Positions 1 to 41,693 of a DNA stretch of 41,693 nt are shown here, in pieces. The stretch is taken from the NCBI GenBank assembly GCA_905614365.1, contig CAJQSO010000039.1, positions 1 to 41,693 of the forward strand, in the 5' to 3' direction. The notes beneath the pieces are model-generated. The model saw nothing but the letters and a program-made list of their open reading frames with translations. It was not told the DNA's origin and made no database searches. Source of the stretch: an uncultured Candidatus Thioglobus sp. Lineage in GTDB: Bacteria; Pseudomonadota; Gammaproteobacteria; PS1; Pseudothioglobaceae. The position numbers were made by a program, and so were the translations under genes. Position 1 is the stretch's first letter. The number at the start of each line of letters is the position of its first letter.

Positions 1-1
1 C

Positions 2-577
2 ATGAATTCTTATATTGGTCTTGTAGAGGTAGGTATTGGCGCTTTACCAGCAGGCTGTGGAAGCAAGGAAATGGCTTTAAGGGCATTCCTTAATAAAGAA
101 ACAGATGATATATTCCCTTTACTTTCTAAGCATTTTGAGAAAATTGCCATGGCAAAAGTTTCAGCAAGTGCATTAGAGGCTAAAGAAATGGGCTATTTAA
201 AGAATGATGATGTAATTATTGCTAATCCAAATGAGCTACTTTATGTTGCAAAGCAGCAAGCACTGGCATTACTAGAATCTGGATTTAAATCTCCTTTAGA
301 TTCAACATTTAAAGTAGTTGGAAAGGCTGGGTATGCAAATATTATGGCACAAATTGCTAACCTTTATGAAGGACACTTTATGTCAGATCATGATAAGCAT
401 TGTATTACCTCTCTAGCAAAAGTAATGACTGGCTCTGAAGTTGAAGAAAATACAATAGTGAATTCGCAAATGATATTGGATCTTGAGAGAAAGTACTTTG
501 TCGAACTTTTAGGTACTCAGAAAACGCAAGAAAGAATTGAGTTTATGCTAAGAAATAGCAAGCCACTTCGAAATTAA
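2..577 (+). CDS. 3-hydroxyacyl-CoA dehydrogenase/enoyl-CoA hydratase, C-terminal part (FadN-type), 5' truncated by window edge
   Basis: This is the C-terminal 191 residues of a bifunctional beta-oxidation enzyme whose start lies before the window. The visible part is a crotonase (enoyl-CoA hydratase) domain: residues 5-17 carry the GLVEVGIGALPAG stretch, with a Glu at the position of a crotonase catalytic acid, followed by GSKEMALR. The protein ends in FMLRNSKPLRN, as FadN-like proteins do; in that family the dehydrogenase domain comes first and the hydratase domain last, the opposite of FadB. The stop is 12 bp before the thiolase start, so the two form a fadN-fadA-like pair. The ATG at position 2 is internal, not a real start. 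Family assignment is good; chain-length preference cannot be read. Confidence 0.85.
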   Translation: MNSYIGLVEVGIGALPAGCGSKEMALRAFLNKETDDIFPLLSKHFEKIAMAKVSASALEAKEMGYLKNDDVIIANPNELLYVAKQQALALLESGFKSPLDSTFKVVGKAGYANIMAQIANLYEGHFMSDHDKHCITSLAKVMTGSEVEENTIVNSQMILDLERKYFVELLGTQKTQERIEFMLRNSKPLRN

Positions 578-589
578 CTGGAGAACATT

Positions 590-1783
590 ATGAGAAAAGC
601 TTATATTATTGATGCAAAAAGGACTCCAGTTGGAAAAGTAAGGGGTTTATTATCTAAAACCAGAGCGGATGATTTATTGATTCATGCCATACAAAGTGTA
701 TTGAAAGCATCAGATGCTAGTGAAGAAATTAATAAAAATATTGATGACATTATAGTTGGCTGCGCTATGCCAGAAGGCCCACAAGGGCTAAATATCGCTC
801 GAATTGCAACATTACTTGCTGGTCTTCCAGATTCAACGCCTGCGTACACTTTAAATAGGTTCTGCTCTTCAGGGCTTCAATCAGTATCCAATGCTGCTGA
901 TTTAATAAAGTCGGGTTCAGCTGACTTAGTAATAGCAGCGGGTGTTGAAAGTATGAGTAGCGTTCCTATGACTGGCTTCAAGCCCTCTATGAATCCTAAA
1001 ATTTTATCAGATGAAAATATTTCTATTGCTTATGGAATGGGCTTAACAGCAGAAAAGGTAGTCCAAAAATATAACATCTCAAGAGAAGCGCAAGATGAAT
1101 TTGCCTTTGAAAGTCATCAAAAAGCAATTCTGGCAAATAGTAATGGCTCATTTTCAAATGAAATATCACCAATAACAACTGTTGAAAATGGATACTCAAC
1201 TAAATCCAATGAATACACAACTCGCTCTAATGTTGTTTCGATGGATGAAGGGCCAAGAGAAGATACGAGTCTTGAAGTTTTAGCTAAACTAAGAACTGTT
1301 TTTGCTCAGGATGGTTCAGTCACTGCAGGAAATAGCTCACAAATGTCTGATGCTGCTGCTGCAGTTCTTGTGGCTAGCGAAGAAGCTGTAGAAAAATATA
1401 ATCTAACACCAAAAGCTGAGTTTATGGGCTTTTCAGTTGCAGGTGTTCCTGCAGAAATTATGGGAATTGGTCCAGTCAAAGCAATTCCAAAAGTTTTAAA
1501 GTCAACAAGTTTAAGCTTGGATGATATTGGCTGGATTGAACTTAATGAGGCTTTCGCTGCGCAATCATTAGCTGTAATTCAAGAGTTGGGTCTAGACCCT
1601 AAAAAGGTCAACCCACTTGGGGGCGCAATTGCTCTAGGTCATCCATTAGGAGCTACAGGCGCTATAAGGATTGCTACTCTGGTATCAGCCATGCAAAGAG
1701 AAAATATTGATTATGGTATGGTCACAATGTGTATTGGAACTGGTATGGGCGCTGCAGGCATAATTAAAAATATAAGAAACTAA
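590..1783 (+). CDS. fadA: Acetyl-CoA acyltransferase (thiolase), FadA/FadI-like
   Basis: This enzyme catalyses thiolytic cleavage of 3-ketoacyl-CoA to acetyl-CoA and a shortened acyl-CoA, the last step of beta-oxidation, in the cytoplasm. The 397-residue length is normal for thiolases. The acyl-accepting Cys92 lies in NRFCSSGLQS, His351 in GHPLGATGA and the second catalytic Cys381 in CIGTGMGAAG. A GGAG Shine-Dalgarno (580-583) precedes the ATG and follows the hydroxyacyl-CoA dehydrogenase stop by a few bases, so the pair is co-transcribed. It could also be a biosynthetic acetyl-CoA acetyltransferase acting on acetoacetyl-CoA, relevant because acetoacetate-CoA ligase is encoded downstream in the same operon. 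The thiolase call is firm; the exact substrate is not. Confidence 0.93.
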   Translation: MRKAYIIDAKRTPVGKVRGLLSKTRADDLLIHAIQSVLKASDASEEINKNIDDIIVGCAMPEGPQGLNIARIATLLAGLPDSTPAYTLNRFCSSGLQSVSNAADLIKSGSADLVIAAGVESMSSVPMTGFKPSMNPKILSDENISIAYGMGLTAEKVVQKYNISREAQDEFAFESHQKAILANSNGSFSNEISPITTVENGYSTKSNEYTTRSNVVSMDEGPREDTSLEVLAKLRTVFAQDGSVTAGNSSQMSDAAAAVLVASEEAVEKYNLTPKAEFMGFSVAGVPAEIMGIGPVKAIPKVLKSTSLSLDDIGWIELNEAFAAQSLAVIQELGLDPKKVNPLGGAIALGHPLGATGAIRIATLVSAMQRENIDYGMVTMCIGTGMGAAGIIKNIRN

Positions 1784-2770
1784 ATGAAAAAACAAAATTT
1801 TATCAATACGTTAAGACTGCCAATCATTCAGTCACCAATGTTCATTGTTTCAAATGCGAGACTTGTTATTGCATCATCAAAGGCAGGAATTGTTGGGTCA
1901 TTTCCATCAGCTAATTGTAGAACATTAGAGGCCCTAGACAAAACTTTTTTTGAAATAACTCAAGCTTTAGGTTCAGGTAAGGAGGCCCTCCCTTGGGCGG
2001 TTAATCTTATTGTTAGTAAAATGTATGCTCGGAGCAATGATGATCTTGATTTAATTCTCAAACATCAGCCACCAATTGTAATAACCTCACTTGGTAACCC
2101 CAAAGAAGTTGTTGAAAAAGTTCACAAATATGGTGGTTTAGTTTTTTCAGATGTTATCAACTTATACCACTCAAAGAAAGCAATTGATGCTGGCGTTGAT
2201 GGTTTAATTTTGGTTTGTAATGGTGCAGGGGGGCATACTGGAGAACTTTCACCATTTGCTTTTGTAGCTGAGGTGAGGGAGATTTTTGATGGCACAATTA
2301 TTGTTGGTGGAAGTATTAGTTCAGGGGATTCAATCTTGGCAATTCAGGCTATGGGTGCAGATATGGCTTACATGGGAACTCGCTTTATCGCAACAAAAGA
2401 AAGTGACGCCACTGACGAATATAAAGATATGATACTTAATGCTTCAGCAAGTGACATTATTAAGTCTAATAAAATTACTGGAGTTAATGGAAACTGGCTC
2501 GAGCAATCACTAAAAAATGCTGGAATTGCATCTAAAGAAGGTGGAATCAAGCAAACATTGGGTGATTTAAAGAAAATGATAATGCCTCTAATCAAGCAAA
2601 AACTTAAAGTAGATTTTGATATAAGTAAAGTTACTGCTAAAAGGTGGCGTGATATTTTTTCAGCAGGTCAAGGTGTTGGCTCTATCTCCAATGTGCCAAG
2701 TGTTGATGATTTAGTGTTAGAATTAGAGAAGCAACATGCTAAAGCAAAAAGTCGAATTTTAAAAGGATGA
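1784..2770 (+). CDS. Nitronate monooxygenase-like FMN flavoprotein (2-nitropropane dioxygenase family)
   Basis: This is a 328-residue TIM-barrel FMN protein. Visible family features are the N-terminal PIIQSPMF, the CNGAGGHTG stretch with His151 at the position of the catalytic histidine of nitronate monooxygenases, the phosphate-binding IIVGGSIS at about 173-179, and AMGADMAYMGTRF at about 189-201. Known members oxidise alkyl nitronates, but the fold also includes FabK-type enoyl reductases, and many members in acyl-CoA operons have no proven substrate. The ATG starts at the base after the thiolase stop codon, so translation is coupled to the thiolase. Its place between a thiolase and acyl-CoA ligases suggests a role in detoxification or in an unusual acyl-CoA oxidation or reduction step. 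That is inference. Confidence 0.85.
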   Translation: MKKQNFINTLRLPIIQSPMFIVSNARLVIASSKAGIVGSFPSANCRTLEALDKTFFEITQALGSGKEALPWAVNLIVSKMYARSNDDLDLILKHQPPIVITSLGNPKEVVEKVHKYGGLVFSDVINLYHSKKAIDAGVDGLILVCNGAGGHTGELSPFAFVAEVREIFDGTIIVGGSISSGDSILAIQAMGADMAYMGTRFIATKESDATDEYKDMILNASASDIIKSNKITGVNGNWLEQSLKNAGIASKEGGIKQTLGDLKKMIMPLIKQKLKVDFDISKVTAKRWRDIFSAGQGVGSISNVPSVDDLVLELEKQHAKAKSRILKG

Positions 2771-2777
2771 TAAATAA

Positions 2778-3347
2778 ATGCTACCTAGGCCAGCAAAGCG
2801 AGATTTAAAACATAATAGAGATATCACAGGTAAGGGCTATAAAAGGGATGATGGGCTTTGGGACGTTGAGGTTTTCCTAATTGATAGCAAGACATATTCC
2901 TTTGAAAATATGCATAGAGGCTACATTAGTGCTGGAGAGCCCCTTCATGATATGGCTGTTAGGCTAACTCTTGATGATGACAGGAAAATTATCGATATAG
3001 AGGCAGTAATTAATGCATCTCCATACAATATTTGTCCACAGGCCGTAAAAAATTGTCAAAACTTAAAAGGTGAGTATTTAATTTCAGGCTTTAACAGGAA
3101 AGTTATAAAAGCAATGGGTGGTGAAAAAGGATGCAGGCATATCACTGACTTATTGGCTTATGCAGGAACGATTGCTTATCAAACCCTTTGGAAAGAGAAA
3201 ACTGGTGATGAAACTAATACTATTTCTTTAGAGGAAGCCAAATCAATAGAAAAGAAATTTACAAACTCTTGTTTTGCATTTAAGAAAGATGGAGAGGTTT
3301 ATAATCAGTACAAAGAAATATTAATAAATAAGATAGAGAAACGTTAA
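2778..3347 (+). CDS. DUF2889 family protein of unknown function
   Basis: This 189-residue soluble protein matches the DUF2889 pattern from memory: YKRDDGLWDVEV near the N-terminus, AGEPLHDMAVRLT at 52-64, EAVINASPYNICP at 75-87 and GCRHITDLL at 118-126. No biochemical function is established for the family that I know of. His58, Cys86, Cys119 and His121 fall in the most conserved blocks and could form a metal or catalytic site; this is inference. It lies 7 bp downstream of the nitronate-monooxygenase-like gene and 22 bp upstream of fadD, all on one strand, so it belongs to the acyl-CoA operon. There is no signal peptide or membrane segment. Confidence 0.82.
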   Translation: MLPRPAKRDLKHNRDITGKGYKRDDGLWDVEVFLIDSKTYSFENMHRGYISAGEPLHDMAVRLTLDDDRKIIDIEAVINASPYNICPQAVKNCQNLKGEYLISGFNRKVIKAMGGEKGCRHITDLLAYAGTIAYQTLWKEKTGDETNTISLEEAKSIEKKFTNSCFAFKKDGEVYNQYKEILINKIEKR

Positions 3348-3369
3348 TAACGAGCATAAGGGGAAAAGC

Positions 3370-5019
3370 ATGGAAAAAGTCATACCAAATAAATTTGAAG
3401 AAACAGAGTTTTTTAAAGAGCATGGTAACTTAGTAGAGTTTTTTGATAACTGCTGTAAAGAGCATAATGGCAAAATGGCTTTTGAAAGCTTTGGTGTTGA
3501 AATTTCATATGAAGATCTTTCAGAAAAAGTAAATGCTTTTGCCTCTTGGCTGACTAACAATTTCCAGGCAGGAGATAGGATAGCTGTGATGATGCCAAAT
3601 ATGCTTGCCTACCCAATAATTGTATATGGCGCCTTGAAAGCTGGAATCGTTGTTGTTAATGTTAATCCTCTCTATACGCAAAGAGAATTAGAGCATGTTC
3701 TTAAAGATAGTGAAGCTAAAGTATTGGCAGTTTGGGAGGGCGTTGCAAATGTAGTAGAGAAGTCTAATCTTGCGAATGTAGAAAAAGTAATGATTACAAC
3801 TGTTGGCGATCTTCTTGGATTTAAAGGGAAGATTATTAACTTTGTAGCTAGAAAAGTTAAAAAGTTAGTACCTAAATTTAACATTGATAACGCTGTTATG
3901 TTTAATAAAGTATTAAGTGACAACTTAGGATCAAATCCAGTTAAAGTTGATATATCTATTGATAGTACTGCATTTCTTCAATACACTGGAGGCACAACAG
4001 GAGTTTCAAAGGGCGCAGTTTTGTCCCACCGAAATATCCTTGCAAATATTATTCAGGCGTTTTTTACTATTGATCCAAAAATGTATGATGAATCAAGAAA
4101 TGAACAGAGAATTGCCATCTGTCCACTACCTCTTTATCATATATTTGCATTAACCGTTCACAACTTTATGCTATTTCATATTGGTGGAAAAACTGTTTTA
4201 ATTACTAACCCAAGGGATCTTAAGACTTTTGTTTCATTAATGAAAAAACATAAGTTTCATATGATTTCTGGCGTAAATACTCTTTATGAGGCACTATTAA
4301 ATTATGATGGCTTTAAGGAGTTAGATTTTAGTAACTTGCTTATGTCATTAAGCGGCGGAATGGCTGCTTTAGATACTACTGCCAAAAGGTGGCATGAAGC
4401 TACTAAATCTGTCATTTGGCAAGCATATGGACTAACAGAGACCTCTCCTTTGGTGAGCGTTAATGATTATAAGCAAACTGAATTTACTGGCTCTGTAGGC
4501 TTGCCAGCTGCATTTACTGAAATTGAAATTCGAGATGAAGATAATAATGTTTTAACTGAAACTAATGCTGTTGGAGAGCTCTGCGTTCGCGGTCCTCAAG
4601 TTATGAGTGGCTATTGGAATTCAGAAGTTTCGGGTCTTGATGAAAATAATTGGTTCATGACAGGTGATATTGCTCGAATAGATGAAACTAATAATATTTT
4701 CATTGTTGATCGTAAAAAAGATATGATTATCGTGTCTGGATTTAATGTTTATCCAAATGAGGTAGAGGCAGTTGTAAATGAACACCCTGCTGTTCTTGAG
4801 TGTGGCTGCGTTGGAATTGAGGGTGAAGGTTCTCAAGAGCTTGTTAAAGTATTTATAGTTCTTCATGAGGGACAAACATTGTCTGAAGAGGAAATCATTA
4901 GTTTTTGCCGTGAAAAATTAACAGCATATAAAGTGCCTAAGCATATTGAGTTTATTAAGGAAATTCCTAAAACAAATGTTGGTAAAGTTCTTAGAAGAGA
5001 GTTGAAGACTGGGTCTTAA
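3370..5019 (+). CDS. fadD: Long-chain fatty acid-CoA ligase
   Basis: This ATP-dependent AMP-forming ligase activates free fatty acids to acyl-CoA via an acyl-adenylate. The 549-residue length fits FadD. In order it shows the phosphate-binding loop YTGGTTGVSKGA at about 204-216, the adenylate motif YGLTETSP, MTGDIARID, the hinge motif DRKKDMIIVSGFNVYPNEVE and the C-terminal catalytic lysine region in NVGKVLRREL. A strong AAGGGG Shine-Dalgarno (3358-3363) precedes the ATG. The stop overlaps the start of the acetoacetate-CoA ligase as TAATG. It supplies acyl-CoA to the dehydrogenase/hydratase and thiolase encoded just upstream. A medium-chain or aromatic acid substrate cannot be excluded, but FadD is the most likely call. 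Confidence 0.92.
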   Translation: MEKVIPNKFEETEFFKEHGNLVEFFDNCCKEHNGKMAFESFGVEISYEDLSEKVNAFASWLTNNFQAGDRIAVMMPNMLAYPIIVYGALKAGIVVVNVNPLYTQRELEHVLKDSEAKVLAVWEGVANVVEKSNLANVEKVMITTVGDLLGFKGKIINFVARKVKKLVPKFNIDNAVMFNKVLSDNLGSNPVKVDISIDSTAFLQYTGGTTGVSKGAVLSHRNILANIIQAFFTIDPKMYDESRNEQRIAICPLPLYHIFALTVHNFMLFHIGGKTVLITNPRDLKTFVSLMKKHKFHMISGVNTLYEALLNYDGFKELDFSNLLMSLSGGMAALDTTAKRWHEATKSVIWQAYGLTETSPLVSVNDYKQTEFTGSVGLPAAFTEIEIRDEDNNVLTETNAVGELCVRGPQVMSGYWNSEVSGLDENNWFMTGDIARIDETNNIFIVDRKKDMIIVSGFNVYPNEVEAVVNEHPAVLECGCVGIEGEGSQELVKVFIVLHEGQTLSEEEIISFCREKLTAYKVPKHIEFIKEIPKTNVGKVLRRELKTGS

Positions 5020-6971
5020 TGAATGAAATACTTTGGAAGCCCACTTTAAGTGAAATAGAGGATTCTCAGGCATGGGAGTTTATTCAAGAAGCTAATATTA
5101 AGTTTAATATAAGTCTAGAAAATTTTCATGACTTATATAATTGGTCATGTAAGTTCCCTGAATCTTTTTGGGAATTATTTTGGAGTTATTCTAAAATTAT
5201 TGCAAGTAAGGACTCTAAAAAAGTTCTGAAAAATAGTGATGATTTTTTAGGCTCAGAATGGTTCTCAGATTCAAAATTAAATTTTGCAAACAATCTTCTA
5301 TCTAAACGAGATCAAACACCCGCAATAATTTTTTGGGGTGAGGATAAGCATAAAAGTTCTCTAACGTTCGACGAATTGTATAATCAGGTCTCAAGACTCT
5401 CTCATTGGCTTCAGGAGAATGGTGTTATAAAAGGTGACCGCGTTGCTGGTTTTCTTCCTAATATGCCAGAAGCAGTGGTTTCAATGTTGGCAGCTTCAAG
5501 TATTGGGGCAATTTGGACATCCTGCTCTCCTGATTTTGGAGTTCAAGGAGTCCTAGATCGCTTTGGTCAAGTTAAGCCTAAAATATTTATTTGTGTAGAT
5601 GCTTACCTCTATAACGGAAAGGTGTTTAATTGCCTTGAAAAGAATGCAGAGATAATATCTAGACTGCCTTCTATTGAGAGTACTTTATTGGTTCGTTATA
5701 TTGATGATCAAGTCTCTTTAAATGAGTCTAATTCGATTTTTGCTTTCGATGAGATTGTTAATCAGAGTGCAACGCCTGAATTAAATTTTGAATCTGTTAA
5801 GTTCAATGACCCACTCTATATTTTATTTTCGTCAGGAACTACTGGCGTTCCAAAATGTATTGTTCATGGAGTTGGAGGGACGCTAATTCAACATAAAAAA
5901 GAGCACACTCTTCACTGTGACATTAAAGAGGGTGAAAGGGTCTTTTATTTTTCTACTTGTGGCTGGATGATGTGGAATTGGCTTGTGAGTAGTTTAGCCT
6001 CGGGCGCAACAATAATGCTCTATGACGGCTCGCCAATATTAAAGCACAATACTAGTATTTTGTTTGACTATGCGGCGCAAGAAAAAATTAATGTTATGGG
6101 TGTATCTGCAAAATTTTTAGATACTTGCAGAAAAATAAATCTCAATCCAAATGTATCTCACAATTTAGATACTTTAAGAATGCTGCTTTCTACAGGATCA
6201 GTATTAAGTCCTGATTGTTTTGATTATGTTTATAAATATGTAAAAGAAAAAATATGTTTGTCTTCTATTTCTGGAGGAACTGATATTGTTTCATGTTTTG
6301 TATTGGGCTCTTCAATACTTCCAGTGTATCGAAGTGAATTGCAAACTCGAGGCCTTGGTCTTTCTGTTGAAGTTTGGAATGAACTAGGTGAATCAGTTGT
6401 TGGAGAAAAGGGTGAGCTTGTTTGCACTAATACTTTTCCTTCAAAACCAATAATGTTTTGGAACGATAAAAATATGTCTAAATATAGAAGTTCATATTTT
6501 GAACGCTACTCTAATGTTTGGTGTCATGGTGATTATGTAAAACTCATGGAGACGGGTGGGATGATTTTTTATGGAAGGTCAGATACAACCCTTAATCGAG
6601 ATGGAGTGAGAATTGGAACAGCTGAAATATATCGACAAGTTGAAATACTAAATGAAGTATTAGAGTCTGTGGTTGTTGAGCAGGCATTTGATGATGACTC
6701 ACGAATCATCTTATTTGTAAAGTTGAATGATGATCAGCAATTGAGCGATGAACTTAAAAATAAAATAGTTCATCAAATTAGAAGCAATACTTCACCTAGA
6801 CATGTTCCAGATGTAATCATTCAGGTCTCTGATATTCCTAGAACAAAGAGCGGTAAAATTGTTGAATTAGCCGTTCAAAAAGCAATTAGTAATCTACCTA
6901 TTGATAATAAGACTGCTCTAGAAAATCCAGAAGCTCTTCAGGAGTTTTACCAACATAAAGAGCTTCAATGA
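5019..6971 (+). CDS. aacS: Acetoacetate-CoA ligase (acetoacetyl-CoA synthetase)
   Basis: This enzyme converts acetoacetate, ATP and CoA to acetoacetyl-CoA, which thiolase can split to two acetyl-CoA. At 650 residues it has the size of acetoacetyl-CoA synthetases. It carries the N-terminal ACS-type lid region, the loop LFSSGTTGVPKCIVHG around residue 270, the family-typical STCGWMMWNWLVSSL, and the C-terminal PRTKSGKIVELAVQ with the adenylation lysine. Its ATG overlaps the fadD stop by one base, indicating translational coupling. Acetoacetate can come from ketone bodies, amino acids or the dehydrocarnitine cleavage step of carnitine catabolism. The last is notable because a carnitine-type gene module lies at 13144-17731. 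This is the last gene of the operon; a promoter-like gap follows. Confidence 0.92.
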   Translation: MNEILWKPTLSEIEDSQAWEFIQEANIKFNISLENFHDLYNWSCKFPESFWELFWSYSKIIASKDSKKVLKNSDDFLGSEWFSDSKLNFANNLLSKRDQTPAIIFWGEDKHKSSLTFDELYNQVSRLSHWLQENGVIKGDRVAGFLPNMPEAVVSMLAASSIGAIWTSCSPDFGVQGVLDRFGQVKPKIFICVDAYLYNGKVFNCLEKNAEIISRLPSIESTLLVRYIDDQVSLNESNSIFAFDEIVNQSATPELNFESVKFNDPLYILFSSGTTGVPKCIVHGVGGTLIQHKKEHTLHCDIKEGERVFYFSTCGWMMWNWLVSSLASGATIMLYDGSPILKHNTSILFDYAAQEKINVMGVSAKFLDTCRKINLNPNVSHNLDTLRMLLSTGSVLSPDCFDYVYKYVKEKICLSSISGGTDIVSCFVLGSSILPVYRSELQTRGLGLSVEVWNELGESVVGEKGELVCTNTFPSKPIMFWNDKNMSKYRSSYFERYSNVWCHGDYVKLMETGGMIFYGRSDTTLNRDGVRIGTAEIYRQVEILNEVLESVVVEQAFDDDSRIILFVKLNDDQQLSDELKNKIVHQIRSNTSPRHVPDVIIQVSDIPRTKSGKIVELAVQKAISNLPIDNKTALENPEALQEFYQHKELQ

Positions 6972-6980
6972 TGCTGTATT

Positions 6981-7010
6981 TTGGAGTGTTACCAAAGGTT
7001 ATAATATTAT
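6981..7010 (+). promoter_or_regulatory. Candidate promoter upstream of tdk
   Basis: The 65-bp gap between aacS and tdk holds TTGGAG at 6981-6986 and, 18 bp later, TATTAT at 7005-7010. An overlapping TATAAT lies at 7000-7005. This is the only promoter-like stretch before tdk, which starts at 7037. The match is weak and AT-rich background makes chance hits likely. Confidence 0.4.
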
Positions 7011-7036
7011 ATTATTTCTAATTTAAGGTTTGTATT

Positions 7037-7618
7037 TTGGCTAAGCTTTACTTTTATTATTCTGCAATGAACGCAGGTAAGTCAACCTCACTTCTTCAGT
7101 CTGCATATAACTATAAAGAGAGAGGTATGAGGCCTTTTATAATGTCAGCAGCAATTGACAATCGGTATAGTATTGGTAAAGTAACATCAAGAATTGGCTT
7201 AGAGGCGGAAGCTTATCTTTTTCATAAGGAAGATGATTTGTTTAAGATACTTTCTGAGGAAAATAAAAAACAAGGTATCAATTGTGTGCTTATCGATGAA
7301 AGTCAATTTTTAAGTCGAGAGCAAGTAAAACAGCTAGCTATTGCTGTAGATGATCTTGATATACCTGTTCTTTGTTACGGTATTAGGACTGACTTCAGGG
7401 GTGAGCTATTCCCAGGTAGTCAGCATCTTTTGGCGTGGGCAGATAATCTAATAGAGCTAAAAACAATTTGCCATTGTGGAAGCAAAGCAACAATGGTTGT
7501 TCGCACTGATGAAGAAGGTAATATTATTAATGATGGTGATCAAGTAGTTATTGGAGGTAATGATCGTTATCAGTCAATGTGTCGAAAGCATTTCGCAGAA
7601 CATATCTGGTCAAATTGA
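7037..7618 (+). CDS. tdk: Thymidine kinase, TTG start
   Basis: This enzyme phosphorylates thymidine to dTMP in the pyrimidine salvage pathway. The 193-residue protein starts [17 protein letters not shown], almost the E. coli Tdk N-terminus, which fixes the start at the TTG at 7037. It has the P-loop AMNAGKST at 10-17, the DESQF Walker-B-like motif at about 90, and a zinc ribbon with CHCGSKA and a later SMCRKH. It stands alone between operons and has its own weak upstream promoter-like sequence. With thymidylate kinase (tmk) at 39890 it completes thymidine to dTDP. The assignment is firm; the rare start codon may keep expression low. Confidence 0.95.
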
Positions 7619-7660
7619 ATTTCAATATGAAGTTAATTAACACTTTAATATTTTCATATT

Positions 7661-8446
7661 ATGAGTGAACTTGTAGCTCTTCTATTACTTTTAGGTGCGT
7701 TTTCTGGATTTTTAGCTGGCCTATTAGGAGTTGGTGGGGGACTAATAATTGTTCCGGCCTTGTTATATCTTCTGGCGCCATCTGTAGACCAGTCAATCTT
7801 AATGCATACTTCAATTGGCACTGCCTTAGCGGCCATTGTTTTTACTTCTATTTCTAGTCTCTATGCGCATCAAAGGCATGGAGCAATACTTTGGAATAAT
7901 TTTACAAAGTTAGCGCCTACGATTCTACTTGGGTCTTTTACTGGCGCACTATTAGTAAAATATATGAGCTTTGATTTTCTAAGGCTATTTTTTGCATTCT
8001 TTGAGATTAGTGTTGCTTTAATTCTATGGTTTGGCGTTAGTACATCAAGTCATGCTGATAATTTATCTAGATGGGTTTGGTCAATATCTGGATATGTTAT
8101 TGGCCTAATTTCTGCTATGGTTGGAATTGGTGGCGGAACCATGACAACACCTTTTTTGGTTTATAACAATGTAGATATCAAAAATGCTATTGCAACCTCA
8201 GCTTCTGTTGGGATGCCAATTGCAATTGCTGGTAGTATTGGCTTTATGATTACAGGTTCAAGTCAAGCCCTTCCAACTGGTGGGATTGGTTTTATTAATT
8301 TTGAAGCGCTTATCGCTATTGTTGCTACAAGTATTTTTTTTGCACCATTAGGAGCAAAGGTAACTCATTCAGTGGAGAGTAAAAAACTTAAAAAAGGATT
8401 TTCAATGTTTCTAGGTTTTTTGGCAGTAATGGTTCTATTTTATTAA
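7661..8446 (+). CDS. TauE/SafE family membrane transporter (sulfite/sulfonate exporter type)
   Basis: This 261-residue integral membrane protein has about eight predicted hydrophobic segments. Two glycine-rich repeats, GLLGVGGGLIIVP at about 21-33 and AMVGIGGGTMTTP at about 150-162, are the hallmark of the inverted-repeat TauE/SafE (DUF81) family. Family members move small anions such as sulfite, sulfonates or sulfoacetate across the inner membrane. It is 42 bp after tdk and converges on msrB. No sulfur-metabolism gene sits beside it, so the substrate is unknown. A second, divergent member of the family is encoded at 23539-24282. Confidence 0.85.
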   Translation: MSELVALLLLLGAFSGFLAGLLGVGGGLIIVPALLYLLAPSVDQSILMHTSIGTALAAIVFTSISSLYAHQRHGAILWNNFTKLAPTILLGSFTGALLVKYMSFDFLRLFFAFFEISVALILWFGVSTSSHADNLSRWVWSISGYVIGLISAMVGIGGGTMTTPFLVYNNVDIKNAIATSASVGMPIAIAGSIGFMITGSSQALPTGGIGFINFEALIAIVATSIFFAPLGAKVTHSVESKKLKKGFSMFLGFLAVMVLFY

Positions 8447-8452
8447 CTGATT

Positions 8453-8479
8453 AAAGGCTGGGCTTATATATAGGCCTTT
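8453..8479. terminator. Candidate bidirectional terminator between convergent tauE-like gene and msrB
   Basis: The 36-bp space between two convergent stop codons contains AAAGGC (8453-8458) and GCCTTT (8474-8479), which can pair. The inner GGCTTAT/ATAGGCC can extend or compete with the stem. There is no long T tract, so strength is uncertain. Confidence 0.42.
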
Positions 8480-8482
8480 GCA

Positions 8483-8854
8483 TCACTTATCGTCAGAAAA
8501 ATTTAAAGCAACAGAGTTAATGCAGTATCGCTTTCCAGTTGGCTGAGGACCATCAGGGAAAACATGCCCCAAGTGGGCGTCACAAGATGCACATCGAACT
8601 TCCACTCTAAAATGACCCATAGAGTTATCTTCTAGTTGGCGAACACAACTACTGTTTGCAAGTTCATAAAAACTTGGCCATCCACTTCCTGAGTCAAACT
8701 TAGTACTCGATTCAAATAATACTGCGTCACAGCATATACAATGATAGTGCCCTGTCTCATTGTGATTATAATACTCACCAGAGAAAGGTGGCTCAGTGCC
8801 ACACTCTTGAGTAATGTGATAGGCTTCGGGTGATATATTCTTCTTATTATCCAT
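8483..8854 (-). CDS. msrB: Peptide-methionine (R)-S-oxide reductase
   Basis: This enzyme repairs methionine-R-sulfoxide in oxidised proteins, using thioredoxin. Numbered from the upstream ATG at 8884, it shows two zinc CxxC pairs (Cys49/Cys52 and Cys98/Cys101), the GSGWPSFYE motif, the HLGHVFPDGPQPTGKRYC block and the catalytic Cys121 in RYCINSVAL. The usual MsrB length is about 130 residues. Two ATG starts are possible, at 8884 (133 aa) and at 8854 (123 aa). A minus-strand TATAAT at 8866-8861 lies just before the 8854 ATG, and family alignment does not need the extra ten residues, so the shorter form is preferred but not proven. It is transcribed divergently from cca. Confidence 0.93.
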   Translation of the reverse strand: MDNKKNISPEAYHITQECGTEPPFSGEYYNHNETGHYHCICCDAVLFESSTKFDSGSGWPSFYELANSSCVRQLEDNSMGHFRVEVRCASCDAHLGHVFPDGPQPTGKRYCINSVALNFSDDK

Positions 8855-8908
8855 TCGTGTATTATAAGATAAATTTACAGTCATCTTTAAAATCTGCAGT
8901 TAATAATT

Positions 8909-9988
8909 ATGGAAATATATTTAGTAGGCGGCGCTATTCGAGATCAGATTTTAGGGATAGCATCTGAAACAACAGAAAAAGATTATGTCGTTGTTGGATC
9001 ATCCCCTGAGGAGCTTTTATCACTCGGCTATCGTCAGGTTGGGAAAGAGTTTCCAGTATTCCTTCATCCAGAGTCGCATGATGAATACGCGCTCGCAAGA
9101 ATTGAGCGTAAAGTTGGTGCGGGTTATACCGGCTTTGAATTTGATACATCTAAAACTGTCACACTTGAGCAAGACCTTTCAAGGAGGGATTTAACAGTTA
9201 ACGCAATTGCTCAAAAAATAGATGGTAATGGGAGTTATGTTGATCCTTATGGTGGAATAGAAGACATAAAAAAGAAAACGCTTCGTCATGTATCCGATGC
9301 TTTTTCAGAAGATCCAGTTCGCATATTACGAACAGCAAGGTTTGCTTCTCGTTTCTCAAATCTTGGCTTTACTATTGATGATAAAACGTTACAGCTAATA
9401 AAACTAATGGTTGTCTCTGGCGAAGTTGACGCGCTAACACCAGAGCGTGTTTTTAAAGAAATTATCCTCTCAATGGAGACAGAGTCACCTGCTGTATTTT
9501 TTGAAGTGTTAATCGAGTCTGGCGCTTATGAAAGATTATTTCCAATGTTGGAACTTAGTAATAATATCGACTTTACAATACTCAATAAATTAATTGAGTT
9601 GCCTGAAGTAACTATTGCAGTTTGGCTTCATAAGCAAAATCCTCAAAATATTAAAGCCCTTTGCAATCATCTTAAATGTCCAAAAGATATCCAACAAATT
9701 TCTGAACTTACATCAGAATGGCATCATTTTGCTATGAATTTCTTATCATTTAATCCTCAGGAAGTCTTAAATTTTTACTTAAAGAATGATGGCCTGAGGC
9801 GCCATAGAAGGTTTCAAATAATTCTGACAGTTTTTGACTGCTTAGGTATAAATATAAAGCCAATAATTGAATTACTGGACCTTCTTAAGTCGATTCAGAT
9901 TTCGAAACTCGCTAATATCAATATTGCAGAAGAGATAGTTCAAGAAAGGCTATCGATTATTACCCGGTTTCTCGATTCTACAAAGTAG
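8909..9988 (+). CDS. cca: CCA-adding tRNA nucleotidyltransferase lacking the HD domain
   Basis: This protein adds or repairs the 3'-CCA end of tRNAs. The N-terminal polymerase-beta-like domain is clearly of the E. coli Cca type: LVGGAIRDQILG at 5-16, KEFPVFLHPESHDEYALARIERK, SRRDLTVNA (RRD motif), EDPVRILRTARFASRF and TPERVFKEI. It has 359 residues against about 412 in E. coli. The missing part corresponds to the HD phosphohydrolase domain: no H...HD...D signature is present after residue 210. The metal-binding DxD appears as E23-K-D25. The last 39 bp (9950-9988) overlap the end of the convergent nuclease gene. CCA addition is the expected activity; the phosphatase/phosphodiesterase activity of E. 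coli Cca should be absent. Confidence 0.93.
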   Translation: MEIYLVGGAIRDQILGIASETTEKDYVVVGSSPEELLSLGYRQVGKEFPVFLHPESHDEYALARIERKVGAGYTGFEFDTSKTVTLEQDLSRRDLTVNAIAQKIDGNGSYVDPYGGIEDIKKKTLRHVSDAFSEDPVRILRTARFASRFSNLGFTIDDKTLQLIKLMVVSGEVDALTPERVFKEIILSMETESPAVFFEVLIESGAYERLFPMLELSNNIDFTILNKLIELPEVTIAVWLHKQNPQNIKALCNHLKCPKDIQQISELTSEWHHFAMNFLSFNPQEVLNFYLKNDGLRRHRRFQIILTVFDCLGINIKPIIELLDLLKSIQISKLANINIAEEIVQERLSIITRFLDSTK

Positions 9989-12454
9989 GTCATAATCACA
10001 GAAGTCACAGGCTTTTTTTGCAGGCAAAACACTTGCAATACCTGACTGAAAATTTTGACTAGCTGCAGTTAGGCTTGATGTCCATTCAGTAACTTGTTTA
10101 TCCCAATCTGGCATTTTATTACTCGCTTGTTTGCTAATTGGCAGTTCAAATTTATCCTTAGTTATTGCTTTAAACTCACAATTATTAGAGTTGATAGTTG
10201 CAAATGAAATACCTTCAACTGAATTCGTTATTGCATAAATAGGAAGCTGAGCTTGCTCTAAAGGATCTCCAGTAAGATCGCTTACTTTAACATTTTTTCC
10301 AGTTTTATAATCAATTATAAGTTTTGCTCCAGAAGCTGTCCGGTCCATACGATCAATACGCGTTGAAAACTTCAAACCTTCAATGTTAACTTCAGATGCT
10401 GATTCAGTCTCTAGTACTTCAAAGTAGTCTCGCTGTTTCTCAAGACTAATATATTCACGAGTAATTATCACAAGCCTATTTTTTTCATTTATTTTAAAAT
10501 TTGAATTAGGCATTTTTAAAATTGCAGAATCAGTATGTTTTTTTATTAACTGATCAAGTTCAATATCAGAAAGTTGTAATAATTTAGTGCTAGTTGTAAT
10601 TTCATTAAAGAAATTTTCTAAGATTTTATGAATTAAATTGCCTTGTTCAAGTCTGCTTATGCCAATATGCGGCTCTTCATAGTTATCAATACTAAGTCGG
10701 CTAACAAATCCTTTAAACCCACAACTCATCTGGTCTTGAAGAGTTTTAACACCTTTTTTGATAGAAGGTTCAATAATTTTAGGTGCTTTAAAATCTTCAA
10801 TATAATCGAATTTTCTAGATATATCTTTAGATAAAACTTGGTTAGATAAATCCTCAAAGTCTAAATATGGCGTAGGAAGCTCCTCGCGATTATTGGAGTT
10901 TTTGGGATAGCTGTATGTCGTGTCAAAACTTAAATTATTTAAGTTTGTTAACGTTTTTTTGCTTTCTTCAGTAACTAATAAGAAGCTTGAGTTAGGGAGT
11001 TGATATTCAATTGAAGTTTTTGATGGAATGAATAATGGCATTCTTATTCTCCCTGGGAGAAAGTTGCTTGTCATGCTGGACACCCATGCATGATCAAAGA
11101 ATAAGCCCTCAGCCTCAAGAGAGCCAAGTATATAAATATTTGACAAACCACTTTTTGGCTGAAAAATAACAGCACCTATATGGGCACTTAAGATATCCAG
11201 AGCCCTAGCTAAGTTTGATTTTTTATAATAAATTGATAGTTTATTAAGAATTAAACTTTCAGTTTGATGCTTTTCTAATATCTGATATTCACTACTCGAT
11301 AGGATTCTATCTGAAGTAAAACCCCAGCAAGAAAGCAATAAGTTAATAGAATCAAGGGAGTCTTCAAGAGACGTTTTTTTAGAGATATCAATTGTATCTA
11401 ATTCTATAAAAATCTCTTTAAGTGATGGACATTCATCTAAAAGAGAAATAATTTTATTAACCTTAATTTCAGAGGTGCCAATTTTTAAAACTTTAGTGAT
11501 TAATAACGCGCGACTATCTAGCTCATTTTTAGCGCCCTTAATATAGGGTGAAGTAATTACCTTAATCAATAATTCTTGTTCAATGTAACCCTTGATAAAC
11601 TGTGTTGAAATTTTTAAAACAGAGGCAAGATGTTGAATCAGTGGGTACTGTCCAAGTGGTATTCCAAGAGAAATATTGTATGGTTTTTGATGGGTTTCTA
11701 TTAGGGTCGAGGTAAATTCAAGATCAAAAATGGTTTTAACAGCATGCTGTAATTCATTTAAATTTGGGATAACAATTCCAATTGTTTTGTCAGGACTTTT
11801 TATACTAATCTCTTTTGCCCATTTGGCTATTGTCTTTAATTCAACTTCTTGATCATTGAAGGAGTAGGCAGGAATATTATTATTGTGACCTTGATGCAGC
11901 ATAGGGCTGCATTTTAATATTTCAAAAAGTTTTTTTTGTTCAGGCGTTGGTTCATTGAAGCCATAAGAATAATATTTCCCTTCTTTGTTTTGAGTTTTTA
12001 GAGATTCAACTGATGCGCTAAAAAGGTCAGTATGATCAATACACTTGTTAGCTGTTTTGAACTTATTGTATTTACTTATCCAGCCTACAAAGAGCTTAGA
12101 GGGGATAGAGCCAAAACTTGATAACTCAGATATATTGATAAAATAAGCTTTACAAATTGTGTAGCATTTAATTAATTCATCTATGAATGCTTCAGGATTA
12201 CTTGTAACGTCTTCTTTACTAATTTCTTTTAATAAAAACCTTATTTCAAATTGAGTGAGTAGGCGCAAACTTCTTGAGGGGTTATTTTGATTCCAGTAAT
12301 CTTCAAGCCATGATTTATAGGAAGATACTTTCGGCATCTTTGAGGTGCCTTTAAGTTCAGATATTGATTTTTTGATTGCCAAGGCTTGGCGATTGTTTGC
12401 AACAATGATTGTATCATTAGCTTTAATTAAGGAGAGGTCTAAGCTAACCCTCAT
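9950..12454 (-). CDS. AddB-like PD-(D/E)XK nuclease with Fe-S cluster ('probable DNA repair protein' family)
   Basis: This 834-residue protein resembles the proteobacterial 'probable DNA repair protein' family related to AddB and RecB nucleases. The N-terminal two thirds looks like a degenerate superfamily I helicase with no GxGKT Walker A motif. The C-terminal nuclease domain has [12 protein letters not shown] with His609, RIDRMD with Asp701, and IIDYKTG with Asp715 and Lys717. Four cysteines, Cys578 (MSCGF) and Cys816, Cys819 and Cys825 ([10 protein letters not shown]), match the Fe-S staple of AddB-type nucleases. It should process DNA ends with a partner helicase, which is not next to it. 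Its start overlaps the engB stop by 11 bp and its 3' end overlaps cca. Confidence 0.8.
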
Positions 12455-13049
12455 TATTCACTTCAAATATTTTATCTAGATAGTTACAAAGTTCAGGTAC
12501 TCCTTCTTTTTTGAGTGATGAGAAAAGCTGAACACTTATTGATGGATAATCTTTGATTGCTTTTAAGACAGCAAGTTTAGCTGAGCTTGCAGCTCCCTTT
12601 TTAAGTTTATCAGATTTTGTTAGTAATATATTTGTAGGGACTTTATTAGTAATAGACCACTCAAGCATCATTTGATCAAAAGGCTTTAACGGGTGGCGAC
12701 AGTCCATTACTAGTATTGCAGCACGCATGCACTTTCTATTATCAAAATATTCACTCATATTTTTATGCCAGTTTTGTTTTACAGCATCTGGAACCTTGGC
12801 ATATCCATAACCAGGTAAATCAACAAGTCTTCGATCTTTATCAAGTTCAAAAAAGACTAAATGCTGAGTTCTCCCTGGAGTTCTACTAACTTTCGCTAAT
12901 TTTTTTTGTTCTGTGAGTGTATTAATTGCACTAGATTTACCTGCATTAGAGCGACCTGCAAAAATAACTTCATATCCAGCATCTTCTGGACAGCCCTTAA
13001 TGGAAGGACAAGATAAAAGAAACTTTGCTTTGCGATAGAAATTATGCAT
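12444..13049 (-). CDS. engB: Ribosome biogenesis GTP-binding protein EngB (YihA/YsxC)
   Basis: This essential GTPase acts in late assembly of the 50S ribosomal subunit. The 201-residue protein shows the G1 motif GRSNAGKSS at about 32-40, G3 in [12 protein letters not shown]4 as TKSDK, and the typical N-terminal [26 protein letters not shown]. The length is normal for the family. It is the first gene of a two-gene minus-strand operon with the AddB-like nuclease, overlapping it by 11 bp. The upstream gap to the divergent thioesterase holds a minus-strand TATAAT at 13084-13079. Confidence 0.95.
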
Positions 13050-13078
13050 AATTCAAGTAGTTCGGTGCAGACGTAGTC

Positions 13079-13128
13079 ATTATATAATCTTTATTAATTG
13101 ACATCTCATTACATTCTAATTCTATTAG
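13079..13128. promoter_or_regulatory. Divergent promoter region engB / carnitine-type operon
   Basis: The 94-bp divergent gap contains, for the plus strand, a perfect TTGACA at 13098-13103 with TCTATT at 13121-13126 (17-bp spacing). For the minus strand it contains TATAAT at 13084-13079. A direct repeat TGACATC occurs at 13099-13105 and again at 13135-13141, bracketing the plus-strand -10 region and the start codon; it may be an operator. No Shine-Dalgarno is visible before the thioesterase ATG. Confidence 0.5.
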
Positions 13129-13143
13129 GCATTCTGACATCAT

Positions 13144-13671
13144 ATGGATAATGAAATATATCTTAAAAGAAAGTACCAATACTTTTCTCTAGAGGATAAT
13201 CTTAACTCCCCTCTAGAGCTATATCAAGCCGAAGTTCAGTCAGGATGGATTGACTACAATGGTCACATGAGTGAGTCATTTTATCTGTACGCCTTTGGGG
13301 ATGCTTCAGACGCTTTATTTCAATACATTGGCGTTGACAATGACTATCGCCTAGCGGGCAAGTCTTTCTATACCGTTGAAACGCATATAAACTTTTATCT
13401 GGAGGTTTCAAAGGGTGAGCCTCTTAAGTTTACTACTCAAATACTTGGTTTAGATGCAAAAAAACTCCATATTTTTCATCAAATGTTCCATGCTAAAAGT
13501 GGTGACTTATTAGCTACAACTGAGCAAATGCTAGTCCATGTGGATATGAATAAAGGGGAGGCATGTCAGATTGAGCCAGCTGTTGAAGATATACTTAGAA
13601 AGATTTGGGTTTATCATCAAAAATTGCCTGTACCCAAGCAAAAAGGCCGTGTTATGGCGATTAAAAAATAA
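13144..13671 (+). CDS. Hot-dog thioesterase of the carnitine-catabolism (betainyl-CoA thioesterase) type
   Basis: This is a 175-residue single hot-dog-fold acyl-CoA thioesterase. The WIDYNGHMSESFY block (Asp37, His41, Glu44), FGDASDALF, YTVETHINF and AKKLHIFHQMF closely recall the thioesterase of L-carnitine dehydrogenase operons and of carnitine dehydrogenase-thioesterase fusions, which hydrolyses betainyl-CoA to glycine betaine. It is the first gene of the 13144-17731 operon, 29 bp before the acyl-CoA dehydrogenase. In this setting it could hydrolyse betainyl-CoA or carnitinyl-CoA. Neither carnitine dehydrogenase nor the beta-keto-acid cleavage enzyme is adjacent. Family is good; substrate is inferred from resemblance and neighbours. 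No signal peptide, so cytoplasmic. Confidence 0.8.
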   Translation: MDNEIYLKRKYQYFSLEDNLNSPLELYQAEVQSGWIDYNGHMSESFYLYAFGDASDALFQYIGVDNDYRLAGKSFYTVETHINFYLEVSKGEPLKFTTQILGLDAKKLHIFHQMFHAKSGDLLATTEQMLVHVDMNKGEACQIEPAVEDILRKIWVYHQKLPVPKQKGRVMAIKK

Positions 13672-13700
13672 AGTAAGTCAATTAAATTGAAGGAGTAGAG

Positions 13701-14858
13701 ATGAATTTTGGCCTTTCCAATGAACAAGAAATGATTATTGATTCAGTTAAAATTTTTGTGGAGCAGGAGCTTTATCCTCATGAAGATGGAGTAGAAAAAA
13801 CTAATAAAATTGACAAATCTCTAGCTGAAAATATTAAACAAAAGGCAATTGAACAAGGACTTTATGCTACTAATATGCCTGAAATACATGGTGGTGGTGG
13901 GCTTGATACTCTAACCTTATGCCTTTTAGAGAAGGAGTTGGGTAAGGCAAATTTTGGCCTTCAGTATATTGTAGCAAGGCCTAGTAATATATTACTGGCT
14001 TGCCAAGGGGCACAAATTAAAGATTATTTAATTCCAACGATTCGAGGAGAAAAAGTTGAATGTCTTGCCATGACAGAGCCTAATGCAGGGTCAGATGTTC
14101 GATCCATGCAGTGTAAGGCTGAGAGAGATGGTGAGTCTTTTATAATTAATGGCTCAAAGCATTTTATTAGTCATGCAGATGTTGCTGACTACGTTATATT
14201 GTTTGCTGCTTCTGGAACTGAGAAGACTTCCAGGGGGGAAAGAAAGAAAATAACTAGCTTTTTGGTTGATATAGGAACCCCAGGATTTTCTGTAGAGCCT
14301 GGATATAAAAGTGTTTCTCATAGGGGTTATCATAACTTTATTCTTAATTTTGATAATTGTCGTGTCCATGAATCTCAAGTACTAGGTGAGGTAGATCATG
14401 GATTCGATGTGGCAAATGAGTGGCTTGGAGCTACCCGATTATCGGTTGCAGCAATGTGTCTTGGCAGAGCTGAAAGAGCGTTGAAAATTGCAACAGAATG
14501 GGCTGCAACACGTGAGCAATTTGGCCAAAAGATTGGTAAATTTCAAGGAGTTTCTTTTAAGCTTGCTGACATGTCAATGGAGCTTCAGGCTGCGGAGCTA
14601 TTGACTTTAAAAGCAGCCTGGAAGGATACTCAAGGAGAAATGACTAATAGTGATGCTGCAATGGCAAAACTTAAGGCTACAGAGACTCTTGCGATGATCT
14701 CTGATGAAGCCATTCAAATACTTGGCGGTATGGGCCTGATGGAAGAGCTCCCTTTGGAGAGGATATGGAGAGATCATCGAGTTGAACGAATTTGGGATGG
14801 CACGAGTGAAATTCAAAGACATATTATCTCAAGGTCACTACTAAGACCATTTGAGTAG
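13701..14858 (+). CDS. Acyl-CoA dehydrogenase, probably gamma-butyrobetainyl-CoA dehydrogenase-like
   Basis: This is a 385-residue FAD acyl-CoA dehydrogenase. It has AMTEPNAGSDVRSM at about 116-129, the REQFGQKIGKFQ block at about 273-284, QILGGMGLMEELPLERIWRD, and ERIWDGTSEIQRHI at the C-terminus. The residue aligned with the catalytic Glu of medium-chain enzymes is Asp366, in a WDGTSEIQ motif. AAGGAG at 13690-13695 is a strong Shine-Dalgarno. The CaiD gene two genes downstream makes oxidation of gamma-butyrobetainyl-CoA to crotonobetainyl-CoA the most likely reaction, with electrons passed to ETF. A CaiA-like reductase role is the reverse option; a short-chain acyl-CoA substrate cannot be excluded. 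Confidence 0.88.
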   Translation: MNFGLSNEQEMIIDSVKIFVEQELYPHEDGVEKTNKIDKSLAENIKQKAIEQGLYATNMPEIHGGGGLDTLTLCLLEKELGKANFGLQYIVARPSNILLACQGAQIKDYLIPTIRGEKVECLAMTEPNAGSDVRSMQCKAERDGESFIINGSKHFISHADVADYVILFAASGTEKTSRGERKKITSFLVDIGTPGFSVEPGYKSVSHRGYHNFILNFDNCRVHESQVLGEVDHGFDVANEWLGATRLSVAAMCLGRAERALKIATEWAATREQFGQKIGKFQGVSFKLADMSMELQAAELLTLKAAWKDTQGEMTNSDAAMAKLKATETLAMISDEAIQILGGMGLMEELPLERIWRDHRVERIWDGTSEIQRHIISRSLLRPFE

Positions 14859-14864
14859 TCTTTT

Positions 14865-16922
14865 ATGAATAGAGCTAATTTGAGTCGGTTAATATCACCA
14901 AAGTCAATAGCTGTGGTTGGAAATCGTGGTGCTGATTTTGCGATTAGAGAGAGTAAAAAATTAGGCTATAACCACAAGATTTGGGCAATTCATCCAACCT
15001 TAGATTTTCTTGAGGGAATTAAGTGTTACAGAGATATCAAAGACCTTCCTGAGGTTCCAGATGCAACTTTTATTGCTGTTAATGCAGAATCTGCTATAGA
15101 TATCATTGCTGATTTAAAGTCGATTGGAGGTGGCGGTGCAGTTTTATATGCCTCTGGTTTTGGAGAGGTTGGAGAAAAAGGAATAAAACGAAATCAGAGA
15201 CTACTAGAGGCTGCCGATGGAATGCCAGTAATTGGACCGAACTGTTATGGCTTTATCAATAGTCTTGATAGAGTTGCGTTGTGGCCAGATGTTCATGGAT
15301 GTGAGGCAGTTTCGAGCGGGGTTGCAATTATTACCCAGAGCGGTAATATAGGTCTTAACATTACGATGCAATCGATCGGCCTGCCAATTGCCTATATGTT
15401 CACTCTTGGCAATCAAACAAATACTAATATCGCAGATATTATTCATGCGATGCTCGATGATAATAGAGTCAGTGCAATAGGTCTTCATATTGAAGGAATT
15501 TCAGATATTAAATCGTTTGAGATAGCTGCTCAAAGAGCTATTAATAAAAAAATTCCAATTGTTGCAATTAAGTCAGGACGAACTGACGCTTCTGCAAAGA
15601 TTGCACTAAGTCACACTAGCTCAATGTCAGGTTCAGACCAACTTTTTAGTGTATTTTTTGAACGACTAGGAATAGCTAGGGTAAATACTGTTCCAGAGTT
15701 TCTTGAGACTTTAAAATTGCTAAGCATTATAGGAGTTATTGATCATAACGGAGTTGCATCTATGAGCTGTTCTGGTGGAGAAGCAGGAATGATGGCAGAC
15801 TTAATTGATGGACTGGATATCAATTTTCCTAGCCTTGATGATCTTCATAAAGAAAGAGTCAAACTAGCACTTAATGATTTTGTTGAGGTAGATAATCCAC
15901 TTGATTATCATACGTTTATTTGGGGTGATCGAAAAAGAACTTCAGAATGTTTTAAGCAGATGATTAGTGGAAATTTTGCTGCGACAATGTTGTTATTAGA
16001 CTGGCCAAGAACTCAAGAATCAGAGCAAAAAGAATGGGACTTAAGCTTATTGGCTCTCTCTGACGCGATTTCTGGAACAGGTGAGAAGGCTATAGTACTG
16101 GCTTCAATTGCTGATTGTATGCCTAAAAGGATTATAAAAAAATGCCAAAAATATGGAATCGCACCCATGATTGGGATGGATATTTGCTTAAAAGCTCTTA
16201 ATCACTCTTATAGAATTGGACTCGCTTTTGAGAATAGCTCAATGCAATCGATAGAGATATTACGCTCATTATCTCACCCCTCTAAAATATCAAATTTAAC
16301 AGAATTTGAAGGCAAAAAATTGTTGAAAAAATATGATGTTCCTATTCCTGATGGTGAGATTGTTACTAGCACTTCTGAAGCTTTAATGGCTGCTGAAAAA
16401 ATATATTACCCCCTAACGCTAAAGGTTTCAAATGCCGATTTAGCTCATAAAACAGAGTTAGGCGCTGTTCTATTGGACATTAATGATCCTATAGTCCTTG
16501 AGAAAGCTTGTCAGGATTTATTTAAGATTGGCCCATCCCTTCTTCTTGAAAAAATGGTTCAAGATTCAGTTACTGAATTGATTATTGGAATGGCTAATGA
16601 TCCAATTTTTGGAAAATACATTATTATTGGAAGCGGTGGTATCTTGGTAGAGCTTTTTAAAGATACTATTCCATTACTATTTCCAGTTAGTAGAGAGGAT
16701 GTTTCACTAGCCTTATCAAAATTAAAAGTTTTTCCAATAATTAAAGGCTTTAGAAACAATCCAGAGGGAGATATTGAGGCGATAATTAATTGTGTAATGT
16801 CTGTTGTGAAACTAAACAATGAAAATGACATTATTGAATTGGATATTAATCCATTATTAGTATTAAAGAGAGGGAACGGAGTTATTGCTGTAGACGCTCT
16901 TATTAAGTTAAACTTAGGCTAA
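14865..16922 (+). CDS. Fused ADP-forming acyl-CoA synthetase (acetate-CoA ligase family, alpha+beta)
   Basis: This 685-residue NDP-forming acyl-CoA synthetase has both subunits fused. The CoA-binding Rossmann domain covers about 1-130 ([10 protein letters not shown] at 10-19, IGPNCYGF at 123-130). The succinyl-CoA-synthetase-like domain follows (ITQSGNIG at 156-163), with the phosphorylated His250 in [12 protein letters not shown]. The C-terminal ATP-grasp domain begins near [18 protein letters not shown] and contains [17 protein letters not shown]. It starts 6 bp after the acyl-CoA dehydrogenase and 23 bp before caiD, so it is the likely activating enzyme of the module, replacing the CaiC ligase or CaiB CoA-transferase of enteric carnitine metabolism. 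This would cost only one phosphoanhydride bond. Substrate is inferred. Confidence 0.9.
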
Positions 16923-16945
16923 TCAGCCTTTTAATTGGGAAATTT

Positions 16946-17731
16946 ATGAACAATAGTGTTATTTGCAAAATCTATGATGACGTAATGTTGATTACCTTAG
17001 ACCGACCAAAAGCTAATGCAATTGATGCTATAACGAGTCATGCGCTCGGTGACGCATTTATTAGTTTTAGAGATAATAATAAATTACGAGTAGCTGTTAT
17101 TACAGGCGCAGGCGATCGTTTTTTTTGTGGAGGCTGGGATTTAAAGGCCGCATCTGAGGGTGAGGCAATTAATGCAGATTTTGGATTGGGTGGTTTTGCT
17201 GGGTTAACAGAGCTGTGGGATCTTGATAAACCTGTCATTGCCGCAGTAAATGGACTAGCAGTTGGAGGAGGCTTTGAGTTAGCACTAGCGGCTGATCTTA
17301 TAATTGCAGCAGATACTGCAGAGTTTTTTGTTCCCGAAGCTACTCTAGGCATTATTCCTGATAGTGGAGGTATTTTAAGATTGCCGCGACGCTTGCCATC
17401 TGCAGTAGCAATGGACATGCTTATGACAGGTCGACGAATGGCCATAGATGAAGCAAAACACTTTGGCCTAGTTAATCGAAGCTGCCCTTTAAGCGAATTA
17501 GAAAATTTAGCAATAGAGTGGGCACATCAAATTGCTAAGTCTGCACCGCTTTCTTTAGCAGCTATAAAATCTGTTGTAAGAAAAACAGATCAAATGGATT
17601 TAGAAAGTGCTTATAAAATTATGCGATCTGGAAAAATTGAGGCTTATCAGAAGATGTTAAATTCTGAAGATGCAAAAGAAGGTCCTAAAGCTTTTTCTGA
17701 AAAGAGATCTCCAGTCTGGAAAGGGAGGTAA
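16946..17731 (+). CDS. caiD: Crotonobetainyl-CoA hydratase (carnitinyl-CoA dehydratase) CaiD
   Basis: This is a crotonase-fold enzyme interconverting crotonobetainyl-CoA and L-carnitinyl-CoA. It is recognisably close to E. coli CaiD along its whole length: [14 protein letters not shown] at 18-31, [13 protein letters not shown] at 62-74, [25 protein letters not shown] at 79-103 (compare within family), and the ending [11 protein letters not shown]. Its 261 residues match the CaiD length. Both catalytic glutamates keep the E. coli numbering, Glu111 in GGGFEL and Glu131 in VPEATLG. It is the last gene of the module, 23 bp after the ADP-forming synthetase. The specific CaiD call rests on these CaiD-type blocks rather than on the general crotonase fold, and it anchors the interpretation of the cluster. 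Confidence 0.88.
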
Positions 17732-17761
17732 TTGTTAACAATGCAATACTCCAGGTTTTGA

Positions 17762-17783
17762 ATAAACTAGAAATGGGTATAAT
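17762..17783 (+). promoter_or_regulatory. Candidate promoter of cytochrome c gene
   Basis: TATAAT at 17778-17783 is preceded by a TTTTGA-like -35 about 16 bp upstream. It lies 34 bp before the ATG at 17817, in the 85-bp gap after caiD. The palindrome TTGTTAACAA also sits near 17732-17741. The gap separates the carnitine-type operon from the cytochrome genes. Confidence 0.5.
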
Positions 17784-17797
17784 TCATTTAATGAATT
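17781..17797. repeat. Perfect 17-nt dyad overlapping the cytochrome c promoter
   Basis: AATTCATT (17781-17788), a single T, then AATGAATT (17790-17797) form a perfect 8+1+8 palindrome. It overlaps the end of the -10 box and the expected transcription start. Such placement is typical of a repressor operator, but AT-rich palindromes also arise by chance. Confidence 0.6.
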
Positions 17798-17816
17798 ATG
17801 TTGGGACTTAGATTCA

Positions 17817-18128
17817 ATGAAAAGATATTTTTTAACAGCGGCTACAATTGCTTTAGCTATTTGTTCGCTAAGCTCAAATGCTAATAGTGAAGGCGAAGCT
17901 ATGTATAGTGCTTTGGGCTGTGTAAGTTGTCATGGTCAAAATGGGCATTCGACAGATGAAAATGCACCTTCTTTAGCTGGAAAAGATGCTGATTGGATTG
18001 TTCAGCAATTAGAATATTTTCAGTCAGGTGAACGACAAAATTCATACATGAATGCAATGGCTCCAATGGCTGAAGGGTTTGAACGATCCATTGCTGAATA
18101 CCTTTCTATTCAAAATTCTAAATACTAA
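17817..18128 (+). CDS. Periplasmic monohaem cytochrome c (class I)
   Basis: This 103-residue precursor has a signal peptide (residues 1 to about 23, ending SSNANS) and one haem-binding motif CVSCH at about 38-42. The probable axial Met is in the AMAPMAEG region at about 80-86. The layout CHGQNGHSTDENAPSLAGKDADWIVQQLEYFQSGER resembles one half of a cytochrome c4. It carries electrons in the periplasm, probably from the bc1 complex to a terminal oxidase. It is followed after 86 bp by a dihaem c4 with its own promoter. The function as an electron carrier is secure by family; partners are unknown. Confidence 0.9.
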   Translation: MKRYFLTAATIALAICSLSSNANSEGEAMYSALGCVSCHGQNGHSTDENAPSLAGKDADWIVQQLEYFQSGERQNSYMNAMAPMAEGFERSIAEYLSIQNSKY

Positions 18129-18158
18129 TATTAATAGATAAAACTGTCCTAATTGAAG

Positions 18159-18188
18159 TTTACGATACCATTATTTTTCACGTATAAT
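18159..18188 (+). promoter_or_regulatory. Promoter of cytochrome c4 gene
   Basis: TTTACG at 18159-18164 and TATAAT at 18183-18188 are separated by 18 bp. The start codon is at 18215, with GGAG at 18204-18207 as Shine-Dalgarno. This is one of the better sigma-70-like promoters in the window. Confidence 0.6.
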
Positions 18189-18214
18189 TTCCTTGAATTT
18201 TTTGGAGATTAAGA

Positions 18215-18853
18215 ATGAAAAAGACCATTATTGTTTTAGCTTGTATATTATTTGCCTCTTTAAGCAGTCCTATTATTGCTGCAGGTGATGCTGAAGCAGG
18301 TCAAGTAAAGACTGCAACTTGTATGGGTTGCCATGGTCTTGCAGGTAATAGCAACATTCCTTCTTTTCCTAAGTTAGCTGGTCAAGGCGAGGCTTACCTT
18401 ATAAAACAATTACAGCACTTTAAGTCAGGTGAAAGAAAGAATGCAATGATGAATGGTGTTGCAGGAATGCTTTCTGAGCAAGACATGTTCGATATTGCAG
18501 CTTATTATTCAATCCAAACTATAAGTGAAAACAGCGCAAATGCAGATGCTGAAACTCTTGAACTTGGACGTAAGATTTATGTTGGTGGAAAAATGGATAC
18601 TCAAACGACAGCTTGTATTGCTTGTCATGGAGCCAAAGGTTTAGGTATTCCAACTGCAGGCTTCCCTGCAATCAGTGCTCAACATGCAGAATATACTGCT
18701 TCACAACTAAAAGCATTTCGTCAATATTCCATAAATGAACAAACAGGTTCTACAGATGTTGCTAGAGCAAATGAGATGATGGTGAATGTTGCTAAAGGTT
18801 TAACGACAGTTGAAATTGAAGCCTTGTCACAATACATAGCTGGACTTCATTAA
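18215..18853 (+). CDS. Dihaem cytochrome c4
   Basis: This 212-residue periplasmic precursor has a signal peptide (1 to about 23, ending IIAAG) and two similar cytochrome c domains, with haem motifs CMGCH at about 36-40 and CIACH at about 132-136. Each half has its own methionine region (NAMMNGVAGML and NEMMVNVAKGL). Cytochromes c4 shuttle electrons to terminal oxidases, often cbb3 or caa3 types. Good Shine-Dalgarno and promoter lie upstream. It is followed within 18 bp by three very small membrane-protein genes, which look like part of the same transcript. The family call is firm. Confidence 0.93.
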   Translation: MKKTIIVLACILFASLSSPIIAAGDAEAGQVKTATCMGCHGLAGNSNIPSFPKLAGQGEAYLIKQLQHFKSGERKNAMMNGVAGMLSEQDMFDIAAYYSIQTISENSANADAETLELGRKIYVGGKMDTQTTACIACHGAKGLGIPTAGFPAISAQHAEYTASQLKAFRQYSINEQTGSTDVARANEMMVNVAKGLTTVEIEALSQYIAGLH

Positions 18854-18871
18854 ACTTGAGCTGGTGATTTT

Positions 18872-19060
18872 ATGAGAAGAAAAATTGGGATGGTAGCCCT
18901 TTCCCTATCTTTATTGTCGGTACTCTGGCTTTTGCTTGGTATGGCTAATTTTGTGCCACTTTTAATAGAGCTACCGAACGAGACAAGTATAAGAGCGCAT
19001 GCCTCACTAGCAGTAATATTTTTGTTAATAGGTTCTGCGGCTTTTTGGAATGAAGATTAA
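18872..19060 (+). CDS. Small membrane protein, 62 aa, unknown
   Basis: This short gene encodes a hydrophobic protein with two likely transmembrane segments, residues about 5-29 (GMVALSLSLLSVLWLLLGMA) and about 44-58 (ASLAVIFLLIGSAAF), joined by a short polar loop. I do not recognise the family. It begins 18 bp after cytochrome c4 and is followed by two more tiny membrane-protein genes on the same strand, so it is probably translated from the c4 transcript. A role as an accessory subunit or assembly factor for a respiratory complex is possible from context only. Confidence 0.68.
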   Translation: MRRKIGMVALSLSLLSVLWLLLGMANFVPLLIELPNETSIRAHASLAVIFLLIGSAAFWNED

Positions 19061-19081
19061 TTTTTAAAAAAGGATGTAATT

Positions 19082-19276
19082 ATGATAAAAACGTCAGATA
19101 TATGTATTTTAATGTCAGTGGGTGTTGCATTTGTAACAACAGCTTATCTATGGTTTCAAGGAATTGATGTTACTACTGGTCAAGATTTAAAACAGGAGGC
19201 ATTGTTTACTGCAACCTGGATTCCATCTATTTTAACTTTTGCTATTTATTTTAAAATAATAGCCAGGAAGGACTAA
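19082..19276 (+). CDS. Small membrane protein, 64 aa, unknown
   Basis: This encodes a 64-residue protein with two hydrophobic stretches, about 8-25 (ILMSVGVAFVTTAYLWF) and about 42-60 (LFTATWIPSILTFAIYFKII), separated by a polar loop DVTTGQDLKQEA. An AAGGAT Shine-Dalgarno lies at 19070-19074, eight bases before the ATG. It is 21 bp after the 62-aa gene and 2 bp before the 37-aa gene. I do not recognise the family. The good ribosome-binding site and conserved spacing argue that it is real. Confidence 0.68.
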   Translation: MIKTSDICILMSVGVAFVTTAYLWFQGIDVTTGQDLKQEALFTATWIPSILTFAIYFKIIARKD

Positions 19277-19278
19277 TC

Positions 19279-19392
19279 ATGGATGATTCACTAATATTCT
19301 TTACTGGGTTATTTTGCTTTGCGCTTGCTATAGTAGGAGCGGTAATGACTGTTGTAGAATTTAAACGACTAGAGTCAGAAGATAAAAAATAA
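19279..19392 (+). CDS. Very small single-span membrane protein, 37 aa, unknown
   Basis: This open reading frame encodes 37 residues: a short MDDS start, one transmembrane span (LIFFTGLFCFALAIVGAVMT) and a charged tail (EFKRLESEDKK). The Shine-Dalgarno AGGAAGGA at 19265-19272 is one of the strongest in the window and sits six bases before the ATG, which supports translation. It starts 2 bp after the 64-aa gene. The layout, one helix plus a charged cytoplasmic tail, recalls small oxidase subunits such as CcoQ or CydX, but there is no sequence match I can claim. It is the last gene before the convergent SDR. Confidence 0.62.
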   Translation: MDDSLIFFTGLFCFALAIVGAVMTVVEFKRLESEDKK

Positions 19393-19485
19393 CATATAGC
19401 TGTTAAGTCTTTTAATAAAGTACTCTAACTTAAATAATAGATTTAACAAGCAACAGTTAAATTTTAAAACGCGCAACTTTTGAGT

Positions 19486-20274
19486 TTAATCCATTCTCTC
19501 AGTGTTGCCATCTACTGTCATTATTTGACCAGAAATTCTGTGTGCTTCATTTGATATTAGGAAGCTTGCCATATTTGCTATATCTTCTTTATCTACAAAA
19601 GTCTTAAGTGAGACCATCGCCTCAAAATCTTCTTTTACTTCTTTTTCAGAAGAGTTGATTAATTTGGCTTTTGACTTAATAACACGATTAATTCTATCGC
19701 CTGAAACTGATCCTGGGCAAATTGCATTTACTCTAATATTGAATTCACCAAGTTCCATCGCGAGTGACTTTGTAATTCCAATAATAGCCCATTTACTTGC
19801 AGCATAAGGAGTTCTTAATGGAAATCCAAATAGTCCAGCTGTTGAAGATAGATTAATAATTGAACCCCCCTTATTCTTCTTTAAAAGTGGAATTGCAAAC
19901 TTAGTAAAGTAGAAGTGGCTATTTAAATTTATATCAATCGTTTGCTTCCAATCCTCGATAGTTAAATCTTCCATCGGACCAGTAGGGCCAGCAATTCCAA
20001 CGTTATTGATTAGAGCATCAATACTTGTAACTTTTTGGGAGAGAGTTTTGAAATATGACTTAACTGATTCTGGATTCCCAGCATTAACATTTTCAATAAA
20101 TATCCTTTTATTAAAAAGCGGATGCTTATGAATTTCATCAATTTTTTGTTGATTAATGTCAGATAAGTAAACTGTATGGCCTTGATCTATTAAAAAAGTA
20201 GCCATACACCAACCAAGTCCATCAGCTGAAGCTGAAATGATTATATTTTTACTAACGAAATTGCCCTGAGACAT
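19486..20274 (-). CDS. Short-chain dehydrogenase/reductase (SDR), last gene of the betaine-transport operon
   Basis: This is a 262-residue NAD(P)-dependent oxidoreductase of the classical SDR type. Visible are NNVGIAG at 90-96, Ser144 in INLSSTAG, and Tyr157 and Lys161 in TPYAASKWA, the catalytic set. The N-terminal TGxxxGxG motif is altered to ISASADGLG, with Ala15 for the first Gly. Asp39 after the second strand favours NAD over NADP. Its ATG overlaps the proV stop by one base (TAATG), so it is translationally coupled to the transporter. Its substrate is therefore likely the imported quaternary amine or a product of it, for example the 3-hydroxyl of carnitine. This is inference. Confidence 0.87.
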   Translation of the reverse strand: MSQGNFVSKNIIISASADGLGWCMATFLIDQGHTVYLSDINQQKIDEIHKHPLFNKRIFIENVNAGNPESVKSYFKTLSQKVTSIDALINNVGIAGPTGPMEDLTIEDWKQTIDINLNSHFYFTKFAIPLLKKNKGGSIINLSSTAGLFGFPLRTPYAASKWAIIGITKSLAMELGEFNIRVNAICPGSVSGDRINRVIKSKAKLINSSEKEVKEDFEAMVSLKTFVDKEDIANMASFLISNEAHRISGQIMTVDGNTERMD

Positions 20275-21308
20275 TACTTTGTTTTAGTTAGGGCTTCAGA
20301 AAGTTCATTAGATGAAATATATCCAGTAGTACTTCCAGTTTTATCAATGACTTCGATTGTGGATCTATCTTTTAATACTTTTGGAATTAATTCTTCAATA
20401 AAAGTATCCTCGTCATACTTATATGTTGAAGATGGGTTAATACTAGAGGCATCAAATTTATCAATTTTAGTCATTACAGTTTTAGCTCTTAAAACTTTTG
20501 AGCGATTAACGTCTTTAACAAATGCTTTCACATAATCATCAGCTGGATTGAGGATAATATCTTCTGGCCGACCAACCTGAACTAATCGGCCACCATTTAA
20601 TATTCCTATATGATCACCTAATTTGAGTGATTCATCCAAATCATGGGTAATAAAGACAATAGTTTTTTTGAGTTTTGACTGAAGATCAACAAGCTGAGTT
20701 TGCATTTCACTTCTAATCAATGGATCTAGAGCACTAAAAGCTTCATCCATTAGAAGGATTTGTGGATCAGTTGCAAGAGCCCTTGCAAGTCCAACTCTTT
20801 GCTGCATCCCGCCAGATAATTGCGCAGGATATTGATTTTCAAACCCTTGAAGTCCTACAGCATCAATTTGTCCCTGAGCAATCTCCTTTCTTTGGCTCTC
20901 AGGAACCTCCTGAATTTCCAGTCCATAAGCAACATTTTCAATTATTGTTTTATGGGGGAATAATCCAAATCGCTGAAAAACCATGCTCATTGTTTTTTTT
21001 CTGAACTCTAAAATTTCTTTTTCATCTAGACTTAATACATCAACATCATTTACAAGAACTTGTCCTGCAGTTGGATCAATTAATCTATTAATATGCCTAA
21101 TCAAAGTTGACTTACCTGATCCAGATAGACCCATACAAACAAAAATTTCACCTTCTTCGATAGATAATGAAACGTTATCCAAGCCAACAGTATGTCCAGT
21201 CTCTTCTAGAACTTGCTCTTTACCTGCTCCATTTTGGACCATTGATAAAACCTGGTCAGGTTGAGGACCAAATATTTTATAAATATTTTTAATTTCGATT
21301 TTTGACAT
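20274..21308 (-). CDS. proV: Glycine betaine/proline-type ABC transporter ATP-binding protein ProV
   Basis: This is the ATPase of a betaine importer. The 344 residues include the N-terminal extension IYKIFGPQPDQVLSMVQNG typical of ProV/OpuAA, Walker A GLSGSGKST at about 59-67, the signature LSGGMQQRVGLARAL, Walker B ILLMDEAFSALD and FITHDLDE with the switch histidine. After residue 270 only about 75 residues remain, enough for one shortened CBS-like segment, where E. coli ProV (about 400 aa) has two. It sits between proW (9 bp upstream) and the SDR (1-bp overlap). The reduced C-terminus may weaken osmotic or ionic gating and fit uptake for catabolism; that is inference. Confidence 0.93.
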   Translation of the reverse strand: MSKIEIKNIYKIFGPQPDQVLSMVQNGAGKEQVLEETGHTVGLDNVSLSIEEGEIFVCMGLSGSGKSTLIRHINRLIDPTAGQVLVNDVDVLSLDEKEILEFRKKTMSMVFQRFGLFPHKTIIENVAYGLEIQEVPESQRKEIAQGQIDAVGLQGFENQYPAQLSGGMQQRVGLARALATDPQILLMDEAFSALDPLIRSEMQTQLVDLQSKLKKTIVFITHDLDESLKLGDHIGILNGGRLVQVGRPEDIILNPADDYVKAFVKDVNRSKVLRAKTVMTKIDKFDASSINPSSTYKYDEDTFIEELIPKVLKDRSTIEVIDKTGSTTGYISSNELSEALTKTK

Positions 21309-21317
21309 AATAGGGGT

Positions 21318-22319
21318 TTATTCTGGTGGTTTATTTCTATCTTGTATTCTTTTACCATAAGCCTGTGTAATTCTATCTAACACAATTGCTAATAGAACAA
21401 TTGCAAGACCGGCTTCAGTAGCTTTTCCAACATTTAGCTGTTGAAGTCCAAGTAAAACTTCATCTCCAAGGCCTCGAGTTCCTATCATTGAGGCAATTAC
21501 AACCATAGCTAGTGCCATCATTGTGCATTGGTTGATTCCTTGCATAATATTAGGTAGGGCAAGAGGTAACTGTACTCCAAGTAATTTTTGTTTTGGGCTA
21601 GCCCCAAATGCTTCAGCTGCCTCGATAACTTCGGTATCAACTAGGGTAATTCCAAGATCAGTCAATCGAACTAATGGAGGAACCGCATAAATAACAGTTG
21701 CAATAATTGCTGGAACTGCACCTAAACCAAACAGCATAATTCCTGGGATTAGGTAACAGAAGCTTGGGATTGTTTGCATTAGATCAAGAACTGGTAATAT
21801 TGCATTTCGAACTTTATTATTTCGGGACATTGCAATACCCAATGGAATACCAATAATAATACAAATAATAATTCCAATTATCATAATAGAGGTTGTTTCT
21901 ATGGCTTTATCCCAAAACTTTGGATGCAGGAAGCCTATAAAAAATGTACAAAAACCAACAAAAACGGTGGTTCCTATTTTTCTGCCACTTGAAAAGAAAA
22001 CAACTGCAACAACGAGTGCAATAACTACTGGCCAAGGTAAAACGATTAAGAATTTCTTAAGAGAGAGAATTGCACCAAGAAGAAAATCGTTAATTACTTC
22101 AAAGTAAATTCCATATTTTTCATTAAAGACTTTAAAGCCGTCATTAATCCACTTCATTAGAGGTATATCTAGCCATTTAGGCCAATCATAGAGCCAACTT
22201 AAATCAGTAAAAAGCTCCATAACACTATCAGGCTTTCTTTTTGATGAGTTATAACTTATGACTAATAGCCATACAAAGAATATTGGGAAAGTAAAGTATG
22301 TGAGAATTTTTCTTATCAT
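21318..22319 (-). CDS. proW: Glycine betaine/proline-type ABC transporter permease ProW
   Basis: This is the membrane subunit of the betaine importer, with an N-terminal hydrophobic region and then a standard binding-protein-dependent permease domain. It contains IIIGIPLGIAMSRN, a GLGAVPAIIATVIYAVPPLVRLT block, and the EAAEAFGASPKQKLLGVQLPLALP coupling-helix motif (EAA loop). I place the start at the ATG at 22319 (333 aa). An upstream in-frame TTG at 22349 lies in the loop of the proX-proW hairpin and is unlikely. No clear Shine-Dalgarno is visible. The gene lies 58 bp after proX and 9 bp before proV. Confidence 0.92.
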   Translation of the reverse strand: MIRKILTYFTFPIFFVWLLVISYNSSKRKPDSVMELFTDLSWLYDWPKWLDIPLMKWINDGFKVFNEKYGIYFEVINDFLLGAILSLKKFLIVLPWPVVIALVVAVVFFSSGRKIGTTVFVGFCTFFIGFLHPKFWDKAIETTSIMIIGIIICIIIGIPLGIAMSRNNKVRNAILPVLDLMQTIPSFCYLIPGIMLFGLGAVPAIIATVIYAVPPLVRLTDLGITLVDTEVIEAAEAFGASPKQKLLGVQLPLALPNIMQGINQCTMMALAMVVIASMIGTRGLGDEVLLGLQQLNVGKATEAGLAIVLLAIVLDRITQAYGKRIQDRNKPPE

Positions 22320-22332
22320 AATGATTTTGATG

Positions 22333-22363
22333 AAAAAAAGAGCCCACAAGTGAGCTCTTTTTT
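22333..22363 (-). terminator. Intra-operon hairpin with T tract between proX and proW (attenuator/terminator)
   Basis: Reading the minus strand, proX is followed after 15 bases by AAAAAAGAGC (22363-22354), a short loop region, then GCTCTTTTTT (22343-22334). The 10-bp arms are perfect, can be extended by a CAC/GTG pairing near the loop, and end in a T run. This is a rho-independent terminator shape inside the operon. Partial read-through would give more binding protein than permease and ATPase, as is common for periplasmic-binding-protein transporters. Confidence 0.75.
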
Positions 22364-22377
22364 ATATTAAGATTAAC

Positions 22378-23394
22378 TTATAGAGCTCCAGATACTTTAG
22401 CAGCAACGTCTGCTGGTACCCAAGATTTCCATGAATCATCATTCGCTAAATACTCCATTGCAGTTAGCTCCATATCACCATCTGACTCATCTTCATAGAA
22501 TGCAAGTAGTCTGTTAACTTGCGCAGTTGGTATGCTATAAGCCTCTAAAAATTCAGTCTCTGCAGGATGAGCATCGGCCCATGAAGAAAGAACTGACTTG
22601 TCTAGTGACATATCTCTGTACTCAACTCCACAAGTTGGTACCCATGCATCCTCACCATTGGCTTTGATGTCTTCAACGACAACTTGCATAGATGCCCAGC
22701 ACTCTGCGTTAAATGGTGGCTCAGCTAATCTAACTAGATCAACTTTACCCATGAGACCAGTTGGCGCCCAATAGTAAGTAAAGATTGGCTGCTTTTTGGC
22801 AAACGCACCTGCGATTGCTGCATCAAGTGCACCACCTGAACCTGGATCAAAGTTAGTATAGTATTTATCTAATCCATAAGCTTTTTGTTTAACCAGGTTA
22901 ATTGTGTAGCAAGTCCAGCCACCAATACAACTAGTCATTCTTCCCATTGATGGGTTCTCAGGATCACTAAATAAGGCAGCAATTTCTGGCCTATTCATAT
23001 CTAGAACATTTGTAAGATTGTACTTATCAGCAGTTGTTTTATCAACATAGAATGCTTGCTGAGAGTCAGGAGTATTTACTCCTAGATTTCTCACAGTTCC
23101 ATCTGCTTCATGACCATTATAAGTATCTGCAATGTTGTCATACCAAAGCTCAGTAACTACATCAAGCTGTCCATCATAGTGCGCAGCCATAATAGGCGTT
23201 GTACTTCCTTTAGTTATACTAACTTCACATCCATAACCATGCTCCAAGATGAAGCCGGCAATAGCGGTATGAATATTAGCACTACTCCAGTCAAAATCAG
23301 CTAGTCTAGCTTTTCCGCAGTCTGCACTTACAATCGAAGGCATAAGACTTAAAGAAATTGCTGAGATAGCTAATACTTTATTTATTAGTTTCAT
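22378..23394 (-). CDS. proX: Glycine betaine/proline-type ABC transporter substrate-binding protein ProX
   Basis: This is the periplasmic binding protein of the importer, 338 residues, with a signal peptide (1 to about 24, ending PSIVSA) and an OpuAC-type domain. Features are KGSTTPIMAAHYDGQLDVVTELW (split by function across 61-84), CIGGWTCYTINL with paired cysteines, FDPGSGGALDAAIAGAF, FTYYWAPTGLMG and the C-terminal YLANDDSWKSWVPADVA. Trp and Tyr residues in these blocks are candidates for the aromatic box that binds quaternary ammonium groups. A strong AAGGAGA Shine-Dalgarno (23405-23399) precedes the ATG. It is the first gene of the proX-proW-proV-SDR operon. Glycine betaine, carnitine, choline or another betaine could be the ligand. 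Confidence 0.9.
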   Translation of the reverse strand: MKLINKVLAISAISLSLMPSIVSADCGKARLADFDWSSANIHTAIAGFILEHGYGCEVSITKGSTTPIMAAHYDGQLDVVTELWYDNIADTYNGHEADGTVRNLGVNTPDSQQAFYVDKTTADKYNLTNVLDMNRPEIAALFSDPENPSMGRMTSCIGGWTCYTINLVKQKAYGLDKYYTNFDPGSGGALDAAIAGAFAKKQPIFTYYWAPTGLMGKVDLVRLAEPPFNAECWASMQVVVEDIKANGEDAWVPTCGVEYRDMSLDKSVLSSWADAHPAETEFLEAYSIPTAQVNRLLAFYEDESDGDMELTAMEYLANDDSWKSWVPADVAAKVSGAL

Positions 23395-23503
23395 TTTTTC
23401 TCCTTAGGTTTTAAAACAAATCCTTATTAAATATAAGAATTGATTTTTAGTATATATAAAATTTCAGTTCAGGTTGAATTATATTAAATTAATCAACACT
23501 TTG

Positions 23504-23524
23504 TATTAATGCAAAACATTAATA
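23504..23524. repeat. Perfect inverted repeat upstream of proX
   Basis: TATTAATG (23504-23511), loop CAAAA, and CATTAATA (23517-23524) form a perfect 8-bp dyad. It lies about 110 bp upstream of the proX start and 15 bp beyond the stop of the upstream TauE/SafE gene on the same strand. There is no T tract, so an operator or a weak 3'-end hairpin are both possible. The rest of the 144-bp gap is AT-rich with no confident promoter. Confidence 0.55.
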
Positions 23525-23538
23525 TTTAAGCCATATTT

Positions 23539-24282
23539 TTAAATTAATAAAACTAGCCCTGCCGTTAAAATTAATCCTAAAATTGTCCTTCGGAAAACTT
23601 CTCCATTAAGTATATGATAAATTTTCACACCAAGCCAAGAGCCAAGGATTAAAGCTGGAAGTATCTTGAGCAGGTCATAAGCCATTTGAAGCGTGTATAG
23701 GCCAGCAATAGCAAAACTTATTACTGCCATAATGCTGGTAATAAAAATAAAAGGTTCATAGGTTCCTCGCTGCGTATTTTTCGGAAGTTTTTGGAGGCCA
23801 ACCCAGATAGTTGGGAGAAGTCCACCAAGAGCTGCAAAGCCACCCATAAATCCACTGATTAAGCCAATAAAACTGTCAATTGACTTACGTGTATTTACCT
23901 TAATCGAAAAGTTCTTACTTATAAGCATTATTAGCGCATAAAAAACTAAAAATACTCCTATCGATACTTTGAATATTTTAGGATCAGTAAGTTTTAGTAG
24001 AAGCATTCCAAGAGGTATACCAATAATACCAAATATAATAAATGGCCTAAGTTTTGAAAAATCAAGAGTTTTTCTTAATTTATACATCGGCGCGCCTGAA
24101 ATTAGCAAGCAAGTAATAATGTTTAAAGGAATAGCGTGTGCAGGATCCAAAATATGCAACCAAAAAGCATTAAGAACAAGTCCAGAACCAAATCCCATAG
24201 CACCTTGAATAAATGCCGCGGTAAATGCCCCTAGTAATAAAATTAATAAATAGATAGACGGATCAAAGTCAGAAATGATCAT
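23539..24282 (-). CDS. Second TauE/SafE family membrane protein
   Basis: This 247-residue integral membrane protein belongs to the TauE/SafE (DUF81) family: LLLGAFTAAFIQGAMGFGSGLVLN near the N-terminus and GLISGFMGGFAALGGLLPTIW in the second half are the paired glycine-rich blocks. I choose the ATG at 24282 (MIISDFDPS). A longer frame reaches a TTG at 24348, but that adds a polar, unusual 22-residue tail and would overlap the betA-side promoter region. It is upstream of proX on the same strand, 144 bp apart, and divergent from the GMC oxidoreductase. It differs clearly from the paralogue at 7661-8446. Substrate unknown; an anion produced by betaine catabolism is possible. Confidence 0.78.
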   Translation of the reverse strand: MIISDFDPSIYLLILLLGAFTAAFIQGAMGFGSGLVLNAFWLHILDPAHAIPLNIITCLLISGAPMYKLRKTLDFSKLRPFIIFGIIGIPLGMLLLKLTDPKIFKVSIGVFLVFYALIMLISKNFSIKVNTRKSIDSFIGLISGFMGGFAALGGLLPTIWVGLQKLPKNTQRGTYEPFIFITSIMAVISFAIAGLYTLQMAYDLLKILPALILGSWLGVKIYHILNGEVFRRTILGLILTAGLVLLI

Positions 24283-24409
24283 AATAGGATTAGTCAAAAT
24301 TGTAAATTGAAGTATATAGATTATTTTGTTATTTTTATTTGATTTCAATATAATGATGACGTTTAATATTTCTATTTTTCTAGCTGTATGAATTCTTTAT
24401 TTTTCTATT

Positions 24410-26053
24410 ATGTCTAATTACGACTTCATAATTGTGGGGGCTGGCTCTGCTGGTTGTGTTCTTGCCAATAGGCTTAGCAAAAATCCCTCTAATAAAGTCC
24501 TGCTTCTTGAGGCAGGCGGTTCAGATCGTCGCTTCTTTATCCAAATGCCAATTGGTTATGGAGTGACTTACCACCAAAAAGCTGTTAACTGGATGTATAT
24601 GACAGAACCAAGCCCAGATGCTGATAATAAGGCAAGTTATTGGCCAAGAGGTAAGGTATTAGGTGGGTCTAGTTCAATTAATGCAATGGTTTATGTGAGG
24701 GGTAATCATAAAGATTTTGACCAGTGGTCTGAGATGGGAAATCCTGGTTGGTCATTTAATGATGTTCTGCCCTACTTCAAGAAAATGGAATCTTGGCAAA
24801 ATGGTGCCGACAGTTTTAGAGGTGGCGATGGCCCATTAAATGTCTCAGAAGTGTCTGACCAGTTGCACCCATTATGTAAGAATTTTTTATCTGCTGCTCA
24901 GGAAATTGGCATTCATCTTAATAAAGATATGAATGGTATAAATCAGGAGGGAGTTGGTAACTTTCAAATTACAACTCATAGGGGTCAGCGTATGTCCACC
25001 TCCAGAGCATACTTATGGCCGATAAAGAGTCGTACTAATCTTACTGTTATCAAAAAGGCTTTGGCTACAAGAGTATTAATTAAAGATAAAAAGGCCTACG
25101 GCGTTGAGTATATTAAGTCAGGTAAGATTCATCAAGTGATGGCTTCATGTGAAGTTATATTAAGCGCAGGATCAATAAATTCTCCTCAACTTCTTCAGCT
25201 TTCAGGAGTGGGTCCAAAAGATGTTTTAGATAAAGCTGGAGTTACTTTAGTTCATGAAAGTCCAGCTGTTGGAGAAAATCTTCAAGACCACCTAGGGGTT
25301 AGTTACTTTTATAAAAGCAAAGTGCCAACCCTAAATGATCAGTTAAGGCCATTTTTAGGAAAGATATATCAAGGTCTAAGATATATTATTACAAGAAGAG
25401 GGCCGCTGAGTTTAAGTGTTAATCAATCTGGAGGATTCATTAGGACACGTGATGGTCTTGAGAAGCCAAATATTCAACTTTATTTTTCACCCGTAAGTTA
25501 TTCTCTAGAGTCTCCTGAAAAAAGGACAATGATGAGTCCAGATCCATTTTCAGCAATGTTATTTGGAATTTCAAATTGTAGCCCTCGTTCAAGAGGAAGG
25601 GTCCATATTAAAACTAACAACCCATCAAAACCTCCCATCATTGAGCCCAACTACCTTTCTAATAAAGAAGATATCAGAGATTTATTAGAGGGTGTTAAGG
25701 TCCTTAGGAAATTGGCTAAAACTGATAGTTTTAGAGAGGTTATTGGAGGAGAATTTCGTCCTGGGCCAGAATGCCAGACTGATGAGCAAATGATTCAGCA
25801 TATTAAAGATACAGTTTGGACTGTCTTTCATCCTTGCAGTACTTGCCGAATGGGGCCTGACCCACTGAAAAATGTTGTTGACAGTAATCTAGGAGTTCAT
25901 GGTATTAGCAATCTTAGAGTAGCAGATGCCTCAATATTTCCTCAACTAGTTTGTGGTAATATCAACGCCGCAACAATTATGGTTGGCGAAAAGGCTTCAG
26001 ATTTAATTTTAGAAGACATAAAGAGTAAAGAGTTAGAACCTAAACTACAGTAA
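24410..26053 (+). CDS. betA: GMC oxidoreductase, choline dehydrogenase-like
   Basis: This is a 547-residue FAD-dependent alcohol dehydrogenase of the glucose-methanol-choline family. It has the FAD-binding FIIVGAGSAGCVLANRL at 6-22, LLLEAGGSD at 31-39, WPRGKVLGGSSSINAMVYVRG, and the C-terminal active site: His near 473 in FHPCSTCRMG and Asn in CGNINAAT. This His/Asn pair is the choline dehydrogenase/oxidase type. BetA oxidises choline to betaine aldehyde. No betaine aldehyde dehydrogenase (betB) or BetI is in the window, so other primary alcohols remain possible. It is divergent from the second TauE/SafE gene and 6 bp upstream of an enolase-superfamily gene. Nearby betaine transport supports a quaternary-amine substrate. 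Confidence 0.82.
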   Translation: MSNYDFIIVGAGSAGCVLANRLSKNPSNKVLLLEAGGSDRRFFIQMPIGYGVTYHQKAVNWMYMTEPSPDADNKASYWPRGKVLGGSSSINAMVYVRGNHKDFDQWSEMGNPGWSFNDVLPYFKKMESWQNGADSFRGGDGPLNVSEVSDQLHPLCKNFLSAAQEIGIHLNKDMNGINQEGVGNFQITTHRGQRMSTSRAYLWPIKSRTNLTVIKKALATRVLIKDKKAYGVEYIKSGKIHQVMASCEVILSAGSINSPQLLQLSGVGPKDVLDKAGVTLVHESPAVGENLQDHLGVSYFYKSKVPTLNDQLRPFLGKIYQGLRYIITRRGPLSLSVNQSGGFIRTRDGLEKPNIQLYFSPVSYSLESPEKRTMMSPDPFSAMLFGISNCSPRSRGRVHIKTNNPSKPPIIEPNYLSNKEDIRDLLEGVKVLRKLAKTDSFREVIGGEFRPGPECQTDEQMIQHIKDTVWTVFHPCSTCRMGPDPLKNVVDSNLGVHGISNLRVADASIFPQLVCGNINAATIMVGEKASDLILEDIKSKELEPKLQ

Positions 26054-26059
26054 TTATTT

Positions 26060-27169
26060 ATGAAAATTATCAGTATAGAAACTTTTACAAATGAGTATAT
26101 TGGCCTTGTTCGTGTTCGAACGGATGAAGGTGATGAGGGTTGGGGGCAAACATCAACTTATAATGCAGATATAAGCGCCCAAGTTCTTCATCGGCAAGTA
26201 GCTCCTCATGTTCTAGGTTTTAGTGGAGAAGATATTGACTTAATCAATAGAGAGGTTTTAGAAAGGGAGCATAAGTTTCCTGGAACTTATCTTTATAGAG
26301 CTTTAAGCGGTCTCGATACTGCACTTTGGGATATTAAAGCTAAGCGAGCTAATAAGAGCGTTTGCCAATTATTAGGGGGCGATACAGAATCTTTACCAGT
26401 TTATGCTTCAAGTATGCAAAGAGAGATTAGTCCAGAAGCTGAGGCAGAAAGACTTCTTGCTCTTAAAGAAGAAAATGGTTATTTTGCATTTAAATTTAGA
26501 ATTGGCAAAGAGTGTGGCCATGATTCTGATCAATGGCCAGGACGAACCGAAGCAATTATAAAAGAGGTGCGAAAAGCACTAGGAGACGATGTTTCTTTGC
26601 TTGTTGATGCAAACAGCGCTTTTAGTCCTAAAAAGGCAATTGAAGTTGGACACATGCTCCAAGATTATGGCGTAAGTCATTTCGAAGAGCCATGCCCATA
26701 TTGGAAGCCAGAGTGGACACGTGAGGTTAAAAATGCCTTAGATATTGATATTAGTGGCGGTGAGCAAGACAATGATATGCGAGTCTGGAGCCATATGATT
26801 GATACTAAGGTTGTGGATATTATTCAGCCAGATATTTGTTATATGGGAGGGGTTACTAGAACATTAGAGGTTGCAAAGATGGCAGAGCGAGCCAACCTGC
26901 CCGTAACCTTGCATTCAGCAAACCTTTCTTTAGTGACGCTTTTTTCAGCTCATGTTATGGGCTCTATTAACAATCCAGGAAAATATTTGGAGTTTTCAAT
27001 AGAAGGTCTTGATTACTACCCTTGGCAAGATAATCTTTTTTACCCAAATTATAAAATTATTGATGGGTGTCTTGAGATGAATCATAAGCCTGGTTGGGGG
27101 GTTGAAATAAATCCAGAATGGCTATCTTTGTCAGATTACAAAGTAAGCTATACAGGGTCTCGTTTTTAG
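26060..27169 (+). CDS. Mandelate racemase/muconate-lactonizing (enolase superfamily) enzyme
   Basis: This is a 369-residue (beta/alpha)7-beta barrel enzyme. Metal ligands are Asp183 (VDANSAF), Glu209 or Glu210 (FEEPCPYW) and Glu235 (SGGEQDND). Acid-base candidates are Lys145 in a KFR motif on the second strand and a His-Asp dyad, Asp258 (QPDICYMGG) with His285 (LHSANLS), which places it in the mandelate racemase subgroup. Known relatives dehydrate or epimerise sugar acids and similar 2-hydroxy acids. It starts 6 bp after the GMC oxidoreductase and is likely co-transcribed, so the two may act on one substrate. It is not the muconate-lactonizing-type betaine epimerase HpbD as far as I can tell. 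Substrate unknown. Confidence 0.85.
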   Translation: MKIISIETFTNEYIGLVRVRTDEGDEGWGQTSTYNADISAQVLHRQVAPHVLGFSGEDIDLINREVLEREHKFPGTYLYRALSGLDTALWDIKAKRANKSVCQLLGGDTESLPVYASSMQREISPEAEAERLLALKEENGYFAFKFRIGKECGHDSDQWPGRTEAIIKEVRKALGDDVSLLVDANSAFSPKKAIEVGHMLQDYGVSHFEEPCPYWKPEWTREVKNALDIDISGGEQDNDMRVWSHMIDTKVVDIIQPDICYMGGVTRTLEVAKMAERANLPVTLHSANLSLVTLFSAHVMGSINNPGKYLEFSIEGLDYYPWQDNLFYPNYKIIDGCLEMNHKPGWGVEINPEWLSLSDYKVSYTGSRF

Positions 27170-27231
27170 TGCAATTTTCTTTAAACAATTTTGCAGAGTA
27201 AGGCACCTTTTTTTTGAGTAAGAAAATCCTG

Positions 27232-27237
27232 TATAAT
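27232..27237 (+). promoter_or_regulatory. Candidate -10 box of the tig-clpP-clpX operon
   Basis: TATAAT at 27232-27237 lies 37 bp before the tig ATG (27274), in the 104-bp gap after the enolase-superfamily gene. The -35 region is a T run and poor. About 20 bp upstream, GCAC followed by nine or more T residues could end the previous transcript, pairing with GTGC just after its stop, but the loop is long. Confidence 0.42.
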
Positions 27238-27273
27238 TTCTTTTTTTTTAACATGTTACGGATTTATAACTAG

Positions 27274-28572
27274 ATGAAGACCTCACTCACTAAACTTGAG
27301 GGATTAAAGAGATCCCTTACGGTTGAATTGCCTGTAGATACTTTCAATCAAAAAACAGAAAAAATTATCAAGAGCCTTGCCTCAAAAGTTCGCATAGATG
27401 GCTTTAGAAAAGGAAAAATTCCAGCTGCAATTTTGCGCCAACGTGTTGGTGGTAGTGCTAAATCTGATGCTGCTAATGAAATTGTAACTGAAACTTTGGC
27501 AGATGCACTTACTGATGCGGATGTTTCTCCAGCTGCGCAGCCATCATTAGTGAATGTAGATACTGAAAACTCAGACAGCTTTGTTTATACAATTGAGTTT
27601 GAAGTATTTCCCGAGATTAAAGTGGGCTCTTTAAAAAGTTTAGCTATGGATCAAATTAATTCAAAAGTTACAGACGAAGATGAAGAGCGAGCTCTTCAAG
27701 ATTTACAAGACAGGTCAACTGAATATAAGACTGTTAAGAGAAAGTCTAAAGAAGGTGATCGTTTAATAATTGACTTTGAAGGCTTACTAGATGGTGAATC
27801 CTTCGAAGGTGGAGCTGCTGAAGGATTTGAAATTGTTTTAGGAAGAGGCACTATGATTGAAGGGTTTGAAAAAGGCCTTATAGATATTGCACCTAAAAAA
27901 ACAGTTGAGGTAGCTGCAACATTTCCAGAAGATTATCATGTAGAAAATTTGGCAGGAAGAGAGGCTATCTTTAAAGTTACTATCAATGAAGTCGGTTCTC
28001 CAACAGAAGTAAAAAGAGATGATGAATTTGCCAAAAAATTTGGAGAAAAAGATTTCGAAACTATGAAATCAAGAATGTCTAAGCAGATGCAAGTTGAATT
28101 AGAATCTCGACTGGTTCAGCAAAATAAAGATACTGCATTTACAGCTCTTTTAGATGCAAATGATTTTGAAGTACCTGAGGGCAGTATTTCTGCTGAATCA
28201 CTCAAGTTGCAGCAAGATATGGAGTCTAGAATGGAGCAGCAAGGTATGCCTTCTAAAGGTAAATTGCCTGCAGAAATGTTTCAAGAAGAAGCTGCAAGAA
28301 GAGTTAAACTTGGTTTATTAATCAATAAAATTGCAACAGATGGTGAAATAAAAGCTGAAAAAGATCAGGTTGATGCTAAACTTAATGAGATGTCACTCCA
28401 ATATGGTGAGAGTGCACAACAAATGATTGATTGGTACAATACTGATCCTTCAAGACTAGCTAATATTGAATCAATCGTTGTTGAAGATATGGTAGCCAAG
28501 CATGTGGCAGGACAGGCTAAAGTAACGATGACAGATAAGACTTTTTTAGAAATAATGAGCCCGCAGAATTAA
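27274..28572 (+). CDS. tig: Trigger factor
   Basis: This ribosome-bound chaperone and peptidyl-prolyl isomerase helps nascent chains fold. The 432-residue protein matches trigger factor from end to end. The N-terminal ribosome-binding domain contains [16 protein letters not shown] at 44-59, the tail signature (GFRKGK). The FKBP-type domain is at about 150-245 ([19 protein letters not shown], then [11 protein letters not shown]). The C-terminal substrate-holding arms follow. It is the first gene of the conserved tig-clpP-clpX cluster, with clpP starting 2 bp after its stop. Assignment is firm. Confidence 0.97.
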
Positions 28573-28573
28573 T

Positions 28574-29170
28574 ATGACAATTCAAAACTTAAATCAAATC
28601 CCAATGGTAATTGAGAGCTCTGGAAGAGGCGAGAGAGCCTATGATATTTATTCTAGACTTCTAAAAGAGCGAGTTGTTTTTATGGTTGGTCCAGTTGAAG
28701 ATTACACTGCAAATGTTGTAGTAGCCCAGTTACTTTTTTTAGAATCTGAGAATCCAGATAAAGATATTCATTTGTATATAAATTCTCCAGGGGGCTCAGT
28801 AACTGCAGGCCTTGCTATTTATGACACAATGCAATTTATTAAGCCAGATATTTCTACTCTTTGTATAGGACAAGCTGCAAGTATGGGCGCACTTCTTCTA
28901 ACAGCAGGAGCTAAGGGAAAAAGGTTTGCACTACCTCATGCGCGGATGATGATTCATCAGCCTCTAGGTGGATTTTCAGGTCAAGCAAGTGATATAGATA
29001 TTCATGCTCAAGAAATTCTTAAAGTTAGAGATAACCTAAATACAATACTTAAGGACCATACTGGTCAGAGTATGAAAAATATTCAAAAAGATACTGACAG
29101 AGATAATTTTATGTCAGCGAGCGAGTCTGCGAAATATGGGCTCATTGATAAAGTAATTAATAAGCGATAA
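28574..29170 (+). CDS. clpP: ATP-dependent Clp protease proteolytic subunit
   Basis: This is the serine protease that forms the tetradecameric chamber of ClpXP and ClpAP. The 198-residue protein has the catalytic triad Ser103 (GQAASMGA), His128 (MMIHQPLGG) and Asp177 (DTDRDNFM), with spacing identical to E. coli ClpP. The hydrophobic handle region and IYINSPGG-like block ([10 protein letters not shown] at 67-76) are present. A short N-terminal propeptide is probable. It follows tig by 2 bp and precedes clpX by about 14 bp. Assignment is firm. Confidence 0.97.
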
Positions 29171-29184
29171 ATTTAAATTTGTCT

Positions 29185-30450
29185 ATGGACCAAAATACTG
29201 AAGATCTTAGCTGTTCATTTTGCTCAAAACACAAGGATGAAGTAGTCCGCCTAATTGCAGGTCCAGGAGTTTATATTTGTGATGAATGTATTGATTCTTG
29301 CTATAGCCTGATTCAAGAACAAACTGTCAAAGATAAAAAAGATCGGCATCAGGATTGGAATAATACTCCAAAAGAATTGTATGCCTCTTTAGATGAATAT
29401 GTTATTGGTCAGTCACATGCAAAAAAAGTTCTTTCAGTGGCAGTTTATAATCACTACAAGCGACTAAAAACAAATTACATATCAAATGATGTAGAGCTCG
29501 ATAAATCAAATATTTTACTTATAGGACCAACTGGGAGTGGAAAGACTCTTCTTGCACAATCTTTGGCGCGCTTTTTAGACGTACCCTTTGCTGTTGCTGA
29601 TGCAACAACTTTAACTGAGGCTGGCTATGTTGGTGATGATGTAGAGAATGTAATTAAAAGTCTACTCTCAAAATGCGATTTTGATCCAGAAAGAGCAGAA
29701 CAAGGCATTATTTTTATTGATGAAATTGATAAGATCTCACGCCGGTCTGACTCCCCCTCAATAACAAGAGATGTTTCTGGAGAAGGAGTTCAGCAAGCTA
29801 TGCTTAAATTGATTGAAGGAACTATTGCATCTGTTCCTCCTCAGGGTGGAAGAAAACATCCTAACCAGGAAACTATTGATGTTGACACTTCAAAAATATT
29901 ATTTATTTGTGGTGGTGCATTTGACGGACTTGGAAAGGTTATTGATAGGCGCATTGAAAAAGCTACTGGTATCGGTTTTTCTGCTAACGTTAAGGAAGCA
30001 AGTGGCAAAAAAACATTAACTGAACTTTATAAATTTTTAGAGCCAGATGATTTAATTAAATTTGGGTTAATTCCTGAATTAGTAGGTCGATTAGCTGTCC
30101 ATACTTCTTTAGATGAGCTTGATGAAGAAGCATTAGTTCAAATTCTTACTAAACCTAAAAATTCTGTAGTCAAGCAGTTTCAACAATTTTTTGCAATTGA
30201 AGGCGTGAAGCTTACTATAAGAAAAAATGCCCTTTTAGCGATTGCAAAACTTGCCCTTAAAAGGAAAACTGGTGCGAGGGGCTTGAGGGCTATTTTGGAA
30301 GATTTGTTACTAGAGACGATGTACGAAATACCTTCAACTCCAAGCGTTAAAGAAGTTGTTATAGACAAAGAGGTTGTGGAAAGAAAAAAACAACCTATGA
30401 TTGTTCATATTTCTGACAATAAACAAAGTAATATTCGTAAAGCAAGTTGA
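29185..30450 (+). CDS. clpX: ATP-dependent Clp protease ATP-binding subunit ClpX
   Basis: This AAA+ unfoldase delivers substrates to ClpP. The N-terminal zinc domain has CSFC and CDEC cysteine pairs. Then come Walker A GPTGSGKT, Walker [10 protein letters not shown], the pore loop GYVGDD, the ClpP-contact IGF loop within ATGIGFSAN, and sensor 2 in TGARGLRAI. The length, about 421 residues, is normal. Two starts are possible, TTG at 29179 and ATG at 29185; I prefer the ATG, though neither has a clear Shine-Dalgarno. It is followed after 40 bp by hflX rather than lon, which is unusual. Confidence 0.97.
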
Positions 30451-30490
30451 TTAATTTCACTTTTAATATACTGACCTTTTAAGAATATCT

Positions 30491-31816
30491 ATGGAGCTTT
30501 TTGATCGCCAAAAGGATGCTGTAGGTCAAGGTGAAAGAACTATATTGGTTCATATTGAGCTAACTTCAAATAAGCAGGCATCAAGCAGTATTGGTGAATT
30601 TCAACAGTTAGCATTGTCTTCTGGCTTGAGTATTATTGATACTATTAAAGTTAAAAGAAGTATTACTAAAGCGCAGTTTTTTATTGGTACGGGTAAGGTG
30701 GATGAGCTCGCAACAATTGTGTGTGATAATGAAATTGATTTAGTTATTTTTTCGCTGCAGTTATCCCCCTCTCAAGAACGTAATTTAGAGAAAGCTTTGA
30801 AGTGTCAGGTTATGGATCGAACTGGCTTAATTTTAGATATTTTTGCATTAAGAGCAAGCTCCTTTGAGGGAAAATTGCAAGTAGAGCTAGCTCAGTTAAA
30901 GCATCTATCTACTAGACTTGTAAGAGGTTGGACTCACCTTGAAAGGCAAAAAGGTGGTATTGGGCTTCGTGGTCCAGGTGAGACGCAACTTGAAACAGAT
31001 AAGCGATTAATTTCGGTACGTATAAAAAATATTAATAAGCGACTTGATAAGGTTCATAAGCAACATGATTTGGGACGTAAATCGCGAATTAAGAATCAAC
31101 TTCCTATGATTTCCCTTGCAGGATATACAAATGCAGGAAAATCTACTCTATTTAATATCCTGACTAAGGCCAAAGTTTATGCGGATGATAAGTTATTTGC
31201 GACACTAGACTCAACTATTCGACGTGTTATCTTGCCGGCTTCAGGGGAGGCAGTGATAGCTGACACGGTTGGCTTTATTCAAGATTTGCCTCATGAGCTG
31301 GTTGAAGCTTTTAAGTCGACTCTTGAGGAAACTCGACAAGCCAATGTCTTACTTCATGTAGTTGATGCTGCTGATCCTAATAAAAGAGATAAAATTGAGC
31401 AGGTAGAGGATATTATTGAGCAAATTGAGGCCCAGGATATTCCAAAAATTATTGTAATGAACAAGATTGATGGAATTGCTGATTTTAAGCCTCGCTTAGA
31501 TAAAGATCATGATGGGAATATTTATAGAGTTTGGATTTCAGCTCATACGGGTGAAGGAATCGACCTACTTTATCAGGCTCTCTCTCAGAGTTTAAGCGGA
31601 ATGATGACTTTTGCAGGCATTAAGTTAGATGTTCAATCTGCTTATATTAGAAGTGAAATTCATAAAGTTGGATTTATTCAAAAAGAAATAATGAATGAAT
31701 TTGGGCAATGGCTACTTGAAATTAATGTCACTCGACACTATCTAGAAAGATTACTAGACAAGCAAGGCGTTTCATTATTATGGGAACAGAAATCACCACA
31801 GAGCCAAACGGCTTAG
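30491..31816 (+). CDS. hflX: GTPase HflX
   Basis: This ribosome-associated GTPase splits stalled or heat-damaged 70S ribosomes. The 441-residue protein has the N-terminal HflX domain, the glycine-rich linker GGIGLRGPGETQLETDKR at about 156-173, and the G domain with G1 GYTNAGKST, G3 DTVGF and G4 NKID. In enterobacteria hflX lies between hfq and hflKC. Here it lies between clpX and lon, within a proteostasis cluster. Its last 37 bp overlap the start of lon in another frame, implying coupled translation. The gene call is firm; the location is the notable point. Confidence 0.95.
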   Translation: MELFDRQKDAVGQGERTILVHIELTSNKQASSSIGEFQQLALSSGLSIIDTIKVKRSITKAQFFIGTGKVDELATIVCDNEIDLVIFSLQLSPSQERNLEKALKCQVMDRTGLILDIFALRASSFEGKLQVELAQLKHLSTRLVRGWTHLERQKGGIGLRGPGETQLETDKRLISVRIKNINKRLDKVHKQHDLGRKSRIKNQLPMISLAGYTNAGKSTLFNILTKAKVYADDKLFATLDSTIRRVILPASGEAVIADTVGFIQDLPHELVEAFKSTLEETRQANVLLHVVDAADPNKRDKIEQVEDIIEQIEAQDIPKIIVMNKIDGIADFKPRLDKDHDGNIYRVWISAHTGEGIDLLYQALSQSLSGMMTFAGIKLDVQSAYIRSEIHKVGFIQKEIMNEFGQWLLEINVTRHYLERLLDKQGVSLLWEQKSPQSQTA

Positions 31817-34119
31817 ACAAGCAATCAATTCCACTACTTCCTCTTAGAGATGTAGTAGTTTTTCCCCACACGGTAATTCCTTTATTTATAGGAAGAAAGT
31901 CTTCAGTTAATGCAGTCACTCAGGCTATGGAAGCTGATAAGAATATTTTTCTGGTTACCCAGAAAGATGAGACTATTGAAGAGCCGAACAATGAAGAACT
32001 TCATAAAGTAGGAACCCTAGCAACAATTCTACAATTACTTAAACTTCCAGATGGAACTATTAAAGTTTTAGTTGAGGGAGTTAAAAGAGCAAAAATTGAA
32101 GAATTTGTTGATTTAGGAGAGCATACAGAAGTTATCTTAAGTGACTGTACTCTAACTCATGATGATGATACTGAGATCAAGGCTATGATGCGTTTAGCCC
32201 TTGAAAGCTTTGAAAAATATATAAAGCTTAGTAAAAAAATCCCTGAAGAGGTATATAAAGTACTTAAAGAAATTACAGATATTGAACGTTTTAGTGACGT
32301 CATTATTGCAAATCTTAATCTTAAAATTGAAGAAAAACAGAGTTTGCTAGAAAGTAGCGAGGCAAGAGAAAGGCTTGAGAAAATTCTATCCATTCTCGAA
32401 GGTGAGCTAGATGTTCTGGGCGCAGAGCAAAAAATTCAAAGTCGAGTGCGCAAACAGATGGAGTCTAATCAACGAGATTACTATTTGAATGAGCAAATGA
32501 AATCTATTCAAAAAGAGCTTGGAACGGTTGATGATGAGAATGAGATTGAAGATTTACAAAATAGTATAAATAAGGCAAAAATGCCAAAAGAAGCTAAGAA
32601 GAAAGCTCAAGGAGAGCTTAATAAGCTTCAAAGAATGTCTTCTCAATCATCAGATGCTTCAATTATTAGGACTTATATAGAAAATTTATGCTCAGTTCCC
32701 TGGAGTAAAAAAACGAAAACAAACCAAGATTTGGTAAAAGCTCAAAAAATTCTTGATGAAGATCACTATGGTTTGGATAAAGTTAAAGAAAGGATTATGG
32801 AACACTTAGCAGTTCAAAGCCGAGTCACCCACAATAAAGCAAATATTTTATGTTTGGTTGGACCCCCAGGAGTTGGAAAAACTTCGCTTGGAGAGTCTAT
32901 TGCAAAATCAGTCAATCGTAAGTATGTTCGTATGGCCCTTGGTGGGGTAAGAGACGAAGCTGAAATTCGAGGCCATAGAAGAACTTATATTGGAGCAATG
33001 CCTGGTTCAATTGTCCAAAAAATGCAAAAAGTTAATGTAAAAAACCCATTATTTCTATTAGATGAGATTGATAAGATGGCTTCTGATTTTAGAGGTGATC
33101 CTGGCTCTGCAATGCTAGAGGTATTAGATCCAGAGCAAAATCATACTTTTAATGACCATTACTTAGAAGTGGATTATGATCTTTCTCAGGTAATGTTTGT
33201 TGCCACTGCAAACTCTTTAAATCTTCCTGAGGCTTTAATAGATCGTATGGAAATTATTCACTTGTCTGGATATACTGAAGATGAGAAGCTTGAAATTGCT
33301 AAGCGCCATCTAATTTCTAAACAAATGAAAAATAATGGTGTTAAAAACTCTGAAATTATTTTTAAAGACTCCGCAATAATGGATATTATTCGTTACTACA
33401 CCAGAGAGGCAGGAGTGCGAAGTCTTGATCGTGAAATTGGAAGTATTTGTAGAAAGGTTATTAAAGATATTACTCTAAAAAAACGAAAAGCTAGAGCAAT
33501 AATTAATTCAAAAAGTCTACCAAAATTTTTGGGTATGAAAAAATATCGTTTTGGTCTTGCTGAAGAGCATAATCAGATTGGTGAGGTGACTGGTTTAGCA
33601 TGGACATCTGTTGGTGGAGACCTTCTTACAATTGAAGCTTCTTCATATAAAGGTAAAGGAAAGCTTAACTACACTGGCCAACTTGGTGATGTTATGAAGG
33701 AGTCTATTCAGGCAGCAATGTCTGTAACCAGGTTACGTGCTGAATCTCTTGGTTTAGCGGATGACTTTCACGAAAAACTTGATATTCATATTCATGTACC
33801 CGATGGATCAACACCTAAGGACGGTCCAAGTGCGGGAGCTGCAATGTGCACCGCTCTTGTTTCAGTTTTAACAGGACGAAAAGTTAAAGCTGCTGTAGCA
33901 ATGACTGGAGAAATAACGCTAAGAGGCGAAATAACTCCAATTGGAGGTTTAAAAGAAAAATTACTTGCTGCGATGAGGGGCGGGATTAAAACTGTTATTA
34001 TTCCTGAAGATAATGAGCGTGAACTTTCTGAAGTGCCTGAAAAAATTAAAAGTAAACTTGAGATTGTTAAAGTAAAGTGGATAGATCAGGTTTTAGATAT
34101 TGCTCTTGAGGACAAATAA
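31780..34119 (+). CDS. lon: ATP-dependent protease Lon
   Basis: This AAA+ serine protease degrades damaged and regulatory proteins. The 779 residues cover the N-terminal LON domain (LPLRDVVVFPHTVIPLFIGR at 19-38), the coiled middle region (NQRDYYLNEQMKSIQKELG), Walker A GPPGVGKTS, Walker B LFLLDEIDKM, and the protease domain with Ser in PKDGPSAGAAM and Lys in GGLKEKLLAA. The only good start is the ATG at 31780, inside the end of hflX, since no alternative precedes the conserved LPLRD. No separate heat-shock promoter is visible immediately upstream. hupB, which often follows lon, is absent; lon converges on rsmB. Confidence 0.97.
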   Translation: MGTEITTEPNGLDKQSIPLLPLRDVVVFPHTVIPLFIGRKSSVNAVTQAMEADKNIFLVTQKDETIEEPNNEELHKVGTLATILQLLKLPDGTIKVLVEGVKRAKIEEFVDLGEHTEVILSDCTLTHDDDTEIKAMMRLALESFEKYIKLSKKIPEEVYKVLKEITDIERFSDVIIANLNLKIEEKQSLLESSEARERLEKILSILEGELDVLGAEQKIQSRVRKQMESNQRDYYLNEQMKSIQKELGTVDDENEIEDLQNSINKAKMPKEAKKKAQGELNKLQRMSSQSSDASIIRTYIENLCSVPWSKKTKTNQDLVKAQKILDEDHYGLDKVKERIMEHLAVQSRVTHNKANILCLVGPPGVGKTSLGESIAKSVNRKYVRMALGGVRDEAEIRGHRRTYIGAMPGSIVQKMQKVNVKNPLFLLDEIDKMASDFRGDPGSAMLEVLDPEQNHTFNDHYLEVDYDLSQVMFVATANSLNLPEALIDRMEIIHLSGYTEDEKLEIAKRHLISKQMKNNGVKNSEIIFKDSAIMDIIRYYTREAGVRSLDREIGSICRKVIKDITLKKRKARAIINSKSLPKFLGMKKYRFGLAEEHNQIGEVTGLAWTSVGGDLLTIEASSYKGKGKLNYTGQLGDVMKESIQAAMSVTRLRAESLGLADDFHEKLDIHIHVPDGSTPKDGPSAGAAMCTALVSVLTGRKVKAAVAMTGEITLRGEITPIGGLKEKLLAAMRGGIKTVIIPEDNERELSEVPEKIKSKLEIVKVKWIDQVLDIALEDK

Positions 34120-34147
34120 AGGCAGTTTTTTCTTTATAGTTTTTTTG
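34116..34147. terminator. Weak hairpin at convergent lon/rsmB ends
   Basis: ATAAAG (34116-34121) and CTTTAT (34132-34137) can form a 6-bp stem spanning both stop codons. A run of T follows at about 34140-34146 on the plus strand. The stem is AT-rich and weak, so this is only a possible lon terminator. Confidence 0.3.
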
Positions 34148-35402
34148 TGAGTTTGGCGTAATAAAAGCCATCATATATTTTCTTAGGTAGTTGTTGTTTA
34201 CCAATGGAGCCATTCCCCCATGAAAGGGATATTTTTTCATTGGTCGCATCTTTAAACTTTTCAAGAAAGCTGATAATTTGTCTCTCATTTTCATCTGGAA
34301 GAATTGAGCAAGTAGCGTAGATAAGATCGCCACCTGGCTTCAAGAGATGCCATAAATTATCAAGAATTAAAGCTTGAATTTTAGTAATCTGACTGACATC
34401 TTTTGGCTTTCTTAATAGTTTAATATCTGGGTGTCTTCGAATGACTCCTGTTCCTGTACAAGGAGCATCAATTAAGATTTTATCAAACAGTTTTTGATCC
34501 CACCAGTCTTGACTTGTTGCATCTCCAACAACAATTTGAATATTTTTGGTTTTAAGGCGATTGATATTTTCTTTAACCCTTAGTAATCTTGTTTCATCAT
34601 TATCTAGAGCAACTATATTTGCATCAGGACATAGTTCAGCTATGTGCGTTGTTTTGCCTCCAGGAGCGCAACATGCGTCAAGAATTAACTCCCCTTTTTT
34701 TGGTGAAACTAGAAGAGCTGCAAGCTGTGCAGATACGTCTTGTATGTAGCAAGACCCTTTTTCAAAATCTGGCAGGCTGCTGACTTTTACAGCATCATCT
34801 AGAATGAGCGCTTGAGGGGCAATGTTTGATTTCTCGGAAAATATGTTTTGTGTTTTTAATTTCTTTTGAAAAGCATTTACATCAATTGATGGATGAACAC
34901 GAATCGACATTGGGGCTTTTTTGTTATTCTCACAAAATATTTCTTGGTGGTCTAATGGGTAATCTTTTTTTATTTTTTTTACAAGCCAGCTTGGATGAGA
35001 ATGATGAGCTATCTTTAAGATTGAGTCTTTATCCCGATCAATTCCTCTAAGTATTGCATTAACAAAGCCTTTAGCCCAGGTTTTTCCAATTTTTTCTGCA
35101 ACCTCAACAGTTTCATTGATAGCAGCATGACTTGAAATGTCAGTGTATAAAAGCTGATATGCCCCAAGCACTAATAAACTATGGATATCCAGGTTTTTTC
35201 TCTCTAATGGCCTTTTTATTCGAGGCGTAATTATGTCATTAAGGTGATGATAGAATCGGATTGAGCCATATACCAAGGATTTTGCAAAGGGAGATTCAGT
35301 GCTTTCTGCTGGAAATAAGGCATCTGATAAAGCTTGCTTCTCCAACGCAACCAAGCAGATGGCTTTATGTGCAATAACTCTAGAGTTTTCTTTATTGAGC
35401 AA
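34134..35402 (-). CDS. rsmB: 16S rRNA (cytosine(967)-C(5))-methyltransferase RsmB
   Basis: This enzyme methylates C967 of 16S rRNA with S-adenosylmethionine. The 422-residue protein has an N-terminal NusB-like RNA-binding domain (about 1-140, with LLVLGAYQLLYTDISSHAAINETVE) and a C-terminal Rossmann methyltransferase domain. The latter shows LDACCAPGGKTTHIAEL, the proline-cysteine motif DAPCTGTGVIRRHPD, and the nucleophile in YATCSILPDENE. The length fits E. coli RsmB (429). It overlaps dsbC by 11 bp at its start, forming a dsbC-rsmB operon, and ends 14 bp from the convergent lon. fmt, often its neighbour, is absent. Confidence 0.95.
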   Translation of the reverse strand: MLNKENSRVIAHKAICLVALEKQALSDALFPAESTESPFAKSLVYGSIRFYHHLNDIITPRIKRPLERKNLDIHSLLVLGAYQLLYTDISSHAAINETVEVAEKIGKTWAKGFVNAILRGIDRDKDSILKIAHHSHPSWLVKKIKKDYPLDHQEIFCENNKKAPMSIRVHPSIDVNAFQKKLKTQNIFSEKSNIAPQALILDDAVKVSSLPDFEKGSCYIQDVSAQLAALLVSPKKGELILDACCAPGGKTTHIAELCPDANIVALDNDETRLLRVKENINRLKTKNIQIVVGDATSQDWWDQKLFDKILIDAPCTGTGVIRRHPDIKLLRKPKDVSQITKIQALILDNLWHLLKPGGDLIYATCSILPDENERQIISFLEKFKDATNEKISLSWGNGSIGKQQLPKKIYDGFYYAKLTKKL

Positions 35403-36111
35403 TTGCTTGTAAGATGCTATTTAAAAGTTCATTAGGCTCTTGGTAGCCAGGAACATTTGACCCATTTTCAAGGAAGATTGAAGGCGTTCCATTAACTCCT
35501 AATTGCTTAGAGATTGCAAGTTGCTCTTCAACAGGGTTTATGCAATCAGAGCTGTTAGGCAAATAACGATTAGTTTTGTAGTTATGCATTGCAATAGCTG
35601 TGTCTTCTGCACACCATATTTTTTCCATAGCGCTTTGTGCATTAGGATGAAGCTGTTCAATTGGAGCAGCTAAGTATTTAACTGTAATACCTAGAGCATT
35701 CATACCCTTCATATTTGAGTGAAGCTTTGCACAATAAGGACAGTCTACATCGGTGAAAACATGGACAATGTGTTGCTCGTTTTCAGCTTTGAATACTATT
35801 TTATTATTTTCATCAATACTATTTAATATGTTTATTCTTTCTGAGTTTATTCTTTTTGTAGAAAGATTGGTCATTAATTCTATGTCAGTTATTGCACCTT
35901 GAATAACGTAACGCCCATCAAGTGAGATGTACAAAACATCAATCTGTGGATTGATAAGCACTACCTCATAAAAACCATCCAATTCTGAGTTCTTTATATT
36001 TTCAGTTGTAATAGTTGGAAAGAATGGTTTTAATTGATTAAAAACCGTATCAACATTTGCAATCACGGAGTTAGTTATTATGATTAAAGAAAATAGAATA
36101 AGCTTTTTCAT
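35392..36111 (-). CDS. dsbC: Thiol:disulfide interchange protein DsbC
   Basis: This is a periplasmic disulfide isomerase. The 239-residue precursor has a signal peptide (1 to about 19, ending SVIAN), an N-terminal dimerisation domain containing YVIQGAITDI at about 68-77, and a thioredoxin-fold domain with the active site CPYC in FTDVDCPYCAKLH. A second cysteine pair and the cis-Pro in NGTPSIFLENG follow. E. coli DsbC has CGYC, so the dipeptide differs, as in many relatives. DsbG is the main alternative, but length and dimer domain favour DsbC. Upstream of rsmB on the minus strand, divergent from pepA. Confidence 0.92.
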   Translation of the reverse strand: MKKLILFSLIIITNSVIANVDTVFNQLKPFFPTITTENIKNSELDGFYEVVLINPQIDVLYISLDGRYVIQGAITDIELMTNLSTKRINSERINILNSIDENNKIVFKAENEQHIVHVFTDVDCPYCAKLHSNMKGMNALGITVKYLAAPIEQLHPNAQSAMEKIWCAEDTAIAMHNYKTNRYLPNSSDCINPVEEQLAISKQLGVNGTPSIFLENGSNVPGYQEPNELLNSILQAIAQ

Positions 36112-36169
36112 ATTAAAAGTTCAAGATTAAAGAAGTAAATTTTACAGTTTTTTGGTAGAATACCGAGAT

Positions 36170-36175
36170 TATAAT
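36170..36175 (+). promoter_or_regulatory. Candidate -10 box upstream of pepA
   Basis: TATAAT at 36170-36175 lies only 14 bp before the pepA ATG (36190), in the 78-bp divergent gap with dsbC. If used, the mRNA would have a leader of about 8 bases or less, and no Shine-Dalgarno is visible, suggesting near-leaderless translation. The -35 is a T run. Confidence 0.42.
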
Positions 36176-36189
36176 TTTTGGAATAAATC

Positions 36190-37617
36190 ATGGAATTTTT
36201 TGTAACTCATCAAGCGGCAGATCATTACAGTGGTGACTGCTCAGTTGCTTTTGTTTATAAAGACACAACTAATGAAAATAGAATTCTTCAAGGCCTTCTT
36301 GAGCTTCATCGTTTTGAAGCAAGTTTAGGTGAAACACTAATGCTTGGTAAGGTCGAAGGCTATAAATCAAAAAGGGTATTAGCAATTGGCTTAGGAGAGT
36401 CTCCATTAACTCAAAAAAAATACGTTAAGGTTCTTAAGTCGCTTTCTTCAGCTATGGTTGACACAAAAGTGAAGAATGTTGTCATACCAAGTCTTGAAGT
36501 AGAGGACTATGATGATTCTTGGTTACAAATGACAACGGCAAGAGTGTTAAAAAATGAAAGTTATCAGATAAAAAAAGTTGGCCTAGAAGTTGAAAAGAAA
36601 GCTATTGTTCTAGAGGCAGTGAATCTCCATTCTGAAAATAATGGCGTCACAGAAATTAGTAAAGGTGTTGCAATTGCAAATGGAATGGCTTTAGCAAGGG
36701 AGCTAGGTGACTTACCTCCTAATATATGCACGCCAACTTATATTGCTGAAAGAGCTCAATTATTAGCATCAACTTATAAACTTAAATGCGAAGTTTTAGA
36801 AGAATCAGATATGGAGGCCTTGGGGATGAACTCATTACTTTCAGTTTCTCTAGGATCATCCCAGCCTGCAAAACTAATTAGTTTAAGTTACTCTAATGGT
36901 GGAAAAGAAGATCCAATTGTATTGGTGGGAAAAGGGGTCACTTTTGATAGTGGAGGAATATCGCTAAAGCCAGGATCAGGTATGGATGAGATGAAGTACG
37001 ATATGTGTGGTGCTGCATCAGTTCTTGGAACCATGAGTGCAGTAGCAGAAATGGGCCTTAAAGTGAACTTAACTGTTGTAGTTCCTACTGTTGAGAATAT
37101 GCCTGCTCACAATGCCTCTAGACCAGGTGATGTCGTTAAAAGCATGTCTGGCCAAACTATAGAGATTCTAAATACAGATGCTGAAGGCCGATTAATACTT
37201 TGTGATGCCCTAACTTACTGTGAAAAATTTAATCCAAAAGTTGTGATTGACATTGCTACTCTTACCGGCGCTGTAATTGTTGCATTAGGTAAGCACCATT
37301 CAGGTGTCATGTCTAATGATCAAAATCTAGCTGATAGTCTTAAAAATTCAGGTGTTTCATCAATGGATACAGTTTGGCAGCTTCCTCTTGATGATGAGTA
37401 TGATGAATTACTTAAGTCTAATTTTGCAGATATGGCAAATATTGGTGGAAGAGAGGCAGGCACAGTAACTGCTGCATGTTTTCTAGCGCGTTATACTAAG
37501 AATTACTCATGGGCACATATTGATATTGCAGGAACTGCATGGCTTGGAGGCTCAAAAAAAGGTGCAACAGGAAGGCCAGTTCCTTTATTAACTCAGTATG
37601 TTATGGATCAAGTTTAG
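36190..37617 (+). CDS. pepA: Leucyl aminopeptidase (cytosol aminopeptidase, M17)
   Basis: This dimetal aminopeptidase removes N-terminal residues from peptides. The 475-residue protein has a variable N-terminal domain and the M17 catalytic domain with VGKGVTFDSGGISLKPG (Lys and Asp metal ligands), MDEMKYDMCGAA, and the signature NTDAEGRLIL. It is slightly shorter than E. coli PepA (503). In E. coli PepA also binds DNA in recombination and carAB control; whether that applies here cannot be read. holC, its usual neighbour, is replaced by ppnP. Its TAG stop overlaps the Shine-Dalgarno of ppnP. Confidence 0.95.
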   Translation: MEFFVTHQAADHYSGDCSVAFVYKDTTNENRILQGLLELHRFEASLGETLMLGKVEGYKSKRVLAIGLGESPLTQKKYVKVLKSLSSAMVDTKVKNVVIPSLEVEDYDDSWLQMTTARVLKNESYQIKKVGLEVEKKAIVLEAVNLHSENNGVTEISKGVAIANGMALARELGDLPPNICTPTYIAERAQLLASTYKLKCEVLEESDMEALGMNSLLSVSLGSSQPAKLISLSYSNGGKEDPIVLVGKGVTFDSGGISLKPGSGMDEMKYDMCGAASVLGTMSAVAEMGLKVNLTVVVPTVENMPAHNASRPGDVVKSMSGQTIEILNTDAEGRLILCDALTYCEKFNPKVVIDIATLTGAVIVALGKHHSGVMSNDQNLADSLKNSGVSSMDTVWQLPLDDEYDELLKSNFADMANIGGREAGTVTAACFLARYTKNYSWAHIDIAGTAWLGGSKKGATGRPVPLLTQYVMDQV

Positions 37618-37620
37618 GAG
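37616..37620 (+). promoter_or_regulatory. Shine-Dalgarno AGGAG of ppnP overlapping the pepA stop
   Basis: AGGAG at 37616-37620 overlaps the pepA TAG stop (37615-37617) and sits six bases before the GTG at 37627. It fixes the ppnP start and shows coupling of the two genes. Confidence 0.75.
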
Positions 37621-37626
37621 TAAGTT

Positions 37627-37938
37627 GTGTCAACATTTAAAAACGTAGAAATTACCAAAGAGGCTAATATTTATTTTGATGGAAAGGTAACAAGTAGAAA
37701 AGTTATGCTTAGTGATGGAATCGTTAAAACTCTTGGAATTATGATGCCAGGATCATTTGAGTTTGCTACTGAGCAGCATGAACTAATGGAAATAATGGCT
37801 GGTGAAATGGATATATTATTACCTGGAACAACTGAATGGCAAAAGATTCATGGTGGTCAGTCGTTTGAGGTTCCTGCAAAAAGCTCTTTTAAGTTGGAAG
37901 TAAAATCTGTAGTGGATTATTGCTGCTCCTACTCATAA
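37627..37938 (+). CDS. ppnP: Pyrimidine/purine nucleoside phosphorylase PpnP (YaiE family)
   Basis: This small cupin-fold enzyme catalyses phosphorolysis of nucleosides to base and ribose-1-phosphate. The 103 residues align with E. coli YaiE/PpnP (about 94) through YFDGKVTSRKV, LGIMMPGSFEFATEQHELMEIMAGEMDILLPG (in two blocks around 37-67) and the VPAKSSFKLEVKSVVDYCC end. The GTG start is supported by the AGGAG ribosome-binding site. Co-transcription with pepA suggests a nutrient-salvage transcript. Family is firm; a broader cupin role cannot be excluded. Confidence 0.9.
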   Translation: MSTFKNVEITKEANIYFDGKVTSRKVMLSDGIVKTLGIMMPGSFEFATEQHELMEIMAGEMDILLPGTTEWQKIHGGQSFEVPAKSSFKLEVKSVVDYCCSYS

Positions 37939-38030
37939 ATAAGCCTATTATTGATTCGTTCTCCATAGAGTTTTGTTAAGTTAATTCGGATTCTCTAAAT
38001 AAAGGTGGTCATAAGATTTTTTTCTTTCAC

Positions 38031-38036
38031 TATAAT
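38031..38036 (+). promoter_or_regulatory. Candidate -10 box upstream of pabC
   Basis: TATAAT at 38031-38036 lies 29 bp before the pabC ATG, in a 127-bp gap. No strong -35 is seen at the expected distance. The rest of the gap shows no gene or clear hairpin. It would start the pabC-mltG-tmk-holB-hemL operon. Confidence 0.45.
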
Positions 38037-38065
38037 TTATTCTAATAAAAAGACAAAAACACGAT

Positions 38066-38899
38066 ATGAATTCAGTTGTATTGATTAATGGTGAAGAGCA
38101 GGACAAAATTTCTATTTTTAGCCGTAATATGCAGTATGGTGATGGTTTATTTGAAACTTGTGTTGCTGTGGATAATCAAATTTTATTTTGGCCACGTCAT
38201 TTCTCTCGCTTAGAAATAGGCCGTGAAAAACTCTCCATTAATAAGATTGATGAGGGTGTATGGCTGAGTGATATAAAAAAGGCATTTGCATTATCTCTGA
38301 AGAAAAACTGCATTGTTAAGTTAATCTTATCACGTGGTAATACTCTTAGGGGTTATGGCTATAAAGATGATATTGAGCCTGTAAGGATTGTTATTATTTC
38401 TGAAATGCATCCCTCTTTAATTAATAAAGAATTTTCACTTGAATACTCAATAAGTGGTTATCATTCGAATCCACAATTAGCAGGTATAAAGCATTGTAAT
38501 AGGCTTGAGCAGATTTTAGCAAGGTCAAACTTGTCAAGTAATGAGGCAATTATGCTGGATGAAAAAGAAAATGTTATATCGGTAACCCAGGGAAATATCT
38601 ATTTTATATTTGGAAATAAGCTACTAACACCTAAATTAGATAGATGTGGTGTTGTGGGTAGCAGGAGATCACTTATCCTTGAGCTTGCAAGGTCACTTAA
38701 AATGGACGCTTTAGAAAGTAATATTTCTATTAATCAAGTTCAACAGGCAGATGAGGTGTTTATTTCAAATAGCGTTATAGGTATACAACCTGTGCATTTA
38801 ATTGAGACTCATAAGCTTGGTAAAAACCCACTAACAGAAAAAATTCAAAAAGCATTTTTATCTAAAACAAAAGAAATTAGTTCGTGGACATGTCCATAA
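38066..38899 (+). CDS. pabC: Aminodeoxychorismate lyase
   Basis: This class IV PLP enzyme converts 4-amino-4-deoxychorismate to 4-aminobenzoate and pyruvate for folate synthesis. The 277 residues show FSRNMQYGDGLFETC at 18-32, the PLP lysine Lys142 in LAGIKHCNRLEQILAR, and the VTQGNIYFIFGNKLLTPKL block for cofactor phosphate. The position before mltG is the standard pabC-mltG-tmk-holB arrangement. It overlaps mltG by about 10-16 bp depending on the mltG start. Branched-chain or D-amino-acid aminotransferases share the fold but not this context. Confidence 0.93.
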   Translation: MNSVVLINGEEQDKISIFSRNMQYGDGLFETCVAVDNQILFWPRHFSRLEIGREKLSINKIDEGVWLSDIKKAFALSLKKNCIVKLILSRGNTLRGYGYKDDIEPVRIVIISEMHPSLINKEFSLEYSISGYHSNPQLAGIKHCNRLEQILARSNLSSNEAIMLDEKENVISVTQGNIYFIFGNKLLTPKLDRCGVVGSRRSLILELARSLKMDALESNISINQVQQADEVFISNSVIGIQPVHLIETHKLGKNPLTEKIQKAFLSKTKEISSWTCP

Positions 38900-39873
38900 G
38901 CGATAAGAATAAAAATTTTTCAAAATTAGCAGCTTTACTTGTCCTGTTATTATTTGCAATCTGGTCGCTATCTTCAAAAGATATGATAGTTACTAAAAGC
39001 CAAATATTTGAGGTTAAAAAAGGATCTTCAATTGGCTCTGTTGCCAAAGAATTAAGTGATGAGGGGCTCATAAAGTCTGAGCTATTTTTTACGTCATTTA
39101 GTAAGTTTCTTAATGCTAATAAAAAACTAAAATCAGGTTATTATGAGATATTACCAGGCACAAGTATATGGGCTTTTATAGATAAAATTTCAACAGGATC
39201 TGTTCTTGTGACTTCGGTAACCTTGATCGAAGGCAAGACTATTAAATTTTATTTTAATCAATTAACTAATGATCCTTCTATTGGTTCTAGTGGCTCGCTT
39301 AAAGAGGTAATGACATCAATTGGTATCAATGAGCCTTATGATGGGTGGTTTTTTCCTGAAACATATAATTTTAACTATGGAGAGAGTCTCGAAAATGTAT
39401 TGAAAAGAGCTCATCTAGAATTGAATAAAAAATTAATGGTATTGTGGGATCAAAGAGATAAAGGCTTGCCGCTTAAGTCTCCATATGAAGCTATTATCCT
39501 GGCATCTCTAATAGAAAATGAAACAGCATTAGATGATGAAAAGTCATTAATTGCAGGTGTATTTATACGAAGACTTAATGAAGATATGCGGTTGCAAACC
39601 GATCCAACTGTTATTTATGCTTTGGGAGATGCTTATTCTCCTCCACTTAAGAAGAGTGATTTAAGGATAGACAGTTTATATAATACCTACCGCAATAAAG
39701 GACTACCACCAGGAGCAATTTCTTCGGTGGGCTATCAATCTTTGTATGCTGCCCTTCATCCTGCAGGTAATACTGACTTGTATTTTGTTTCAAAAAAAGA
39801 TGGTAGTCATGCTTTTGCGCCAACTTATGAAAAACATAAAGCAAATATCAAGAAATATTTAAATAATAACTAG
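38890..39873 (+). CDS. mltG: Endolytic murein transglycosylase MltG (YceG)
   Basis: This inner-membrane lytic transglycosylase cuts nascent glycan strands and is thought to end their growth. It has one N-terminal transmembrane helix (about residues 13-30, LAALLVLLLFAIWSL), a LysM-like segment (EVKKGSSIGSVAKELSDEGLI), and the catalytic domain with Glu211 (numbered from the GTG at 38884) in ASLIENETAL, then RLNEDMRLQTDPTVIYALG and GLPPGAISSVG. Starts at GTG 38884 or ATG 38890 are both possible; ATG is preferred. It overlaps pabC and is followed by tmk after about 16 bp. Confidence 0.95.
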   Translation: MSISDKNKNFSKLAALLVLLLFAIWSLSSKDMIVTKSQIFEVKKGSSIGSVAKELSDEGLIKSELFFTSFSKFLNANKKLKSGYYEILPGTSIWAFIDKISTGSVLVTSVTLIEGKTIKFYFNQLTNDPSIGSSGSLKEVMTSIGINEPYDGWFFPETYNFNYGESLENVLKRAHLELNKKLMVLWDQRDKGLPLKSPYEAIILASLIENETALDDEKSLIAGVFIRRLNEDMRLQTDPTVIYALGDAYSPPLKKSDLRIDSLYNTYRNKGLPPGAISSVGYQSLYAALHPAGNTDLYFVSKKDGSHAFAPTYEKHKANIKKYLNNN

Positions 39874-39889
39874 TCTAAAATTGAATGCT

Positions 39890-40507
39890 ATGAATAAAGG
39901 AAAATTTATTACAGTAGATGGTGTTGAAGGTGCTGGTAAAAGTACTCAAATTGACCTTATTTGTAGCTATTTGCAGCAAAAAGGTGTAGAAGTTGTAAGA
40001 ACTCGTGAGCCAGGAGGTACTGATCTAGGTGAAAAAATTCGTACACTATTGCTCGATGTTGATAATAAAGAAATGCATAGTGATACAGAGTTATTGCTAA
40101 TGTTTAGTTCTCGTAATGAGTTAATACAAAATAAAATTATCCCTGCCTTAAATAAAGGCTCTTGGGTTGTTAGTGATCGATTTACTGATGCTTCATTTGC
40201 TTATCAAGGTGGAGGTAGGTTGCTTGATTTAGATCGTATTTCTAAGCTTGAGAGTTGGGTATTAGGTGAATTCCAACCTGATTTAACTCTGTTACTAGAT
40301 GTGAGTGTTGATATTGGCATGACAAGAATTGAAGCCCGAGCAGCTAAAGACAGAATTGAGTTAGAGGAAAGGGCCTTTTTTGAGCGGGTGCGCTCAGTTT
40401 TTATTGATAGATCTAAATCCTACCCAGAGAGAATAAAGTTAATAGATGCAAGTGGCTCAATTAGTGAAATCCATAACAAGATTAAATTATTTTTAGACGT
40501 ATTATGA
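39890..40507 (+). CDS. tmk: Thymidylate kinase
   Basis: This enzyme phosphorylates dTMP to dTDP. The protein (205 residues from this ATG) has the P-loop DGVEGAGKST, the dTMP-binding REPGGTDLGEKIR, SDRFTDASFAYQGGGR, and a lid with Arg residues in EARAAKDRIE. The start is taken at ATG 39890 (MNKGKFITVDG); an in-frame TTG at 39881 adds three residues and is less likely. Its TGA overlaps the holB ATG (ATGA at 40504-40507), so the two are coupled. Confidence 0.96.
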   Translation: MNKGKFITVDGVEGAGKSTQIDLICSYLQQKGVEVVRTREPGGTDLGEKIRTLLLDVDNKEMHSDTELLLMFSSRNELIQNKIIPALNKGSWVVSDRFTDASFAYQGGGRLLDLDRISKLESWVLGEFQPDLTLLLDVSVDIGMTRIEARAAKDRIELEERAFFERVRSVFIDRSKSYPERIKLIDASGSISEIHNKIKLFLDVL

Positions 40508-41544
40508 ATTTGCCTTGGCATCAAAGTGCCCATAAAAAGATAAATCAAATGATTGATCAGAATCATTTGCCACATGCGCTTCTTATTACTGGAGTTCAAA
40601 AGATTGGAAAATTTGAATTCGCTCAAGCCCTAATCCAAAAACTTCTTTGTAAAGAGTCATCATGTGGGAAATGTGGAGTCTGCTTATCTTTAACGAAAGA
40701 TGAGCCAAATACCAATATAGAGCATACTGTATTAATACGACGATCGCATTACCCAAATTTAATTTACTGTCGAGCCGAATTAAATGACTCAGGCTCTATG
40801 TCTAAAGATATTCGCGTAGACCAGATTCGTGCTTTTTGTGATTCACTTGGTAAAACAGCTGATTCACTCCAAATTGGTATTATTTTTTATGCGGATCAAA
40901 TGAATGTAAATGCAGCAAATGGTCTTTTAAAGACTCTAGAAGAGCCAAGAAAAAATACTCTTATTATTTTATTGGCTCATAATGCTCGCTCCCTTCCACA
41001 AACTGTTTTATCTAGATGCCAGACTATCCATATAAATCCTACATATGAAAAAGAAAGTGCAGATTGGCTCTCAAAAAATATCGACAAAGATTCAAGGGAT
41101 GATTTTGATGCTTTGCAGCTATTAGAAAGTTCCCATGGAATCCCTCATAAAGCTCTAGAGGATTTAAAGGGAGACTACTTTTTTCATTATCAAAACTGGC
41201 AGAATTTACTATTAGAGATCGCAATAAGCCCTACCAAGATATACGATACAGAAATATTTGATGGTAATGAAATTGAGGTTTTGAAATGTTTGCAACAGCT
41301 ACTGAATGAAGGAATAAAAATAAAAATCCTAAACCATGAAGGGGCTAATTTAGAGCTAAATAAGGTTGTTGAGAGAACATCTAGTAATTATTTATTCAAT
41401 CTACAAGATGATATTAATTCTGCAATTTCTATGTCACAAACTACTGTCAATATGAAGTTATTATTGGATAATGTATTAATTGTCTGGTCACATATTTCTC
41501 ATTTAAAAAAATACCCAGCTATTACTAATATTCAGGAAAACTAA
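40504..41544 (+). CDS. holB: DNA polymerase III delta' subunit
   Basis: This clamp-loader subunit helps load the beta clamp. The 346-residue protein starts with [17 protein letters not shown] and [20 protein letters not shown], a P-loop-like region without a proper GKT/S as in delta'. It has a zinc module [12 protein letters not shown] at about 49-60, the [14 protein letters not shown] block, and [21 protein letters not shown] plus SRCQTI, the SRC motif. The ATGA overlap with tmk is the usual arrangement. The TAATG overlap with hemL links it to the next gene, where pilZ or tatD often stands in other gammaproteobacteria. Confidence 0.93.
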
Positions 41545-41693
41545 TGAATCGATCGTCAGCATTATTTAAAGAGGCTCAAGACTATATACCTGGAGGTGTT
41601 AATTCACCTGTTCGTGCTTTTAATGGCGTTGGCGGTACACCAATTTTTTTTGAGCGTGGCGAAGGCGCTTATCTTTATGATGTCGATGGTAAC
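41544..41693 (+). CDS. hemL: Glutamate-1-semialdehyde 2,1-aminomutase, N-terminal part, truncated by window edge
   Basis: The first 50 codons of HemL are present; the gene runs off the end of the window. The product is a PLP enzyme making 5-aminolevulinate for haem. The visible N-terminus, [20 protein letters not shown] at 4-23 followed by [25 protein letters not shown] in the next 25 residues, is the standard GSA-aminotransferase start. Its ATG overlaps the holB stop by one base (TAATG), so it is translationally coupled to holB. Haem supply fits the cytochromes encoded at 17817-18853, but that is only context. Confidence 0.92.

Follow-up and report, generated by a model that had tools for sequence, protein, structure and literature searches.

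Formation of gamma-butyrobetainyl-CoA by a ligase has a precedent in S. meliloti, whose BcoAB was used as a gamma-butyrobetaine:CoA ligase in vitro and made gamma-butyrobetainyl-CoA with ATP, according to the section of PMC8364193 that deals with it. An S. meliloti dehydrogenase is described in the available text of PMC12482172 as a dual-function enzyme that acts on carnitine and on betainyl-CoA. The E. coli cai pathway runs in the reductive direction (PMC2131755, in extract), and DddX, the closest solved relative of the synthetase discussed below, is an ATP-dependent DMSP lyase (7cm9; PMC8163506, in extract).

On rhizobial plasmids we found the gene order GlxA-type regulator, beta-keto acid cleavage enzyme, carnitine 3-dehydrogenase, acyl-CoA dehydrogenase (ACAD), fused NDP-forming acyl-CoA synthetase (ACD), CaiD and ABC transporter; one such plasmid record lists no CDS for the ACD, and Neorhizobium has the same order without the ABC transporter. 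We infer that S. meliloti BcoAB is of the same synthetase type as this ACD. At least 34 plasmids carry both dehydrogenase and synthetase (from 60 listed dehydrogenase rows of 214 records), and in 34/34 pairs the two genes share a strand, the dehydrogenase coming first and ending 1179-1198 bp short of the synthetase, 33 of these pairs being from Rhizobium and not independent. The order is ACAD-ACD-CaiD-cleavage enzyme-dehydrogenase on the roseobacter plasmids of Alloyangia and Palleronia, and cleavage enzyme-dehydrogenase/thioesterase (TE)-ACAD-ACD-CaiD in Aestuariispira.

Here, we analyzed a 41,693 nt stretch of DNA from an uncultured Candidatus Thioglobus sp. (contig CAJQSO010000039.1), referred to as the window, in which a four-gene operon very probably encodes the upper part of an aerobic route for gamma-butyrobetaine catabolism, of the type found in rhizobia. 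This kind of pathway is already known from rhizobia and is here rearranged and found in an ocean lineage; its presence in SUP05 relatives, the split into an upper and a lower part and a stand-alone TE related to a fusion TE domain are apparently new. Among the papers listed in a literature survey, none was seen to describe this route in SUP05, and names in use for synthetase, dehydrogenase and a hydrolase led to no publication.

Organization and conservation of the operon

The four genes are located on the forward strand and encode a thioesterase (TE1, 13144..13671, 175 aa, 4HBT_2), an ACAD (13701..14858, 385 aa, with N, M and C domains), the fused ACD (14865..16922, 685 aa, CoA_binding_2 + Succ_CoA_lig + ATP-grasp_5) and a CaiD-type crotonobetainyl-CoA hydratase (16946..17731, 261 aa, ECH_1). 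ORF positions and domain families agree with the tight block, with gaps of 29, 6 and 23 bp, that an earlier note on this DNA had described, and, as it had stated, neither CaiB nor CaiC is among the four genes. The TTGACA promoter that it had placed in front of the operon is not supported: the hexamer exists upstream at 13098-13103, but a scan of positions 13000-18300 listed no promoter-like pair on the + strand before 13144, and the 24 promoter-like sites in this region, against 17.3 in shuffled sequences (sd 4.8), are no clear excess.

The linkage of the synthetase to caiD, which the earlier note had suggested looking for in other neighborhoods, recurs: a CaiD-cluster gene lies directly downstream in 29 of 40 related loci, followed in frequency by contig ends (4), a regulator (4) and a gene on the opposite strand (3). 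In seven loci CaiD is thus not directly downstream for reasons other than a contig end, which counts against the pathway proposed here. ACAD is located directly upstream of the synthetase in 36/40 loci, the rest being three contig ends and one other case. Because ACAD and CaiD flank the synthetase across most of these loci, a chance arrangement is ruled out. A ProV-ProW-ProX-type betaine/choline ABC transporter (20274..23394, minus strand) is, from its neighborhood, a candidate importer; a proV-cluster gene is found in 15/40 related loci, although contig ends truncate many of the loci, and the transporter binding protein of the SAR116 locus L042 is just 31% identical.

Predicted functions of the four proteins

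The fused synthetase is predicted to be a gamma-butyrobetaine--CoA ligase. It belongs to the ACD superfamily, with CoA-binding, ligase and ATP-grasp domains and a phospho-acceptor histidine, as His250 aligns to the phospho-acceptor His292 of DddX and a His is found in 43/43 operon-type sequences. The structure model has a mean pLDDT of 88.8, with values <50 at 240-256, the loop carrying His250. In a tree of 52 rows (L001 and sequences ≤600 aa left out), the operon-type synthetases, including the rhizobial ones, form a single clade (98/97) of 43 rows versus nine others, with DddX outside on a long branch of unsure exact place; long branches also occur in the TE and hydratase trees, and midpoint rooting served for drawing only. 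Tyr128, Trp140, Tyr348 and Trp353 are invariant in the 43 operon-type sequences, and Trp391 is present in 41 of them, each occurring in at most one of the nine other ACDs. Two alignments place the characteristic residues of the DMSP lyase DddX, its cation-pi Trp391 and its base Glu432, differently: MAFFT puts DddX Trp391 on His, Gln or Asn and Glu432 mostly on Gln, Pro or Ala, whereas BLASTP puts DddX Trp391 on Trp353 (43/43) and Glu432 on position 390 (Asp or Glu in 38/43). One idea is that the five conserved aromatic residues of the operon-type synthetases might form a cage for the trimethylammonium group. On plasmids, the operon-type synthetase carries the annotation 'acetate--CoA ligase family protein', and a likely substrate can now be offered for it.

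The ACAD, a predicted gamma-butyrobetainyl-CoA dehydrogenase, is 58-60% identical to the ACADs of six rhizobial and roseobacter operons. Its sequence separates it from the CaiA type of E. coli, with 29% identity to CaiA, a score of 191.8 bits in the CaiA family NF002885 (cut-off 540, not reached) and Asp366, conserved in 41/41 aligned operon ACADs, at a position where CaiA has Gly.

For the hydratase, the claims of the earlier note were borne out. The protein shares 60.2% identity over 261 residues with E. coli K-12 CaiD, both Glu111 and Glu131 are Glu in the two proteins, and in a tree of 51 rows (L001, L002 and sequences ≤220 aa left out) it is located not among general enoyl-CoA hydratases but in a CaiD clade (100/100, 37 rows) that includes E. 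coli CaiD, with PaaF, PaaG, MenB, ScpB, FadB and FadJ apart. Its score in the equivalog NF002936 (381.6 bits, next family 240.0) is below the cut-off of 500, which is also missed by the operon CaiDs of Rhizobium (315.1), Alloyangia (335.6) and Aestuariispira (373.4).

TE1 is a predicted carnitinyl-CoA thioesterase of the hot-dog type, and its sole NCBIfam match is to the C-terminal thioesterase part, positions 339-492 of 495, of carnitine 3-dehydrogenase NF005716 (168.9 bits). In a tree of 51 rows (L001 and sequences <140 aa left out), with 13 fused domains picked by filter or by name and none from the Nisaea locus, 27 stand-alone TE1 proteins group with the TE domain of the Aestuariispira dehydrogenase fusion (99/98); this domain is the nearest TE1 relative, and the fusion sits just before ACAD. 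It is quite possible, though we would not call it probable, that TE1 is the TE domain left over from an ancestral operon arranged as in Aestuariispira, of which the front was lost or moved, that it then became a dedicated carnitinyl-CoA thioesterase, and that heterotrophic SUP05 relatives can thereby obtain carnitine and glycine betaine from gamma-butyrobetaine. If true, this use would parallel the dioxygenase route of Arctic SAR11.

The proposed route and its alternatives

The operon holds just the upper half of the pathway; the lower half, from carnitine to glycine betaine, is located elsewhere in the genome. At a second locus of the organism's own genome (G000, contig C19), a beta-keto acid cleavage enzyme (5683-6549, 314.8 bits) adjoins a carnitine 3-dehydrogenase-TE fusion (6576-8042, 712 bits, cut-off 592). 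The search covered 34 genomes, namely the own genome and 33 of the 40 genomes from which the related loci come; the cleavage enzyme has a match in 28 of them and the dehydrogenase a match >550 bits in 27, 20 of these over the cut-off. Of 83 family genomes, 21 possess the synthetase together with the carnitine dehydrogenase, 4 the synthetase only, 5 the dehydrogenase only and 53 neither. Several points weigh against the proposed pathway: within the 29 genomes of the window's genus the corresponding numbers are 19, 4, 5 and 1 (p = 1), so the co-occurrence lies wholly between genera; the congener G038 (91% complete) has the carnitine dehydrogenase and no match for synthetase, CaiD or TE1; and the lower pathway can occur by itself, as at a Paracoccus seriniphilus locus where cleavage enzyme and dehydrogenase are found but ACAD-ACD-CaiD is missing.

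The route envisaged in the earlier note, from gamma-butyrobetaine via its CoA ester, crotonobetainyl-CoA and carnitinyl-CoA to a free betaine, is supported by gene context in several proteobacterial groups. The synthetase would convert gamma-butyrobetaine, CoA and ATP to gamma-butyrobetainyl-CoA via phospho-His250, presumably releasing ADP, as the family suggests; ACAD would oxidize the ester to crotonobetainyl-CoA, CaiD would hydrate this to L-carnitinyl-CoA and the stand-alone TE would release L-carnitine. The C19 dehydrogenase could then form 3-dehydrocarnitine, which the cleavage enzyme would turn into betainyl-CoA and acetoacetate, and the fused TE domain would yield glycine betaine. We infer the substrates in the window organism, the reaction direction and which thioesterase takes which ester. 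Outside the operon, the window encodes a FadD-like AMP-forming ligase (3370-5019) and an AMP-forming acetoacetate--CoA ligase (5019..6971, + strand; TIGR01217, 847.9 bits, cut-off 520.9), which may activate the acetoacetate and is a plausible sink for it; in two related genomes, homologs lie close to genes for the cleavage enzyme and carnitine dehydrogenase (L108, and L112 with a 65% identical homolog). Gamma-butyrobetaine would become a likely food source for a marine lineage, feeding into carnitine and glycine betaine.

Three other readings were weighed and rejected. Among solved structures, DddX is closest to the synthetase both by sequence (241.5 bits) and by fold (best PDB match of the model, TM 0.90), the best NCBIfam match of ACAD is the acryloyl-CoA reductase AcrC (265.8 bits, cut-off 640) and DMSP resembles betaines, all of which would suit a DMSP module in which a DddX-like lyase releases dimethyl sulfide and acryloyl-CoA, the latter processed by ACAD, CaiD and TE. 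We consider this very improbable, as DddX is just 28% identical and outside the 43-row clade, the operon is accompanied by genes for carnitine dehydrogenase and the cleavage enzyme, and the hydratase is of the CaiD type; fold or distant similarity alone could mislabel such a synthetase as a DMSP lyase. There is likewise little chance that the genes serve some other short-chain acid: ADP-forming synthetases adjoin a hydratase and/or ACAD in five other plasmid clusters examined, but the synthetases and hydratases of those clusters are outside the operon clades, and the CaiD type and carnitine neighbors are specific.

The similarity of the two CaiD proteins could also suggest that carnitine is reduced to gamma-butyrobetaine as an electron sink, as in E. 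coli. Against this highly unlikely direction stand the lack of CaiB and CaiC in the operon, an ACAD unlike CaiA with an acidic residue in place of Gly, an ETF-quinone oxidoreductase in 5/5 genomes searched and genes for carnitine oxidation, which this genome carries and which in other organisms are part of the operon itself. In a search of eight genomes, no class III CoA-transferase (PF02515) was found in the own genome (75% complete), G024 or the single-contig relative G041 (99% complete), while the other five had matches (one each in G040, G039 and G061, seven in G022, three in G021). No protein came near the CaiC cut-off of 651 bits in six genomes (best 275.5, own genome 256.2).

Comparison with known systems

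The gamma-butyrobetaine pathway proposed here shares with the E. coli cai operon a 60% identical CaiD and differs from it in that E. coli carries CaiB, CaiC and CaiA. With DddX, the synthetase has superfamily, fold and phospho-acceptor His in common, whereas sequence identity and clade separate the two. The bco gene names reportedly come from strain HK4. This strain, placed between Agrobacterium and Rhizobium, differs in being a soil organism (PMC2131755, in extract). The bbu cluster of Emergencia timonensis also leads from gamma-butyrobetaine to its CoA ester and includes an ACAD-family enzyme and a thioesterase, but it uses CoA-transferases, eliminates trimethylamine and is anaerobic, as the relevant part of PMC8364193 states. 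The Arctic genomic island of SAR11, likewise from a marine bacterium, encodes carnitine dehydrogenase, cleavage enzyme and acyl-CoA thioesterase; it differs in its gamma-butyrobetaine dioxygenase genes, and the available text of PMC12421898 names no CoA route.

The rhizobial operon shares the ACAD-ACD-CaiD core, with no change in gene order, and a carnitine 3-dehydrogenase fusion and a cleavage enzyme are also present in the genome of the window organism. The differences are that the window organism splits the upper and lower pathway over two loci, that a stand-alone thioesterase comes first in its upper operon and that the transporter near this operon is of the ProVWX type.

The operon and its hydratase

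The operon at 13144-17731 (forward strand) consists of four genes separated by gaps of 29, 6 and 23 bp, as the earlier note had stated, and a domain search identified their products as a 4HBT_2 thioesterase (TE1), an acyl-CoA dehydrogenase (ACAD), a synthetase joining CoA-binding, ligase and ATP-grasp domains in a single chain (ACD) and a crotonase (CaiD). A TTGACA promoter was the only part of that note's observation that was not upheld, and its interpretation of the operon as a carnitine/gamma-butyrobetaine-type module was supported. The window lies on contig C39 of its source genome (1.14 Mb, 75%-complete). The closest synthetases found share 95%, 88% and 86% identity with the operon's; those at 95% and 88% come from records of uncultured SUP05 cluster bacteria.

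The proposed closeness to E. coli CaiD was confirmed, with 60.2% identity and both Glu111 and Glu131 conserved. Identity ranged from 46 to 50% for six rhizobial/roseobacter operon CaiDs and from 28 to 34% for E. coli PaaF, PaaG, MenB, ScpB, FadJ and FadB. With the crotonobetainyl-CoA hydratase model CaiD scored 381.6 bits, short of the curated threshold (500 bits), and with the next family 240.0. Placement among general enoyl-CoA hydratases, which would have spoken against the module, was not found in a tree of 51 rows: E. coli CaiD groups with the operon hydratases in a single clade (37 rows, 100/100), outside which fall the six E. coli hydratases just named as well as hydratases adjoining other ADP-forming synthetases.

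Identity of the synthetase

S. meliloti BcoAB is described as a gamma-butyrobetaine:CoA ligase that, with ATP, Mg and CoA, forms gamma-butyrobetainyl-CoA, a product verified by mass spectrometry (PMC8364193). From its name and from an ACD match between ACAD and caiD in the S. meliloti locus, we infer that BcoAB is of the same type as the operon ACD. The nearest solved structure is that of the ATP-dependent DMSP lyase DddX, a rival identity, at 241.5 bits by sequence and 28% identity by BLASTP; it is also the nearest by fold, matching the synthetase model with a TM of 0.90 (26% identity, 698 columns). The synthetase model has a mean pLDDT of 88.8 but drops below 50 at 240-256, the stretch holding His250. 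The position of DddX His292 is occupied by His in 43/43 operon-type synthetases. For DddX, Trp391 is described as the cation-pi residue and Glu432 as the base (PMC8163506), and these land on different synthetase positions under MAFFT and BLASTP. In a 52-row tree the 43 operon-type synthetases form one clade (98/97) that does not include DddX, which sits on a long branch of uncertain placement. Judged by its family only, the synthetase would release ADP rather than AMP.

Gene order and the second locus

Forty related loci were compared, from SUP05/Thioglobus, Oceanospirillaceae and other gammaproteobacteria, Aestuariispira, Nisaea, Shimia and SAR116. ACAD lies immediately upstream of the synthetase in 36 (the contig ends in 3) and a thioesterase is the second gene upstream in 26 (the contig ends in 5); the anticipated caiD linkage does recur, with CaiD immediately downstream in 29 (the contig ends in 4). 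In L021, L035, L037 and L038 a GbdR-like regulator cluster gene replaces CaiD after ACAD-ACD, and the one hydratase nearby in L037 groups with PaaG. Other ADP-forming synthetases, from unrelated clusters, also adjoin hydratases and/or ACADs (L133, L134, L135, L136 and L137), so such company alone names no substrate.

On Rhizobium, Sinorhizobium and Neorhizobium plasmids, a cleavage enzyme and carnitine 3-dehydrogenase are followed by ACAD-ACD-CaiD. At a threshold of E 1e-60, 159 plasmid records matched the synthetase, 130 of them from Rhizobium. For the dehydrogenase, 60 matches were listed out of 214 records, and 34 of these were shared with the synthetase matches listed; in 34/34 of these pairs the dehydrogenase ends 1179-1198 bp ahead of the synthetase on the same strand, space for one ACAD, but the pairs are not independent since 33 are Rhizobium. 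On S. meliloti Ak57 pSymB (L124) ACAD and caiD flank a synthetase match that is split into two pieces and has no listed CDS. Alloyangia and Palleronia have the order ACAD-ACD-CaiD-cleavage enzyme-dehydrogenase. In Ruegeria conchae the core adjoins a GlxA-type regulator, with a trimethylamine-methyltransferase-family gene nearby and neither dehydrogenase nor cleavage enzyme within the 14 kb shown around it. In Paracoccus seriniphilus the cleavage enzyme and dehydrogenase occur without ACAD-ACD-CaiD, and a Mesorhizobium synthetase homologue (31-32% identity), which has no adjoining ACAD or CaiD, is placed just outside the operon-type clade.

In the window, the operon is followed by two small c-type cytochrome-like proteins (17817-18853; CxxCH motifs by eye), a cluster recurring in 18/40 related loci. 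At 19486-27169 lie a divergent SDR (cluster members in 17/40), a ProVWX transporter (proV cluster members in 15/40), a TauE-type exporter, an enolase-superfamily protein and a GMC oxidoreductase of the choline-dehydrogenase subfamily (623 bits, cut-off 605). The ACD-CaiD pair of L042 (SAR116) adjoins a ProVWX-type transporter in opposite orientation, its binding protein only 31% identical to the window's. A beta-oxidation-like run at 2-6971 comprises a FadB-type fragment, a thiolase, two genes with no NCBIfam match at E 1e-30, a FadD-type ligase and an acetoacetate--CoA ligase.

The lower pathway, on contig C19 of the same genome, was searched for in 34 genomes (the window's own and 33 of the 40 that carry the related loci), with a cleavage-enzyme match in 28 and a dehydrogenase match above 550 bits in 27. 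The surroundings of this second locus in some related genomes include a regulator resembling GbdR (220 of 480 bits), a methyltransferase of the MttB family (264 of 525 bits) and an FAD/GcvT-type protein, and in two genomes an acetoacetate--CoA ligase. MttB-family genes number 2 to 7 per genome in five genomes searched, and SUP05 is listed among the clades with homologues of mtgC, which encodes a core subunit for glycine betaine demethylation (PMC12478193).

Across 83 family genomes, which are related, the synthetase occurs in 25, carnitine dehydrogenase in 26, both in 21 and neither in 53 (p = 2e-11). This signal lies entirely between genera (two of eleven) and is gone within the window's genus (both, synthetase only, dehydrogenase only, neither: 19/4/5/1; p = 1). 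The four synthetase-only genomes are 57-77% complete. Among the five with dehydrogenase only, G038 (91% complete) is without CaiD and TE1 too, whereas a CaiD match is present in G063 (93% complete) and TE1 in G053.

Thioesterases, direction and known systems

In a 51-row tree, the 27 stand-alone TE1 proteins cluster together (98/79) and join the thioesterase domain of the Aestuariispira dehydrogenase fusion (99/98). The domains of 12 other fusions, that of the window's own genome included, make up a group apart (87/93), and a third type, TE2, is found in Oceanospirillaceae and related loci. Because of this grouping, and because the Aestuariispira fusion immediately precedes ACAD, the position of TE1 in SUP05, TE1 may have arisen by fission of an Aestuariispira-like fusion, a scenario supported by one intermediate genome.

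Oxidation is the probable direction of the operon, given the lower pathway, an operon containing neither CaiB nor CaiC, an ETF-quinone oxidoreductase in 5/5 genomes searched and an ACAD that differs from CaiA. The catalytic base of such dehydrogenases usually lies at the position of ACAD residue 366. An S. meliloti dehydrogenase is described as catalyzing both carnitine oxidation and conversion of betainyl-CoA to glycine betaine (PMC12482172). Operons of this kind have been described before, in rhizobia; what appears to be new here is the lineage that hosts it, its split arrangement and its dedicated thioesterase.
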